A stretch of 64,000 bases of DNA, taken from NCBI GenBank assembly GCA_002256345.1, contig NKIY01000013.1, positions 62,001 to 126,000 on the forward strand, in the 5' to 3' direction. The position numbers were made by a program, and so were the translations under genes. The notes under the pieces were generated by a model. It saw only the letters and a program-made list of their open reading frames with translations. It made no database searches and was not told the DNA's origin. Positions 1 to 64,000 of the stretch are shown here, one piece after another (positions within the stretch are counted from its first letter, which is position 1; each line of letters starts with the position of its first letter). This stretch comes from Bradyrhizobiaceae bacterium PARB1. Lineage in GTDB: Bacteria > Pseudomonadota > Alphaproteobacteria > Rhizobiales > Xanthobacteraceae.

Positions 1-919
1 CGCTGTTGATGAAGGCGACCACCTGTTCGAGGCGCTGGATCAGCATGGTGGCGAAAGAAACGAACATCACGATCTCGCCGACGGTGGTGAGGCCCTGCTG
101 ATGCAGCGCGATGCCAACCGTGAAGATGGCCAGCACGGTGATGGTCGTGGAGGCGCGCGTCATCACCGAGACGATCGCCCACCAGGACAGCACCGGCATC
201 TGCGCGGCCAGCAACTGGCCGGAGACGCTGCGCAGGCTCGAGACCTCAGCCTCAATACGGGTAAAACTCTGCACCAGCGCGACATTGCTGAGCGAGTCCG
301 ATGCGCGCGCCGACAGGTCGCCGTAATGCTCCTCGACCTCGGTCTGCATGCCCGATGTCTTGCGCACCACTAGGGTCGTGAGGATGGTGAACACCACGCA
401 GAGGATCATCAGCAGCGCTGCCAGCCGCCAGTTCAGATACACCGACAGCGGCAGCAGGATGAAGAGCGAGACGATCGAGGCGAAGTGTTCGCGGAAGAAG
501 CCGAGCCACACGCGCCACAGGGCGTCGGTACCGGCCAGCATCACCTTCATCAGACGGCCGGAATGCGTGCCGGTGTGGAAGGTCAGCGGCAACTGCATGA
601 TGTGTTCGAAATAGTCGGTCAGTACAGCCTGGCGCTGGCGATGCGCCAGCCGGTCGGCATGCAACGCGACGACGGCGCCGCAAAGGATTGTGAACAGGCC
701 GAAGCCGACCCAGGCGGCGAGCAGCGGCCATGGCGAGGTCGCAACAGTCTGCGCTGCGTCCGGTGAAGGCGTCCTGGTCAGCACATCGATGATGCGGCCG
801 AACAGCACCGGCTCGGCGAATTGCGCGCTGGCCAGCAGCAGGTTGGCGACCGCCAGAAACCAGGCAAGGCGCTTCTCCTTGCCGAGCAGTTCCAGCACGC
901 GGATGTAGAGTTTGATCAT
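1..919 (-). CDS. ndvA: Cyclic beta-1,2-glucan ABC exporter, NdvA/ChvA type (3' part outside window)
   Basis: Encodes the N-terminal membrane half of a fused permease-ATPase ABC exporter. About 306 residues are visible, starting [20 protein letters not shown]. They contain the [14 protein letters not shown] segment typical of NdvA/ChvA proteins and several membrane spans. The Walker A/B ATPase domain lies beyond the left edge. Known role of the family: export of periplasmic cyclic glucans across the inner membrane in rhizobia and relatives. The start is the ATG whose complement is at 917-919; I see no strong Shine-Dalgarno before it. A generic lipid or multidrug exporter is the alternative, but the N-terminal match favours the glucan exporter. 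Confidence 0.82.
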
Positions 920-1015
920 GGAGGTCCAGCAGGATGGGCGTTTCGCAGAACTCATCCTAAGGCTGATGCGCGAGAACATCCACAGCCGTCATTCCGACCT
1001 CGCAATGACGGGAAT

Positions 1016-2083
1016 TCAGTAGACCTTGCGGCCGTCCGCATCCGGCAGGAACGCGGTATCGAACACATCCGCCAGCGCCGGCCGCTTGCGTAGCGTAAAA
1101 TCTTCCGCAATTGCGCCGAGCGAGGCATCGAACCGCTTGGCGTCGATGCCGCCGAGGCCATCGCGCTTCACGTCGTCGGTGGCGATGTTGTCGCCGATGG
1201 CAATCTTCAGCCGTGCGAGTTCGAGTTCGCGCGTGCCGCCTTCCATCTGCGTCATCACCTCGTCGATGGCCTTGTCCGGCTGGCGGATCGTCTCTTGCGT
1301 GCCTTCGGTGACGGCGCGCACGAAGCGCCTCACTGCATCGGGCCGTGACGACGCGAATTTCGGGTTGACGATCACCGCGAGGCCGTAAGCCGCGCAGCCG
1401 AACTCGGCGAAGCGAAATACTGCGAGATCGTCGGCGGGAATGCCGCGGTCGCGCAGATTGACGGCGGAGAGATAGGAGAAGCCGGTCACGGCGTCGACCT
1501 GTCCCGCGGACAGCATCGGCTCGCGCACCGCGGGGCTGATCTTTTCCTGTTTCACGGCGGACGCGTTGATGCCGTTCCTGCGCGCCAGCGCCGGCCACAG
1601 CCGGATCGCGAGATCGCCTTCGGCGACGCCGAGCGTCCGGCCCTCAAGACTGCCCAGCGAGATCACGCCGCGACTCTTTCGCGCAACCACGGCATATGGT
1701 GCGCGGTTGAGCAGCACGAAGGCAGCCTTGATCGGTTGCGAGTCCGGATCGGAGCGATAGCGGATCAATGCATTGAAGTCGGCGATTGCCATGTCGGTGG
1801 CGCCCGTCGCAACACGGGTGATCGTGTCCTTGGAGCCAGTGGCGACCTGCAATGCGACATTGAGATTCTCGGCGCGATAGAAGCCGCGGTTCGCGGCCAG
1901 CACGAAAGGTGCGGCGATCGCGTCGATGGGGCGGTCGAGCGTGAACTGGATGGTGGTCGCTGTAGCTTCTTCGGCCGCGTGCACGAACGGTGCGTGAAAA
2001 GCGCTGGTAGCGAGCGCACCTATCCCCTGAATAATGGTTCGGCGGGAGATGAGTGGGGCGAGCTTGGGCATCGGCATATTCAA
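1016..2083 (-). CDS. ABC transporter substrate-binding protein, NMT1/SsuA-like, Tat-exported
   Basis: A 355-residue periplasmic binding protein. The N-terminus carries a twin-arginine signal (SRRTIIQGIGALATSAFHA) and the mature part follows the NMT1/SsuA fold, with VLAANRGFYRAENLNV near residue 65 and ATGATDMAIADFNALI near 95. Such proteins bind small organic ligands (nitrate, sulfonate, taurine, pyrimidine or thiamine precursors) for an ABC importer. No permease or ATPase is adjacent here, so it is either an orphan binding protein or its partners are elsewhere. The ligand cannot be told from the sequence. Confidence 0.85.
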   Translation of the reverse strand: MNMPMPKLAPLISRRTIIQGIGALATSAFHAPFVHAAEEATATTIQFTLDRPIDAIAAPFVLAANRGFYRAENLNVALQVATGSKDTITRVATGATDMAIADFNALIRYRSDPDSQPIKAAFVLLNRAPYAVVARKSRGVISLGSLEGRTLGVAEGDLAIRLWPALARRNGINASAVKQEKISPAVREPMLSAGQVDAVTGFSYLSAVNLRDRGIPADDLAVFRFAEFGCAAYGLAVIVNPKFASSRPDAVRRFVRAVTEGTQETIRQPDKAIDEVMTQMEGGTRELELARLKIAIGDNIATDDVKRDGLGGIDAKRFDASLGAIAEDFTLRKRPALADVFDTAFLPDADGRKVY

Positions 2084-2307
2084 GTAACAAAGCAGAAGTG
2101 TATTTCATCCGCCCGGTATGGTCGATTGAAGGCACCGGACTGCGACATCTTGCGCCTCAAAATTGCGCTTCACAACATGAATGGGGGATGAGTGCCACGA
2201 TTTGGCCACCGGTCGTTCAGGTTGCGTTGGGGATAGGGAACTCAAGATGCGCAGCGTGGTTGGTGATGCAGGGGCCCACAGGGCCAAAGACCACGGAGGG
2301 CATTCAG

Positions 2308-2730
2308 ATGTTTGGACGTCGTTCAGTTAAGAATACCGGCCGCGCCGTCGCGCTGGTCGCCGTCACTGCCATGTCGATCTCGGCCATCGCGCCGACCGGT
2401 GCGTTTGCTGCGCCAGCGAATAACGCGCCAGCCAAGGCGAGCGTGCATCATGGCTCCAGCGATGCGACCGAATTCAGCGCGCGTCGTCGTCACTATCGCG
2501 GCGGCGGCAATGCAGCCGGCCTCGCGGCCTTCGGTGCCATCGTCGGCACCATCGGCGCGATTGCCGCGGCCAATAGCGGCCCGCGCTACTATGACAGCTA
2601 TGGTTACTATGGCGGTGGTCCCGTCTATTACAACAGCCCCGGTTATTACGGTGGCGGTTATTATGGCGGTCCGTATCGCGGTTATGGCGGCGGTCACGGT
2701 TACGACAATTCGCGCCGCATGACCTGGTAA
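2308..2730 (+). CDS. Secreted Gly/Tyr-rich protein of unknown function
   Basis: A 140-residue exported protein. The frame is open further upstream, but the ATG at 2308 has GGAGG about 10 bases before it and opens a clear signal peptide (SVKNTGRAVALVAVTAMS...GAFA). After a basic HYRGGG patch comes an AAGLAAFGAIVGTIGAIAAA hydrophobic glycine-zipper-like segment, then a low-complexity tail of Gly-Tyr repeats (YYGGG, PYRGYGGGHGY). Similar BA14K-like or glycine-zipper envelope proteins are common in Bradyrhizobium. The function is not known. Confidence 0.72.
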   Translation: MFGRRSVKNTGRAVALVAVTAMSISAIAPTGAFAAPANNAPAKASVHHGSSDATEFSARRRHYRGGGNAAGLAAFGAIVGTIGAIAAANSGPRYYDSYGYYGGGPVYYNSPGYYGGGYYGGPYRGYGGGHGYDNSRRMTW

Positions 2731-2823
2731 CGAAACGTCCTGCAGGTGGGCACAGGCGCGCAACGCCGTGTCCACCCGACGTTCGTTAACGCTGCCGTTA
2801 TCGCTTTGCGTTAGTGTGGCAGC

Positions 2824-3213
2824 ATGAGTGATTCGCTCGACCGGCTCTATCAGGCGGTGCTCGCGGCCAGGGATCTTGACCCTGCGACATCGCGCACGGC
2901 CCGGCTGTTTCAGCAGGGGCCGGACAAGATGGCGAAGAAACTCGCCGAAGAGGCCGTCGAGGTCGTCATCGATGCGGTGGCAGGCCGGCCCGATGCGGTG
3001 ATCCGGGAAAGCGCCGATCTTCTGTATAATCTGACTGTTTTGTGGGCCGCCTCCGGCGTGCGCCCCGAGCAGGTGTGGTTCGAGATGGCGCGCCGCGAAC
3101 GCATGATGGGCATTGCGGAGAAGCTACCCAAGCCGTCCAAGGCTGCAAAAACACGCAGCAGCAGCCGGCGACCGATTGACGCGCTGGAAGATCGAATCCG
3201 CAAACTGGTCTGA
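2824..3213 (+). CDS. hisE: Phosphoribosyl-ATP pyrophosphohydrolase-like protein (HisE/MazG fold)
   Basis: A 129-residue all-alpha NTP pyrophosphohydrolase. The HisE core KKLAEEAVEVVIDA (about residues 38-51) and RESADLLYNLTVLW (about 61-74) carries the acidic residues that bind Mg and the phosphoribosyl-ATP substrate in histidine synthesis step 2. It has a basic C-terminal extension (KTRSSSRRP) beyond the usual ~105 residues. It is not beside other his genes here, so it may be a second copy or a MazG-like housekeeping enzyme. The gene symbol rests on the core motif. Confidence 0.82.
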   Translation: MSDSLDRLYQAVLAARDLDPATSRTARLFQQGPDKMAKKLAEEAVEVVIDAVAGRPDAVIRESADLLYNLTVLWAASGVRPEQVWFEMARRERMMGIAEKLPKPSKAAKTRSSSRRPIDALEDRIRKLV

Positions 3214-3290
3214 TCGCACGCGGTTCCTGTCGCGATATCGTCACCATTCAGGCATGGACAAATCGTCTTCGGGATGGTTCATCGCGGGCC

Positions 3291-3872
3291 ATGCTCAGAC
3301 GTATGTATGATTGGTGCATCGACGCCGCTCACAAACCCTATGCCCTGTGGATGCTCGGCATGGTGTCGTTCGCGGAAAGTTCGTTCTTTCCGGTGCCGCC
3401 GGATGTGATGCTGATCCCGATGTCGCTGGCCCGGCCGATGAAGGCCTGGTTCTATGCCGGTCTGTGCACGATCACCTCCGTGGCCGGCGGTGTCGTCGGC
3501 TATCTGATCGGCGCGCTGCTCTATGACAGCGTCGGGCAGTGGGTGATCAATTTTTACGGCTATGGCGACAAGGTCGAAGCCTTCCGCGCCGGCTATGCGC
3601 AATATGGCGCATTGATCATTCTGCTGAAGGGTCTGACGCCGATCCCCTACAAGCTGGTGACCATCACCTCGGGCTTTGCGAATTATGACATCTGGATGTT
3701 CATCCTTATGTCCTTCATCGCTCGCGGCGGCCGCTTCTATATCGTTGCCATCCTCCTCAACCGTTACGGCGTCTGGATTCGTGAGACCATCGAGAAGCAT
3801 CTCGGCCTCGTGGTGGCGCTGGCGCTCGTCGCACTGGTGGGTGGCTTCGTGATTGCATTTAAGCTGTTCTGA
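3291..3872 (+). CDS. YqaA/DedA-family inner membrane protein
   Basis: A 193-residue multi-span membrane protein with the YqaA signature FAESSFFPVPPDVMLIPM near residues 24-41, the re-entrant glycine-rich segment GGVVGYLIGALLYD, and LLKGLTPIPYKLVTITSG, followed by the conserved arginine region FIARGGRFYIVA. DedA/VTT proteins are linked to lipid scrambling and membrane potential maintenance; YqaA members are less studied. It may start at 3291 or at the next Met (3303). The next gene follows closely on the same strand. Confidence 0.87.
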   Translation: MLRRMYDWCIDAAHKPYALWMLGMVSFAESSFFPVPPDVMLIPMSLARPMKAWFYAGLCTITSVAGGVVGYLIGALLYDSVGQWVINFYGYGDKVEAFRAGYAQYGALIILLKGLTPIPYKLVTITSGFANYDIWMFILMSFIARGGRFYIVAILLNRYGVWIRETIEKHLGLVVALALVALVGGFVIAFKLF

Positions 3873-3919
3873 TAGCCATGGTCTTCCCCCGGCAAGGGTG
3901 CCGGAGTACGTTTCCAGTT

Positions 3920-4486
3920 ATGTCCAAGCCTGCGAATCTGCTGCGGTCTGATTTGCGCGTCATCGCCATGGCGATGACGCTTGCTTGGCTGCCGGGGGCA
4001 GCGTGGTCACAGGCCATGCAGCAGCAACCGGCGCCGCAGCAGAAATCCGTGATCATCCAGGTGGCTCCGGCACCGGCGACCCAGGCGCCACCGCCTCCGG
4101 CTGCTTTGGCGCCGGCCCCCATGGCGCAGCAGGCGCCGCCGCCGGTGGCGGCGGAGCGGGAAAATCCCGGTCTTTTCAATGAAATCAACAAGCTGTTCAA
4201 GGATACGCCGTCGCTCGTCCCTTCATGGTCGCTGCCGTCCCTCGGCTCCGGCAACCTCAATACGGTGGTGAAAGGCCGCGTGATTTGCCCCGTTGCCGCC
4301 AATGGCGCGCCGGACTGCAAGGCAGCGTCAGACAAGCTCTGCCAGAGCAAGGGCTATAAAGAAGGCAAGAGCCTCGATACCGACGCCGCCCAGACCTGTT
4401 CGGCCAAGGCGATGATACCTGGCCGCAAGCCGGAAGAGAGCGATTGCCGGACGGATAACTACGTCACCCAGGCCGTCTGCCAGTAG
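3920..4486 (+). CDS. Exported proline/alanine-rich hypothetical protein
   Basis: A 188-residue protein starting MSKPANLLRSDLRV. The frame is open from 3878, but the ATG at 3920 places a normal signal peptide (AMAMTLAWLPGAAWS) at the N-terminus. Next comes a Pro/Ala/Gln-rich linker (residues ~25-75), then a compact C-terminal domain with six cysteines (CPVAANGAPDC, LCQSKGYKEG, TCSAK, DC, VC). This pattern is typical of disulfide-stabilised periplasmic proteins conserved in Bradyrhizobiaceae. No function is recognised. Confidence 0.72.
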   Translation: MSKPANLLRSDLRVIAMAMTLAWLPGAAWSQAMQQQPAPQQKSVIIQVAPAPATQAPPPPAALAPAPMAQQAPPPVAAERENPGLFNEINKLFKDTPSLVPSWSLPSLGSGNLNTVVKGRVICPVAANGAPDCKAASDKLCQSKGYKEGKSLDTDAAQTCSAKAMIPGRKPEESDCRTDNYVTQAVCQ

Positions 4487-4636
4487 GCATATTCCGCCGC
4501 ACGGTGCCGCAAGTCTGCCGCCGTATTGCCGCAACGCAATTGCCATCCGGACGGCGTTTCTGGCATGTTTGCGCTGCATCACCGGCCCGTTCCGCGGGTC
4601 GCTTTTATAAGAAACGACCTCGAGGAATTCTCCCCA

Positions 4637-5605
4637 ATGTCCATGCCGGCCTTGTTCAAGAACCGCCTGTCGCTGCCCGTGATCGGCTCTCCCCTGTTCA
4701 TCATCTCGGGGCCCGATCTGGTCATCGCGCAGTGCAAGGCCGGCATTGTCGGTGCGTTTCCGGCCCTGAACGCACGTCCGGCTGCGCTGCTCGACGAATG
4801 GCTGCATCGGATCAAGGAAGAACTCGCGGCCCACGACAAGGCGAATCCGGATCGCCCGTCGGCGCCGTTCGCGGTCAACCAGATCGTCCACAAGTCCAAC
4901 AACCGCCTCGATCAGGATCTGGCGCTGTGCGAGAAGCACAAGGTGCCGATGATCATCACCTCGCTCGGTGCGCGTGAAGAACTCAATCAGGCGGCCCATG
5001 GCTGGGGCGGCATCGTGTTTCACGATGTCATCAACCAGCGCTTCGCCCATAAGGCGATCGAGAAGGGCGCCGACGGTCTCATCCTCGTTGCGGCCGGCGC
5101 TGGCGGTCATGCCGGCGAAATCTCGCCGCTCGCTTTCGTCGCCGAGACCCGGTCGTGGTTCGACGGCCCGATCGCGCTGTCGGGCGCCATCGGTAACGGC
5201 CGCGCCATCAAGGCCGCGCGGGTGCTCGGCGCAGACTTCGCCTATATCGGCTCGGCCTTCATTGCCACCGAGGAAGCCAATGCGGTGCAGGGCTACAAGG
5301 ACATGGTGGCCTCCTCGGCGGCCGAAGACATCGTCTATTCCAACCTCTTCACCGGTGTGCACGGCAATTATCTGAAGCCGTCCATCATCGCCGCAGGCAT
5401 GGATCCGGACAACCTGCCGGTCTCCGATCCGTCCGCGATGAATTTCGGCACCGATGCATCGGGTGAGCGCCAGAAGCCGAAGGCCTGGAAGGAGATCTGG
5501 GGCAGCGGCCAGGGCATCGGCAGCGTCAAGAAGATCGTGCCGGTGGCCGAACTCGTGGCGCGCTTCAAGAAGGAATACGACGAAGCGATCGATCCGCCGC
5601 TGTGA
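4637..5605 (+). CDS. Nitronate monooxygenase (2-nitropropane dioxygenase family), FMN-dependent
   Basis: A 322-residue TIM-barrel flavoenzyme. The chosen ATG at 4637 has a GAGGAATTC ribosome site about 10 bases upstream and starts MSMPALFKNRLSLPVIGSP; the longer open frame from 4526 lacks family similarity. Signatures seen are AAGAGGHAGE (with the catalytic His), LSGAIGNGRAI and GADFAYIGSAFIAT (FMN phosphate binding). The family oxidises propionate-3-nitronate and other alkyl nitronates, or acts as an enoyl reductase. The FAINQIV-type fungal and bacterial class I pattern is partly present (FAVNQIVHKSNNR). The substrate is inferred. Confidence 0.9.
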   Translation: MSMPALFKNRLSLPVIGSPLFIISGPDLVIAQCKAGIVGAFPALNARPAALLDEWLHRIKEELAAHDKANPDRPSAPFAVNQIVHKSNNRLDQDLALCEKHKVPMIITSLGAREELNQAAHGWGGIVFHDVINQRFAHKAIEKGADGLILVAAGAGGHAGEISPLAFVAETRSWFDGPIALSGAIGNGRAIKAARVLGADFAYIGSAFIATEEANAVQGYKDMVASSAAEDIVYSNLFTGVHGNYLKPSIIAAGMDPDNLPVSDPSAMNFGTDASGERQKPKAWKEIWGSGQGIGSVKKIVPVAELVARFKKEYDEAIDPPL

Positions 5606-5734
5606 GTCCGCAGGCGGCGAGTCTGCAGCCTGTAGAATGATGGTGGGCAGCGCAGCGTGCTCACCATCACACGCCGAGTATTTGATAGTGGGCACGGCGC
5701 AAGCGCGCCTTTGCTCACGCTATAGAAAGCCCCC

Positions 5735-6508
5735 ATGGACGCCATCTATCGTATCGACGGCAATCGTGTCGTCACCAGTCCGCATGCGGCAGGGCCGTGG
5801 AATCCGCACATGCAGCACGGCTCGGCGCCCTCGGCGTTGGTGACGTGGCTCGCCGAGCAGTTGCCGACGGCGTCGCCCATGGCGGTGACGCGCGTTACCA
5901 TCGATCTGATGCGGCCGGTGCCGGTGGCGCCGCTCACCTACGAGATCGAGGTGCTGCGCGAAGGCCGCAAGATCCAGCTCGTCGGCATTCGTCTGCTCTC
6001 GAACGGCACCCTGGTCACCAATGCGACGGTGCTGAAGATGCGTATCGAACCGCAGACGCTGCCGGCAGGGATCAAGGATGCGCCGGTCACCGTGCCGCTT
6101 CCCGATGCGCCGGGCCTGACCGAGCCGAACGATCACAGCAGCGCCTTCGTCACGGGGGTCAGTATCCGTGTGGTGCATGGCGGTTTTCGCAAGCTCGGAC
6201 CCGGCGCGATCTGGTATCGCGCCAATCGGGCGATCGTCGAAGGCCAGCCAATCTCGCAGGCGATGCGTGCGGTGATCGCGTCCGATTTCAGCAATGGGTC
6301 GTCCTCGGTGCTGAACTTCAAGGACTGGATGTTCATGAACGCCGACCTGACCGTCAGCCTTGCACGACAGCCCGTCGGTGAATGGGTCCTGCTGGACTCC
6401 GAGACATGGATCGGTCCCGACGGCGCCGGGCTGGCGGCATCGAAACTGGCCGATGTGAATGGCTATTTTGGCCGCGCGGTGCAGAGCCTCGTCATAGAGC
6501 GGCGTTAA
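5735..6508 (+). CDS. Thioesterase-superfamily (double hot-dog) protein
   Basis: A 257-residue protein with the layout of the thioesterase-like superfamily (PF13622 type). The N-terminal hot-dog has HMQHGSAPSALVTWLAEQL and MAVTRVTIDLMRPVPVAPL. The C-terminal hot-dog has AIWYRANRAIVEGQPIS, followed by SDFSNGSSSVLNF and GEWVLLDSETWIGPDG. Family members hydrolyse acyl-CoA thioesters or serve as acyl-binding proteins; the substrate is unknown. The start at 5735 matches the family's N-terminus. It is a single gene between the monooxygenase and the KaiC-like gene. Confidence 0.82.
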   Translation: MDAIYRIDGNRVVTSPHAAGPWNPHMQHGSAPSALVTWLAEQLPTASPMAVTRVTIDLMRPVPVAPLTYEIEVLREGRKIQLVGIRLLSNGTLVTNATVLKMRIEPQTLPAGIKDAPVTVPLPDAPGLTEPNDHSSAFVTGVSIRVVHGGFRKLGPGAIWYRANRAIVEGQPISQAMRAVIASDFSNGSSSVLNFKDWMFMNADLTVSLARQPVGEWVLLDSETWIGPDGAGLAASKLADVNGYFGRAVQSLVIERR

Positions 6509-6580
6509 CCCCGCACGCTGTCCGGTCATGTCATGCAGGTGATGGAACCCGGTTGTTACAGCCGGGTTGATGTTTGTTGA

Positions 6581-8077
6581 GTGGCGGGGATGGTGACCAT
6601 GGACAAGGCCAAGACAGGTATTTGGGGACTGGACGATGTCCTCACAGGTGGTCTGTCCAAGGGACACATATTTCTGCTCGAAGGTGCGCCGGGCACCGGC
6701 AAGACCACCGCGGCGCTGCAATTCCTGCTCGAAGGCGCCCGGATCGGCGAAAAGGGCCTCTATATTACGCTGTCAGAGACCGAGCAGGAGCTGCGCAGTG
6801 GCGCAGCGTCTCATGGCTGGACCATCGGCGACGATATCGAGGTATTCGAATTGTTGCCGCCCGAGAGCCTGCTCGACGACGATCAACAGCAGAGCCTGCT
6901 CTATTCGTCCGATCTCGAACTCGGCGAGACCACCAGGCAAATCTTTGAGGCGGTAGAGCGCTACAAGCCGGCGCGTCTGGTGCTTGACAGCCTGTCCGAG
7001 ATACGTCTTTTGGCGCAAAGCTCGTTGCGCTATCGCCGTCAGATACTGGCCATCAAGCATTATTTCGCGCGTTATTCCGCGACTGTCATGATGCTGGACG
7101 ATCTCACCGCCGAAACCTCCGATCGTACAGTTCACAGCATCGCTCATGGTGTCATGCGGCTGGAGGAACTGGCGCCGGACTATGGCGCCGAACGACGCCG
7201 CGTCCGCGTCATCAAGTATCGCGGATCGAAGTTCCGTGGCGGCTATCACGATGCCACCATAACCAAGGGCGGCCTCAATGTGTTTCCGCGCCTTGTCGCG
7301 TCCGAGCACCGCATCGGTCAGGACCGCATCACGCGTTCAACCGGCATCGCGGCCTTCGACGCACTGCTTGGCGGCGGCATCGAGAGTGGATCGAGCACGC
7401 TGGTTCTCGGGCCCGCCGGCACGGGCAAGACGCTGGCGGTGCTGATCAATGTGGTGGCTGCAATTCGTCGCGGCGAAAAGGCCGCCATTTTCATTTTCGA
7501 CGAAGAGCTCGGCCTGCTGATCGATCGCATGAAGAAGGTCGGCATCGATCTCGATGCTCTGCGGGAAGCGGGGCAACTGGTGATCGAGCAAGTCGATGCG
7601 GCTGAACTATCGCCCGGCGAATTTGCTCATCGCGTACGCAAGCAGGTGGATGAGCAGGACATCAAGATCGTCGTGATTGACAGTCTCAATGGCTATCAAG
7701 CAGCCATGCCGCAGGAGAACTCGCTCATCCTGCACATCCACGAATTGCTGCAATATCTGAACCGACGCGGTGCGGCGACCTTCGTCACTGTTGCGCAACA
7801 TGGTCTGGTCGGCGATATGAAAGCGCCGGTGGACGTCACTTATCTTGCAGACACCGTGATCCTGCTGCGTTATTTCGAGGCGTTCGGCGCAGTCCATCGG
7901 GCTCTTTCGGTCGTCAAGAAGCGTACCGGCAGCCATGAAACCACGATCCGGGAATATCGTATCGACGAACGCGGCCTTACCATTGGTGAGCCGCTGAAAT
8001 CCTTCCATGGCGTCCTGCGCGGGGTGCCGAGCTATGCCGGAACGACCATCCCGATGATGGACGAGCACAAGCCGTGA
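6581..8077 (+). CDS. KaiC-like double RecA-domain ATPase
   Basis: A 498-residue protein with two KaiC/RadA-type ATPase domains. The first Walker A, GAPGTGKT, is at about residues 35-42. The second, GPAGTGKT, is near 277-284, with acidic pairs (LSETEQE; FDEELG) in the positions of KaiC catalytic glutamates. There is no KaiA or KaiB nearby. In alphaproteobacteria such proteins pair with histidine kinases and act as signalling ATPases rather than a full clock. The start may be 6581 or Met7 (6599). Its stop overlaps the start of the kinase gene (GTGA), implying coupled translation and a shared pathway. Confidence 0.9.
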   Translation: MAGMVTMDKAKTGIWGLDDVLTGGLSKGHIFLLEGAPGTGKTTAALQFLLEGARIGEKGLYITLSETEQELRSGAASHGWTIGDDIEVFELLPPESLLDDDQQQSLLYSSDLELGETTRQIFEAVERYKPARLVLDSLSEIRLLAQSSLRYRRQILAIKHYFARYSATVMMLDDLTAETSDRTVHSIAHGVMRLEELAPDYGAERRRVRVIKYRGSKFRGGYHDATITKGGLNVFPRLVASEHRIGQDRITRSTGIAAFDALLGGGIESGSSTLVLGPAGTGKTLAVLINVVAAIRRGEKAAIFIFDEELGLLIDRMKKVGIDLDALREAGQLVIEQVDAAELSPGEFAHRVRKQVDEQDIKIVVIDSLNGYQAAMPQENSLILHIHELLQYLNRRGAATFVTVAQHGLVGDMKAPVDVTYLADTVILLRYFEAFGAVHRALSVVKKRTGSHETTIREYRIDERGLTIGEPLKSFHGVLRGVPSYAGTTIPMMDEHKP

Positions 8078-10131
8078 GACCGGGGCCGCTTTCCGAACGC
8101 GCAGTCATCCTTGCGCCGACAGGCCGCGACGCCGCGGTGGCGGAGGGGCTGATCCTCGAGGCCGGCTATTTCGCAACGATCTGCGGCGATTTCGATCAGA
8201 TGGTGCAGCAGATCGAGAGCGGCGCTGGCTGTGCCGTGATTGCTGATGAGGCGATCAAGACCGCCGACCTGCGTTATCTCGACCGCTGGCTGCACAATCA
8301 GTCGGTTTGGTCGGATTTTCCCATCGTTCTGCTGACGCGGCATGGTGGTGGGCCTGAGCGCAATCCGGACGCATCCCGGCTGCGCCAGGTGTTCGGCAAT
8401 ATCACGTTCCTCGAACGCCCGTTCCATCCGACCACCTTGATCAGCGTCGTTGGTTCGGCAGTGCGCGCGCGCCGTCGCCAGTATCAGACGCGCACCATTC
8501 TCGAACACCTCAGCGACAGTCAGGCGCTATTGCAAACCGCGCTCGACGCCGGCCGGCTCGGGACACTCGAACTGCACTTGCCGGAGATGCGGCTCGACGT
8601 CTCGGAGACAACCAAGGCCTGTTTCGGCCTCCGGCCGGACGAGGTGTTTACGTTCGCGGATCTGCAGGCGGCCGTGCATCCTGACGATCGTGCGCAACGC
8701 CAGAGCGCCTTGGACGCAACGTTGGCTACCGGCGTCGATTACAATGTCGAGTATCGCAATGTCTGGGCCGACGGCACTGTGCACTGGATCGAAACTCGCG
8801 CCCGCATCGTGCGCGGGCCGAACGGTGCGCCGAAGACGCTGGTTGGCGTGTCTGTCGATATTACGGCGCGAAAGACTGCGGAGATCGAGCGGGACAATCT
8901 GCTCGATCAGCTTACCGTGGAGCGTGTTGCGCTCGCAGAATTGACGGCGACGCTCGAACAGCGGGTCGTGCAGCGCACGGCCGACCTCATGAAGGAATCC
9001 GCTGCCCGTGAACGCGCGCAGGAGCAATTACGCCAGGCGCAGAAGATGGAGACCATCGGTCAGCTCACCGGGGGGGTCGCGCACGATTTCAACAACCTGC
9101 TGATGGCAGTGATGGGCAATCTCGAACTGCTGCGTAAGCGCATGCCCGATGAGCCGCGGCTCAAGCGTCTGGTCGATGGCGCCATGCAGGGTGCCGAGCG
9201 CGGCGCGTCGTTGACGCAACGCCTGCTCGCTTTCGCGCGCCAGCAGGATCTTCGCGCGGAGGCGGTGGATCTCGGCACGCTGGTACGCGGCATGAGCGAC
9301 CTGCTTGACAGGTCGCTTGGCCCGCGCATCGCGCTCAGTTTCGATATTCCGGATGGGCTGCCGCCGGCGCGGATCGATGCCAACCAGCTCGAACTCGCGA
9401 TTCTCAATCTCGTCATCAATGCCCGCGACGCCATGCCGGACGGCGGTGCCATTGCCATTAAGCTATCCGGTCATCGCGTGGTTGAACCGGCCGACGGGCT
9501 GAAAGCCGGCGAATATCTCAAGGTCTCGGTCATCGACGACGGCGAGGGCATGTCGCCCGAGACCCTGCAGAAAGCAATCGAGCCATTTTTCTCCACCAAG
9601 CCGGTCGGCAAAGGCACCGGGCTTGGTCTCTCCATGGTGCATGGTCTCGCCGAACAGCTCGGCGGGACGCTTCGGCTCACCAGCGCAGTCGGGAACGGCA
9701 CGACGGCGACGCTGATCGTGCCGGCGACCAGCGCAATGCCGGCTGTTGTCGAGGATGGGGAGCCGGAGCGACCGGAGGCGCGCTCAGCCGTGATCCTCTT
9801 TGTCGATGACGATCCCCTGATCGCCATGTCCACGGCCGAGATGCTGGAAGACCTCGGGCATAAGGTCATCCCTGCCAGTTCCGGCCACGATGCGCTGGAC
9901 ATCTTGCACAGCGCGCAGCCGATCGACCTGATGATGACTGATCACATGATGCCCGGCATGACCGGGATCGAGCTCGCCGCACGGTCGCGCGAAGTGCGGC
10001 CGTGGCTGCCGATCCTGCTTGCGACCGGCTATGCCGACCTGCCGGAAGGCGCCCAGCTCGATCTGCCGCGTTTGGCGAAGCCCTATCATCAGGACCAGCT
10101 GAGGGACCGGCTCGAGCAATTGCTGGGATAG
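8074..10131 (+). CDS. Hybrid sensor histidine kinase with PAS and C-terminal receiver domain
   Basis: A 685-residue kinase with a GTG start at 8074 overlapping the KaiC-like stop. Layout: N-terminal receiver-like region (~1-130) with no obvious phosphorylatable Asp; PAS/PAC domain (~150-265, ending VGVSVDITARKTAEIE); coiled coil; HisKA with H-box GGVAHDFNNLL (about 331-341); HATPase_c with ARDAMPDGG and GKGTGLGLSMVHGL; and a C-terminal receiver (FVDDDPLIAMS, phospho-Asp in MMTDHMMPGM near 622). The HDFNNLL class is common in soil alphaproteobacteria. The signal is unknown; coupling to the KaiC-like ATPase suggests a light, redox or energy input (inference). Confidence 0.92.
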   Translation: MRPGPLSERAVILAPTGRDAAVAEGLILEAGYFATICGDFDQMVQQIESGAGCAVIADEAIKTADLRYLDRWLHNQSVWSDFPIVLLTRHGGGPERNPDASRLRQVFGNITFLERPFHPTTLISVVGSAVRARRRQYQTRTILEHLSDSQALLQTALDAGRLGTLELHLPEMRLDVSETTKACFGLRPDEVFTFADLQAAVHPDDRAQRQSALDATLATGVDYNVEYRNVWADGTVHWIETRARIVRGPNGAPKTLVGVSVDITARKTAEIERDNLLDQLTVERVALAELTATLEQRVVQRTADLMKESAARERAQEQLRQAQKMETIGQLTGGVAHDFNNLLMAVMGNLELLRKRMPDEPRLKRLVDGAMQGAERGASLTQRLLAFARQQDLRAEAVDLGTLVRGMSDLLDRSLGPRIALSFDIPDGLPPARIDANQLELAILNLVINARDAMPDGGAIAIKLSGHRVVEPADGLKAGEYLKVSVIDDGEGMSPETLQKAIEPFFSTKPVGKGTGLGLSMVHGLAEQLGGTLRLTSAVGNGTTATLIVPATSAMPAVVEDGEPERPEARSAVILFVDDDPLIAMSTAEMLEDLGHKVIPASSGHDALDILHSAQPIDLMMTDHMMPGMTGIELAARSREVRPWLPILLATGYADLPEGAQLDLPRLAKPYHQDQLRDRLEQLLG

Positions 10132-10316
10132 TTCGCACTAAGCGGGCTGTTGATGGTCAGCTTCGCGCAGCCCCATGCAGCATAGACTGACGATGCCAGC
10201 CGGATTCTGCTCCGTCCCGGGATGCGTTATTCGCAATTGCAGCGAATTAACGTTTCGCTAACTGGCGTTAACGCACCATTAGGGGCAGCTGATTCGACCC
10301 AATTGCGGGACCGATT

Positions 10317-10586
10317 ATGAGTAGCGACATCCGCTTTCCCCGGACGCCGGCCACGCTTGAAGAAATCCGTGCTCGCGTCGCCCTTGCCTTCGGCCGCAAC
10401 TTTCTTTGCCGCGATATCCAGTTCAACGTGATTTCGACGCCGCGCCTCGGCCAGGGCGCCAACTGGACCATCAGCATGCAGCAGGTGGGGCCGGATACAC
10501 TCTGGGAAGCCTCCGAGATCGTTTCGGACATCCAGGACGCCTATTTCCTGATGGACAAATACAGCATCCTTTCCCACGCCGCCTGA
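10317..10586 (+). CDS. Small conserved-looking hypothetical protein (89 aa)
   Basis: An 89-residue soluble protein starting MSSDIRFPRTPATLEEIRAR. It contains no signal peptide, no membrane segment and no cysteine other than one in FLCRDI. The composition is balanced and codon use matches its neighbours, which supports it being real. I do not recognise the family; it may be a DUF restricted to Bradyrhizobiaceae. The 185-base gap upstream is AT-richer than the genes and may hold its promoter. Confidence 0.62.
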   Translation: MSSDIRFPRTPATLEEIRARVALAFGRNFLCRDIQFNVISTPRLGQGANWTISMQQVGPDTLWEASEIVSDIQDAYFLMDKYSILSHAA

Positions 10587-10707
10587 GGATGCGCCGAGGT
10601 CTTTTCGAGCGATATGGTTAGGCCTTAATTAATCTCCATTTGTGAGGAGGATGGCTTGCGGGACATCTTTGGACATCCTGCGGGGACCATCGCAAACGGA
10701 GACTGGC

Positions 10708-11376
10708 TTGACGCGCGCACTGACCTTTCTGGTGCTGGGCTGCCTGCTGCTGACCGGCGTCGCCGTGGCCAGCATTCTCGGCCGCGACAGCGTGCCGATG
10801 CCGCCGTCGGGCTCGTCCAATGGGATGCAAAGCTCGATCCCGGTGTCCCGCGGACCCGTCGCCAATCGCGAGGGCAAGACGGACAGGCTCCCGCCAGCCG
10901 CGATGATGGCTTCGTTGACACCCGCTGACAGCAATCCGGCTGCCGGCCAGCTGCGTCAGGCCTTTGCCAATGAGGGCGCGATTGAGTTGCCGCAGAATTC
11001 GACCGCATTGCCGCCGGTGGTGGTGCCGCAGCCGGCTGCACGGCCGAAGGCAGCTGCAAAAAACAACGGTCACAAGAACTATACGCTGCTCAGCGATGCC
11101 CAGATTTCGGCGATCAAGGGACGGCTCAACCTGACGCCGTCGCAGGAGTCCTATTGGCCGGATATCGAGCTCGCCCTGCGCGCCATCGCCAAAAAGATGC
11201 ATGACAGCAAGCCGGCCGCGGGCAATGCGCCGCCCATCGATCCGGAGAGCGCCGAAGTGCAGCAATTGAAGTCAGCCGCTATGCCGCTGCTGTTCCAGTT
11301 GCGCGAGGACCAGAAGCGCGAGGTCCGCGCGCTGGCCCGGATCATCGGGCTGGAGAAGGTGGCGGCGGCGATCTGA
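10708..11376 (+). CDS. Membrane-anchored hypothetical protein with LTxxQ/Spy-like C-terminal helix region
   Basis: The frame is open from 10642. The ATG at 10651 has AGGAGG touching it with no spacing, which is a poor start. The TTG at 10708 has CGGAGA five bases upstream and opens a hydrophobic anchor (TRALTFLVLGCLLLTGVAV), so I prefer it (222 residues). A Ser/Pro/Ala-rich linker follows, then a helical domain with the Spy-like pattern LNLTPSQESYWPDIELAL and repeated charged helices (LREDQKREVRALARIIG). LTxxQ-type proteins are periplasmic chaperone-like or metal-stress proteins. Function here is unknown. Confidence 0.68.
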   Translation: MTRALTFLVLGCLLLTGVAVASILGRDSVPMPPSGSSNGMQSSIPVSRGPVANREGKTDRLPPAAMMASLTPADSNPAAGQLRQAFANEGAIELPQNSTALPPVVVPQPAARPKAAAKNNGHKNYTLLSDAQISAIKGRLNLTPSQESYWPDIELALRAIAKKMHDSKPAAGNAPPIDPESAEVQQLKSAAMPLLFQLREDQKREVRALARIIGLEKVAAAI

Positions 11377-11498
11377 TCGCTACCAAATTACCGAATTGCT
11401 GCGCGGTTGCGCCGCGACATGACATATTGTCGCGGGCGTCATCCGCGCTTCGCACATAGCATGCAGAAATTAACGCCTGTTAACCGCAGGGGCGTTGC

Positions 11499-13127
11499 AT
11501 GACGGATTTTTCTCTTAACCAAAGCATTTCAGGCGCCGGGCCAATCGAGCCCGCATCTCGGCCCAATCTCGACAAGGGCTTCAACCCGCTTACCATGATC
11601 CTGTTTTTCGCGGTGCTGGCCGGCGGCGTGTTGTTCGTCGCCTACAGCATCTATGCGGACGTCTCGGCGACCGGCGCGCGCGTTACCAGCTATCTTCCCT
11701 ATTTCCTCCTGTTCGTCGCGTTGCTGATCGCACTCGGCTTCGAATTCGTGAATGGCTTTCACGACACCGCCAATGCCGTGGCGACGGTGATCTACACCCA
11801 CTCGCTGAAGCCCGAGATCGCAGTGATGTGGTCCGGCTTCTTCAATTTTCTTGGCGTGCTGTTCTCGTCGGGCGCGGTGGCCTTTGGCATCGTCTCGCTG
11901 CTGCCGGTGGAGCTGATCCTGCAGGTCGGTAGCAGCGCCGGTTTCGCCATGGTGTTCGCGCTGCTGATCGCGGCGATCATCTGGAATCTCGGCACCTGGT
12001 GGCTTGGCCTTCCGGCGTCGTCCTCGCATACGCTGATCGGCTCGATCATCGGCGTCGGTATTGCCAACGCGTTGATGCGGGGCCGCGACGGCACCTCGGG
12101 CGTGGACTGGAGCAAGGCCACCGAGATCGGCTATGCACTGCTGCTGTCGCCGCTATTCGGCTTCGCCTGCGCGGCGATCCTGCTGCTGGTGCTCAAATTC
12201 CTGGTACGCAATCCCGCGCTCTATGAAGCGCCGGACGGCAACAAGGCGCCGCCGCTGTGGATCCGCGGCATCCTGATCGCCACCTGCACCGGCGTCTCCT
12301 TTGCCCACGGTTCGAACGACGGCCAGAAGGGCATGGGCCTGATCATGCTGGTGCTGATCGGCACCGTGCCGACGGCCTATGCGCTGAATCGCGCGTTGCC
12401 GGAATCGCGCATCGAGCAGTTCCAGAAGACCTCGGTCGCCGCGTCGAACGTGATCGCCGCCAAGGGCGCCGGCCACAGCATCATCGGCGATCCGCGTCCG
12501 GTGGTCACGCAGTATGTCGCTGCGCGACAGATCAGCGAAGGCACCTATCCAGCATTGTCCGTGCTGGTGAAGGATGTCGGCGATCAGGTCCGCACCTATG
12601 GCACGCTCGACAAGGTGCCCGCGGAGAAGGTCGGCAACACCCGTAACGACATGTACCTCGCATCGGAAGCGATCCGCTTCCTGATGAAGGACAAGGAGAA
12701 CGATCTCAACAAGGAAGAAGTCGCGACCCTCAATGCCTATAAGGGTTCGCTGGATGCGGCCACCAAGTTCATCCCGGACTGGGTGAAGATCGCCGTCGCC
12801 ATCGCGCTCGGTCTCGGCACTATGGTTGGCTGGAAGCGCATCGTGGTCACCGTCGGTGAGAAGATCGGCAAGACGCATCTGACCTATGCGCAGGGCGCCT
12901 CGGCAGAGCTCGTGGCGGCCGCGACCATCGGCGCGGCAGACGTGTTCGGCCTGCCGGTCTCGACCACACATGTGCTGTCGTCCGGCGTCGCCGGCACCAT
13001 GGCTGCGAACGGATCGGGTTTGCAGATGGCGACCATCCGCAATCTGCTGATGGCCTGGGTGCTGACGCTGCCTTGCGCGATCGCTTTGTCGGCAGCGCTG
13101 TATTTTATCTTCGCCAGCATCTTCTGA
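11499..13127 (+). CDS. pitA: Low-affinity inorganic phosphate transporter, PiT family
   Basis: A 542-residue inner membrane protein. Both halves carry the PiT signature: GFEFVNGFHDTANAVATVIY near residue 80 and the C-terminal GAADVFGLPVSTTHVLSSGV near 480, plus SFAHGSNDGQKGMGLIM mid-protein. A soluble loop of roughly 120 residues (about 300-420) separates the halves. The family imports metal-phosphate complexes by proton symport, which can also bring in divalent metals. The gene is monocistronic and followed by a strong terminator. Confidence 0.93.
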   Translation: MTDFSLNQSISGAGPIEPASRPNLDKGFNPLTMILFFAVLAGGVLFVAYSIYADVSATGARVTSYLPYFLLFVALLIALGFEFVNGFHDTANAVATVIYTHSLKPEIAVMWSGFFNFLGVLFSSGAVAFGIVSLLPVELILQVGSSAGFAMVFALLIAAIIWNLGTWWLGLPASSSHTLIGSIIGVGIANALMRGRDGTSGVDWSKATEIGYALLLSPLFGFACAAILLLVLKFLVRNPALYEAPDGNKAPPLWIRGILIATCTGVSFAHGSNDGQKGMGLIMLVLIGTVPTAYALNRALPESRIEQFQKTSVAASNVIAAKGAGHSIIGDPRPVVTQYVAARQISEGTYPALSVLVKDVGDQVRTYGTLDKVPAEKVGNTRNDMYLASEAIRFLMKDKENDLNKEEVATLNAYKGSLDAATKFIPDWVKIAVAIALGLGTMVGWKRIVVTVGEKIGKTHLTYAQGASAELVAAATIGAADVFGLPVSTTHVLSSGVAGTMAANGSGLQMATIRNLLMAWVLTLPCAIALSAALYFIFASIF

Positions 13128-13143
13128 ACCGAGGTCAAACAAG

Positions 13144-13181
13144 AAAGGCCGCCACGCGCTGCGTAGCGGCCTTTTGCTTTT
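13144..13181 (+). terminator. Rho-independent terminator after the PiT gene
   Basis: A perfect 9-base-pair stem AAAGGCCGC / GCGGCCTTT (13144-13152 and 13166-13174) with a 13-base loop, followed by a T-rich tract (TTTTGCTTTT). It begins 17 bases after the PiT stop codon. Confidence 0.9.
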
Positions 13182-13221
13182 GTGGGGCGGATTACGCTGC
13201 GCTAATCCGCTCTACGGGACC

Positions 13222-14373
13222 TCACCCGTGGTCGCGATGCACATCGTGGACGACGATGCCTTGGTCGGGGAGTGCCAGCCAGTCGCGGCGCTTCAAGGTG
13301 CGGCGCGTATCCTCAAGTCCGCTCTGCCAGTGCTCGCGCATCGAGGTCGCCGAGAATTCGTGATCCTTCGATGCCCCCTCATAAGCCTTCTGCTGATAGA
13401 TCATCTGCAGAATGGTGATCTCCGGCAGATTGCCGAATTTCTCGCGTAACTCGCGCTCGTGATCCGACAGCTGGTCCTCCGGAATCTTCAACAGCGCCTG
13501 GTAGAAGTCTGTCTTGAGATTGTTCATCTTGCGATAGACATCGGTATTGTAGCGTGTGCGCGAGGAATACATGATGTCCTTGTGGCGGGCCATCACCTCC
13601 TGGATGTCGCGGGGGAGCATGCCGCGCGAGGAGAACAGGTCGACCTGGAACACCAGCGAGTTCATTCTGTCCTCCTGGTCGAGCAGGTGCTGCAGCGGCG
13701 TGTTGGAGACGATGCCGCCGTCCCAGAAGTGGTCGGTGCCGATCTTGACCATGGGCAATGCCGGCGGCAGCGCGCCACTGGCCATCACATGCTCGGGTCC
13801 GATCACTTCCTTCTTGTTGTCGAAATAGAGGAAGTTGCCGGTCAGCACATTCACCGCGCCGACGGCAAAATGCATCTTCCGTGAATTGATCAAATCGAAA
13901 TCGACCAGCTCCAGCAGCGTCTCACGCAGCGGTGTCGTATCGTAGTAACTGGTGGCAGTTTGCGCACCGGCCGGCGAGAACCATGGATTGACCTCGTGCG
14001 GCGCGAAGAAGCCGGGCTGGCCCAGCGTCGTCGTCATCCACGAACTCGCGATGTTGCGCGCCTTGCGAAAGATGTCGCCGTCGGGTGTGTAGTGCCACAC
14101 CTTTCGCGCCGTGATGCGATCCCAGAATGTCCGTAATCTCTCCAGCCGCTGCTCCGGCGGATTGCCGGCGATGATCGCCGAATTGATGCCGCCGATGGAG
14201 ACGCCGCACACCCAGTCGGGCTCGAGCCCTGCTTCATGCAGTGCCTGATAAACGCCGGCCTGATAGGCGCCGAGTGCACCGCCGCCTTGCAGGACCAGCG
14301 CGACACGATCGCAGCGATCCGGTCGCCAATGCGCCTGCGATGCGATCTCTGCTTCGGGTGTGCGTGCGTCCAT
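13222..14373 (-). CDS. Patatin-like phospholipase with C-terminal DUF3734-type region
   Basis: A 383-residue acyl hydrolase of the patatin family. The oxyanion glycine loop GGGALGAYQAGVY is at about residues 30-42, the nucleophile elbow GVSIGG near 58-63, and the catalytic DGG triplet in WDGGIVSNTP near 217. The C-terminal ~120 residues (RDIQEVMARHKDIMYSSRTR onward) match the DUF3734 extension seen in rhizobial homologues. It is divergent from bdhA-adc. Known clusters of this kind link the hydrolase to polyhydroxybutyrate or lipid turnover feeding 3-hydroxybutyrate oxidation; that link is inference here. Confidence 0.9.
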   Translation of the reverse strand: MDARTPEAEIASQAHWRPDRCDRVALVLQGGGALGAYQAGVYQALHEAGLEPDWVCGVSIGGINSAIIAGNPPEQRLERLRTFWDRITARKVWHYTPDGDIFRKARNIASSWMTTTLGQPGFFAPHEVNPWFSPAGAQTATSYYDTTPLRETLLELVDFDLINSRKMHFAVGAVNVLTGNFLYFDNKKEVIGPEHVMASGALPPALPMVKIGTDHFWDGGIVSNTPLQHLLDQEDRMNSLVFQVDLFSSRGMLPRDIQEVMARHKDIMYSSRTRYNTDVYRKMNNLKTDFYQALLKIPEDQLSDHERELREKFGNLPEITILQMIYQQKAYEGASKDHEFSATSMREHWQSGLEDTRRTLKRRDWLALPDQGIVVHDVHRDHG

Positions 14374-14576
14374 ATCATTTGCTCCTGAAATATTTTGGCG
14401 CGCGCAGATTTCAGATGAGCAGTGACGCCGTCATGACACCTTGCAGGTTTTATGAATGCGCATTGCGCTACAGCGTCACAGGGATGAAGAAAATTCCTCA
14501 CACCGTCGTCAAAGGTGGCGGATAGCAATGCGTCCTATCGATTTTGATTAACGCATTCTCACTGAAAGTCATCGCC

Positions 14577-15359
14577 ATGCTGTCCGGAAAATCCGCGATC
14601 GTCACCGGCTCTACAAGTGGCATCGGTCTTGGCATCGCGCGCGGCCTCGCTGCGCAGGGCGCCAATGTGATGCTCAACGGCTTCGGCGATGCCAACGAGA
14701 TAGAACACATCCGCGCCGAACTCGCCGGCCTGCACAATGTGAAGGTCGTCTATAACGGCGCCAACATGGCCGATGGCGCATCCATCACCGGCATGATGGC
14801 AGCGGCTGCAGAAGAGTTCGGCGGCGTCGATATCCTCGTCAACAATGCGGGCATCCAGTTCGTCGCGCCGATCGAGGAATTTCCGGTCGAGAAATGGGAT
14901 GCGATCATCGCCATCAACCTGTCGAGCGCCTTCCACACCACGCGCCTCGCCATTCCGCATATGAAGGCGCAGCGCTGGGGCCGCATCGTCAATATCGCCT
15001 CGGCCCATGCGCTGGTCGCGTCGCCCTTCAAGTCGGCCTATGTCGCCGCCAAGCACGGCATTGCCGGCCTCACCAAGACGGCAGCGCTCGAAGTTGCCGA
15101 ACACGGCATCACCGTCAATGCAGTGTGCCCCGGCTATGTGATGACGTCGCTGGTGGAGAAGCAGATTCCGGAGCAGGCAAAAGCACGCGGCATCACCGAG
15201 CAGCAGGTGGTGTCCGATGTGTTGCTCGCGGCGCAGCCGACCAAGCGTTTCGTGACGACGGAAGAACTCGCTGCGACGGTCAACTTCCTCTGCACCGACG
15301 CTGCCCAGTCGATCACCGGCATCACACTTCCCGTGGATGGTGGCTGGACCGCACACTGA
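14577..15359 (+). CDS. bdhA: 3-hydroxybutyrate dehydrogenase (SDR family)
   Basis: A 260-residue short-chain dehydrogenase starting MLSGKSAIVTGSTSGIGLGI. It has the TGxxxGIG NAD-binding motif, NNAGIQFVAPIEEFP (typical of D-3-hydroxybutyrate dehydrogenases) and the catalytic Tyr155/Lys159 in AYVAAKHG, ending DGGWTAH. It converts 3-hydroxybutyrate to acetoacetate. The next gene, acetoacetate decarboxylase, is 63 bases downstream and would use its product. The open frame begins at 14544, but the family N-terminus supports 14577. Confidence 0.93.
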   Translation: MLSGKSAIVTGSTSGIGLGIARGLAAQGANVMLNGFGDANEIEHIRAELAGLHNVKVVYNGANMADGASITGMMAAAAEEFGGVDILVNNAGIQFVAPIEEFPVEKWDAIIAINLSSAFHTTRLAIPHMKAQRWGRIVNIASAHALVASPFKSAYVAAKHGIAGLTKTAALEVAEHGITVNAVCPGYVMTSLVEKQIPEQAKARGITEQQVVSDVLLAAQPTKRFVTTEELAATVNFLCTDAAQSITGITLPVDGGWTAH

Positions 15360-15422
15360 TCGCGAACCACCTCATATCACGGCCGCTTCGAACCCAGATC
15401 ATTTCATCGAAGGAGTTTCCCG

Positions 15423-16196
15423 ATGCGCAAGGAAGACATCCTCGGTTTGCCGTCGATGCCGATGGCCGGTCCGAGCTATCCAGCCGGTCCGTATCGTTTC
15501 ATCAATCGCGAATTCCTGGTCATCACCTATGAGACCGATCCCGAATTGATCCGGATGGGCCTGCCCGAACCGCTGGAACCTCTGGAGCGGCCGGTCGTCC
15601 ATTATGAATGGATCAAGATGCCGGATTCCTCAGGCTTCGGCAGCTACACCGAATCGGGCCTCGTGATCCCCGCGCGTTTCAAGGGCGAGGACGTCAATTT
15701 CGTTTCGCAGATGTATCTGGATGACGATCCGCCGATCGCTGCGGGCCGCGAGATCTGGGGCTTTCCGAAAAAATATGCCCATCCGAAACTCGAGATCGTC
15801 AAGGACACGCTGACCGGCACGCTGGAATATGCCGGACAGCAGGTCGCCATGGGCACCATGGCCTACAAGCACGGCGCCATGGCCGGTAACGGCGAGGCGA
15901 CCCATGCGATCCTCGCCAAGACGCAGATCAATCTCAAGCTGATCCCGGGTGTCGATGGGCGTGCCGAGGTTTGTCAACTCGTCGCGATCAATCTCACCGA
16001 CATCACCGTCAAGGGCTCCTGGTTCGGTCCGGGACGCCTGCATCTGGTGCCGCATGTGAATGCGCCGGTGGCAGATTTCCCGGTCCGCAAGATGATCGGT
16101 GCGCATCACTACATCGCCGATCTCACGCTGCCCTATGGCCGCGTCGTGCACGACTACAACGCGCAGGACGATGCGCTTGCCGAAGCCGCGGAGTGA
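15423..16196 (+). CDS. adc: Acetoacetate decarboxylase
   Basis: A 257-residue enzyme converting acetoacetate to acetone and CO2. The Schiff-base lysine pair lies in EIWGFPKKYAHP (Lys116/Lys117; equivalent to Lys115/116 of clostridial Adc), with the conserved N-terminal MRKEDILGLPSMPMAGPSYP. An AAGGAGTTTCCCG ribosome site precedes the ATG. It forms an operon with bdhA, giving a 3-hydroxybutyrate to acetone route. Confidence 0.94.
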   Translation: MRKEDILGLPSMPMAGPSYPAGPYRFINREFLVITYETDPELIRMGLPEPLEPLERPVVHYEWIKMPDSSGFGSYTESGLVIPARFKGEDVNFVSQMYLDDDPPIAAGREIWGFPKKYAHPKLEIVKDTLTGTLEYAGQQVAMGTMAYKHGAMAGNGEATHAILAKTQINLKLIPGVDGRAEVCQLVAINLTDITVKGSWFGPGRLHLVPHVNAPVADFPVRKMIGAHHYIADLTLPYGRVVHDYNAQDDALAEAAE

Positions 16197-16204
16197 CGGC
16201 GCCT

Positions 16205-16229
16205 GACATATCCCTGTAACAGGGATGTC
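16205..16229 (+). terminator. Hairpin after adc, probable terminator
   Basis: Inverted repeat GACATATCCCTG / CAGGGATGTC around a TAA loop, with one bulged pair, starting 8 bases after the adc stop. There is no clean T-run, so it may be a stabilising hairpin rather than an efficient terminator. The longest open frame of the next gene would start inside it (16225), which argues for a downstream start. Confidence 0.5.
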
Positions 16230-16329
16230 ATTAGTTGGACGCGACGAGCGGACGCAGGCCAGCGTCACGCAAGAGCAACAATTGATCGGCGCCGCTCCGG
16301 CGTCTTGTTCCAGCAACGGTCGATGCGCG

Positions 16330-17361
16330 ATGCAGGCTGAACATCCGATGGGCGCCGTGATGGGCGGATCCGTGTTGTCGTCCGAAGATATCGTTCCCGG
16401 TCTGGTATGGGCGTTCCGCATTCATGCCGATGGTCGGCCCGAGGCGCTGCCGATCGACCAGGCCATGGATGTGACCCATGACGGTCTGGTGTGGCTGCAT
16501 TTCAACCTCGCCGACACGCGCGCGCTGCAATGGCTGGCGCAGGCGTCGTTGCGGGCGCCGGAGCAGGCGCGCGCCCTGCTGCTGTCCAAGGACAGCTATC
16601 AACAACTGCATACGGCTGCTGATTGTGTTTATGGCGTGATCTCGGATCTGCTGCGCGACATTGACGATGCCGATGACGACACCGGCTATCTGCGCTTCGC
16701 CATGACGGAGCACCTTCTGATTAGTGGCCGTCACCACGCGCTGTGCGCCGTGGATGCGACGCGCCGGTCTCTCGAAGCCGGCATGCGGGTCGACAGCATG
16801 GCCGGGTTGTTCGAGACCATCATCGAGAACGTTGCCGACACCATGGACGGCATGATCGACAAGATCTCGCTGGCCCTCGATGAAATTGAAGAGCAGGTGG
16901 TGTCCGGCGAGTCGCGTCACATGCTGCAGAAGCTCGGGCCGCTGCGTCGGACCTGTGTGCGTCTGCATCGTCAGCTCGGTGGTTTACGCCTGGTGTTCCA
17001 ACGCTTTGAGCAGAAAGGGCCGGCGGATCTCAAGCCGGCTTTGCAATTGCGTGCGGGCAAACTGGCCCAGCGGCTCGACGGGCTCGACCGGATCATTGTC
17101 GAACTGCGCGAGCGCAGTCGCCTGCTGCAGGAAGAGCTGCATCTGCAGATCGCCGAAACCGGCAATGAGAGCCTGCGTGTTCTCTCGGTGCTCACCGCAT
17201 TGTTGCTGCCGCCGACATTGATGACCGGGTTGTTCGGCATGAACGTCAAGGGTCTGCCCTTCGTCGATACCGAGACCGGCTTTCTCTGGGCGCTGCTGCT
17301 GATCCTGTTTTCGTCGGCTCTCGCTTACCTTGTTATGAAGCGCATCGGGATCCTCAGGTAA
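16330..17361 (+). CDS. CorA/ZntB-family divalent metal transporter
   Basis: A protein of about 343 residues with a large cytoplasmic N-domain and two C-terminal membrane helices joined by the GMN motif, LFGMNVKGLPF, then ALLLILFSSALAYLVMKRIG. CorA members import Mg/Co; ZntB members move Zn with protons, and the GMNVKG loop with a short C-terminus fits the ZntB side. The frame is open from 16225 but that start lies in a hairpin; ATGs at 16330, 16348 or 16360 are all possible. Only 5 bases separate it from the porin gene, so the two are probably co-transcribed. Confidence 0.85.
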   Translation: MQAEHPMGAVMGGSVLSSEDIVPGLVWAFRIHADGRPEALPIDQAMDVTHDGLVWLHFNLADTRALQWLAQASLRAPEQARALLLSKDSYQQLHTAADCVYGVISDLLRDIDDADDDTGYLRFAMTEHLLISGRHHALCAVDATRRSLEAGMRVDSMAGLFETIIENVADTMDGMIDKISLALDEIEEQVVSGESRHMLQKLGPLRRTCVRLHRQLGGLRLVFQRFEQKGPADLKPALQLRAGKLAQRLDGLDRIIVELRERSRLLQEELHLQIAETGNESLRVLSVLTALLLPPTLMTGLFGMNVKGLPFVDTETGFLWALLLILFSSALAYLVMKRIGILR

Positions 17362-17366
17362 GCGTC

Positions 17367-18728
17367 ATGATCAGCGTCATCCGGTGCTGGGCGATCCGCG
17401 CAATGATGGCGCTCGTGGCATTTGCCATCTTCGCGTTGATGCCGCCGTCGTCGGCCCATGGCGGCGACTGGCGCGATGGCGGATTGAAGACACTCAATGA
17501 GCGGCTCGATCAGTGGGGCGTGGCGTTTTCGGCGGCCTATATCGGCGAGGCGCTCGGCAATGCCTCGGGCGGCATCCGGCGCGGCGCCGTCTTTGAAGGC
17601 CGTCTCGATGTCGGCATCGATGTCGATCTGGAAAGAGCGGTGGGCTGGCGCGGCGCAACTTTCCACGCCAATGCGTTCCAGATTCACGGGCCGGGCCTGT
17701 CGCGCGACTATATCGGCAATCTCATGCTGGTCAGCGGCATCGAGGCTTTGCCGTCGACCCGGCTCTATGAATTCTGGATCGAGCAGTCGTTGTTCGATGG
17801 TCGGCTGCAGGTGAAGGTCGGCCAACAGCCATCGGATACTGAGTTCATCGACAGCAAATATGACGACATCTTCGTCAATTCCGCGCTCGGCTGGCCCGGC
17901 ATCACCGGGGTCATCCTGCCGGCCGGCGGGCCGTCGCCCCCGCTGGCCGTGCCGGGCGTCAGGCTGAAGGCGCAATTGTCGGACGCTTTCACGGCCTATC
18001 TCGCGGTGTTCAACGGCAGTGCCGGCGCCCCCGGGCCGGACGATCCGCAGATCACCAATGCCAATGGTCTCGCATTCCGTGTCAACGATCCGCCCTGGGT
18101 GATCGGGCAGTTGAAATACAGCTACAAGCTCGGCGCGTCAGGTCTGCCGGGATCGATCGCAGCCGGCGGCTGGTTTCATTTCGACGAATTCGACGACGAG
18201 CGCTGGACGGCGCAGGGGCTCTCGCAAGCCGATCCGCTCGGCACCGGCGAGCCGGCGATGCGCCGGACCAATCGCGGCGTGTTCGCCGTCTACGAGCAGC
18301 GACTCGCCGTCAGCGCACTCGATCCGGGCAAGGGCGTGGGCTTCTTCACGCGCGCTTCCATCAGTCCGTCGGATCGCAATCTGGTCAGCTTCTATATCGA
18401 TGGAGGCATCCAGGTCTCGGGCTTCTCGGCCGAGCGACCGGACGATCGCTTCGGTATTGCCATGACCTATGCGCGCATTTCCGATGGCGCGCGCGGTCTT
18501 GACCGCGATATCCAGCGTTTCACCGGAATCGAAACGCCGATCCGGGATTTCGAAGCGGTGTTCGAGGCGACCTATGTCGCCATGGCCGCGCCGGGCGTCG
18601 CGGTGCAGCCGGTGTTTCAATATGTGATCCACCCCGGTGGTGGCGCAGTCAATCCGAACGATCCCACGCAGACCCAGCGCATCAAGGATGCCGCAGTGTT
18701 CGGCGTCCGCACGACGATCACGTTTTGA
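17367..18728 (+). CDS. OprB-family carbohydrate-selective porin
   Basis: A 453-residue outer membrane protein with a signal peptide (MMALVAFAIFALMPPSSA, cleavage near residue 30). The mature sequence shows the OprB pattern: LNERLDQWGVAFSAAYIGE at the N-terminus, YEFWIEQSLFDGRLQVKVGQ and the NSALGWPGI segment, alternating beta-strand residues, and an aromatic C-terminus (RTTITF). The family forms sugar-permeable channels. Pairing with a CorA/ZntB-type transporter is unusual for a sugar porin and may reflect cation or solute entry (inference). Confidence 0.88.
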   Translation: MISVIRCWAIRAMMALVAFAIFALMPPSSAHGGDWRDGGLKTLNERLDQWGVAFSAAYIGEALGNASGGIRRGAVFEGRLDVGIDVDLERAVGWRGATFHANAFQIHGPGLSRDYIGNLMLVSGIEALPSTRLYEFWIEQSLFDGRLQVKVGQQPSDTEFIDSKYDDIFVNSALGWPGITGVILPAGGPSPPLAVPGVRLKAQLSDAFTAYLAVFNGSAGAPGPDDPQITNANGLAFRVNDPPWVIGQLKYSYKLGASGLPGSIAAGGWFHFDEFDDERWTAQGLSQADPLGTGEPAMRRTNRGVFAVYEQRLAVSALDPGKGVGFFTRASISPSDRNLVSFYIDGGIQVSGFSAERPDDRFGIAMTYARISDGARGLDRDIQRFTGIETPIRDFEAVFEATYVAMAAPGVAVQPVFQYVIHPGGGAVNPNDPTQTQRIKDAAVFGVRTTITF

Positions 18729-18746
18729 TGTGAAGCGTAGGGCTGA

Positions 18747-19769
18747 TCAGGCCGCGCTAGTCCGCCCGACGGCATCCGCAAGATAAGTCGCCGTCTCGGC
18801 GATCATTTCATAAGACTTCAGGCGCTTGGCGTGATCGTAGACGTCGGAGACGATCATCAGCTCATCCGCCTTCGTCTCGGCGACGAGAGCGGCGATGCCG
18901 GCGCGGACGGTTTCCTTCGAGCCGATGATCGAACGGCGCAGCATGCCCATGGCCTGCATCTTCTCGGCCGGCGACCAATAGGTCTCGATATCGTCGATGG
19001 GCGGTTGGCTGAGGCCACGGGTCCCGCGGAACATGTTGGTGAATGACATCTGCTGCGTGGTCCACAGCCGCTTCGCTTCAGCGTCGGTGTCGGCTGCGAT
19101 GATATTTACGCCGACCATCGTATGGGGCTTGGCAAGCTGTTCGGACGGTTCGAAATGCGTGCGATAGATATCGAGAGCCTGCAGCAGCATTTCGGGCGCG
19201 AAATGCGAGGCAAAAGCATAGGGCAGTCCGAGCACGGCGGCGAGTTGTGCGCCGTAATTGCTGGAGCCGAGAATCCATAGCGGCACGTCGGTGCCTGCGG
19301 CAGGTACGGCCTGCAGTCGCTGGCCGGGGGCGGCAGCCGCGAAATAGGCCTGCAGCTCCTGGATATCCTGCGGGAAATTATCGGAATTCTGCAGCGAGCG
19401 GCGCAGCGCCCGCATGGTCATCTGGTCGGTGCCCGGCGCGCGGCCAAGGCCGAGATCGATGCGGCCCGGAAACAGGCGCTCCAGCGTGCCGAACTGTTCG
19501 GCGATGACGATGGGCGCATGGTTCGGCAGCATAATGCCGCCTGCGCCGACGCGAATGGTCGTGGTGCCCGCCGCGATATGGCCGATGACCACCGAAGTCG
19601 CTGCGCTGGCGATGCCGATCATGTTGTGATGTTCGGCCACCCAGAAGCGGCGATAGCCCCATTGCTCGGCATGGCCGGCGAGATCCCTCGCATTGTCGAG
19701 CGCGCCGCGCGCATCGGTGTCTTCGGTAACGCGGACGAGATCGAGAATTGAGAAGGCGGTCATTGGCAA
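18747..19769 (-). CDS. LLM-class flavin-dependent oxidoreductase (MsnO8-like)
   Basis: A 340-residue luciferase-like monooxygenase starting [20 protein letters not shown]. It contains [15 protein letters not shown] (about residues 43-57), [20 protein letters not shown] and [15 protein letters not shown], all hallmarks of the MsnO8 group. These enzymes use FMNH2 and O2; the substrate is not predictable. It is divergent from the COG0523 gene, and the Zur-like site lies between them, closer to the COG0523 gene. Confidence 0.9.
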
Positions 19770-19863
19770 CAGGCTCCGGGTTAGGACCGGTATCTATGCA
19801 TCCGCATCTTCTTTCGCCACCGCGCTTGTCGCGCGCAACCTTGACAGATCGTATCTGTGGTAT

Positions 19864-19881
19864 GTAACGTTATAACATAAC
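19864..19881 (+). promoter_or_regulatory. Zur-like operator before the COG0523 GTPase gene
   Basis: GTAACGTTATAACATAAC is an imperfect 18-base palindrome (7 of 9 positions paired) centred on TTATAA, of the form of alphaproteobacterial Zur boxes. It sits 72 bases upstream of the COG0523 start. Zinc repression of this GTPase family is well known; binding here is inferred. Confidence 0.65.
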
Positions 19882-19952
19882 GTATATGAGGGTGCTGATG
19901 CCCCGCAAAGTTTCCCGCCGTTCCCTGTCCCTCCAGCAACTGTTTGATCTCG

Positions 19953-21158
19953 ATGCGCAAACTCCCCGTCACCGTGCTGTCCGGCTTCCTCGGGGCTGGC
20001 AAGACCACTTTGTTGAACCACATCCTGAACAACCGCCACGGGCTGAAAGTGGCTGTGATCGTCAACGACATGAGCGAGGTGAACATCGATGCGGATCTGG
20101 TCCGCGATGGCGGTGCGAACCTCTCGCGGACGGATGAGAAGCTGGTCGAAATGACCAACGGCTGCATTTGTTGCACGCTACGCGACGATCTGCTGAAGGA
20201 AGTGCGCATGCTCGCCGAGAGCGGTCGCTACGACTACCTGTTGATCGAATCCACGGGCATTGCCGAACCGCTGCCGGTGGCGGCGACCTTCGATTTCCGC
20301 GACGAGAATGGTGACAGTCTTTCCGACGTCGCGCGGCTCGATACGATGGTCACGGTGGTCGATGCGGTAAATCTTCTGAAGGATTATTCTTCGACAGACT
20401 TCCTTCAGGATCGCGGCGAGTCGCTGGAGCACGACAAGCGCACACTGGTCGATCTTCTCGTCGAGCAGATCGAATTCGCCGATGTCGTCGTGCTCAACAA
20501 GGTGAACGACGCAACACCAGACCAATGCAACAGCGCGCGGAAAATCATCTGCGCGCTGAATCCCGAAGCCGACATCATCGAGGCCAATTTCGCTGACGTG
20601 CCGTTCGATCGCGTGCTCGACACGGGCCTGTTCGATTTCGAAAAGGCGCAGCAGCATCCGCTCTGGTACAAGGAGCTTTATGGCTTCGCCGATCACGTCC
20701 CGGAGACAGAAGAATACGGCGTCAGCAATTTCGTTTATCGCGCGCGGCGACCGTTCGATCCCGTAAAATTTCAGGCGTTCCTGCGCCAGAGCTGGGCAGG
20801 GGTGATCCGCAGCAAAGGGCATTTCTGGCTCGCTACCCGCCCGCAATGGGTGGGCGAACTCAGCCAGGCTGGCGCCATCGTGCGCACCGAAGGCATGGGC
20901 TTCTGGTGGGCGAATATCCCGGCGGAGCGCTGGCCGAACGATCCCTATTGGCGGCAAGCGCTGAAGAAGAACTGGAATGATATCTATGGCGATCGCCGCC
21001 AGGAGATCGTCTTCATCGGCGCCGGCATGAACGAAGCCGATCTGCGGAGCCGGCTGGATGCATGTCTCGTCGAGGGCAAGCCCGGCATGGAAACTGCCGA
21101 ATGGGCCAAGCTTCAGGACCCGTTTCCAAAGTGGAGACGGGCGGATGAAATGGCATAA
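19953..21158 (+). CDS. COG0523 (CobW/ZNG1-like) GTP-dependent zinc metallochaperone
   Basis: A 401-residue GTPase starting [19 protein letters not shown]. It has Walker [10 protein letters not shown], the metal-binding CxCC motif in [23 protein letters not shown], and the NKVND nucleotide-specificity motif, then a CobW C-terminal domain ([13 protein letters not shown]). The open frame extends to a TTG at 19944, but the ATG at 19953 matches the family. The Zur-like palindrome upstream indicates a zinc-starvation role: moving Zn to client enzymes when Zn is low (inference from family and site). Confidence 0.92.
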
Positions 21159-21219
21159 CCGCCATTCCTCGTCCTGAGCACTTGGCGGCGGATTACGCCA
21201 CGCTGATCCGCGCCAAGAT

Positions 21220-22137
21220 CTACGATCGTAAACCGGCATGGAATGCGCGGACGATGGCCGCACATTCTTCCGGCTTTTCCATCTGCATGAAATGCGTGGC
21301 GTTCTTCACGGTGGTAAAGGAAAAACCGCCGTCGCGTGCGAAGGCGCTTTCGATAGCCATGAAGGGACTGGTGCCGGTCGTCGGTTCGCCGGCGACGAGC
21401 TGCACGGGGATCTTGACTTTGCACATCCGCTCCCATGCACCTTCGATGTCCTGCATGGCGAAGATGCTGGCTTCGAGTTCGCGTGGGCAGGCGAGTTCAT
21501 AGAGCTGCTTGTCGGCGTTCCAGCGCAGCGTCGATGCGGCGAGAGTCTGTAGCCCGGCATCATCGACGCCGGCAAAAGCCGAACTCCGACGATAGGAGTC
21601 GAATAGCTCCTGCACTTCGTTGAATTCGAAGCGACGCTTGATGGTGCGCTCGGCCAGCCGGCTGTTATCGGCGCGAAAGATCTCGAATTCAGGATAATGG
21701 CTGGGCGGTTTCACCGGCGGCTCGAAGCCGACGATGCCTATCCATGGCGACTCGTATTCGGACGCGTGCAGCAAGGTCGTCAGCGCGCTCATGGAATGAA
21801 AGGCGCCAAGGCTCCGGGCCGCGCCAATCTCACGGGCAATGCCTTTCATGATGACATCATAGTCACGGATCAGTTGCGGCCAGACTTTCGGGATCGGCTT
21901 GTTCAACGGGCTGCTGCGGCCATGATGACGGAAGTCGAACACGACGGTCTCGTAGTCATCAATGAAGAGCTGCCAGAAACTCCGGAAGGCATCGGCCGCA
22001 AGCCCGTTGCCGTGGCTGCAGATCACCCGTGGACCGTTCCCATACACGCGTACGCTGACGCTGGCGCCATCTTCGAGCAAAACGTCGAATACATGCTTCT
22101 CGGCCGGAAGGGCCGGGGCGGAGGGCGCGTGCGTCAT
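21220..22137 (-). CDS. Alpha/beta-fold hydrolase
   Basis: A 305-residue hydrolase. It shows RVICSHGNGLAADAFRSFW (oxyanion region), VFDFRHHGRSSPLNKP and a nucleophile elbow with altered glycine spacing, LGAFHSMSALTTLL. The catalytic acid is likely in LVAGEPTTGTSP and the His in VKNATHFMQMEKPEEC. The C-terminus is short. Substrate unknown; it is not in an obvious operon, being convergent with the COG0523 gene. Confidence 0.85.
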   Translation of the reverse strand: MTHAPSAPALPAEKHVFDVLLEDGASVSVRVYGNGPRVICSHGNGLAADAFRSFWQLFIDDYETVVFDFRHHGRSSPLNKPIPKVWPQLIRDYDVIMKGIAREIGAARSLGAFHSMSALTTLLHASEYESPWIGIVGFEPPVKPPSHYPEFEIFRADNSRLAERTIKRRFEFNEVQELFDSYRRSSAFAGVDDAGLQTLAASTLRWNADKQLYELACPRELEASIFAMQDIEGAWERMCKVKIPVQLVAGEPTTGTSPFMAIESAFARDGGFSFTTVKNATHFMQMEKPEECAAIVRAFHAGLRS

Positions 22138-22297
22138 ATCGCGGAAAACCTGTCAGTCGTGGAGCGAAAAAGCGAGGCCGTCGATTGCTTGGCCGGATTG
22201 CAGAGTTCTGCGCTCTGCCGCTCCCCATCAGTCGTAAGGCATCCGCAGGGTACAAAGCGCGGAAGAGCGGTTCAACCCGCGCCGGATCATACCCGCT

Positions 22298-23572
22298 CTA
22301 CGCTGTCGGACGGACAATGGCGACACGCCCGTCGAGCGGGATCGTGGCGTGGCCGTCGGTTACCGGCACGCGCTGCCACTGGCTGCCGTCATTCGGGCGG
22401 TTGAGCAACAGTGAGGAGATGCGGCCTTCCACGGCGATATCGACGGGTTCGGTTGTGACTGCAATATCTTCAGCCTTGGCCACATCCCAGCAGCGCACAG
22501 CGCGCCAGACGGCAAGCACTGGCTGTCCCTGCGCGTGCTGAAATGCGAGGTGCTTGATCTCGAGCGAGCGTGACGCGACGCGCAGCGGCTGGTCGTCTCC
22601 GGCGCGGCGCGTGCCTTCCAATGCCGTGAGCAGATTTCTGACTGCGTGATAGCCTGGCTTCGGCGTACCGTCATTGCGGACCAGGCCCCAGTGATGCTCG
22701 CCTTCGTTCGGGTCGGTGCCGCCGTCCCAGAACTCGTAGAGAAAAGTGCGCAGGATTCCTGCACGGAAATTGTTCAGCAGGAGCCGTGGCAAATATATGC
22801 CGGACGCAGCTTCTCCAACGGAGGCGCTGCCAGGCTTCACCACGTTGCAATAGCCGCATTCGGTGACGAGCGCTGGCGCACCCGGCTTGAATGCGTCGCG
22901 CATGTTCTGGAGATACCAGGTGACCGCAGCATAATCGTCCGTCGTCTCCGGCTCCTGCCCCTTCTGAACATAGGAGTGGATAGCCACGGCATCGCTGTAC
23001 TGGTTTGCGGGGCGCAGCAGTGCCACATCCGCGGGCTTCCAGTTGAGCACGCTTGGCGACAGCAATGGCAACTGTTCGGCGGTGTAGCGCCCACGCAGCG
23101 CCTGATGGACCTCGCGCTGATAGGCGACGACGACATTGCTCCAGCCGGGCTTGGCCAGCGGCAGTGACATGAACCACGGACTGTCGCCCTCGTTCTGGCC
23201 TTCCATCGCCGAGACGCGTTCGATCCCGAGGGCATCGAGATAGGCCATCATCTCCGGCACGGTGTTGGTCGCGGGAGAGACCAGAATATTGAACTGGATA
23301 TTCGAACGCTCGCTGAGTGCGCGCCAGCGGGCGAGGTCATTACCCGGCCGCAGCTCGTCGCGCAGGTGGCGGATGCCCGATGTCGCCAGCAGATGGTGGA
23401 AACGATCGAAGTTCGAGGCGTAGGGCTCGCTGCCGATATGGACGTTGACGCCGACGCTGTCGGTGAACAGGTCTGACGGGCCAGGCAGCGGCGCCGCCAC
23501 GATGGGCATCGACGGAAGCAGCATTGCAGCGGCGCTTCCGGTCAGAAATGACCGCCGGTCGAGTGCCGTCAT
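22298..23572 (-). CDS. Tat-exported glycoside hydrolase-like protein (GH clan A fold)
   Basis: A 424-residue protein with a Tat signal (LDRRSFLTGSAAAMLLPS). The mature part begins SVGVNVHIGSEPYASNFDRF and is consistent with a (beta/alpha)8 barrel. A candidate acid/base Glu lies in MEGQNEGDSPWF (near residue 127) and a candidate nucleophile Glu in LVTECGYCNV (near 236), the NE / E pattern of GH clan A. A C-terminal beta-domain follows. The substrate is unknown; it may act on cell-wall or exopolysaccharide glycans. It is 6 bases from the EamA transporter gene. Confidence 0.75.
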   Translation of the reverse strand: MTALDRRSFLTGSAAAMLLPSMPIVAAPLPGPSDLFTDSVGVNVHIGSEPYASNFDRFHHLLATSGIRHLRDELRPGNDLARWRALSERSNIQFNILVSPATNTVPEMMAYLDALGIERVSAMEGQNEGDSPWFMSLPLAKPGWSNVVVAYQREVHQALRGRYTAEQLPLLSPSVLNWKPADVALLRPANQYSDAVAIHSYVQKGQEPETTDDYAAVTWYLQNMRDAFKPGAPALVTECGYCNVVKPGSASVGEAASGIYLPRLLLNNFRAGILRTFLYEFWDGGTDPNEGEHHWGLVRNDGTPKPGYHAVRNLLTALEGTRRAGDDQPLRVASRSLEIKHLAFQHAQGQPVLAVWRAVRCWDVAKAEDIAVTTEPVDIAVEGRISSLLLNRPNDGSQWQRVPVTDGHATIPLDGRVAIVRPTA

Positions 23573-23578
23573 GGCAGT

Positions 23579-24439
23579 TCACGTAAAGCGCCGCGCTCCG
23601 GCGACGCACAGAACGACGACTGCAGTCGAGGCAACCATGGTCCAGGCAATTGCTTCATGAAGAAAAACTGCTGCCAGAATGAGCCCGAAGAACGGCTGCA
23701 GCAGTTGGAGCTGGCCGACGCCGGCGATGCCGCCCAGCGCCAGGCCACGGTACCAGAAAATGAAGCCGACCAGCATGCTGAAGATCGATACGTAAGCGAG
23801 ACCGATCCAGGCGGGCAGGCCAATACCGCCCCAATTGGCGGGCAGTGTGAACATCATGATGGCGATCATCGGTGGCAGCGACAGCAGCAAGGACCACGAG
23901 ATCACCTGCCAGCCACCGAGCCGGCGCGATAGCGTGGCGCCCTCGGCATAGCCGAGACCGCACAATATGATGGCCGCGAGCATCAGGAGATCGCCGGTGA
24001 TTGATCCCCCGTCGCTGCGCGAGAGCGCGAACCCGGCAACAGTCACCGCGCCAAGGATCGAGAACAGCCAAAATGCCGGCTTTGGCCGCTCGCCTCCGCG
24101 CAGCACGCCGAATATGGCGGTGGCCAGCGGCAGCAGGCCGATGAAGACGATGGAATGCGCGGCCGTGATGTGCTGGAGCGCCAGTGCCGTGAGCAAAGGA
24201 AATCCGATCACGACGCCGATCGAAACAATCACCAGCGGAATGAGATCGCTGTGCTGAGGGCGCAACTGGCGCAGCGCATAGAGGCAGATCCCGCCGAGCA
24301 ATGCAGCGATCACTGCGCGCGCCGAGGTGAGAAACAGAGGTGAAAAGTCGGCGACGGCAATCCGGGTTGCCGGCAGTGACCCGCTGAAGATGATCACGCC
24401 GAGAAGGCCGCTGCCCCAGCCTGCGGTGGTTTTGTCCAT
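23579..24439 (-). CDS. EamA-family (DMT superfamily) transporter
   Basis: A 286-residue protein with about 10 hydrophobic helices in two EamA repeats (LLGVIIFSGSLPATRIAVAD at the N-terminus; ALGGIAGVGQLQLLQPFFGL in the second repeat). Family members export amino acids, nucleosides or other metabolites; the substrate is unknown. The glycosidase gene lies directly downstream with a 6-base gap, suggesting co-transcription. Confidence 0.9.
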   Translation of the reverse strand: MDKTTAGWGSGLLGVIIFSGSLPATRIAVADFSPLFLTSARAVIAALLGGICLYALRQLRPQHSDLIPLVIVSIGVVIGFPLLTALALQHITAAHSIVFIGLLPLATAIFGVLRGGERPKPAFWLFSILGAVTVAGFALSRSDGGSITGDLLMLAAIILCGLGYAEGATLSRRLGGWQVISWSLLLSLPPMIAIMMFTLPANWGGIGLPAWIGLAYVSIFSMLVGFIFWYRGLALGGIAGVGQLQLLQPFFGLILAAVFLHEAIAWTMVASTAVVVLCVAGARRFT

Positions 24440-24674
24440 TTAACGTCGTCCCCGCTCGCCCGTCGCCGGCGCGCGCAGCGACCAGCCGATGCCGGGCCGG
24501 TCGATAGTTCCTCGATCATTTGTCGGGAAATGGTGCGCCATTCAGAATAAAACTACGAACTCGTATGTGCTTGAAATTGCTATATAATCGGAGCGTTTCG
24601 GGCATCGCTGCGGGAGATCCAGGAGATCATGCGCCGCGAAGCGCAAGATCTCAACATCGCCTGCACGTAGTCTT

Positions 24675-26192
24675 TCACAGCCGAAGAGGTGCCGTGCTCC
24701 CGTCCTTCTCGAGCTCCCAGCGCGCGGTCCATTCACCGGACCGGCGTTCGAGCACCAGGTAGTTGCGTTGCGAGATGTAAATCGAGGTCTTCCCCGGCAG
24801 CGGATGCAAGCGAATGGGCTTGCCCGGCAGCGGGGTCTCTCCGAACCGGGTTAGGACGTCGAGCGCCAGCGCGTAGGCAACGGTCGGGGCTGGGTGCGAG
24901 ATGCCCGAGGCGACCAATTGATGCATCGGCGCAGGCGCCGTGTCGAACGTCGCGCGGGTCGCCAGATGGATTTCGCCTGACAGCAGCGTGACGGGCGTCG
25001 TCGGGTTGCGGTGGATCTCCGCCAGCCGTTCAAGGAAGCGTCGCCATTCGGTGCGATGTGCGCGGCTCTGCCATTGGTCCCGCAGATCGTCTTCGTACTT
25101 GTGCATGTTCGGCAGCAGGTTCAGCGCCGCTTCGACCCACGAGAGGCGGGGACCCAGACCGGGTACGCTGGAGAGAAGCAGCACCCGTCCGGTGTCTACT
25201 TGCGCAATAGCCGCGTCGAAGGCGCGCCAGCCCTCTTCGCCCATTACTCGATCCCAGCGCCGTTCCGAACGCAGGTCCGGAGCGATCACATGGAGACCGG
25301 GCAACTTCACGTGCCAGGTCAGGCTGGTGCCGGTCTGATCGATAACGCTTTCGGGGAGATCGTCCGGCTCGCTTCCGAACTGGAAGATGAGATAGAATTC
25401 GCGCGCGATCTCGAATAGCAGTTGTCCGATCGGGGCGTCGAGCTTCGCCGCGTTCATCGATCCCCATCCGTCACAGATGTCATGGTCGTCCCAGACGGCG
25501 AGCGAGGGGATGCGCCCCATCAACCAGGCGGTCTCCGGCTCCGCGAGAACGCCGAGATATCGGGTAAAGAAAGTGACGCGGAGCACCTCGGTAAGTTTTT
25601 CGAGTTCCGATGCCGAAGCCTGTAGCGCTCCGGCTCCTGCATCGTCCGCCCATCTCCGGATGAGCGGATGCGCGTCGAGGACCTCATCGGCATAGATCTG
25701 ATCGCCGCCGTGAATGAGCAGCTTGAACGGGCTTGCAGCGTGCTCGTCGGCCAACCGTCGCCACATCGCGTTGCGTTCGGTGCGGTCCCGCCCCCGGTCG
25801 CCGGCCTCTTGACCGTTGCAAGACACGAAGGCGATGCGGAGGTCGCCGTCGAATGCAGTGTCCAACCCATAGCTTCGGCCGTCGATCTCGTAGGACCCGT
25901 CGGAGGACGGAGCGACATCGAAGGCGTAGCGCAGAACGCGCCGGCCGTCGCATTCGAGAATGGAGGCCGCAGTGACGAAGCGATCGTCGATGCGAAGGAC
26001 CGGAAAGGCTGCCGCGAGCGGCATCACCATCAGGGCGACGAGATGGACGCGTCCATCGCGCTGTCCTTGGAGGTAGAGCAGAGGGCCGACGACTTCGGTT
26101 TTGGAGCGCGTCAACGGTTCGTTGCCGCCGTTGGGCGCGATCCGTCCTGACGCATCGGTGCTGTGATGGTTGGTTGCTGCCAATTGTCGCAT
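24675..26192 (-). CDS. PhoD-like metallophosphatase (alkaline phosphatase D family)
   Basis: Protein of about 505 residues from ATG 26192 (MRQLAATNHHSTDASG); a longer frame reaches a TTG at 26279. Metal-binding motifs of PhoD-like phosphatases are visible: GGDQIYADEVLDAH, WDDHDICDGWGS, VLLLSSVPGLG and SGEIHLATRA. There is no export signal, so it belongs to the cytoplasmic PhoD-like group. It cleaves phosphoesters with Ca/Fe or related metals. Two Fur-like boxes lie just upstream (103 and 152 bases from this start), hinting at iron control. Confidence 0.85.
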   Translation of the reverse strand: MRQLAATNHHSTDASGRIAPNGGNEPLTRSKTEVVGPLLYLQGQRDGRVHLVALMVMPLAAAFPVLRIDDRFVTAASILECDGRRVLRYAFDVAPSSDGSYEIDGRSYGLDTAFDGDLRIAFVSCNGQEAGDRGRDRTERNAMWRRLADEHAASPFKLLIHGGDQIYADEVLDAHPLIRRWADDAGAGALQASASELEKLTEVLRVTFFTRYLGVLAEPETAWLMGRIPSLAVWDDHDICDGWGSMNAAKLDAPIGQLLFEIAREFYLIFQFGSEPDDLPESVIDQTGTSLTWHVKLPGLHVIAPDLRSERRWDRVMGEEGWRAFDAAIAQVDTGRVLLLSSVPGLGPRLSWVEAALNLLPNMHKYEDDLRDQWQSRAHRTEWRRFLERLAEIHRNPTTPVTLLSGEIHLATRATFDTAPAPMHQLVASGISHPAPTVAYALALDVLTRFGETPLPGKPIRLHPLPGKTSIYISQRNYLVLERRSGEWTARWELEKDGSTAPLRL

Positions 26193-26294
26193 GCGACGCA
26201 GATAGCAACGTTGCGCGCGTGATGCCAGCGGTTCGGAGAATTGCCTGAAAGAATGATGATCGATCAGAGTGACGCCCAAGGGCCTCGTTTCTTA

Positions 26295-26311
26295 TTGCAA
26301 ATCATTCGCAA
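26295..26311 (-). promoter_or_regulatory. Fur-like box 1
   Basis: On the minus strand reads TTGCGAATGATTTGCAA, an imperfect palindrome of the ferric-uptake-regulator type. It lies upstream of the PhoD-like gene. It is nearly identical to the box at 26344-26360 on the opposite strand. Confidence 0.55.
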
Positions 26312-26343
26312 AAGCTTGACTGCAGTAGCTGCTGGGTGATTTA

Positions 26344-26360
26344 TTACGAATCATTTGCAA
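26344..26360 (+). promoter_or_regulatory. Fur-like box 2
   Basis: Reads TTACGAATCATTTGCAA and matches box 1 (read in the opposite orientation) at 15 of 17 positions. The pair is 32 bases apart between a leftward phosphatase gene and rightward sequence leading to the FTR1 iron permease. Confidence 0.55.
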
Positions 26361-26822
26361 TAGTGTTTCTGATGTTGAAACTTGGCAGGAGGAGGGGCCT
26401 CATGGCCCGACGTCGAAGGTGAAGCGTTCCGGATTAGAAAGCGTACTTCTCGGTGCGACTTATGTTTGGGGGTTCGACAACAAAAGACGTCCGCTCGCAC
26501 TAAGCGCTCGCCCTACCATGCGTGTCGTCATCGACGAGCGTTTGGCGAGCTTCAAGCTTTCGAAAATCGCGGATGAGCTCGGCCGCGCGCGCCTGCGCCC
26601 TTCCGATGCCACCCACCATCTATCGCTGCCAACGGCGCGACGACGGAGCACTTCTTCCTGCTTGCCTACAGGCGTAGCAGGACGCAGCAGAAGCGAGTCT
26701 TCCGCCCGAAAGGGACTAAGAATTCGGTCAGTGATTGCCAAGCGAAACAACACGCGGCTTGACTTTGACTGAACCCAATTCATCGACAGTTTGTCTCCTC
26801 GGGTGATTTGCAGGATTTTCGG
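26361..26822 (+). other. 460-base stretch with no assigned gene; possible decayed short gene
   Basis: After the Fur-like boxes there is a strong ribosome site (AGGAGGAGGGG) followed by ATG at 26402. The frame stops after six codons (ATG GCC CGA CGT CGA AGG TGA), and a GTG frame (26419-26772, 117 codons, Ser/Arg-rich) overlaps that stop. I recognise no family in any frame. It could be the leader of the FTR1 transcript or a degraded gene once controlled by the boxes. Confidence 0.3.
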
Positions 26823-28865
26823 ATGTTAGTCTTAAAATGTATTGCAAGCGCTTGGTGCACTGCCAGCGCCGCCAGCGTGGCACGTTATTTTGCCCCGATT
26901 TCGGTTCAGCGCTCTGGCTTGGTGCTCTGGCCGGTAATAGTCGCAATGATATTTCTTGCTATCGGAGCGCCGGTCTCAGCCCAGATACTGCCGGCCCAAA
27001 CGATTTGGCGCCTGTTGGATTACGTCGCTGTCGATTACCCGAAAGCTGTCCGGGACGGAAGGATCGTCAGCCAGAGCGAGTACGACGAGATGAAAGAGTT
27101 CTCGGCGGCCGCGAGCAAGCTCATCGGCGAGCTTCCTGAAACTGCAGCTAGAGCCGACCTGCGGGCGAGAGCAAATGCACTTCATGACGTCATCACCGCG
27201 AAGGCCGCTCCTGCGGTCGTCACCGCCGCGGCGCGCGGCCTAACGGTCGAGCTCGTCAAAGCGTACCCAATTCCGCTGGCGCCGGCCGCCGCGCCCGATC
27301 TGGCGCGGGGCGAAGCGCTCTATTCTGAGCACTGCGCGGCTTGTCACGGCGCGAGCGGGCGCGGCGACGGAGCCCAAGCCGCCGGGCTCGAGCCCGCGCC
27401 GATCGCCTTCACGGACGAAGCCCGAGCACGGGAACGCAGCATTCTCGCGCTCTACCAGGTGATCGAACAGGGAATCGACGGCACCAGCATGAGCAGTTTT
27501 GCGGATCTGCCCGCTGCGGATCGATGGGCACTTGCCTTCTACGTCGGAACGCTCGCCTATTCCACGGACAAGGCAGTCGATGGCAAGGTGCGGTGGGAAG
27601 CGGACGCCTCGCTCCAAACCCAATTCGATCTGCAGAAACTCGTCGGCCTTCGACCCGCAGTCCTTGAATCCCAACTAGGTCAATCCAAGGCACAGCAAAT
27701 CGTAGCTTATCTCCGGCGACACCCCGAGGCGACCTCGCAAGTGTCGGCCGCAGGTTCGCTCACGTTGGCGCGCACGCGCCTGGGCGAAGCACTTGCGGCC
27801 TACCGCACGGGCAATCGCAAAGAGGCGACCGATCTTGTTCTATCCGCATATCTCGACGGGTTCGAGCCCGTCGAAGCGGTTCTGTCGGCCCGCGACAACA
27901 GGCTGCTGATTCGGATCGAAGGCGCCATGGCCGATCTGAGATCTGCGGTTTTCAAAGGCGCCCCCCCAGATGACGTGCGCGCTCGCGTTGTTGCTCTCGA
28001 TCAGTTGTTTGCGGATGCGGAGGTGCTGCTCGGCGCCGGCGAAGCCTCGGCGAGCTCCAGCTTCCTCGCATCCTTCACCATCCTCGTCCGCGAAGGGCTG
28101 GAGGCGATACTGATCGTCACCGCGATGCTGTCGTTCCTCGCGAAGGCGAACCGTAGAGATATCCTTGCGTATGTGCACGGCGGCTGGATCGCTGCGCTCG
28201 TCGCCGGTGCAGGCACCTGGGCCGCGGCCACGTGGCTGATCTCTATCAGCGGTGCCGGCCGCGAGCTGACGGAGGGCTTTGGTGGTGTTTTCGCGGCCCT
28301 GGTTCTGCTCTGGGTGGGCATTTGGATGCATGGGAAGAGCCACGCGGACACATGGCAGCGCTACATCCGGGATAAGCTCGGCCGCGCTCTTAACCGCCGC
28401 TCCGCATGGTTTTTGTTCGCACTGGCTTTCATCGTCGTCTATCGCGAGGTTTTCGAGACCATCTTGTTCTATGCGGCCATCTGGGGCCAAGGAAATGGTG
28501 GCGCGGTGATGGGCGGCGGTGTGGCCGCGCTCGTGATGCTCGGTCTTGTCGCATTTGTCATGCTTAGGTTCAGCCGCACGCTGCCGATCGGTCGGTTCTT
28601 CGCCTTCAGTTCGGGACTGATCGCGATCTTGGCTGTCGTGCTCATCGGAAAAGGCTCAGCCGCGCTACAGGAAGCGGGCTATCTGCCAGTCTCTCCTCTC
28701 TTCAGCTTCCCACGTAGTCAATTGCTGGGTTTGTATCCAACGCAAGAAACGGTGTTCGCGCAGATTATGATGATTGTTTTGCTCGCTACCGGATTTTTCT
28801 TAAATTGGCGGTTAGCGTCACGGGGTAGACGGAATGAAACAGCGACGCAGCGAGAAATCTGCTGA
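26823..28865 (+). CDS. Cytochrome c-FTR1 iron permease fusion
   Basis: About 680 residues. An N-terminal signal segment (VIVAMIFLAIGAPVSA) leads to a periplasmic region with one CxxCH haem site (HCAACHGASGRGDG, near residue 171). Next is a helical linker, then an FTR1 permease of about 7 helices with both REGLE-type motifs: REGLEAILIVTAML near 423 and YREVFETILFYAAIW near 539. FTR1 proteins move iron into the cell after oxidation or with a periplasmic partner; the fused cytochrome c suggests built-in electron transfer. The ATG at 26823 is likely; a TTG at 26808 or internal GTG is possible. Iron regulation is plausible from the boxes upstream. Confidence 0.9.
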   Translation: MLVLKCIASAWCTASAASVARYFAPISVQRSGLVLWPVIVAMIFLAIGAPVSAQILPAQTIWRLLDYVAVDYPKAVRDGRIVSQSEYDEMKEFSAAASKLIGELPETAARADLRARANALHDVITAKAAPAVVTAAARGLTVELVKAYPIPLAPAAAPDLARGEALYSEHCAACHGASGRGDGAQAAGLEPAPIAFTDEARARERSILALYQVIEQGIDGTSMSSFADLPAADRWALAFYVGTLAYSTDKAVDGKVRWEADASLQTQFDLQKLVGLRPAVLESQLGQSKAQQIVAYLRRHPEATSQVSAAGSLTLARTRLGEALAAYRTGNRKEATDLVLSAYLDGFEPVEAVLSARDNRLLIRIEGAMADLRSAVFKGAPPDDVRARVVALDQLFADAEVLLGAGEASASSSFLASFTILVREGLEAILIVTAMLSFLAKANRRDILAYVHGGWIAALVAGAGTWAAATWLISISGAGRELTEGFGGVFAALVLLWVGIWMHGKSHADTWQRYIRDKLGRALNRRSAWFLFALAFIVVYREVFETILFYAAIWGQGNGGAVMGGGVAALVMLGLVAFVMLRFSRTLPIGRFFAFSSGLIAILAVVLIGKGSAALQEAGYLPVSPLFSFPRSQLLGLYPTQETVFAQIMMIVLLATGFFLNWRLASRGRRNETATQREIC

Positions 28866-29180
28866 CAAGGCAAGTCTGGAAAGGCTGATCAGGGTGGTTT
28901 CGCCTACCATTTGGACCGCCGCCGACTCGAATGCTCGTGCTCGCCAGTTCCCAGAGGACCACGTTTTATGATGGCCATCGCCGCGCGATTTGCCGCAGTT
29001 TCGCTTTTAAACAACGGGCATTGCAGTGTTGTTGCGCACAACGCGGATAAGGCATCGCGGTCGGAATCGCGACCCCGATGGCCGCGGCCTGACTTCGGCC
29101 TTGGCAGAGAGACGCTGCCTCTGTTGCATCAGATAAAGGATGAGATAACGCTCCTCTCGGCTGGCGATCCTTTTGTCAGC
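28866..29180. other. Gap between FTR1 and the convergent exchanger gene
   Basis: 315 bases with only weak open frames. I see no convincing gene, and no clean terminator hairpin with a T-run. Confidence 0.4.
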
Positions 29181-30434
29181 TTATGCTTCATTTCGCCTTG
29201 TATCGGGCTGCGGACCGGCTGAAAAAAATGCCGTGCGCAATGTTGCAACAAGTCGGGGCCCGTTGATGGAAAACACCGCCAAAGCCATGGCGAGATACAC
29301 CCAAGCCAGCCATGTCAGCGTCACGATCGTGCGAGCCTCATCGTTCCGGTAATAAAATGCCAGAACGACCTGCACGGAGAACATTGCGGCGAGCAACGCC
29401 GCTGAGGCGATACTGAGCCGCAGGCGCAGCAGCAAGGCGATGCCCAGCAGGGATTGCGCGGCGGTTAAAAAGAACTCTTCACTCTGCCGGGCGTCAAGCG
29501 GAAGCGATGAGATCGTACCGGCGCCGACGCTCATGGCGAGCGGCAGCATTCCGACGAGCAATGTCCATTGATTGATCTTGTCGCTAATCATAGCAGTCAA
29601 ACCATTGCCCGAGCGATTTGCCAGCACGAACAAAATGGCTATCGAGACCGCAGGAGCTTCGCTTGCGAGCGGCGCCAGCCACTGGATCAAAAGGAATTCG
29701 TTAATGCCGAGCACACGCCCGCTGCTCACCATGGCTTCGGCGAAGGGTTCGGCTGCTGCGAGGATGACGCCGCAGGCGACGATGACGAGACCGATCATGA
29801 TGGCCCATTGGGTGGCAATGGGCAGGGTCGTGAGAGCAGCAGCCGGTCCGGCCTCTTCGGCCTCGTCGGGATTGTCCGTCTTTGGTGTATTGCGGACTCT
29901 CCAGACATAGGCAAAAAAGATGGCAGCGAGCACGACGAAATCGACGAGAGTGATTCGGCCCATATATAAAATGACAAAGGCGTAAACGCTCGCCAGCAGA
30001 AGGAAACCGATTTCTATCGCGTTGGATGGGGATAGTTCGATCGCACGATGCCGATCTTTCATCCAATGTATAAGCACGATCACGGGCCAAGCGAGCCCGA
30101 CAAGCAATCGATTTGCACCCGTCATGTTGGCCGCTGCATAATGGATGTATTGTGAGTCCGGTCCGGCCTTGCCGGCTTGATAGGCGTAATAAAGATCAAC
30201 CGCATATTCCGGCAGAACCGTGACAAGCGCGACGACGGCAAGGATGAGGCCTTGTGAGATATATTGCTCAGCGGCCTCAGCACCCCATGACAGCAGGAAG
30301 CCGGCAGCCAAAATAGCAACACCGAAAACGGCTGAATCTAGAATCGGATTTGGCCTCAATCCGGTCACGCGGAAGATGATCGCGGGCAGCGCTGCAAGCA
30401 TAGCAATCGCAACAAGTGACACGAATCGTCTCAT
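29181..30434 (-). CDS. Sodium/calcium exchanger family membrane protein (CaCA superfamily)
   Basis: A 417-residue membrane protein from ATG 30434 (MRRFVSLVAIAMLAALPAI); the open frame continues upstream to 30644 but that extension has no membrane or family features. Two alpha-repeats typical of cation exchangers are present: GAEAAEQYISQGLILAVVAL with VTVLPEYAVDL, and LIQWLAPLASEAPAVSIAIL in the second half. An acidic cytoplasmic loop (PDEAEEAGP) separates them. The likely role is Ca or other divalent cation efflux driven by Na or H. Confidence 0.87.
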   Translation of the reverse strand: MRRFVSLVAIAMLAALPAIIFRVTGLRPNPILDSAVFGVAILAAGFLLSWGAEAAEQYISQGLILAVVALVTVLPEYAVDLYYAYQAGKAGPDSQYIHYAAANMTGANRLLVGLAWPVIVLIHWMKDRHRAIELSPSNAIEIGFLLLASVYAFVILYMGRITLVDFVVLAAIFFAYVWRVRNTPKTDNPDEAEEAGPAAALTTLPIATQWAIMIGLVIVACGVILAAAEPFAEAMVSSGRVLGINEFLLIQWLAPLASEAPAVSIAILFVLANRSGNGLTAMISDKINQWTLLVGMLPLAMSVGAGTISSLPLDARQSEEFFLTAAQSLLGIALLLRLRLSIASAALLAAMFSVQVVLAFYYRNDEARTIVTLTWLAWVYLAMALAVFSINGPRLVATLRTAFFSAGPQPDTRRNEA

Positions 30435-30805
30435 ATCAAATCCTTCAGGTCGCTGTGACAGGCGCTCTAAATTTAGCGTTCGCGAAGACGTCTCGCGCAC
30501 CCAAAATTTCGAAGCAGGCTTTGTTAATTTCAAGTCACGTCGCGATAGAGATAAATGGAAGCAATAACCTGCTGTCGCCAACATTTCTAGCCATAGAAAC
30601 CTACCGACAGCATTGGCTAGAACAAAGGCGAAAAGGCGACGCAATCAGACTCAGCCAGCCTGTCTTGTGAGGCACCGGCGCACGATTTTCGCGCTCTGGG
30701 CAGAAAGCACTCCTAAGAATAGTTGCCCCTACAGGCTGAGAAGCAACACAAGCGGGTAAAAGCTAAGTTGACATCTGTCCGCACGCACACGTTCTTCCGG
30801 TGGGA
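30435..30805. other. Upstream region of the exchanger gene
   Basis: About 370 bases. The leftward exchanger frame is open through 30644 but without recognisable content, and the rest has no supported gene. I see no clear promoter or hairpin. Confidence 0.35.
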
Positions 30806-31324
30806 TCAACATACCTGAGCATTCAAGGATATCGTCTGGTACTCGTTTTTATTCCTGTTGACTGCAGGTCTAAAACTTCGGCCGTTCCAACAAAAAAGCG
30901 TGCGGATGCCTGCACGGAACATCTCAAGACCCGCGACGCCGGCAGCGTTCGTCATCGTAATTTCCTTCGCATTAGCGGCGAACACACGGACGCGCCTGCC
31001 ACCTGTGTCAAGAAAAACCTCGTGCAAACAACCGGCGGCGTCGCAAATTTTTCGGCTGCCCGGGCAATAAAACTCTTCGAAATGCAGCACGACAAAGCGG
31101 TGCCCCGACGCCTCAATCGAGGTTGAAAAGTAATGTCCGGCCGCTGCCTTGCGACACGCCTGTTCGCGCTGAGCCACGGCTCGTCGTATATCCGCCGGAA
31201 GCGAGTCGAGGTGTTCGGCCGCCAATGGGTTTTCTGATGCAAAGGAGCCGCGTGCGGCTCCGGGAGTTTGTGCGACGATAGAGGACGCTATTACAAATAC
31301 TACGCCGGACAACCGATGTTTCAT
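30806..31324 (-). CDS. Exported hypothetical protein with paired cysteines
   Basis: A 172-residue protein from ATG 31324, with an AAGGAG and GAGGAG ribosome site directly upstream. The signal peptide MKHRLSGVVFVIASSIVA is followed by a mature part with FEEFYCPGSRKICDAAGCLHEVF (several Cys) and ending SLNAQVC. The longer frame to 31477 would bury the signal peptide and is rejected. The family is not recognised; the Cys spacing suggests a disulfide-bonded periplasmic protein. Confidence 0.65.
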   Translation of the reverse strand: MKHRLSGVVFVIASSIVAQTPGAARGSFASENPLAAEHLDSLPADIRRAVAQREQACRKAAAGHYFSTSIEASGHRFVVLHFEEFYCPGSRKICDAAGCLHEVFLDTGGRRVRVFAANAKEITMTNAAGVAGLEMFRAGIRTLFCWNGRSFRPAVNRNKNEYQTISLNAQVC

Positions 31325-31562
31325 CTCCTCACTCCTTCGCTTCTTCCTCAATGGTGCGGCTACGGCAAAAGCGTCAGATGGAACAGCGCAGTGCGACGAC
31401 GCAACTACGGTAAGGTCAACGGGCTTCAGCCCCGGCGGTGTATAGCGATGCAGTCGATCAGATAGAAAGCTCCTCATACACCAAACTAACCACTAAGGGT
31501 ATTATTATACTGCGTTCTCGCGGCGCGCTTTGCCCAGCCAACGCTTGGCTGGAATAATCACA

Positions 31563-31830
31563 TCACGACCCTCTCTTATACCCAGCTTGCGTTGGTTTAA
31601 GCCGCAGCTCGGCAACAAGCTCGCTTACCGCAGTGACGCTGGGCGGTGCTAGTCCCTCGAGGGGCTCCTGCGTGTGGTGCAGCTCAAGCACCCCAAGCCT
31701 TCGATACAAATCGAAACGGTCTTCGAGGAGCTCGTAATTTTTTGAATGCCCCTACCAGAGGAATCACTTGGTTCCAAGTGTCTTTTACCCCATGCACGAG
31801 CAGAAGCGTGCTGCGCGATTGATAATCAAT
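31563..31830 (-). pseudogene. Alpha/beta-hydrolase-like remnant with a homopolymer frameshift
   Basis: Leftward reading gives STLLLVHGVKDTWNQVIPLV, then AFKK. At an AAAAAA run near 31740 the frame must shift by one base to continue YELLEDRFDLYRRLGVLELHH and on to VTAVSELVAELRLKPTQAGYKRGS and a stop at 31563. The LLLVHG segment resembles the beta-strand/oxyanion region of alpha/beta hydrolases. There is an in-frame stop just upstream of the first part, so the N-terminus is lost. Exact family uncertain. Confidence 0.5.
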
Positions 31831-31879
31831 TCAAAAGATTATGGTAACTTAAAGCCACGATAATGCACATGGTGACCTT

Positions 31880-33318
31880 ATGTCCTCGCCCCGCTCCTTA
31901 AACGAGCATACCGACGCTGTCGATCGAGCGCGGAGAAAAAAGGCGTCATTACTGCTGGTCCTAGCTGTTGGCGTGGTTATGTTTTGCGCCGCCGCCGGCA
32001 CGTATTGCTGCCAGTGACTCTTCGCGTCGCAGTCGGACCGGGGGGTAGCGATGACCATAAAGTGGTCTTTGCTATGGCGCAGGTGTTCGCCGCAGAAAGT
32101 AGAACCGTCAGATTAACGCCAGTGACGACCGAGGGAGCTGTCGAAGCTCTCGCCCTGCTCAAGGCGGGGAAGGCTGATCTTGCCGTGGCACGTGGCGATC
32201 TGGAGATGTCTGCCGACGCGCAGACGCTTGCCGTGCTGCGCAAGAACTACGCGGTCTTGTGGTCTACGTCTGGTCTCCCTGGCAAAAGCTCGAAGAGCAA
32301 ACATGGCACGAAGGTTGAGGACATCTCTGGTCTGGCCGGACGCAAAATAGGTGTCATCGGCCGTACGCCTGCCAACCCGGCATTGCTACGAGTGATCCTA
32401 ACTGCGTCAGGCGTTGAGGCGGACAAGGCCTCGGTCGTGCAATTTGGCACAGACAATATAGAAGAACTTGCGCGATCCGACTCTCGATGCTTTCTTGGCC
32501 GTCGGGCCGCTTGATAGCAAAATTACTGCCGACGCGATCTCCGCAACGGCCCGAAGGCGAGGCGCACCGAAGTTCCTCGGGCTCGAGGCGTCAGAAGCCT
32601 TGGCTCTGAAAAATCCTCGTTATGAAGCCGAAGAGATTCCGCCGAGCGTTTTCAATGCAAAACCGGCCTGGCCAAATGACAAGGTTGATACAATCAGCGT
32701 CAGTCATTTAATCAATTTAATCGTGGCGCGAAAGGTTTTATCTGAAAGTACGGCAGCAGCATTTTTCAGGCAACTATTCGCGACGCGCGAGCTCATTGTG
32801 GAACAAGCGCCCGGCGCTGCGCACATCACCAAGCCAGATCTCGAGAAGAATGCTCAGCTATCTGTGCACCGGGGAGCGGCGTCGGTCATTAATGGTACGG
32901 AGCGCACATTTCTTGACAAGTATGGCGACTACTTCTGGTTCGCTCTCTTGCTTCTCTCGGGAATCGGATCGGCGGCCGCGTGGCTAAAGCGTTATCTAAA
33001 TCGAGACGAGAGGAAAGAGAATACAAAGCATCGAAATCAGATCTTAATGCTGATTTCCGAGGTGCACATAGCTGGATCTGAGCAGCAATTGTTGCAGCTG
33101 CAACGCTGCAACGAGACGTCGATGCGATCGTAGGTGAGACGCTGCACCTGTATGATGAAGGGTCTATTGAGGAAGGAGAGCTGGCACCGTTAAGCCTTGC
33201 AATCGAACTGTTCAATCATGCCATGACGGAACGACGAGCCGCATTGCAAATTGGACCGATTGAGCCAACACGAGGGTCGCTTGCCACTCACCGCCTCACT
33301 TCTCCGCCATTGCGCTAG
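31880..33318 (+). pseudogene. TAXI-family solute-binding protein, broken by at least three frameshifts
   Basis: Four pieces in different frames join into one protein. They are an N-terminal part with membrane anchor (MSSPRSLNEHTDAVDRARR..., from 31880, stop near 32016); the binding domain LRVAVGPGGSDDHKVVFAMA to about 32466; DAFLAVGPLDSKITADAI through a C-terminal membrane helix (YFWFALLLLSGIGSAAAWL) to about 33090; and a cytoplasmic tail RDVDAIVGETLHLYDEG to the stop at 33316-33318. TAXI proteins normally bind small acids for TRAP transporters; this inner-membrane-anchored type is seen in rhizobia without TRAP partners. It cannot yield a full protein unless the shifts are sequencing errors. 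Confidence 0.75.
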
Positions 33319-33373
33319 GCCAGTTGACGATCGTCGCAATACCGATCTTTTTGCAGTCTATTAAAGCCTCTAC

Positions 33374-34063
33374 TTACTGAGCCGGGTCGTTCGCCGACTC
33401 GACCTGCCCTTGCCGCTGCAGCCGCAGCATGACGCTCCAACAAAGAAGAGACCAAGCAGCACCAATGCACCAACCTGCCAAGACGTCGGTAGGGTAGTGA
33501 ACCCCCAATATCACACGCGTCATCCCAACCAGGACCGTCAGGAGCAATCCTATCGCAATGGCGTACAGCCTCAGACGCAACCGCGGTGTCGTTCTAGCTA
33601 GAAGTGCGGCAAGGGTGAGATAGGTTATGGCCGAAAAGGTTGCATGGCCGCTTGGGAAGCTCGCCGAGCTGACGCTCGCCAAAGGTTCGATGAAGTCTGG
33701 CCTTGGGCGTTCAAACGTCGATTTGAGAACGTTGTTCAGGATGCCGCCACCCGCGATCGCCACTAGAACAAGTAGCGCGGCCGCTCTCTTCCTTATCATC
33801 ACGAGATATCCAAGCACCACGCCACAGATGAGGCTGACGACAGGGGCACTGCCGAGCGCGCTCACGTCGCGGATAGCTTCAGCAAGCCAGCGAGGATACG
33901 CCGCTCGACCCATTTCATCTCTAAATGATTGCAATAGCCAGCGATCGAATGGATCGCTGGCTCCGTCTGTAGAAAGGTTTGCAATGATCCCGAACACCAG
34001 CACAAGTGCCGCTGTGCCCAACATCGCGGCCAACGGCCAGACCTCAAAGCTTTGCTTCTTCAT
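33374..34063 (-). CDS. PAP2-family lipid phosphatase
   Basis: A 229-residue integral membrane phosphatase with the three PAP2 signature motifs: KSTFERPRPDF (KxxxxxxRP), SFPSGHATFSA (PSGH) and RVILGVHYPTDVLAGW (SRxxxxxHxxxD type), with 5-6 helices. It removes phosphate from phosphatidic acid, undecaprenyl-pyrophosphate or similar lipids. It lies near a lipid kinase and MgtC, forming a loose envelope-lipid group. Confidence 0.93.
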   Translation of the reverse strand: MKKQSFEVWPLAAMLGTAALVLVFGIIANLSTDGASDPFDRWLLQSFRDEMGRAAYPRWLAEAIRDVSALGSAPVVSLICGVVLGYLVMIRKRAAALLVLVAIAGGGILNNVLKSTFERPRPDFIEPLASVSSASFPSGHATFSAITYLTLAALLARTTPRLRLRLYAIAIGLLLTVLVGMTRVILGVHYPTDVLAGWCIGAAWSLLCWSVMLRLQRQGQVESANDPAQ

Positions 34064-34566
34064 GGGTCAGAATATCAGCATGGGCAACTAACTTAACCTC
34101 GGAAATCGAATACAAGAACGTGAAAAGCTATCCAGCGCGTCCTACTAGCTCGGATGTAAGATGGTTAGCGCACCGCCGCCATACCGAACATAATTCACCG
34201 CCTTTATTAAACGATAAAGAATGTGCCGCCGCAAGATCACCGATCATAAGGTTCAGCAGAATTGTCATTTTCGCAAACAAACGATTCGTCTGCGAACGCA
34301 ACCAAAGCAATCGTCATTATCGCAAACTTCCGGCTGCAAGCACTGATTGCGGGCCGCCTAAGCTTGGACTTTGGGTAAACTGAAACTCCTCATTTCATAA
34401 CGCTGATCAGTCTTTTCCACGACGACGGACACGCCAGCACCTCCATCGGGTGTGCACATTCGGGCGCATGTCGATTAATGACGAGTCAAATGGCTGAAAG
34501 CTTCGCAGACTCAGCGGAGGTCGCCGTATTCTCGCATCAGTGTGTCAGTTTGAGTTGCATCGGCCT
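34064..34566. other. 500-base gap with no supported gene
   Basis: This stretch is AT-richer than its surroundings. Short open frames on both strands have no recognisable content. It may be a decayed segment; I see no repeat or RNA-like structure. Confidence 0.35.
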
Positions 34567-35007
34567 TTACCCCTCTTGCTCTCTTTTGAATGGCTTGAAT
34601 GCCGTCAAAAGTAAGAAGTTGCACAGACTGAGTACCAATCCAACATCGTAATAGCCGAATCCCACGGCCATTCCGATCACGCCGACATTTAAGATGCTCG
34701 CGGCTGTGGCCGTACCATGTACCGAAGCACCGGATTGCAGGATAGCACCTCCGCCTACCATTCCGATCCCAGTAAACAAGCCCTGAAGAATTCGGGACTG
34801 CTCCCGCGCATGCTCGCCGAGGATTTCGGTTCCCAGGATTGCTAAGCCACAGCTTGCAATGGCGATGATAGGAAAGGTCCGTAGGCCTGCGCTTCGTGAT
34901 TCCTTCTCTCGATTCCAGCCGATCGGCAAAACAAACAAAAATGCTATGGTTAGCCGAACAAGGTGCATGGGAACGTCACCCCATATCCCCCAGTATGCAC
35001 TTGTCAT
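34567..35007 (-). CDS. MgtC/SapB-family membrane protein
   Basis: A 146-residue protein covering the MgtC membrane domain: VRLTIAFLFVLPIGWNRE, SAGLRTFPIIAIASCGLAIL, GLFTGIGMVGGGAIL and GTATAASILNVGVIGMAVGFG. The start at 35007 has CGGAG seven bases upstream. It lacks the C-terminal cytoplasmic ACT-like domain of long MgtC proteins. MgtC modulates F-type ATPase and survival in low Mg; short forms are uncharacterised. Confidence 0.9.
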   Translation of the reverse strand: MTSAYWGIWGDVPMHLVRLTIAFLFVLPIGWNREKESRSAGLRTFPIIAIASCGLAILGTEILGEHAREQSRILQGLFTGIGMVGGGAILQSGASVHGTATAASILNVGVIGMAVGFGYYDVGLVLSLCNFLLLTAFKPFKREQEG

Positions 35008-35110
35008 AAATACTCCGATCGTATCTGAAAGACTAATTGTAGAACCTAATCGCGAACAGAGTCCTACTTATTTGATGCTTGGCCGAATGGAAACGCTCAG
35101 CTTAGTGTGT

Positions 35111-36085
35111 CTAAAGGTCTTCAAGTTGTGGAAAATCTGCAGGCGCCATGAGGAGCAGCGCCTCGCGCGCAGCTGAAACACGTATCGGCGTTTGTGCGAT
35201 GACTTCGCCGTCAATCGCAACGTGCTGCTTTGGTACAGTGTCGATGACCATTTTTTTAGCCTTTAATATCTCAATTTCAGCAGGAACAAACGGGATGCCC
35301 AGAGTGAGCCGAGCCCACTGCTTTGCCAGGATCCACTTTGATGGGCCCTTCAGAATGTGAATTACAATGTTGCCGTCATCGGGACTCGCCTCCGGGGCTA
35401 CAAGAACACCGCCTTGATAAGCCCCGTTGGCAATCCGCAGGTCAATTGCGTCGAAAGAGATTTGATCACCGTTGATGGTCACAATGCACTGGAATGTCTC
35501 AAATTTTATAAACTTATTCAGTGCGACGAGCGCGTATGCTCCTCGGCCAAGCCACTTCTTCAACATATGCGGCGTTGCACGTCCAACGATGGCGGGCATT
35601 CCTATCGAAGACCCGTTCGCGAAATAATGCTCGTTGATTTTGCCTAAATCGACATCCGCAACCTTTCCATTGATCAGGTTGTCGATTGAGCCGGCAAGAT
35701 CGAGGGGGACGCCAATCGTGCGAGCGAAGCTGTTGGCTGTCCCCAGCGGCAGTAAACCAAGTACGACATCCTTATACGCAAAATGACGAGCTACCGAACT
35801 TATTGTGCCGTCCCCGCCGCCAACGATGATGAATTTGCGTCCTTTCGCAATTTCCTCTCGGACTACTTCCGGCACTCGTTCTCCATGCTGAACGGGATAT
35901 GAAGCAGTCAGTTTGACGCCTCCTTTCTCCAACAATCTCTTTGCCTCTGAGTAAGCACGCGCCCCCCGCCTGGAGCGCGTGTTCACGATCAAAACCGCAG
36001 ATTTATCCCGCTTGATCTCATGGTCGAGTAGAGCCTTTTTCATGCGACGGGCGGCAATCGCATCGCGTGTGGTTGCGTCTGACAT
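35111..36085 (-). CDS. Diacylglycerol kinase-family lipid kinase (YegS/DagK type)
   Basis: A 324-residue cytoplasmic kinase. ALIVNTRSRRGARAY-like beta-strand (VLIVNTRSRRGAR) is followed by the nucleotide-binding GGGDGTISSVARHF and LGLLPLGTANSFARTIGVP, and C-terminal HVAIDGEVIAQTP; these are the DAGK catalytic signatures. It phosphorylates diacylglycerol, sphingoid bases or phosphatidylglycerol. The start at 36085 is chosen over 36115, although its ribosome site is weak. Confidence 0.92.
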   Translation of the reverse strand: MSDATTRDAIAARRMKKALLDHEIKRDKSAVLIVNTRSRRGARAYSEAKRLLEKGGVKLTASYPVQHGERVPEVVREEIAKGRKFIIVGGGDGTISSVARHFAYKDVVLGLLPLGTANSFARTIGVPLDLAGSIDNLINGKVADVDLGKINEHYFANGSSIGMPAIVGRATPHMLKKWLGRGAYALVALNKFIKFETFQCIVTINGDQISFDAIDLRIANGAYQGGVLVAPEASPDDGNIVIHILKGPSKWILAKQWARLTLGIPFVPAEIEILKAKKMVIDTVPKQHVAIDGEVIAQTPIRVSAAREALLLMAPADFPQLEDL

Positions 36086-36264
36086 AAGCAGGGATCCTAA
36101 GGCAGTTACGTCCAATTTAATTTACGATGCGACTCTGGCCGACATCGAGCAAGTCGCTAGGTCAATGTCATATATCTCGTACTGATCGCGAGCGTCGTGC
36201 GCACTTTCTAAAACATCGGATTCTGGTTTTCACGAATATCTCCTACGGATGAGAGCTATCAGCC

Positions 36265-36597
36265 TTAAACCTTACCGGCTGCAACAAGCGTCCAGCGATC
36301 AGCAGCACGGTTTTTGTCCATCCATTGCTTATAGTGAGCAACGCCTGTCATCGCCGCTATTCCAGCCGCACTCACCGCGATCCTAAAGATCATCGAACTA
36401 CTAGCTCGAACAAGAGGCGGGCGAGGCAAGAAGAAACTAACGCGACGGCAACAGGCGACCCGGACAAGCAGCGCGAGATCGAACCTGATGGTGCCACTGG
36501 CGTCGCCTGCCGCTGCGAAGCCAATGCCTGTTGTCAATCCGAACGCGAGAGCGATGACCGCAAGTCGAGCCTCCGCATGACGCGACGCTTTCGTCAT
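36265..36597 (-). CDS. Hypothetical membrane protein downstream of the P-type ATPase
   Basis: A 110-residue frame starting MTKASRHAEARLAVIALAFG. It has an N-terminal hydrophobic stretch, a basic and cysteine-rich middle (LVRVACCRRVSFFLPRP), a second hydrophobic stretch (IFRIAVSAAGIAAMTGVAHY) and a charged tail. No family is recognised. The mixed character could mean two joined fragments. It is the last frame of the leftward metal operon. Confidence 0.35.
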   Translation of the reverse strand: MTKASRHAEARLAVIALAFGLTTGIGFAAAGDASGTIRFDLALLVRVACCRRVSFFLPRPPLVRASSSMIFRIAVSAAGIAAMTGVAHYKQWMDKNRAADRWTLVAAGKV

Positions 36598-36676
36598 GGA
36601 CAATCGGCTTAATGCTTGAAACATCGCGTCACTTTCAGAAATTGGGGCATGTGTGAAAGCGTTAAGTTCTTCTTCC

Positions 36677-38911
36677 TCAAGACTTGAACGGCTCGGTCGT
36701 GGGCAAGCGGAGCAAGCGCAAGGCGTTGACCGTCACCAGAACCGTCGCTCCGGTGTCGGCGAGGATGGCCGGCCATAACCCCGTCAATCCGATGACGGTG
36801 GTGACAAGGAATACGGCCTTTAGCCCAAGCGCGACGGCAATGTTCTGGCGGATGTTGGTCATGGTGCGCTTGGACAGGTCGACCATGGCGGCGACGTCGG
36901 CCACCCGCCCGTGCAGCACAGCGGCGTCGGCCGTTTCCAGTGCGACATCGGTGCCGCCGCCCATGGCGATGCCGACGTCCGCAGCGGCGAGCGCGGGCGC
37001 ATCATTGATGCCGTCGCCGACCTTGGCAACCACGAGGCCTTTCCTCTGAAATTCGCCAACGATCCGCTGCTTGTCCTGCGGTAGAAGTTCCGCTTCGACG
37101 TCGATACCGAGTTGTCTGCCTATTGCGCTGGCAGTGCGCCGGTTGTCGCCGGTGAGCATCACCGTCCGGATCCCAGCGTCCGACAACAGCTTCAACCCCT
37201 TCTTGGCATCCGGACGCGGCTCGTCCCGCATAGCGATGGCTCCCGCGACCTTAGCGTCCATGACGAGGAGGGAAACCGTCTTGCCCTCGTCGTTGAGGGC
37301 CGAAATCCGGGCATTTTGGTCCGCAGTGACGGGAACGAGTTCGGCGACCGCATTCGGCGAGCCAAGAAAGACCTTTATGCCGTCCACCGTCGCTTGGACG
37401 CCTTTGCCCCCTATAGCCGTGGCGTTGGACGTCGGCGGCAGCTTAATCTGCTGCTCGGTCGCTCTGGACAAGATCGCGGTCGCGAGCGGGTGGCTTGATC
37501 CGGATTCGAGGGCAGCCGCGAAACGCAGGACTTCTCCCTCGCCCCGATCGAAGCCGATGACATCAGTCACTTGAGGTTTGCCCGCGGTGAGGGTGCCCGT
37601 CTTGTCGAAACAGGCGATCGTGATCTTGCCGATCTGTTCGAGGACGGCGCCACCCTTCAGTAGCAGTCCGCGGCGGGCGCCGGCCGATAGGCTGGCGGCG
37701 ATTGCCGCGGGCACCGAGATAACCAGGGCGCAGGGACACCCGATCAGCAGGATAGCGAGGCCCTTGTAGATCCAGCCGCTCCAGGCGCCGCCGAACAGGA
37801 GCGGCGGCACGACGGCTATCAAAGCCGCTACCGCCACCACGCCGGGCGTATAATACCGGGAGAAGCGGTCAATGAAACGCTCGGTTGGCGCCTTCGACTC
37901 CTGCGCCTCTTCGACTAGCTTCACCACGCGGGCGATCGTATTGTCCGCCGCAGCGGCCGTCACGCGCACCCTGAGCAGTCCGTCTCCGTTGACAGTGCCG
38001 GCGAACAGGCTCTCATCGCGGCCCTTCCGGACGGGCGTGCTTTCGCCGGTGACCGGCGCTTCGTCGATTGAACTCTCTCCGGACACGATGACGCCGTCCG
38101 CTGGAATCCGGTCGCCGGGACGAACCTGGATCATGGTGCCGACCGTGAGCGTGTCGGCCTCCACCTCGCGGATTTGGCCTTCATCGTCTTCCAACCGGGC
38201 GGTCTTCGGCACCAGCTTCGTCAGGTCCTGGATGCTGGCGCGCGCCTTGCTGGCGGCGACGCCCTCAAGAAGTTCGCCGATCAGGAACAGGAATACTACC
38301 GTTGCCGCCTCCTCCGTCGCCCCGATGAACACCGCGCCGACCGCCGCGATCGTCATCAACATCTCGATCGAAAACGGCGTGCCTGCCATCGCTGCGGAAA
38401 TCGCGCGCTTGCCGATCGGGATCAGGCCAACCATCATTGCCAGTAGAAATGCCCACTGCTCGGTGGCCGGAACGGCTTTTCCGACCGCAAAAGCGACCGC
38501 GAGAGCGGCCCCGGACGCCATGGTCAACTGGCCCTTGCGGGTTCGCCACCAGCTTTGGTCCTTGGCGCCGGGCTCGTGGATGTGGGAATGGCCAGCGTCT
38601 TCTTCTTGGGGCACCGATCCCTTCCCCCCGTGATCATGGCCGACGTGTCTTGAGCTCTTCTCCTCCGGGTCCATGACCGCGTAACCGAGCCCGGCTATCT
38701 GACGTCTCATCGCCTCGGTATTCGGCTGGTCGTGCTTGACGGTGACGGCGCCGCCGGCGACGGAGAAGATCACCTCGGTAACACCGGGCATCCGCCGCAG
38801 CGCGTTTTGGATCTTGATGGCACATGCTGCGCAGTCCATCCCCTCCACCTGCATGCGCGTGGTGATCGTATTTGCCTGCGCCATTGATTTCGCTCCACGG
38901 GGGTCCGACAT
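36677..38911 (-). CDS. zntA: Zn/Cd/Pb-type heavy-metal P1B-ATPase
   Basis: A 744-residue metal-exporting ATPase. It has an N-terminal HMA domain with VEGMDCAACAIKIQ (Cys27/Cys30), a His-rich linker (HVGHDHGGKG, HSHIHEP), the phosphatase loop TGESTPVRKG, membrane metal site GCPCALVISVPAA, phosphorylation site DKTGTLTAGK and hinge GDGINDAPALA. The CPC plus His-rich pattern fits ZntA/CadA (Zn, Cd, Pb) more than Cu ATPases. ATG 38911 overlaps the opgC stop by one base (TGATG), so translation is coupled; the frame open to 39007 is therefore not needed. Confidence 0.93.
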   Translation of the reverse strand: MSDPRGAKSMAQANTITTRMQVEGMDCAACAIKIQNALRRMPGVTEVIFSVAGGAVTVKHDQPNTEAMRRQIAGLGYAVMDPEEKSSRHVGHDHGGKGSVPQEEDAGHSHIHEPGAKDQSWWRTRKGQLTMASGAALAVAFAVGKAVPATEQWAFLLAMMVGLIPIGKRAISAAMAGTPFSIEMLMTIAAVGAVFIGATEEAATVVFLFLIGELLEGVAASKARASIQDLTKLVPKTARLEDDEGQIREVEADTLTVGTMIQVRPGDRIPADGVIVSGESSIDEAPVTGESTPVRKGRDESLFAGTVNGDGLLRVRVTAAAADNTIARVVKLVEEAQESKAPTERFIDRFSRYYTPGVVAVAALIAVVPPLLFGGAWSGWIYKGLAILLIGCPCALVISVPAAIAASLSAGARRGLLLKGGAVLEQIGKITIACFDKTGTLTAGKPQVTDVIGFDRGEGEVLRFAAALESGSSHPLATAILSRATEQQIKLPPTSNATAIGGKGVQATVDGIKVFLGSPNAVAELVPVTADQNARISALNDEGKTVSLLVMDAKVAGAIAMRDEPRPDAKKGLKLLSDAGIRTVMLTGDNRRTASAIGRQLGIDVEAELLPQDKQRIVGEFQRKGLVVAKVGDGINDAPALAAADVGIAMGGGTDVALETADAAVLHGRVADVAAMVDLSKRTMTNIRQNIAVALGLKAVFLVTTVIGLTGLWPAILADTGATVLVTVNALRLLRLPTTEPFKS

Positions 38912-40065
38912 CAAACGACCCTCAATCTGTTCGGCGTCGATGTCGACTGAAGATTCCTGGTCCATGTCCGGTAGTAGGCTACGGCCGTCATCAAGCCGAT
39001 CCCGCACAGGCTGACGAGCGTTTGGAAGGCTATCGAGTCCGAAACAAGTTCGATGAGGAAGCAGCCGACGAACGAGAGGAATATTCCGACGCAGAATACT
39101 TCAAGGGAGCGCTCGCCGCAGATCGTCGCTGGACGCAGGAAGGGTAGTTTCAAGACCGTAGCGCTTCGCGGCACCAATCTCGCAACGACCAGCGCGAGCG
39201 CGAGGAAATGCAGGATCCGATACGGCGCCAGATTCGTCTTGTCGTTCGGGAGCAAGACGTCTGCGATCGGTGCCGGCATCGCCTCCGAAAAGCCGAAACG
39301 CGCAGCAAGCGTAACGACGAGACTGAACAAGAGGAAGAGCACCGCCGACCATACGGCCAGGCGGGATGCAATCAGCCGCCGCACCAGACCCGTCCGGTCG
39401 AGCGAGATCCAGGCGCCGATCATGAAAAGAAACTGCCAGGCGAATGGATTGAAGTACCAAGTGCCGTCGGGATAGCTGGACAAGTTCCAACCGAAGGTCC
39501 GGGCCGCCACGTAGATTGCAAAGGAGGCCGCCAGCGCCAAGCCAGGCGACTGCATCAAAGGCCAGAGGAAAAGCGGAAAAGTGGCCATCAGCGCGATATA
39601 GAGCGGCAGGACGTCGAGATTGAGCGGCTTGAACTCCAGCAGCAACCCATGCTTCAGGAATTCGATCGGATCGGCGATCAAGTGCCGAATATTATATTCG
39701 TCGAGAAGTTGGGCGTGACCGTAGCTCTGGGCGACGTAGCCGACCGCGGCGACGTAGACGACGAACAGAAGAATGTGCGCCACGTATAGCTTCCAAGCCC
39801 GAGCCAGAATGCCTACCGCGGCCGGTACGAAGCCCCTGGCTACCATCGTCCGCGAGTAGACGAGCGCGACGGTGTAGCCGGAGATGAACACGAAGAGATC
39901 GGCTGCGTCGCTGAAACCGTAGTTCTTCATCGTCAGCCAAGCGACGGCATTGTTGGGAATGTGGTCGACGAAGATCGCCCAGTTGGCTGCGCCTCGAAAC
40001 AGGTCGAGGCGTAGGTCACGCGCCGTAGGCCCGCTGTCTGATTGATTGCCGACGCGGTCCGTCAT
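38911..40065 (-). CDS. opgC: OpgC-family membrane acyltransferase
   Basis: A 384-residue protein with about 10 membrane helices, beginning MTDRVGNQSDSGPTARDLRL. It carries the OpgC pattern DLFRGAANWAIFVDHIPNN, FVFISGYTVALVY and LARAWKLYVAHILLFV. OpgC adds succinyl groups to osmoregulated periplasmic glucans. Its one-base overlap with zntA and place in a metal operon are unusual; charged glucans may bind cations in the periplasm (inference). The upstream frame to 40122 overlaps a tandem repeat and is not used. Confidence 0.9.
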   Translation of the reverse strand: MTDRVGNQSDSGPTARDLRLDLFRGAANWAIFVDHIPNNAVAWLTMKNYGFSDAADLFVFISGYTVALVYSRTMVARGFVPAAVGILARAWKLYVAHILLFVVYVAAVGYVAQSYGHAQLLDEYNIRHLIADPIEFLKHGLLLEFKPLNLDVLPLYIALMATFPLFLWPLMQSPGLALAASFAIYVAARTFGWNLSSYPDGTWYFNPFAWQFLFMIGAWISLDRTGLVRRLIASRLAVWSAVLFLLFSLVVTLAARFGFSEAMPAPIADVLLPNDKTNLAPYRILHFLALALVVARLVPRSATVLKLPFLRPATICGERSLEVFCVGIFLSFVGCFLIELVSDSIAFQTLVSLCGIGLMTAVAYYRTWTRNLQSTSTPNRLRVV

Positions 40066-40089
40066 TCTAACATTCCGTCTAACATTCCG
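40066..40089 (-). repeat. Perfect 12-base tandem duplication before opgC
   Basis: Two exact adjacent copies of CGGAATGTTAGA (minus strand) directly abut the opgC start codon. Likely a slippage product; it sets the distance between any upstream ribosome site and the start. Confidence 0.85.
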
Positions 40090-40146
40090 TTCGCCTCGGT
40101 GTGTCAAGCGCCGCCGAACCATCTACGGCGGACGCGTCGCTACTTC

Positions 40147-40274
40147 TTACACTTTTGCTTGGACGGCCTTACCCTCGGCGGTCTTGATCGCGAGCGTCAC
40201 CGTCGCCCCCGGAGCAATTGCGTCTTGGCCTCACCTTGCAAGGAGTTGTCGCCTGAGGCGACGAACGTTACCGT
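40147..40274 (-). pseudogene. C-terminal remnant of a paralogue of the small czc-operon protein
   Basis: Read leftward, TVTFVASGDNSLQGEAKT, a frameshift, then AIAPGATVTLAIKTAEGKAV and QAKV to a stop. This aligns with the C-terminus of the protein at 40751-41122 (TVTLAPQGENSLKGDAKA..IPAGATITLTIKTAEGKS). The fragment starts exactly after the stop of the hypothetical gene at 40275, so only the last ~43 residues remain, already frameshifted. Confidence 0.8.
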
Positions 40275-40640
40275 TCAAGTCTTGCCCTCCAGTCGAAGCC
40301 GCTTGTAGAGCGCCTCGACAGCCTCGCAAAAATCGAGCGCCTCGTTTCGCGCGCAGTGATCCTCAAGGAACCGCAATTGAGTGACCAGGTCGAAGGTCGC
40401 CGGATTGAGGTCGAGGCCTTCGTCCACGCCCGGCGGCCTGCTCAATATAATTCCGCTCATGAAGCCTTGTGCCCACGCTAGATAATCCCTCCGCACCATG
40501 GGACTCAACGCGACGTCGCCGTTGAACTGCTTGCAGGTCGCGGCGCCCAGGCCGACGATCCTAGCAGTTCGTCCCTCTGCCCTCAGGTCCGCCGTGGAGG
40601 ACGTCATCAAGGTAATTACGGACAACATGAAGTACAGCAT
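40275..40640 (-). CDS. Exported hypothetical protein, possibly Rap1a/Tai-like
   Basis: A 121-residue protein from ATG 40640: signal-like MLYFMLSVITLMTSSTADL, then TCKQFNGDVALSPMVRRDYL, WAQGFMSGIILSRPPG and HCARNEALDFCEAVEALY. Three mature Cys and the YLAWAQGFMSG pattern recall small secreted Rap1a/Tai-type proteins, but this is uncertain. It lies between two related small-protein copies in the czc operon. Confidence 0.65.
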   Translation of the reverse strand: MLYFMLSVITLMTSSTADLRAEGRTARIVGLGAATCKQFNGDVALSPMVRRDYLAWAQGFMSGIILSRPPGVDEGLDLNPATFDLVTQLRFLEDHCARNEALDFCEAVEALYKRLRLEGKT

Positions 40641-40750
40641 CGGACGTCGAACCTTCCGATCGACACCACAGGCTGCGACAGTCGCGTGGCGGCCGTCGCA
40701 GCCTGATGTTTCCTGTGCGCTCCACATCGGAACCGTAGCCATCGTCCGCT

Positions 40751-44678
<3,928 letters not shown>

Positions 44679-44686
<8 letters not shown>

Positions 44687-45632
44687 TGTCACCAGATCCT
44701 TTCCCCAGTTCTGCTTTGATGATGAAACTGTTCTTTGCAGCATAGATCTCGCCGTCCAGCACGCCGAAAGTGACCTCAACTAGCTGCGGATCCCGCTCAC
44801 CAATCTCGATGTCGCGCGCTTCGAACTTTTCGCCATTTCGGACGAAAACGACCGTGCGGTTTTCCCAGGTCTGCAGTGCAGAGGCCTTCACGGCAACGCT
44901 CACGGTTTTTTCGGACAACGTCAGCCGCCCGGTGACGAAGAGACCTGGCCGGAGCCGTTGCTCGTTATTCGGAACGACGGCCCTGGCAAGCGCGCTCTGA
45001 GTGTCGCTGCTGCCGACGGGCGACAGATACGAAATTTTGGAGTTGATGGGCGGCCCGCCATCTGCCGGATCGATCAGAACCTGATCGCCGATTCCGACGC
45101 GTTTGAGGTCGCGCCGATAGACGGAGAAATCGACCCATACGGTTGAGAGATCCGCAATCACAAACGCCGGCTTTTGCTCCGAGGCGTATTCGCCGAGTGT
45201 CGTCTGACGATCGATCACAGTCCCCGCGAGCGACGCCTTCAATTCGTATTGGGTCAGGCTCTGATTGCTTTCGATAAGCGCCAAGACATCGCCTTTTTGA
45301 ACTCGATCACCGATGCGCTTACGCACGTCCCTAACAATTCCGGGAAATCGGGGTGTGACCTGGACCAGCGATTCCTGGTTCGGTTGGACCATTCCGTTGA
45401 GTAAGAGGCTGTCTCGCAGCACGCCCGCCGAAGCTTTCGCGAGCTCGATCCCTGCGGTTTCGATCTTGGCGTCGCTCAACGTAACGCTGTCGGCGTGCTC
45501 ATCCTTTTCGGCCTTTTCCGCCTTGTCGGCTGGATTCGTTTTCGTGGCCCCCGGGGTAAGCATCCGATAGCCGCTGTAGGCAAGGGCCAAAGCAACCAGA
45601 ATGAACATTGAATAGCGAACGAATGCCTTCAT
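44679..45632 (-). CDS. czcB: CzcB-type RND periplasmic adaptor
   Basis: A 317-residue membrane-fusion protein with an N-terminal anchor (RYSMFILVALALAYSGYRML). Next come an acidic linker (KAEKAEKDEHAD), the lipoyl-like domain with RIGDRVQKGDVLALIESN, a barrel VWVDFSVYRRDLKRVGIGDQ and a distal domain. It links CzcA to CzcC. It lacks the heavy-metal-binding N-terminal domain seen in the CusB of this window. The start overlaps the czcC stop by one base (TAATG). Confidence 0.93.
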
Positions 45633-46906
45633 TATCTTGAACTCTCGCGGGTGAGCGAAAAAGGATTACCGACGAGCCCTTCGATGGTGGCCACGGCGAT
45701 ATGGAAATTCTGCAGCGCTTCCTGCTCGCGCAGTAGCGCCTGCAACAGCGAACCGCGAACGTCGAGCAGTTCCAGCAGAGTGAAGCGGCCCTGTGAGTAG
45801 CCGCTGAGGATGGTCTCGGCCGCGCTGCGGGCGTTGGGAATGACCGACGACCGCAGCAGCTTGAGTTCAGCCAAAGCACCGGTCAGGGCGTCGTAAGCCC
45901 GGCCGGCGATGCTGAGCAGGACGAGCTTGTTGATCGCCCGCTCCGCACCCGTCTTCGCCAGCGTCTCCTGTGCCGCAATGATGTTGCCGGTATTCTGGTC
46001 GAAGACCGGAAGCGGGATCGAAACGCCCAGACGAACCGCATTGTCGTTGGTTTCTTGGTAATGCTTCCAGCCCGCCGAAATCCGGGGGTCGGGAATGGCC
46101 TTAAGCCGCGCGATAAGTAGCTCGGCGTTGCGTTGCGCCGTGACGGCGGTCCAGCGCGCCAACTGCGGATTGGCGTCGATTGCCTGCAGTACGGCCTTGA
46201 ACGGCGGGGGCTGACCGGTGGTGGCCAAGCGCCCCACAGCTTTACCAAACCTCGGACTCGCATCACCCATCAAAATTGCGAGATCGCGGCGCGCCGTTGC
46301 CAACAGTGTCTTGCTGCGTTCGCGTTCAACGCGGAAAAGGTCGGCTGCCACTTGCGCGCGCAAAGTCTCTGCTGGCGAGGACGCCCCCTCCTGAACTCGT
46401 TTTTGCAACAATGGAATAAGGGGGTCAAAACTTGCAACCTGCTCGTCGAATATCTCGATGCGCCGCTGCGCGCTGACGATTGTAATGAAGGCGATCGCGG
46501 TCTCGGATAGGACTTCCAACCGCGTCGCCCGCCGCTGCCAGACGGCAGTACCAATCCCGGCCTCGCCGGCCGCAATGCGTGCTTCCCGCTTGCCACCCAG
46601 TTCGACAAGTTGGCTAAGCTGCAGATTGGTCTCGGCTGACCGCAGGCCTTTGTAGGGACCGGAGCCAAGCGCGTTGTCCAGTTCGAACGAAGCCTCCGGA
46701 TTGGGTAGCGCCCCGGCCTGAATGCGGAGACCGCCGGCAATACCGATATCGCGTTCCGCTGCCGTAAGGCGCGGGTTGGCCGCCAAAGCTCGCTGCAGGG
46801 CCTGCGGCAGAGAAATAGTGCGAGACGCGCCATCTGCGGCGAAAGATGGACATGAATAGGCGAGCAACGCACAAAAAATGCGTGCACCAAGACGGAAGCT
46901 GGACAT
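45632..46906 (-). CDS. czcC: CzcC-type TolC-family outer membrane factor
   Basis: A 424-residue outer membrane protein from ATG 46906 with a signal peptide (MSSFRLGARIFCALLAYSCP). It contains the OEP repeats: ALAANPRLTAAERDIGIAGG, LELSQ-like QLVELGGKREARIAAGE, and the second repeat with GVSIPLPVFDQNTGNI and AETILSGYSQGRFTLLELLD. It forms the outer channel of the Czc pump. The frame is open to a TTG at 46954, which I reject. Confidence 0.92.
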   Translation of the reverse strand: MSSFRLGARIFCALLAYSCPSFAADGASRTISLPQALQRALAANPRLTAAERDIGIAGGLRIQAGALPNPEASFELDNALGSGPYKGLRSAETNLQLSQLVELGGKREARIAAGEAGIGTAVWQRRATRLEVLSETAIAFITIVSAQRRIEIFDEQVASFDPLIPLLQKRVQEGASSPAETLRAQVAADLFRVERERSKTLLATARRDLAILMGDASPRFGKAVGRLATTGQPPPFKAVLQAIDANPQLARWTAVTAQRNAELLIARLKAIPDPRISAGWKHYQETNDNAVRLGVSIPLPVFDQNTGNIIAAQETLAKTGAERAINKLVLLSIAGRAYDALTGALAELKLLRSSVIPNARSAAETILSGYSQGRFTLLELLDVRGSLLQALLREQEALQNFHIAVATIEGLVGNPFSLTRESSR

Positions 46907-46959
46907 ATGGAGGACCTGAAAGCGAAACGAATGCGCGGACGAACCGCACGGCAAACAGT

Positions 46960-47322
46960 TCAGGTCAAGGTCTTAGGGGGCGGCGAATCGAGCAGGCGTG
47001 TTTCCCAGATTCTTATCGTGTCGATCGAGAAGGACAAACCGGTCAGTGCACTAGTCGGTACGGAAACCTGAATCGCGACGGGAATGACAATCGCCGCACA
47101 ACTGTAGCAATGGTCAACAACCGTCGGCGCCTTCTTTGATCCACCATCAACGTCCGGTCCAGTGCTTACGTCAAACAACGAGCCGACGACGAGCACTTCC
47201 CCAGCGCACGAAATCTCCCCCGCGAACCCACCCCACAAATATGCGACAGCAAAAAACGCCACAAGCAACCGGCGACAAGCCAGTGCTAGGGAGTTTCCGC
47301 GGTAGCTGGTTCTTAGCATCAT
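46960..47322 (-). CDS. CzcI-like small exported protein leading the czc operon
   Basis: About 120 residues (MMLRTSYRGNSLALACRRLL). An export segment (LLVAFFAVAYLWGGFAGEISC) is followed by CAGEVLVVGSLFD, VDHCYSCAAIVIPVA, and a tail ending LLDSPPPKTLT. Position upstream of czcC and the Pro-rich terminus resemble CzcI regulators or periplasmic proteins of Czc systems. Identity is tentative. ATG may be 47322 or 47319. Confidence 0.6.
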   Translation of the reverse strand: MMLRTSYRGNSLALACRRLLVAFFAVAYLWGGFAGEISCAGEVLVVGSLFDVSTGPDVDGGSKKAPTVVDHCYSCAAIVIPVAIQVSVPTSALTGLSFSIDTIRIWETRLLDSPPPKTLT

Positions 47323-47599
47323 AGGGCGAGCACTATCAAACTTCGGGATACAACACCAGCATGATTTGTTCCGAAAACATCGAGTCCTGCGGTCGCTCAA
47401 GGCATTTGTCTTTGGCTTTGCGGAACCGCAGGGTTTTGTGCGTCGAATAGTTTTTGTTGTCGTCGCGAATAACCCAATGTCATTTCAGGCCGTGTCCGGC
47501 CCCTCGGCTACTTGTGAGGCTTTCGACCAGGATTTTAATAAGTAACCCGTCATCCGTCTCATGCCGGCATGCTGACGAGAATTGGGCGGAAGAAAACGT

Positions 47600-48373
47600 T
47601 CAGCCGCGACGTGCGCGGACTATGGCAATCCGGCCGACGATCTCGGAAAAAGTCTCCACGCGACGCACGCCGATAAAGCCCGCCTGCTTGATCAAGTTCA
47701 ACCAGGTGCCATCGTGATGGGACTTTGCGGTGCCAGCGCCGAACAAGTAGCCGGTGCCGCGAAGCGCGTGGATCTCTAATGGCTGCTGTGGCTGGTCGAA
47801 ATCGGCAAGGTGCAGCGTGCCGCCGTGCCGCAATACTCGTTGCATTTCTTTGAGGAGGGCGAGCTTCTCGTTCTGCATTAAAGGATGCAGCGCGAGCGCG
47901 CAAATCACTTTGTCGAATGACGCCGCGTGGCACTCGATGCAGCACTGGCTACCGTTCAAAAGCTCGAGATTGGTCAAGGGTTCGTGGGCGAATCCCGCCG
48001 GATGCACAGCCGAGACGTGTACAGCGGGGTACTGACGCGCAAGCGACACACAGATGCTGCAACCCTCGGCGCTCACCTCCAGAATTCGCTGGCCTGAACG
48101 TGGCGCAGCTTCTTGTATCAGGGGCTCGGCCCAGCCTCCCCCCTTGCGTATCGTCAACCGGTAACCCCATCCAAATGCAAACGTGAAAAAACGGAAACGC
48201 GCGGAATTCACTAATGATGAAAGGCGAGAGAACGGCATGTCAGGATTACCGTCCATGTGTGCGTGTGCATCATCCCGATCATGGTGAGCACCTAGGGCCA
48301 CTCCGCCGGGTCTGATCTTTATTAGCGCAAAGGCTGAAACGGACAAAATCAGCATTACGGACGCCACAAACAA
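47600..48373 (-). CDS. Class I SAM-dependent methyltransferase with N-terminal membrane segment
   Basis: A 257-residue protein with a hydrophobic N-terminus (VASVMLILSVSAFALIKIRP), then a Rossmann methyltransferase: RILEVSAEGCSICVSLARQY (motif I, atypical GCS), VICALALHPLMQNEKLALLK and RVLRHGGTLHLADFDQP. It may modify a small metabolite or lipid. The start is unclear: a strong AAAGGAG-ATG at 48395 runs only six codons before a stop in another frame, leaving TTG 48373 or ATG 48355. Confidence 0.78.
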   Translation of the reverse strand: MFVASVMLILSVSAFALIKIRPGGVALGAHHDRDDAHAHMDGNPDMPFSRLSSLVNSARFRFFTFAFGWGYRLTIRKGGGWAEPLIQEAAPRSGQRILEVSAEGCSICVSLARQYPAVHVSAVHPAGFAHEPLTNLELLNGSQCCIECHAASFDKVICALALHPLMQNEKLALLKEMQRVLRHGGTLHLADFDQPQQPLEIHALRGTGYLFGAGTAKSHHDGTWLNLIKQAGFIGVRRVETFSEIVGRIAIVRARRG

Positions 48374-48395
48374 CTTAAGTTACATTTTTGCGCAT

Positions 48396-48769
48396 CTCAA
48401 ACTCCTTTCTGTTTGAGCTGGCAAAGTAAGCCTAACGCCGGCCAGATTTTTACAGCTGCAATACAACCTTCCGATGTTTGCGTCTTGCACAATGGCTAGT
48501 TTATGGTGCCGCCGAGGGACTGCTAAGCGTCCAGACGGGCGGGTCGCAAGCCCGCTGCCTCAACTTGGACGTAACATCCTCATGCAGCGTTGCGACGCTC
48601 CCGCGACTGATTTGCACCAACGTTATCGGCTCAGCAATCGAAGCAATATCACGCAAACACTTGTAAGGGATGACGACCCCTTTCAGAACTGAGAGGACCC
48701 TCACCGCGAACACTGAAGATTTTGGACGGATGAGGCGGTGATAAGTGCGACGACGAGAATTCGGGCTAA
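48396..48769. other. 370-base gap, no supported gene
   Basis: Lies between the methyltransferase and the multicopper oxidase pseudogene. Weak frames on the minus strand (VFAVRVLSVLKGVVIPYK and on) have no recognised family. Possibly further debris of the oxidase gene. Confidence 0.35.
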
Positions 48770-49325
48770 CGTCCGCTTTTCTTGATCCAACTTCCATCCG
48801 TTCCCGTCACCTCGAACGCGTAGCTGTGCTTGTGAATGGGACGGTTTGTCATGTACAAATTGCCCATGCTCACGCGGACCCGGTCGCCCTTTGCCGCGAC
48901 GAGCGGGCCGATTCCTGAGAAGGCGCGTGAGTTCCAGACTCATAGGTTCAATTCGGTTACCGTCGCGACATTCGGATGTAAGCGCCCGGGCCTCCAACTC
49001 TAGCCATGCCGGACGGCAGGATCATGCCATGCCAGTGGACCGTCTTGTGCTCAGGCAACTTGTTGGTGGCGAAATGTGCACTTTGTCGCTCTCAACCGCT
49101 TTGATTTTGGGCCCAGTGACTGTCCATTGTAGCCCCAAAGCCTTGCCGTCATGCCCGGCGCGATTTCGCGTTCGACGAGCCATTGAGCGTAACGACGGGG
49201 TTGTATCTACGCCGGTCGTGGGGACGACAGGCGCCTGCGTGCCCGCTTGCGTCATTGTCGCTACTTCCGGAACACGAGCAGCATTCAAACGGCCGCTCAC
49301 CAATGACGCGCCAACAAACAACACC
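48770..49325 (-). pseudogene. Multicopper oxidase (CopA/CueO-like) pseudogene with internal deletion
   Basis: Leftward, three frames give the start of domain 1: VEREIAPGMTARLWGYNGQS, then GPKIKAVESDKVHI, then FATNKLPEHKTVHWHGMILP with the HWHG copper ligands. At about 49003 the sequence jumps to domain 3: GIGPLVAAKGDRVRVSMGNL, YMTNRPIHKHSYAFEVTGTD, GSWIKKSGR, and then ends. At least two frameshifts plus loss of the middle (domain 2, most ligands) and the HCH C-terminus. It was once a periplasmic Cu(I) or metal oxidase. Confidence 0.8.
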
Positions 49326-49418
49326 TGAGGTGCCGAATTTCTCTAGGCGTTATCGCCCGATTATTCGGTTTCATCGGCCGACTCTTTAAATGTAGGTGGA
49401 GATCGTCGTCTTCGAAGG

Positions 49419-49628
49419 CTATCTGCGAATTCGGGCGTCGTATCTCGCGATGGAGGCGCAACAAACCCTTGGCTTCAATGTTCCGCTCCTGTTTGTTAAC
49501 CTTGCAACGGTACGGGGGATCTTGCCCTCGCACTTCCATCTGGACGATCGCGGAGCGATTCCCAGACCCTTAACGATGACGGCCACATCGACTTGAATGG
49601 TGCCGTTTTGAAACTCGATCATCGTCAT
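49419..49628 (-). pseudogene. Possible remnant of a small DUF6522-like protein
   Basis: Leftward frame MTMIEFQNGTIQVDVAVIVK GLGIAP resembles the N-terminus of small DUF6522 proteins that sit in metal and respiratory clusters. After GLGIAP the reading becomes unlike the family and another frame fits better, so it appears frameshifted. Identification is weak. Confidence 0.28.
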
Positions 49629-49698
49629 CGTTGAGACCATCCATTGCGGCAGCAAGACGTTCCAGAAACAGCCACGTTCTAGTCTGAGTAGCCGTATC

Positions 49699-52359
49699 TC
49701 AAAGCACGAACCGATCCCAACCGCCGTAGTGCTCCTGGCTGCGGCTTCCGCGCGGTAAGCTCAGTCCCACCAAGACGATGCCAAGTAATGCACTGACGGC
49801 AGTTGCGAGTAGGCTCGCGCCTCCCATAACGAAGGGTGCGGCCACCAACCAAGCGCCAAAAATGCAATTCACGAACCGGATCGGCCGAGCAACCTCAGCC
49901 GTAGCAATCACCGCGACGCTGATCGCCAGCGCCCCAGTGACGTGATCGCTGTTCGCCATGCTCCCACTGGCGCCAAGGAACACGCGGGTCAGCATGAGGA
50001 AGCCGCCGATGGCGATGCTGGCCGCGAGCGTCCAGGGAACGGTGACGCCGCGCAGAGCATCCACCCAGAGAGCGCGTGGGTTTGCCAGCGGGTCTGTGTG
50101 ATCCTCTTCTCCGCCCTCGACCGCTCCGCCTTGGAAGAAGATTCGGACAACCGGTTTCCCCTTGCGGTGCGCCCACCAGAGATATTGGCCCATCGCGACT
50201 ACCTCGTCGAGGGCCAACGGGATCATGATCAGCATGGCCAGCGCGGCTATCAGGCAAAGCGTGCACCACGTTCCCAGCAGCACCGGCTGAATAACAATGA
50301 AATAGATGCTGATGACCCCCAGCGGGATCACCAGAATGCCAAAGAAGGTCACCATCCACGGCATGGTGCGCCAGCGGTCGCGCCCACCCATTACCGCCAT
50401 GAGGATCTCGAGCGTGTAAGCAATCGCGCCAATTCCGCCGTCGGGCACTGGCCACGCTTTCGAGATGCTTGACGTGATGATCTCTTCGGTTCCGTTTCGG
50501 GGATTGGCGGCAGCTCCAGCAAAGAACGGGTCCCACACGCCGTCGATGTGGCCCAGTTGATAAGCGGTCAGGATGCGGGAGATCAGTAGCCCGATCAACC
50601 CGAGTAGGGCGATTGGCAAACGTTGCGACCAAGACGAAGGACAGTAGGTCCAGCCCGGCGGGATGACCTTGGGGTCCATCATTCCTTCCATGCTCATGCC
50701 GGGCATCATAGGGATGAGAACTGACAGACTGATCGCGAGTATCCCGATGACGGTGTCATTGAGATACTGGGCCCCACTCGGCGTCCAGAATATCATCGGC
50801 GCGAATAGCAGCCACAAGCCGACCGCCGTCGTGGCCCAAGGCGCCCAGCTGGCGCTGCGTTTAGACAACGAGAGCCCGCCGAAGAGCGCAATGAGCAGTC
50901 CGCTGACCAAGTCGCTGATGGTCAGGGCGCTGGCGCGGAACTCGAGAGCTGCAAGGCCTCTATCGACGGTGACTGCCCGAACAGTGGCGCTGAACGTCGT
51001 GGCCGACATGCCATCATAACTAGGGGGACTCGCCGCCAGCCAGAGGCCGAGACCGATGGTCGCAAAATAGGCCCATCGAGACCGCTGGGCGTCATGCTCC
51101 ATCAAGGCCATTGGATCGGCACCGCTCGACGAGCCGCGATTGGAGTCGCCGGCGCCGTGATTGCCGTGGACCATCCCGCCATGCCCTTTGTGGGTGCCAG
51201 GTGGCGTCACGTCGCTTGCTTTCCCGCGCGTATCGGGCTGCCCCACGCCTTTCGGGCCGGAGGGGTCGCTCTTGCCGATGTCATCAGCCGATCCCTTGGC
51301 CTGCCGAGCGACGACAGCCGGATCCAACTTGTTGGCTTTGTACCAGCCCGACGGGTCCCGCGTCAGGGCAGCAACCATCTTCGGAAGGGTCTCGCGCAGA
51401 GAATGCGCGGGATACCAATTCAGAAGCTGCCGTGCTCGCGAAATATCCAGCACGTAATGGGCGTTGCTCTCATCGACCATCCACGGCTTGACGAAGGTGT
51501 CCTCACCTAAGGCTTTGTTCTCCAGCCATGCCCCGGCCTTCGCGATCGACTGCGGTATCCGCAGTGTTGACCAATCTTCTCCGTGAAGCGATCGGCCTAT
51601 AATATCCTGCACTTCGCTATAGCCGAGCGCTTCGGGCTCGCCGATTAACACGGCTAATTCTGGCTTGAGAGAGCGTCTTTTATCGACGACATCGGCGATG
51701 GCGTTAGTCAAATCCTCGAGGTGGACAAATGACTGGCCGGCACAAAGCATGCCCGGATAAAGGTGAGCAGTTAGCCGATGCTCATAAATGCCGGCGATCT
51801 GTTGGGCGATAAACGGAGAGTGGCATTCGTCGTCATACACCCCGGCGATCCGCAGCATAACAACCGGGACCGCGCGATGGCCGTCTCGCAGCAGCGCTTC
51901 GGTCCGCACCTTCGATTCGGGATACGCCCAACTGGGCGCAATTGGTGAATCCTCATTTATTCTTTTGTCTGGACTATCTGTCGGACGATGTACGAGCATG
52001 GTGCTGGCGAAGACAAATTGCTCGATTTTAAATGCTTGTAGCGCATCGATCAATCGGCGCGTGCCCTGAACCGTAATTGTTTCGTAAAGCGGATTTGGTT
52101 CTCCTGTAATGTCGTAATAAGCCGCGAGGTGGATGACCGAGACTAAATTCTCGCCATACCGATCTCTGACGGACTGCAGTGCGGTAGCTACTCCTTCATC
52201 GGTGGATACGTCCAAGTCGACATGGTCTGCATACTCCGCCGCGTTTTTTCCGCCAGCCCGATCGAGCGCCACGACTTTGTAGCGACTTGCCAGCCGCTGG
52301 CGTACGGCACTTCCGATGAACCCCGTCGCGCCGGTGATTAGGATAATCCCCTCAGTCAT
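49699..52359 (-). CDS. Epimerase-SPW-VKOR multidomain fusion membrane protein
   Basis: An 886-residue protein from ATG 52359 with a GAGAGGA ribosome site. Residues ~1-350 are an NAD-dependent extended SDR (ILITGATGFIGSAVRQRLAS, YPESKVRTEALL with Tyr/Lys). A flexible Gly/Pro/His linker (~350-410) follows, then an SPW-type two-helix repeat region (WAYFATIGLGLWLAASPPSY; SWAPWATTAVGLWLLFAPM). Next is a VKOR-like membrane domain with GTWCTLCLIAALAMLIM (CxxC). A final SPW-like membrane region ends the protein. It probably links thiol redox chemistry to a sugar-nucleotide or quinone-type dehydrogenase. The function is unknown. Confidence 0.85.
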   Translation of the reverse strand: MTEGIILITGATGFIGSAVRQRLASRYKVVALDRAGGKNAAEYADHVDLDVSTDEGVATALQSVRDRYGENLVSVIHLAAYYDITGEPNPLYETITVQGTRRLIDALQAFKIEQFVFASTMLVHRPTDSPDKRINEDSPIAPSWAYPESKVRTEALLRDGHRAVPVVMLRIAGVYDDECHSPFIAQQIAGIYEHRLTAHLYPGMLCAGQSFVHLEDLTNAIADVVDKRRSLKPELAVLIGEPEALGYSEVQDIIGRSLHGEDWSTLRIPQSIAKAGAWLENKALGEDTFVKPWMVDESNAHYVLDISRARQLLNWYPAHSLRETLPKMVAALTRDPSGWYKANKLDPAVVARQAKGSADDIGKSDPSGPKGVGQPDTRGKASDVTPPGTHKGHGGMVHGNHGAGDSNRGSSSGADPMALMEHDAQRSRWAYFATIGLGLWLAASPPSYDGMSATTFSATVRAVTVDRGLAALEFRASALTISDLVSGLLIALFGGLSLSKRSASWAPWATTAVGLWLLFAPMIFWTPSGAQYLNDTVIGILAISLSVLIPMMPGMSMEGMMDPKVIPPGWTYCPSSWSQRLPIALLGLIGLLISRILTAYQLGHIDGVWDPFFAGAAANPRNGTEEIITSSISKAWPVPDGGIGAIAYTLEILMAVMGGRDRWRTMPWMVTFFGILVIPLGVISIYFIVIQPVLLGTWCTLCLIAALAMLIMIPLALDEVVAMGQYLWWAHRKGKPVVRIFFQGGAVEGGEEDHTDPLANPRALWVDALRGVTVPWTLAASIAIGGFLMLTRVFLGASGSMANSDHVTGALAISVAVIATAEVARPIRFVNCIFGAWLVAAPFVMGGASLLATAVSALLGIVLVGLSLPRGSRSQEHYGGWDRFVL

Positions 52360-52674
52360 GATCCATTCCTCTCGAGGCAACCGACTGCCTAGTGGAGACC
52401 TTACCCAACGTAGCTTGTTACGATCAGTTCGTTAGGCACGACCCTTATGTTCAAGCACAACGCCAGCACTGCACTTCAAATATGACGGCCACACACAAAT
52501 ATTTCAGTCGCCGCGCAACTCGATTAGGATTTCGAAGTGATGCTCGACATGACCTAATCGGAAAGATTGACGCGCTTCACGCGCTTATACTTGTGCACTA
52601 ATGTAATAGCAGAAAACTCCGGTCGATCTCAGCGCACCTAAACAAACCAGGCTTGAAATGCCCGGTTCAACCGT
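52360..52674. other. Gap upstream of the fusion gene
   Basis: 315 bases with no supported gene. An imperfect hairpin AACCAGGC / GCCCGGTT lies at its right end, near the HdeD-like gene's stop, and could serve as that gene's terminator. Confidence 0.35.
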
Positions 52675-53298
52675 TCAAACAATAGACACGTGAAGTATAA
52701 ATCGTCTCAACATCGCTTGGTCACACCAGGCTGTTGGGTTTCGCGCGGACAAGGCCATCCCGATGAGGGAGCATCCCCCGAACAGAAAGTTGATTCCCAC
52801 GAGGAGTCCGATTGCCCACTCCGCGGACTGTGGTAGTCCCAGGATTATCATTGCGGCTACGATAAAATCGACGATGCCTGCCGCGATCATCCATAACCAT
52901 GACGCGGTCTGGCGATGACCGAGGCCGAACATTATCGAAGAAAACCCTTCGAAAATAAAATATGCCGCCGTCACGATCGTCAGTGTGACCGTTCCCTGCA
53001 CCGGTCGGCCAATGAGCAAAATACCTGCCGCAATGCCAAGCATTGCTGACAGAAGCCCCCACCAGACTCCCGGCTTATCCCTCGCGGAAAACGTGACAAC
53101 CACTCCTGCAAGACCGCCGACCAAAAACACCCAGCCGACAAAGATGGTTGTCGCCACGCTGGCCAGTACAGGAATCGCAAGTGCCGCCAGGCCAAGGATC
53201 ACCAGGATGACTCCTTCAACTAGAAACGCTTTCCAGGGAATCACAATCGTCGAGGCCAGATCGCCGACATCGTCCAAATTTTTATCGCCAATGTTCAT
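52675..53298 (-). CDS. HdeD-family membrane protein
   Basis: A 207-residue membrane protein of about 6 helices, made of three related HdeD units: FLVEGVILVILGLAALAIPV, GLLSAMLGIAAGILLIGRPV and MIAAGIVDFIVAAMIILGLP, with GINFLFGGCSLIGMALSAR. HdeD proteins are linked to acid resistance in enterics, but most environmental copies are uncharacterised. It is a single gene here. Confidence 0.9.
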   Translation of the reverse strand: MNIGDKNLDDVGDLASTIVIPWKAFLVEGVILVILGLAALAIPVLASVATTIFVGWVFLVGGLAGVVVTFSARDKPGVWWGLLSAMLGIAAGILLIGRPVQGTVTLTIVTAAYFIFEGFSSIMFGLGHRQTASWLWMIAAGIVDFIVAAMIILGLPQSAEWAIGLLVGINFLFGGCSLIGMALSARNPTAWCDQAMLRRFILHVSIV

Positions 53299-53495
53299 GA
53301 GAGCTCAGTCATTCGCCGATATCAACGGTGAGGTCACCGCTCGCACGGGATCCTATTTCAAATTTACGCTTTGGTTAGATCGTTTGTTTCAGCGGTGAGC
53401 AGAGGTTGCGATGCAACATGCACAGCAGTGTTTCAATCGTACTGCATAAATAAAGTACGTCCGACTTCGCTTGACATACATCTGATCGTCGACAG

Positions 53496-53759
53496 TTATT
53501 CTTTTGCGTTCTTGGACTTGCACATCGCGCACACACCCAGCCCACACATCACCAGACAAGGCAGCGCACTGAGAATGATCGGCGCAAGGCCGGCCGCAAC
53601 CAACCATCCCCAGCCTCCAAATAACATTGCTGGTATTGCGGCCAGACCGACGAGGGCGAGGAGCGCCCATCGGTTGCCGAAATAGTTACGTGCGGCTCTG
53701 AGTGCATCCCGTCCAAGCGACGCGTCCGCCGTCGCTGCGGTTTTGATTGGTGTCGTCAT
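53496..53759 (-). CDS. Small membrane protein with C-terminal Cys motif
   Basis: An 87-residue protein from ATG 53759 (MTTPIKTAATADASLGRDAL) with two hydrophobic stretches (WALLALVGLAAIPAMLFGGW and LVAAGLAPIILSALPCLVMC) and a Cys-rich tail (CGLGVCAMCKSKNAKE) that could bind metal. The ATG overlaps the stop of a six-codon upstream mini-frame by four bases (ATGA). Family not named; similar tiny Cys-tailed membrane proteins occur in metal-resistance clusters. Confidence 0.75.
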   Translation of the reverse strand: MTTPIKTAATADASLGRDALRAARNYFGNRWALLALVGLAAIPAMLFGGWGWLVAAGLAPIILSALPCLVMCGLGVCAMCKSKNAKE

Positions 53760-53776
53760 GCGATACTCGCGTTCAT
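53756..53776 (-). other. Six-codon leader frame with strong ribosome site
   Basis: GCAGGAGGATTAC ATG AAC GCG AGT ATC GCA TGA: an ideal ribosome site leads to a six-codon peptide whose stop overlaps the start of the small membrane protein. It may be a translational coupling leader. Confidence 0.5.
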
Positions 53777-53825
53777 GTAATCCTCCTGCGTTCAGCGCCA
53801 TATGCCAAACTGCGCGACTAAAATC

Positions 53826-53854
53826 CTGCGATCGCTTTCGGTATGCGATCGCAG
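53826..53854 (-). terminator. Perfect hairpin after the thioredoxin-reductase-like gene
   Basis: Minus-strand stem CTGCGATCGC / GCGATCGCAG with a 9-base loop, followed by GATTTTAG. It begins 12 bases after the flavoprotein stop, so it likely terminates that transcript. Confidence 0.65.
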
Positions 53855-53866
53855 CAACCCAGATAC

Positions 53867-54805
53867 TTATTTTAAATCTTCTCGCAGCAGCGCCGTATTG
53901 ATTCCAATTGCTGCTTCGGCGCCCTCTGCTGCGGCTACAACGACCTGCAGAACATCTCGGGACGCATCTCCGGCCAAGTAAAGACCTGGCACATTTGTCA
54001 TCTGCTGGTCGTTATCAATTTTACATCCCTTTAGATCGTACATGTCGCACCCAAGCCTTGCCGCTAAATCGGTGGATTGACGCCGATCCGTGTTGAAGAA
54101 TAGACCAGCTCGTTGCAACGGCGGGCCGGTCTCAAACACGATTTCGAAGGATCCTTGATAAGGAACTGCGCTTTCAATCTTTAACTGCAGAATCTTTTCT
54201 TCGCGAATCGGAATACTTTTTTGTTTCAGTCGTTGTCGAAAATCGTCACTGAGATCAGAGGGTCCGTCCGTACACAGCACGAGATCGCGGCTCCAAAGCG
54301 TGAGTTCAAGTGCGAGACCGCCGCCTTTGTGATCCCCGCGACCATAAACAGCGAGTGGTCGGTCTCGCATCTCCCACCCGTCGCAATACGGACAGTGAAA
54401 CACGGCCCGACCATAAAGTTCGCGAAAACCTGGTTGGGCCGGCAGCTCGTCAACCACGCCGGCGGCCAAGAGCAGTTTACGGGTGCGAAATTCGCGACCG
54501 TCTTTCGCACGGATGCCGAAGTGTGCACCGACGCGTGTCGCACCTACAACCCGCTGATCTTCGAATACCACCGATGAATAGGGCGCGAGTTGCTCTCTCG
54601 CAATGCTTCGAAACTGCGCAGGAGGAAGGCCGTCACGACTCAAAAATCCATGCATCGCATGGGATACACGGTTGCGAGGCTGGCCATCGTCGAAAACCAA
54701 CACGTTCCTGCGGCAGCGGCCCAACACCAAAGCGGCGCTTAATCCCGCAGCTCCTGCTCCAACTATAATCACGTCCCACAAAATCTCGCTGACTGTGTCG
54801 TTCAT
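53867..54805 (-). CDS. Thioredoxin reductase-like FAD/NAD(P) oxidoreductase
   Basis: A 312-residue two-domain flavoprotein. The FAD site is VGAGAAGLSAALVLG. The redox pair is CPYC in FHCPYCDGWEMRD, in place of the CATC of standard TrxB. In the usual NADPH loop the motif is altered to GRGDHKGG. The C-terminal FAD motif GLYLAGDASRDVLQ is intact. It probably reduces a disulfide partner other than classical thioredoxin. It sits downstream of an NrsF-like gene and may be a thiol-stress target. Confidence 0.88.
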   Translation of the reverse strand: MNDTVSEILWDVIIVGAGAAGLSAALVLGRCRRNVLVFDDGQPRNRVSHAMHGFLSRDGLPPAQFRSIAREQLAPYSSVVFEDQRVVGATRVGAHFGIRAKDGREFRTRKLLLAAGVVDELPAQPGFRELYGRAVFHCPYCDGWEMRDRPLAVYGRGDHKGGGLALELTLWSRDLVLCTDGPSDLSDDFRQRLKQKSIPIREEKILQLKIESAVPYQGSFEIVFETGPPLQRAGLFFNTDRRQSTDLAARLGCDMYDLKGCKIDNDQQMTNVPGLYLAGDASRDVLQVVVAAAEGAEAAIGINTALLREDLK

Positions 54806-54915
54806 CGTTCCTCAATTCGAATGAGCTCTCAAGCGATCTCAAAGGAGCGGGCAGCTCTCGTCCCGCCACCTAATGATTGAATTCGCAGAATTGCTTCTCG
54901 TAGTTGACGGCTCCC

Positions 54916-55536
54916 TTAGCGCTCGGGCAGTTGCACTCGGAACAGACGAGCCTCCAGCTTCGCCCCGGCCAGCATTGCCAAGATGCTGGTTGCGCCAAAC
55001 CACAGTGCGACGAGAGGTGCGGGATCGACAGTGCAATGTAGTGAATAGGCGATGACGCTCACGCCCGCGGCGATGAGCCCGATCTTCTCTCCTGCGTTAA
55101 CAATATCGACCGGCTGCGCCACCATTCGCACCATCAACATCATGATGAGGAAGGGCGCTATGATCATGATGGGAACTGCAACAAGGCAGTCGAGCCATTG
55201 ACCGCGCGCTAACATCTCATTCCAACTCGGATCTGCGGCCATACCGGCCGCAGCGGCTCCCATGGCTCCCAACAAAGGCAGGATGAATCGAGGTCCTGAC
55301 CAATGCGAGCCACCGGCCCGCTCAAAAGTCAAAATAAAGAAGCTCGTGAGAGCAACCGCACCTAAACTAAATATGAGCTTCACGGCAACAATCACGAGCA
55401 CGTCGACGTCGCTGAGATCCGGGTTAATGCGAAACGCAATCACCAGCAAAAAAAGCGACACGATAGCGCCGCTTGCGATAACTATTGCAGTCTTACCGAC
55501 AATTCGCGGCGGCAAGCGTGTATCGTTGATGGTCAA
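54916..55536 (-). CDS. Second NrsF-like (DUF1109) protein without its own sigma
   Basis: A 206-residue, six-helix membrane protein of the NrsF anti-sigma family. The two conserved cysteines are in GQWLDCLVAVPIMI (Cys117) and AYSLHCTVDPAPLVAL (Cys168), 51 residues apart, just as in the adjacent NrsF (130/180). No sigma gene overlaps it. It may be a second sensor for the same sigma, or a diverged copy. A 14-base-pair hairpin lies upstream. Confidence 0.82.
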   Translation of the reverse strand: MTINDTRLPPRIVGKTAIVIASGAIVSLFLLVIAFRINPDLSDVDVLVIVAVKLIFSLGAVALTSFFILTFERAGGSHWSGPRFILPLLGAMGAAAAGMAADPSWNEMLARGQWLDCLVAVPIMIIAPFLIMMLMVRMVAQPVDIVNAGEKIGLIAAGVSVIAYSLHCTVDPAPLVALWFGATSILAMLAGAKLEARLFRVQLPER

Positions 55537-55612
55537 TTGAAAATTCTGGCTCTGATTGTCAGCAGTTCGTCAACAAATGATGCGATCATTCGGCGAAATC
55601 AAAGGGTCCGCT

Positions 55613-55648
55613 ATCCTGTCTCTTGGTTCTTTCACCAAGAGACAGGAT
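55613..55648. repeat. Perfect 14-base-pair inverted repeat
   Basis: ATCCTGTCTCTTGG / CCAAGAGACAGGAT with an 8-base loop, between the Met-rich protein gene and the second NrsF-like gene. It is followed by T-rich sequence only on the plus strand (GATTCTTTTTC), where no gene ends; on the minus strand there is no T-run. It may be an attenuating or RNA-stability hairpin between the two leftward transcription units. Confidence 0.7.
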
Positions 55649-55707
55649 GATTCTTTTTCAAGATAATCGATCTTGTTTGACTTTTGCGGCGATCGATCGT
55701 CGGATGG

Positions 55708-55989
55708 TCAGCCTCGCCCGTCAGGCTTGGAGGACCCGGACTTCTCTTTCTGATGATCGATGCTGGTTTGCATCATCTTGTCGCACTTATCCATCATCTG
55801 ACCCATCTGACCCATCATCTTCATCATGCCCTGCATATCGCCTCCCATCATGTTGTCATGATTGGGTGTTGGCACCGTTGATGGGGAAGATTGCGTAACG
55901 GGCTTGTCTTCGGCTCGCACTGCACTTGCCAGGGACAGGTCGATCGATACGGCGACGAGGGCCAGAATGACTGCTGCGGTTTTGTTCAT
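55708..55989 (-). CDS. Small exported Met-rich protein, probable Cu/Ag binder
   Basis: A 93-residue protein from ATG 55989 (ribosome site GAGGAG). Signal MNKTAAVILALVAVSIDLSL, then a short mature chain with HDNMMGGDMQGMMKMMGQMG followed by QMMDKCDKMMQTS. Clustered Met residues, one Cys and one His suit Cu(I) or Ag(I) chelation. It follows the small exported protein by 38 bases and so falls under the sigma-type promoter at 56345. Confidence 0.82.
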   Translation of the reverse strand: MNKTAAVILALVAVSIDLSLASAVRAEDKPVTQSSPSTVPTPNHDNMMGGDMQGMMKMMGQMGQMMDKCDKMMQTSIDHQKEKSGSSKPDGRG

Positions 55990-56027
55990 TTGAGATCTCC
56001 TCTTTCGTGTTTCACCTGGTTTAGATT

Positions 56028-56291
56028 TCATTGAAATTTCGGCCCGCCGCGATAATTGCGCGTAAGGGCAGATCGATCAGTAGTCCGCTCACTCGATGGG
56101 CCGTAGGCAGAGCCGTCAAAAGCGAACGCCGAATTCAGATCGGGCCGAGTGACGGCGGTGCGGGCTTGAACGCTCGGATGGGCCTCATTCGGCCAATAGC
56201 TCTTATCCGTAATTGTCTGGCCAGCTTGAGCCGCCGCGGAGATTGCCGTGAGCGGGATCAAAAGCGAAATCGTGAGAAGGGTCTTTGTCAT
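56028..56291 (-). CDS. Small exported hypothetical protein, first gene of a sigma-controlled unit
   Basis: An 87-residue protein with signal MTKTLLTISLLIPLTAISAA and a short mature chain (ITDKSYWPNEAHPSVQARTA ... RNYRGGPKF). No Cys. Ribosome site GGAG. The GTAACC-N16-CGAA promoter lies 54 to 79 bases upstream of the ATG. Function unknown; probably periplasmic and stress-induced. Confidence 0.75.
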   Translation of the reverse strand: MTKTLLTISLLIPLTAISAAAQAGQTITDKSYWPNEAHPSVQARTAVTRPDLNSAFAFDGSAYGPSSERTTDRSALTRNYRGGPKFQ

Positions 56292-56344
56292 GGTCCGGCT
56301 CCATCATTTCTTTGAAGCGCATCATCCGCGCGTCTAATGATAAG

Positions 56345-56370
56345 TTCGGTGTGAATTATGTTTCGGTTAC
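56345..56370 (-). promoter_or_regulatory. ECF (SigF-type) promoter of the small exported protein unit
   Basis: On the minus strand GTAACC (56365-56370), exactly 16 bases, then CGAA (56345-56348). This is the motif reported for SigF-NrsF regulons. It matches the motif before the sigma gene, with the same spacing. Confidence 0.75.
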
Positions 56371-56402
56371 ACGCTCACGCTGACGTGACCAGTAATGCGA
56401 TC

Positions 56403-57044
56403 TCACCAGCGCAGCAGACGTGGCCCCATTGCTGCGCCTGCCAGCGTGCAGAGAACAACCGTTCCGCCGTACCAAACTGCCACGAATGGCAGGGAGTCGT
56501 CCGTGCAATGCAGCGCGTAGGCCATTGCACTCACGCCGCCTGCGACAAGTCCGGCGAAAGCACCTGTGCGAGCAAGATTTGTCGGCGCTGCTTGTCGGAC
56601 CGCCCAGATTGCGACGATGAAGGGAACGATCGCAATGATCGGGATGGACACCAGACATTCGAGCCACTCGTCACCGAAAATCATATTGCGCCAGTGCGAG
56701 CTCGGCGCCAGCCACAGGCTGATTGCCGCAAGGGTCCCGATAACAAGGAACGGCATGGCAACGAGATACGATCGGGGTTTCCGCTCTCCACCGGGGCGCG
56801 AAAGCTTTGCAAGATAGATAGAGGCGAGACTTGATATTCCGATTGCGAATGCAATTTTTCCAGCGACAAAACTCAGCGCGCCAGACCTCATCACGTCCGG
56901 GCGGATGCCAAGTCCGCCAATCGTGATCCCTAAGGCTAGAACTGAACCTGCCACAAGCGCGAGCAGAAGCGTGCGAACAATCAACCTCCGATCGACCGGC
57001 TCGAGATTGGTACTCAGGAGGGCCACAAGCTCGTCAGTCTTCAT
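56403..57044 (-). CDS. nrsF: NrsF-type membrane anti-sigma factor
   Basis: A 213-residue, six-helix membrane protein (DUF1109/NrsF). Cytoplasmic N-terminal MKTDELVALLSTNLEPVDRR; conserved cysteines in DEWLECLVSIPIIA (Cys130) and AYALHCTDDSLPFVAV (Cys180). In Caulobacter the equivalent cysteines are needed to sense Cd or chromate and release SigF. Its ATG overlaps the sigma stop by four bases. Start chosen at 57044 rather than the open frame to 57131 inside the sigma gene. Confidence 0.92.
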   Translation of the reverse strand: MKTDELVALLSTNLEPVDRRLIVRTLLLALVAGSVLALGITIGGLGIRPDVMRSGALSFVAGKIAFAIGISSLASIYLAKLSRPGGERKPRSYLVAMPFLVIGTLAAISLWLAPSSHWRNMIFGDEWLECLVSIPIIAIVPFIVAIWAVRQAAPTNLARTGAFAGLVAGGVSAMAYALHCTDDSLPFVAVWYGGTVVLCTLAGAAMGPRLLRW

Positions 57045-57598
57045 GTCTGCTTTTCCTGTTGGATCAGAGTCGTCAGTGCTTTGAGCCCCCGGTGGATATT
57101 TACTTTGACCCCCGGCTCGGAGAGGCCGCACCGTACGGCTGCTTGCGCGATGCTCAACCCGTCCAGCTTCACAGCCTCAATGGAACACCGCATGTTTTTT
57201 GGTAGCCGCTCCATGAGTTTTCTAACGTCATAGCTACTTTCCGCGCCGACGTGATCGTCTTGCGCCATAATCGCATCAGCCTCCTCGATCGGCACGTCAG
57301 CCCGCGACGTACGGGTACGCCGCAGGAAATCAATTAACTTGTAGCGCGCAATGGCATGGACCCACGGTGTCAAAGGCTCGGCGGGATCATAAGTGTGCCG
57401 CTTGGAATGGACCGCTAAGAGTGCCTCTTGAACGAGATCCTCCGCCTCTACCGCTGCTCTTCCCATCATGGCAAGCCTGGCCTTGTAGTATGCCCGTAAG
57501 CGGCCACTCAGTTGTCCGAGCAAGGCGCGGTGGGCTGCTGCATCGCCGTCCAAGGCGGCGAGCATGAGCGCCTTGAGTTCGGTTTCGTGGGTCGTCAT
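57041..57598 (-). CDS. sigF: ECF sigma factor, SigF type
   Basis: A 185-residue ECF sigma. Region 2 AEDLVQEALLAVHSKRHTYD with TPWVHAIARYKLIDFLRR (promoter -10 recognition), region 4 LDGLSIAQAAVRCGLSEPGV with KVNIHRGLKAL. It is encoded with its anti-sigma NrsF, and a matching GTAACC-N16-CGAA promoter 20 bases upstream suggests it turns on its own gene. Confidence 0.94.
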   Translation of the reverse strand: MTTHETELKALMLAALDGDAAAHRALLGQLSGRLRAYYKARLAMMGRAAVEAEDLVQEALLAVHSKRHTYDPAEPLTPWVHAIARYKLIDFLRRTRTSRADVPIEEADAIMAQDDHVGAESSYDVRKLMERLPKNMRCSIEAVKLDGLSIAQAAVRCGLSEPGVKVNIHRGLKALTTLIQQEKQT

Positions 57599-57617
57599 AC
57601 TCGCTTCTGTCTGTTAG

Positions 57618-57643
57618 TTCGCGCCGTCGGCGGATTTGGTTAC
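57618..57643 (-). promoter_or_regulatory. Autoregulatory SigF-type promoter
   Basis: Minus strand GTAACC (57638-57643), 16 bases, CGAA (57618-57621), ending 20 bases before the sigma ATG. Confidence 0.75.
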
Positions 57644-57718
57644 AACCAAAGGTCACAGGTCTCGGAAAAACTCAACAATACCTGCTGCAGTGTTCGGCTA
57701 GGCTTCAATCTGTTTTGC

Positions 57719-58150
57719 TTAACGATCTCGCTTTTTGCGTAGCTCGCATTCGTGCAGCAATTCAGGACCGGCCCAGACCGCGGTTCCATCGTCATCGACG
57801 ATGAACAGCTTACACGAGTTTAGATCCTCGCTCAGTCGAGAAATGCTGCTCAGGGCGCTTTCGTTATCTGGATGCAGCTCACAGCGCATGACCAAATTAT
57901 CGGGGAGGTGGCAATCGCCCTCAACTATTTGACCCTTTGAATACAGGAAGGTTACGGGTCCATACTCCGGCCGCTGTTTCCAGCGCCGCAACAATTCCTG
58001 GCAGGCAAGCTCGACGGCGCGAGGGACTGGCCGGAGATCGTTTTCCCAGTATTGAACGGCACCGCGGCTCAGACCGAGCAGCTCGCCCGCGAGGACCTGA
58101 TTGATTTTCAGCTTCTTCCGCCATTTCTTGAAGTCCCATTGGTCCATCAT
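57719..58150 (-). CDS. XRE-family helix-turn-helix regulator after cusA
   Basis: A 143-residue protein with an N-terminal HTH (LKINQVLAGELLGLSRGAVQ YWENDLRPVPRA) and an uncharacterised C-terminal domain (VIRCELHPDNESALSSISR-like; CKLFIVDDDGTAVWAGPEL). It begins 34 bases after the cusA stop, so it is likely in the cus operon and may regulate it. Confidence 0.82.
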   Translation of the reverse strand: MMDQWDFKKWRKKLKINQVLAGELLGLSRGAVQYWENDLRPVPRAVELACQELLRRWKQRPEYGPVTFLYSKGQIVEGDCHLPDNLVMRCELHPDNESALSSISRLSEDLNSCKLFIVDDDGTAVWAGPELLHECELRKKRDR

Positions 58151-58184
58151 ACAAGCCTGGCACCATCAAACGAGCTTGCTTTTG

Positions 58185-61100
58185 TCATTCCGCTGCCTGC
58201 GCGTGGTGCGGATCATCCGCGTCGGTCGTTTTGGGCAAGTTCGAAATCTCGACACTCGGACTGCGGGGCAGCTTAAATCCTTTAATCAGGGCGTAGACCG
58301 CTGGAATCACGATAAGTGTCAGGATCGTCGACGAGATCATGCCGCCGATCATCGGCACGGCGATTCGCTGCATCACCTCGGAGCCGGTTCCGGTGCTCCA
58401 CAGAATCGGAATGAGACCAGCCATAATCGCTACCACGGTCATCATTTTGGGTCGGACCCGTTCGACCGCGCCCAGCATGATCGCCGCATTCAGGTCGGCG
58501 CGCGTGAACGGCTTATCTTCCGCCGTGCGGACCGCCTGAATTTCCTTCATGGCGTGGTCGAGATAAATCAGCATGATGACGCCGGTCTCTGCAGCGACGC
58601 CTGCGAGCGCGATGAAGCCGACGGCGACCGCGACGGAGAAGTTGAAGCCGAGCCACCACATCAGCCATAGCCCACCGACCAGCGCGAACGGCAGCGACAG
58701 CATTACGATCAGTGTCTCGGTCAGGCGTCGGAAGTTCAGATACAGCAACAAGAAGATGATTAGCAGCGTGACGGGCACGACAATCTTCAGCCGCGCGGTC
58801 GCCCGTTCCAGATATTCGAACTGGCCGCTCCAGACGACGTAATTTCCAGGCGGAAACTGGACGCTGGCGGCCACGGCCGCCTTGGCGTCGGCGACATAGC
58901 CGCCGAGATCGCGGTCCCGGATGTCGACGAAGATGTAGACCGCGAGTTGACCGTTCTCGGTCCGGATCGACGTGGGACCCCGCGCGAGCTTGATTGCGGC
59001 GACTTCGCCCAGTGGCACGGTGCCCCCACTCGGCATCGCGACCAGTACGTCGCGGGCGATTGACTGCTGATCGCTGCGCAGATCGCGCGGGTATCGCAGA
59101 TTAACGCTGTAGCGCTCGCGACCTTCGACGGTCGTCGTGATCGTCTCGCCACCCAATGCTGACGACACAGTATCCTGCACGTCGCTAATCATCAAACCAT
59201 AACGCGCGAGAGCCTCCCGATTTGGCACGACATCGAGATAGTATCCGCCAATGACGCGCTCCGCATAAGCGCTCGATGTGCCCGGGACAGCCTTCACGAC
59301 GGTTTCGATCTGCCGGGCGAGCTTCTCCATCTCGGCCAGATCTTTGCCCAGAACTTTTATGCCGATCGGCGTGCGAATGCCCGTCGCCAGCATATCTGTG
59401 CGAGCCTTGATCGGCATCGTCCAGGCGTTTGACACGCCGGGGAACTGCAGCGCCTTGTCCATCGCAGCGATTAGGGTGTCAACCGTCTGTCCGGCGCGCC
59501 ATTCCTCCCTCGGTTTGAGGTTGACAATCGTCTCGAACATCTCAGTGGGCGCCGGATCGGTCGCGGTCTCCGCGCGCCCCGCCTTGCCGTAGACCGAAGC
59601 CACTTCAGGAAACGTCTTGATGATCCTATTCTGCGTCTGCAGGATCTCCGCCGCTTTGGTCACCGACAGACCAGGCAACGTCGTCGGCATGTACATCAGC
59701 GTGCCTTCGTTCAGGCTCGGCATGAACTCCGTCCCGAGCTGACGTGCCGGCCAAAGACTGATGGCCAAGGCGGCGATCGCCAGCAGGATGGTGAGGGTCT
59801 TGGCTCGCAGCACACCGCGGATCAGCGGACGGTAGACCCAGATCAAGAACCGATTGATGGGATTCTTGTGTTCGGGGATTATCTTGCCCCGCACAAACAG
59901 CACCATCAGCGCTGGCACCAAAGTGATCGACAGGATCGCCGCCGCCGCCATGGAGAACGTTTTGGTGAAGGCCAGGGGGCTGAACAGACGGCCTTCTTGC
60001 GACTCCATCGTGAAGATGGGAAGAAAAGAAACAGTGATGATCAGCAAACTGAAGAACAGCGCCGGGCCAACCTCGCTCGCAGCTTCGATGAGCACCTCGA
60101 GCCGTGGCTTGTCAGCCGGAGCGCGTTCGAGATGCTTATGCGCGTTCTCGATCATCACAATGGCGCCGTCGATCATCGCGCCGATCGCGATCGCGATGCC
60201 CCCCAGGCTCATGATGTTGGAGCCGATCCCAAGCATCTTCATGGCGCCGAATGCCATCAAGATCCCGACCGGCAGCATGACGATAGCAACAAGCGCGCTG
60301 CGCACATGCAGCAGGAACACGATACACACTAGCGCAACGACGATGCTCTCCTCGGTCAGCGTGCGCTTTAAAGTCTCGATGGCGCTATGGATCAGATCGG
60401 AGCGGTCGTAGACAGGTATGATCTCCACACCCTTGGGCAGCGCCGACGCCATCTCGGCCAAGCGTGTCTTCACGTTGTCGATGACGTCGAGCGCGTTCTG
60501 CCCGAAGCGCTGCAAGGCGATGCCGCTGGCGACCTCGCCTTCCCCGTTGAGTTCGGTGATGCCCCGGCGCTCGTCCGGACCCATTTCGATACGCGCGACG
60601 TCCTTCAGCAGCACGGGGGTGCCCTTGTCGACCTTGAGCACGATGTTCGACAGGTCGGAGAGGCTTTTGACGTAGCCTCTGCCCCGCACGATGAACTCGA
60701 ACTCGGACAGCTCCACGGTGCGCCCACCGACGTCCATGTTGCTGCCGCGGACCGCGTCCCGCACCTTGGCGAGCGGGATGTCGAGCGACCGCAGCCGGTT
60801 CGGATCGACCACGATGTTGTACTGCTTGACGAAGCCGCCGACGCTGGCGACCTCGGCCACGCCCTCCGCCTTGGAGATGCCGTAGCGGATGGTCCAGTCC
60901 TGGATGGACCGCAGGTCCGCCAGCGACTTGTCCTTGGACTGCAGCGCGTATTGATAGACCCAGCCGACCCCGGTGGCGTCGGGGCCCAATGTCGGCGTGA
61001 CGCCGGCGGGAAGCTTGCGTGCCGCGGCATTTAGGTATTCCAAGACACGCGAGCGCGCCCAATAGATGTCGGTGCCGTCTTCGAAGATGATGTAGACGAA

Positions 61101-61373
61101 CGAGGTGCCGAAGAACGAGAAGCCGCGGACGACCTTCGATTTCGGCACCGTCAGCATGGCCGTCGTCAAAGGATAGGTCACCTGGTCCTCGATCACCTGC
61201 GGCGCCTGGCCCTTGTACTCGGTATAGACGATCACCTGGGTGTCGGAGAGGTCGGGGATGGCATCCAGCGCGGAGTGCTGCACGGCATAGAGACCGCCGG
61301 CCACGACGAAGACCGTTCCGATCAGGATCAGCATCAGGTTGCGGGCCGACCAATCGATGAGACGCGCGATCAT
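58185..61373 (-). CDS. cusA: CusA-type Cu/Ag RND efflux pump
   Basis: A 1062-residue pump with the helix-4 motif AIGAMIDGAIVMIEN, characteristic of monovalent Cu/Ag (HME4) pumps rather than Czc. N-terminus MIARLIDWSARNLMLILIGT. It contains the double RND repeat and periplasmic domains that take up metal. It pairs with the CusB and CusC genes upstream; its ATG overlaps the cusB stop by four bases. Confidence 0.95.
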   Translation of the reverse strand: MIARLIDWSARNLMLILIGTVFVVAGGLYAVQHSALDAIPDLSDTQVIVYTEYKGQAPQVIEDQVTYPLTTAMLTVPKSKVVRGFSFFGTSFVYIIFEDGTDIYWARSRVLEYLNAAARKLPAGVTPTLGPDATGVGWVYQYALQSKDKSLADLRSIQDWTIRYGISKAEGVAEVASVGGFVKQYNIVVDPNRLRSLDIPLAKVRDAVRGSNMDVGGRTVELSEFEFIVRGRGYVKSLSDLSNIVLKVDKGTPVLLKDVARIEMGPDERRGITELNGEGEVASGIALQRFGQNALDVIDNVKTRLAEMASALPKGVEIIPVYDRSDLIHSAIETLKRTLTEESIVVALVCIVFLLHVRSALVAIVMLPVGILMAFGAMKMLGIGSNIMSLGGIAIAIGAMIDGAIVMIENAHKHLERAPADKPRLEVLIEAASEVGPALFFSLLIITVSFLPIFTMESQEGRLFSPLAFTKTFSMAAAAILSITLVPALMVLFVRGKIIPEHKNPINRFLIWVYRPLIRGVLRAKTLTILLAIAALAISLWPARQLGTEFMPSLNEGTLMYMPTTLPGLSVTKAAEILQTQNRIIKTFPEVASVYGKAGRAETATDPAPTEMFETIVNLKPREEWRAGQTVDTLIAAMDKALQFPGVSNAWTMPIKARTDMLATGIRTPIGIKVLGKDLAEMEKLARQIETVVKAVPGTSSAYAERVIGGYYLDVVPNREALARYGLMISDVQDTVSSALGGETITTTVEGRERYSVNLRYPRDLRSDQQSIARDVLVAMPSGGTVPLGEVAAIKLARGPTSIRTENGQLAVYIFVDIRDRDLGGYVADAKAAVAASVQFPPGNYVVWSGQFEYLERATARLKIVVPVTLLIIFLLLYLNFRRLTETLIVMLSLPFALVGGLWLMWWLGFNFSVAVAVGFIALAGVAAETGVIMLIYLDHAMKEIQAVRTAEDKPFTRADLNAAIMLGAVERVRPKMMTVVAIMAGLIPILWSTGTGSEVMQRIAVPMIGGMISSTILTLIVIPAVYALIKGFKLPRSPSVEISNLPKTTDADDPHHAQAAE

Positions 61374-62803
61374 TGCGGTTTTTCCCCGGTGTCGAGACCT
61401 TGAAGAGCAGCCTTCAGATTGCTTTCGGCGTCGATCAGGAAGTTGGCGGAGACGACGACCTTGTCATTCTCGTCAATTCCCTCCTTGATCTCGACCCGGT
61501 TGTCTCCGCGACGTCCGAGCTTCACGGGCCTCGGTTCGAAGCGGCCATCGCCCTTGTCGAGAAGCACCAGCTGACGCTCGCCGCTGTCGATGACAGCACT
61601 GCTGGATACGGTCACGACCGGAGCTTCAGTCCCGGTGGCGATCTCCACGTCCGCGTACATGTCCGGCCGCAGCAAATCGTCCGGATTGGGAAGCTCGATC
61701 CTGACCCGGGCTGTGCGGGTCTCGGCTCTAAGATTCGGATAGATCACCGTGATCTTCCCGGCGAAGGGGCGGTCCGGAAAAGCCCGGGTTCGAACAACGG
61801 CTTTCTGACCGACCTCCAGAAGAGCCAGGTCGCGTTCCGCGACATCGACCATCACCCAAACAATGCCCCGGTCGACGATCCGGAAGAGAATATCCCCCGG
61901 CGCGGCACGCATCCCGTTGACGGCCATCCGCTCCACGATCTCTCCATCCTGCGGTGCAGGCCAGTTCATGTAGACAGGCACTTCGCGCGTCCGCTCGATG
62001 GTTGATATGACGACATCGGGCGCGCCGAGATTTTCGAGACGACGGCGTGCGCCTTTAAGGGCCTGACCGCCAATGCCGGCTTCCGGACGGGCGTTGAGTG
62101 CTGAAAGATATTCGGCGCCGGCACTCGATAGGTTCGGGCCATAGATTCGCATTAAGGGCTGGCCCTTGCGGACATGCGTGCCTGTCGTGACGTTGTCGAC
62201 GGTGTCGACGAAGCCCTCGAATCGAAGCGAGACGACGGACACGCGACGTTCATCCTGCTGCACCGTTCCGGGTGCCCTAACCATCGTGTTGAGGGTACGA
62301 AGTTCGGCCGCTTCAGTCTGGACGCCCGCCTTCTGCTGCTTGGCTGCGCTGATTTTGACCGAGCCTTCATCGTCTTGCTCGCCTTCATAGACCGGCAGGT
62401 AGTCCATCCCCATGGAGTCTTTCTTCGGGGTCGGGGACGTGTCGGGTAATCCCATCGGATTGCGATAGAATCGGATTTTTCCCGGCTGGCTACCTTTTGT
62501 CGCCACGGCCTCCGGCGGCTTTTCGTCGAAGCTCAAATCTTCACTGCTTTTGACGGCGAGATAGTCCTTGCCGTTGGCGTTCTTCGCAGGTGCCGGCGAA
62601 TAACGGGCAGCGTCGTCCGGATCGCGGTAGTAGACGATAGGCCCAGTGGGCACCGGTCGCGCAGCTAATGGATCGGCCGCCGCAGGCATGAAAGCCGATA
62701 TCCATGCGGGCAACGGCCGATCCGACCGGCCGACGGCCAGACCCGCGATGCCAGCGGCCAAGACGGCCGCCGCGACGAGGAAAACGCGCGATGCACGGCT
62801 CAT
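61370..62803 (-). CDS. cusB: CusB-type adaptor with two heavy-metal-binding domains
   Basis: A 477-residue adaptor with an N-terminal signal-anchor (VFLVAAAVLAAGIAGLAVG). Two HMBD-like motifs follow (IVYYRDPDDAARYSPAPAKN and IRFYRNPMGLPDTSPTPKKD ... SMGMDYLPVYEG), then the lipoyl and barrel domains (PAPQDGEIVERMAVNGMRAA). The HMBDs lack the CPMHP cysteines and instead hold Met and Asp residues. It delivers metal to CusA and bridges to CusC. The start overlaps the cusC stop by four bases. Confidence 0.93.
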   Translation of the reverse strand: MSRASRVFLVAAAVLAAGIAGLAVGRSDRPLPAWISAFMPAAADPLAARPVPTGPIVYYRDPDDAARYSPAPAKNANGKDYLAVKSSEDLSFDEKPPEAVATKGSQPGKIRFYRNPMGLPDTSPTPKKDSMGMDYLPVYEGEQDDEGSVKISAAKQQKAGVQTEAAELRTLNTMVRAPGTVQQDERRVSVVSLRFEGFVDTVDNVTTGTHVRKGQPLMRIYGPNLSSAGAEYLSALNARPEAGIGGQALKGARRRLENLGAPDVVISTIERTREVPVYMNWPAPQDGEIVERMAVNGMRAAPGDILFRIVDRGIVWVMVDVAERDLALLEVGQKAVVRTRAFPDRPFAGKITVIYPNLRAETRTARVRIELPNPDDLLRPDMYADVEIATGTEAPVVTVSSSAVIDSGERQLVLLDKGDGRFEPRPVKLGRRGDNRVEIKEGIDENDKVVVSANFLIDAESNLKAALQGLDTGEKPQ

Positions 62804-64000
62804 AGCGAACCTCCCGCAAGGCGTTCGAGTTCGGCATATTTCGACTGGAGTTCGACCTTGAGCTTCAAGATATCGAGTTGCACCGCCCTAAGTCTGCGCT
62901 CAGACTCGAAGACCAGTGAGAGATCAGAAGAGCCGGCCTGGAAGCCATTACGTGCGTTGTCAACGGACGAGCGCGAGGGCGGAAGTTGGCGGGAGGTGTA
63001 GATCTGGATGACCTTGCGCAGCGCATCGACGGCGAACCAAGTGTCGGCAACCTGACCATCGATCTGGAGCCGCAGCGCCTCGTTGCGCGCTTCTGCGGCG
63101 CTCAGCTTGGCGCCTGCAGATCGCTGCGCAGCATCCTTGGCATCGTATTGCAAAGGCAGATTGATCGCGGCCTGAAACACCCCGGTGTCCGCAACTCCGC
63201 GCCGCTGGATGTATTTCGCTCCAAGATTGACGTCAGGATAGTAGTTGAGATCGGCGAGAGATTTGCTGCGGCCGGCCGAAGTTGTCTGCGCTCCAGCCAA
63301 TGCCAAAAGCGGGTTTGCTGACGATGCAAGTTGCTGAACTTGGGAAAGGCCGATCGTTTTAACGGTTCGAAACCCGATCGGTCTTGCGAGCGAAGCAAGA
63401 GGCGGACGCCCCATTAGCGCGTTGAGGCGGGCGGCTGCTGATCTGACTTCGCCCTGCCGGCGCGCCACATCCCCTTCAGCCGAGGCGGCTTCGATTTCAG
63501 CTTTTATTACATCTTGCTGGTCGACGGATGTCGTTCCATAGCGAGACTTCAGCAAAGCAAGAATTTCGTCGAACCGCCGTTTGATCTCGAGCGAAACTGC
63601 CACGGCTTCATGAGCTGCGTTGTACTCACCATGTGCTTCGACCACCTTCGCAACCAGATCGATAACTATTGCCTGCCCTTGATATTTGACGGCGCTGGCA
63701 TCGGCTTGCGCGATGCCGCGTTCTAGGCCGTATTTCCCCCAAAGCTTAATTTCCTGATTGACGCCAAATCGACGTTGCGCGACCCCTTGGCTGTTGACGT
63801 CCCAGGCTTCCAGCGACACGGTCGGATCAGCCAAGACCCCCGCTGTGCCGATCTTGTGGAATGCCGCATCGAAGTCGAGAGAGGCGGCCGCGACAGTAGG
63901 GTTGAGGCGTCTCGCGAATGCTATAGCGCTCTCCGCCGTCGCCCCGAGTTCGATACGATCGCCTGCAGCGGCCGGAGCCGACCACAGCATTGCTGTGGTC
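62800..64000 (-). CDS. cusC: CusC-type TolC-family outer membrane factor (5' end outside window)
   Basis: About 400 residues visible to the edge. The frame remains open beyond the ATG at 63990 (upstream codons give TTA), so the signal peptide starts outside the window; LLWSAPAAAGDRIELGATAE is its end. OEP repeats: FARRLNPTVAAASLDFDAAF and the second half QLASSANPLLALAGAQTTSA, ending VELQSKYAELERLAGGSL. It forms the outer channel of the Cus pump. Confidence 0.9.
   Translation of the reverse strand, partial: TTAMLWSAPAAAGDRIELGATAESAIAFARRLNPTVAAASLDFDAAFHKIGTAGVLADPTVSLEAWDVNSQGVAQRRFGVNQEIKLWGKYGLERGIAQADASAVKYQGQAIVIDLVAKVVEAHGEYNAAHEAVAVSLEIKRRFDEILALLKSRYGTTSVDQQDVIKAEIEAASAEGDVARRQGEVRSAAARLNALMGRPPLASLARPIGFRTVKTIGLSQVQQLASSANPLLALAGAQTTSAGRSKSLADLNYYPDVNLGAKYIQRRGVADTGVFQAAINLPLQYDAKDAAQRSAGAKLSAAEARNEALRLQIDGQVADTWFAVDALRKVIQIYTSRQLPPSRSSVDNARNGFQAGSSDLSLVFESERRLRAVQLDILKLKVELQSKYAELERLAGGSL

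Follow-up and report, generated by a model that had tools for sequence, protein, structure and literature searches.

Several bacteria are known to have SigF/NrsF switches. Whether these respond to metals or to oxidants is disputed, and for many of their outputs no function is on record. In Caulobacter crescentus, an ECF16 sigma factor is paired with an NrsF protein carrying two conserved cysteines, and the published accounts describe GTAACC-N16-CGAA-type promoters and small exported products (PMC3511200, PMC8224329). SigF is reported there to answer dichromate and cadmium (PMC3511200), and its regulon to be induced by copper, with a mutant that is copper-sensitive (PMC8224329). EcfF–OsrA of Bradyrhizobium japonicum is described as responding to H2O2 and singlet oxygen and as controlling Msr genes (PMC3420878). 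BcrS/AbcS is described as responding to HOCl and controlling a Met-rich peptide (PMC8315932), and in perchlorate reducers sigF/nrsF is reported with mrpX and yedYZ (PMC4623255). Bufferins are described as small exported copper-related peptides, some of them encoded beside sigma and NrsF genes (PMC12452194), and gigPABT–rpoQ–rsqA of Cupriavidus as an ECF sigma/anti-sigma pair beside a copper/gold-induced operon with a small exported peptide (PMC10304878).

The locus considered here lies in a window (the whole stretch of DNA analysed) of 64,000 nucleotides from the soil bacterium Bradyrhizobiaceae bacterium PARB1, and is laid out as follows, with its neighbours.

57618–57643, minus strand: promoter 1, GTAACC-N16-CGAA, first box 45 bases 5' of the sigma ATG
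57041–57598, minus strand: ECF sigma factor, SigF/ECF16 type, 185 aa (Sigma70_r2, r4_2; NCBIfam PRK12539)
56403–57044, minus strand: NrsF anti-sigma factor, 213 aa (PF06532; Cys 130, 180 and 199)
56345–56370, minus strand: promoter 2, GTAACC-N16-CGAA, first box 79 bases 5' of the small-gene ATG
56028–56291, minus strand: small exported protein of the YWP...YxGGPK family, 87 aa, first gene of its unit
56037–56054, minus strand: codons of the YRGGPK tail signature, inside the preceding gene
55708–55989, minus strand: Met-rich exported protein, 93 aa, second gene of the small-protein unit
55612–55649: hairpin of 16 pairs, 3' of the Met-rich gene, with a T-run on the plus strand only
54916–55536, minus strand: second NrsF-like gene, without a sigma partner (PF06532, 9.6e-27)
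53867–54805: thioredoxin-reductase-like gene, downstream of the module
58185–61373, minus strand: CusA-like RND pump, upstream neighbour of the module (TIGR00914; E. coli CusA chain)
61370–62803, minus strand: CusB-like adaptor (CusB chain; HlyD_D23)
62800–63990, minus strand: outer-membrane efflux protein in the CusC position (PF02321, 2.5e-29)
36677–39007: P-type ATPase, Zn/Cd-like (best scores with Zn/Cd/Pb models)

Profile searches support assignment of the locus to the SigF/NrsF (ECF16) type. The sigma factor has regions 2 and 4 only (Sigma70_r2, 1.5e-11; r4_2, 1.8e-11) and passes the cut-off of NCBIfam subfamily PRK12539 (1.5e-90), while the adjacent NrsF matches PF06532, formerly DUF1109, at 2.6e-63, and scores 94 bits on NCBIfam AntiSigF_NrsF, below the cut-off of 300. 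The two reading frames share 4 bases, as the sequence-only reading had said, and the two NrsF cysteines on which it drew are present as C130 and C180, which align across the module copies and a further copy on contig C24; the conserved pair of Caulobacter NrsF is C131 and C181. The second NrsF-like protein (31–37% identity to the module NrsFs) lacks the first ~12 profile residues and retains the two cysteines. The hairpin 3' of the Met-rich gene is a possible terminator; terminator-like sites in the stretch number 4 against 3.3 expected, no excess over chance. No Rfam element was found between 53000 and 60000 at gathering thresholds.

Both promoter sites stand where they had been reported, on the minus strand and with identical spacing; the window holds two exact matches against a mean of 0.04 in 100 shuffles, none of which reached two, and the published ECF16 form tGTAACc-N16-CGAA, as quoted in PMC3420878, is present before the sigma gene. 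The genome-wide search that had been proposed for this pattern was run and gave 11 exact sites (reversed pattern, 3), six of which make up three sigma/small-gene pairs. Four of the remaining five are in or antisense to long open reading frames and one lies between two frames that, recognised by eye, we take to be rpoA and rplQ. Extended by one base on each side, the pattern (TGTAACC-N16-CGAAY) has six exact sites in the 6.95 Mb genome, and these are the same three pairs, before the ECF sigma gene and the small exported-protein gene of three paralogous sigma–NrsF loci; the arrangement in the window is thus repeated at both other loci. The description of the regulon as self-contained was therefore wrong, because three paralogous modules share the promoter. 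With up to one mismatch allowed, the extended pattern occurs 23 times and its reversed control 25 times, so only exact occurrences of the motif carry information, and a wider regulon built on one-mismatch sites was rejected.

Members of the first small protein's family have a signal peptide, AGxTIxDKxYWPxE, a variable middle and a YxGGPK tail; no Pfam or NCBIfam family passes with the window member, and the family's peptide words gave no match in a literature search. The mature form of the window member has no Met, no Cys and one His, and the protein is predicted by structure modelling to be disordered (mean pLDDT 53.6, pTM 0.12). Like the Met-rich protein, it begins, by eye, with a signal-peptide-like sequence. 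The tail codons match at three places in the genome, one in each of the paralogous small genes; the reversed control has 4. A sample of 71 rows, less three alternative-frame rows and 12 identical proteins, left 56 distinct members; in one search with 44 family matches, one with an internal stop (G211) was left out of the context analysis. GTAACC-N16-CGAA lies upstream of 38 of the 56, against 0.76% of random 140-base windows from the same loci, true sites included, and no GTAACC/CGAA pair occurred upstream of these genes at any other spacer between 8 and 24. Five more carry an EcfF-type promoter form, and 10 carry neither. Two cysteines flank the tail in 9 of 47 distinct tails, and one family protein has a repeated tail with histidines. 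A search of the order for a GGPK-only family gave 0 of 297 genomes, a count that carries no weight without a positive control.

The second protein is indeed Met-rich: assuming cleavage after ...VRA, its 67 mature residues include 12 Met, 2 His and 1 Cys. Its start was placed at ATG 55989 rather than at 56031. Met and Cys of its core lie on one helix face (0.58, against 0.19 in shuffles). No MXKDX-type model, which we presume to be in the library searched, was reported for it at E<=0.1, and no such repeat was seen by eye. Among Met-rich relatives, 12 of 17 have an nrsF no more than about 2 kb away, which supports this protein as a repeated neighbour of SigF/NrsF pairs and a second recurring output; L137 is a spurious Met-rich match, L138 a broken copy and L128 a duplicate of L127. 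The earlier choice of the Met-rich protein as output stood in part: it recurs, but the more constant output of the switch is the YWP...GGPK protein, which has no Met in its mature form.

As judged by sequence scores, the neighbouring pump is nearer CusA/CusB than ZneA/ZneB: it scores 1223 bits on TIGR00914 CusA/CzcA, a model that covers both types, and 1229 bits against the E. coli CusA chain versus 559 against ZneA, and the adaptor 157 bits against CusB versus 82 against ZneB. No exact promoter site precedes the cus genes of the window itself. Of 32 same-direction sigma genes, 29 are preceded by an exact site, and at 26 of the 32 loci there is also a cusA with at least 70% identity to the window's copy. 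Exact sites also precede CusF and YtkA–CusBA in relatives and, less surely, CusBA: a site lies between the Met-rich gene and cusB in five of six distinct loci and is absent from the sixth, and the sites before cusB are about 0.2–0.4 kb away, farther than for other targets. The gene at 36677–39007 was considered as a copper P-type ATPase and rejected, since models score it best as Zn/Cd/Pb. Two observations count against a copper-only reading, namely this ATPase and the ECF16 switches that answer oxidants elsewhere. Further points against the main reading are the siteless cus genes of the window, the greater distance and the one gap among the cusB sites, the composition of the GGPK protein and the 10 family members that carry neither promoter form.

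We put at roughly 60% the reading of this locus as an envelope-stress switch of the SigF/NrsF (ECF16) type that operates in a copper/silver context. It probably defends against copper stress through an output not described before, because in relatives the same promoter precedes Met-rich peptides and copper-handling genes. Promoters, gene order, families and conservation are read directly from sequence. By analogy with homologues, NrsF, a membrane protein, would hold the sigma factor and release it on a cue from the periplasm. We infer this cue to be most likely Cu(I) or Ag(I), acting on NrsF probably via the two conserved cysteines. The sigma would then transcribe its own operon and the small exported-protein unit from TGTAACC-N16-CGAAY, yielding the putatively disordered YWP...GGPK protein and, at this one of the three modules, an amphipathic peptide that is rich in Met and contains Cys. 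In relatives this promoter would additionally serve CusF, YtkA–CusBA or CusBA, as well as a membrane protein with which the Met-rich peptide is paired. The Met-rich peptide may bind and buffer periplasmic copper until export by the Cus pump, and the GGPK protein may assist this defence.

A less probable alternative, though the strongest of those considered, is oxidant defence. The switch would then respond to HOCl or H2O2, and the Met-rich peptide would act, in the manner of MrpX/BcrX, as a scavenger that sacrifices its methionines and is recycled by a methionine sulfoxide reductase. The EcfF–OsrA, BcrS/AbcS and perchlorate-reducer systems and the downstream thioredoxin-reductase-like gene speak for it. 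MrpX and BcrX are likewise exported Met-rich peptides, under the control of an ECF16 pair, but they are described as adjoining MsrP/MsrQ-type genes and as hypochlorite-linked (PMC4623255, PMC8315932), whereas the window's Met-rich locus has a Cus-like pump, a conserved Cys and no MsrP-type gene near. The genome has four Oxidored_molyb matches (PF00174, MsrP/YedY-type), but not one of them is close to any of the three modules or coincides with an exact site. Where a module contig does carry one, the shortest distance to the module is ~58 kb; C11 and C12 have none. The sites before CusF and CusBA in relatives weigh on the same side, and the missing MXKDX-type match may do so.

Fainter still is the case for broad heavy-metal sensing (Cd, Zn, chromate) not specific to copper or silver, as the sequence-only reading had proposed on the model of Caulobacter. 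The dichromate and cadmium responses there and the Zn/Cd-like ATPase agree with it, but the pump has CusA/CusB affinity and CusF stands under an exact site in one relative. The metal theme itself gained from the adjoining pump and the relatives' sites; as to which metal, the neighbours agree better with copper or silver than with cadmium or chromate, the ATPase being the dissenting one. That the sites match by chance and that the sigma does not control the small genes is very improbable and was rejected, for the control-level one-mismatch counts and the ten motif-less family members are set against six exact extended sites, the shuffles, a single spacer, a start codon at a nearly constant distance and the conservation of the sites from locus to locus.

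The outputs differ from those of the described systems. Caulobacter is reported to have DUF2282/DUF692/DUF2063 (bufferin-type) clusters and YedY (PMC3511200, PMC8224329), where this genome has YWP/GGPK and Met-rich proteins. Bufferins are described as Cys-based and modified by DUF692 enzymes (PMC12452194), whereas the mature GGPK protein has no Cys; DUF692 (MNIO, PF05114) has no match in this genome, which led to the rejection of bufferins here, and is present in 91 of 248 genomes of the family. GigP is described with 4 Cys, 5 Met and partner enzymes, RpoQ control being unproven (PMC10304878). Tentatively, and with the odds against it, YxGGPK-tailed peptides may form, in this bacterial family, a new class of effectors for SigF/EcfF envelope-stress switches. 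The tail would be their working part; by capturing periplasmic Cu(I)/Ag(I), or passing it on to the Cus pump or to NrsF, it would fill the role that bufferins have elsewhere.

EcfF–OsrA shares its ECF group with the window sigma, but its promoter has a shorter spacer and GTAAC(g/a) (PMC3420878). An EcfF–OsrA-like pair with that promoter form lies on contig C24, its sigma 35–37% identical to the module sigmas; the presence of this pair beside the modules suggests that one spacer base and one first-box base separate SigF-type from EcfF-type regulons. The three modules share one promoter sequence and probably cross-talk; as paralogous sigma/anti-sigma pairs within one genome, they are a natural example in which to study this. 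A single promoter, defined to the base, marks two small exported-protein families unnamed by Pfam or NCBIfam models and, in relatives, stands before CusF and Cus pump genes, which gives a concrete and cheap test of the NrsF signal and of the way in which short peptides that appear disordered protect the periplasm.

The 64 kb window has just two exact copies of the motif GTAACC-N16-CGAA, both on the minus strand, against a mean of 0.04 in 100 dinucleotide shuffles, so the two identically spaced sites of the sequence-only reading are borne out, as is its overlap of the sigma and NrsF genes. The first box starts 45 bases upstream of the ATG of the sigma gene and 79 bases upstream of that of the small gene, and the unit downstream codes for two exported proteins:

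57618-57643, minus strand: site before the sigma gene
57041-57598: sigma gene, regions 2 and 4 present, overlapping nrsF by four bases
56403-57044: nrsF, full-length PF06532 match (2.6e-63)
56345-56370, minus strand: site before the small-protein unit
56028-56291, minus strand: first exported protein (87 aa), the GGPK protein
55708-55989, minus strand: second exported protein (93 aa), the Met-rich protein

A second NrsF-like gene (54916-55536, minus strand), with no sigma partner, lies 3' of the Met-rich gene; it lacks the profile's N-terminal residues, keeps both conserved cysteines, and looks truncated or out of frame at its 5' end. Between cusA and the sigma gene is a small HTH protein (57719-58150, minus strand) with weak HTH_3 and MqsA-type matches, and an 893-aa ORF (49699-52380, minus strand) resembles, by eye, an NAD-dependent epimerase at its start and a multi-pass membrane protein thereafter.

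Genome-wide (6.95 Mb, 32 contigs), 11 exact sites were found, against 3 for the reversed pattern. Six form three pairs, spaced 1271-1280 bases, on contigs C11, C12 (which holds the window) and C14, each consisting of one sigma promoter and one small-gene promoter; the other five comprise four inside or antisense to long ORFs and one between two ORFs, which by eye we take to be rpoA and rplQ. The extended motif TGTAACC-N16-CGAAY matches exactly the six paired sites, and when up to one mismatch is allowed it has 23 matches and the reversed control 25. The circuit is genuine but one of three in the genome rather than the ‘self-contained’ regulon first proposed. NrsF has five matches, namely the three modules, an EcfF/OsrA-like pair on contig C24 and the orphan in the window; the module sigmas are 61-63% identical among themselves and 35-37% identical to the C24 sigma. 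The C11 module (locus L015, grouped as near-identical with L045 and L046) shows 100% identity to a Tardiphaga record along 8 kb and 99.97% identity to an Afipia metagenome genome along 12 kb, and loci L127 and L128, from genera g26 and g6, share 100% identity along 6.8 kb. This near-identity across genera suggests recent transfer, the alternative being metagenome misbinning.

The GGPK protein passes the cut-off of no Pfam or NCBIfam model (two NCBIfam matches with E near 0.07 look like chance), and AlphaFold2 gives a disordered chain with a mean pLDDT of 53.6. No description of this family, or of the Met-rich one, was recognised among the open-licence papers that the searches listed. The two paralogues of the GGPK protein have in common with it a signal peptide, AG(S/Q)TITDKSYWP(N/G)E and the YxGGPK tail. 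As a DNA pattern this tail has 3 hits in the genome and 4 when reversed, so the count alone is meaningless; what is meaningful is that the 3 hits are the three small genes. Relatives are present at 25 loci, whose records carry the names Bradyrhizobium, Afipia and Tardiphaga or come from two less precisely named metagenome genomes; they occur in 6 of 18 genomes of the genus, 29 of 248 of the bacterial family and 3 of 297 of the order, all three from that same family. An alignment of 27 members shows no variation at G24, T26, I27, Y32, W33, P34 and E36 and almost none at Y80 and G82-K85.

A scan of 66 loci gave 71 rows, reduced to 56 distinct members by dropping three alternative-frame rows and identical proteins. 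The canonical site lies within 140 bases upstream of 38 of these 56, which were retrieved by protein and not by motif and are not phylogenetically independent; the 38 sites have 34 distinct spacer sequences. Within the same 140 bases none of the 56 has the two boxes with a spacer of 8 to 24 bases other than 16, and none has the reversed motif; the exact motif occurs in 0.76% of 112,000 random 140-base windows from the same loci, true sites included. In three further members the canonical site is present as a near variant. In 32 members a sigma gene of the same orientation stands 0.9-1.7 kb upstream, and 29 of these have an exact site; one of the three that do not comes from a locus that starts within the sigma gene, and in another the sigma match is only partial. 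At loci L084 and L088 the sigma gene and the small gene are divergently oriented, each with a site of its own. The extended motif, counted over 79 loci (914 kb), has 97 distinct sites, assigned by automatic rule to sigma genes (39), YWP/GGPK genes (37), a membrane protein (6), cusB (3), ytkA (1), cusF (1) and a cytochrome c label (2), with 8 unlabelled.

The C24 pair carries GTAACG-N14-CCGA (locus L016, 6039-6062), which stops one base short of the sigma ORF's first ATG and is the form given for EcfF of Bradyrhizobium japonicum in PMC3420878. An EcfF-type GTAACG-N15-CGAA precedes 5 of the 56 members, with none at other spacers. Diverged YWP/GGPK relatives (L085, L086, L091, L093, L097) carry GTAACG-N15-CGAAC and adjoin no sigma gene, as though a change of regulon had taken place within the family. 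Neither form precedes 10 of the 56 (L083, L098, L022 and L044 among them); L022 and L044 are both from Bradyrhizobium erythrophlei and seem to be decayed or unlinked copies.

In a second GGPK family the small exported protein lacks YWP and has the tail CxYRGGPKTGxWSC. Its gene follows an unlabelled site in each of L129, L130, L132 and L133 and, in L127, one of the two sites with the cytochrome c label. Of the other four unlabelled sites, one lies directly 5' of the Met-rich gene (L131), one between that gene and cusB (L133), and two have no assigned target (L095; L127, near the locus end). A script over the same loci collected 53 distinct short exported-type proteins with GGPK tails, 42 with canonical-type and 5 with EcfF-type sites. 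Beside one SigF module, a small exported protein (L095, 6760-7005, plus strand) has two HHYSGGPK repeats (HHYSGGPKTEVPHHMGPK), with no site within 140 bases. Because of these repeats and of the two cysteines that flank the motif in 9 of 47 distinct tails, there is a hint that the tail may have thiol or metal chemistry, although the window's own member has no Cys.

Neighbouring genes provide links to copper. The upstream pump scores 1229 bits with E. coli CusA and 559 with the CzcA-like ZneA (NCBIfam TIGR00914 spans both kinds), its adaptor 157 with CusB and 82 with ZneB, and 26 of the 32 loci with a same-direction sigma hold a cusA whose identity to that of the window is 70% or more. For the P-type ATPase at 36677-39007 the best scores come from Zn/Cd/Pb models, and the region is therefore not copper-only; in the 64 kb window no exact site precedes the pump genes. 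Elsewhere, six distinct loci (L127, equal to L128, and L129-L133) hold, in this order, sigma, nrsF, site, membrane protein with Met-rich gene (in L131 the site immediately precedes the Met-rich gene), cusB and cusA; five of the six also have an exact site in the interval from the Met-rich gene to cusB, but at a distance of about 0.2-0.4 kb from where cusB starts. L084 has four exact sites, before sigma, the GGPK gene, a membrane-protein/Met-rich unit and a YtkA-cusB-cusA unit, and L113 has one 73 bases 5' of a CusF gene (PF11604, 3.2e-26). Several loci encode, between cusA and sigma, a cytochrome c-like protein part of which is Met-rich (L014, 7053-7793; L024, upstream of sigma); a fixed distance rule places it there in 8 of 56.

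The Met-rich character of the second protein holds, its predicted mature part of 67 residues having 12 Met, 2 His and 1 Cys. When its core is modelled as a helix, Met and Cys face one side (moment 0.58; the shuffle mean is 0.19, and 0.05% of 2000 shuffles reach 0.58), and one Cys is conserved among five sequences. Relatives gave 17 matches in 15 of 248 family genomes, at least 12 of them, by position among the nrsF matches listed, about 2 kb or less from nrsF; the other five are L134, L135 and L136, with no sigma or NrsF in the fetched stretch, L138, a broken copy beside sigma fragments, and L137, a spurious match. The protein is present in only 7 of 56 GGPK loci. In most relatives a small membrane protein precedes it, whose copy in the window lies further downstream (53496-53801).

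Passages on Caulobacter SigF describe a response to dichromate and cadmium in which NrsF cysteines matter (PMC3511200), and a copper-induced regulon with a copper-sensitive sigF mutant (PMC8224329). Its outputs there include DUF2282/DUF692 clusters, a kind of bufferin reported to bind copper (PMC12452194), whereas DUF692 has no match in the window's genome. It is present in 91 of 248 family genomes, in at least 18 of which, by eye among the matches listed, it lies about 2.3 kb or less from NrsF; bufferin and GGPK outputs thus seem to alternate within one bacterial family. MrpX and BcrX, Met-rich peptides of SigF-type switches, are described as countering hypochlorite (PMC4623255, PMC8315932); the window's genome differs in that none of its four MsrP-type matches is near the modules. 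In Cupriavidus a copper-induced operon is said to adjoin rpoQ-rsqA (PMC10304878).

Taken as a whole, the original observation is confirmed and extended. Judged from sequence, the module sigma very likely controls both small genes, copper or silver is the likely candidate signal of the switch, and the Met-rich peptide is plausible as a putative copper buffer, while the GGPK protein is a strongly conserved putative target of the module sigma.
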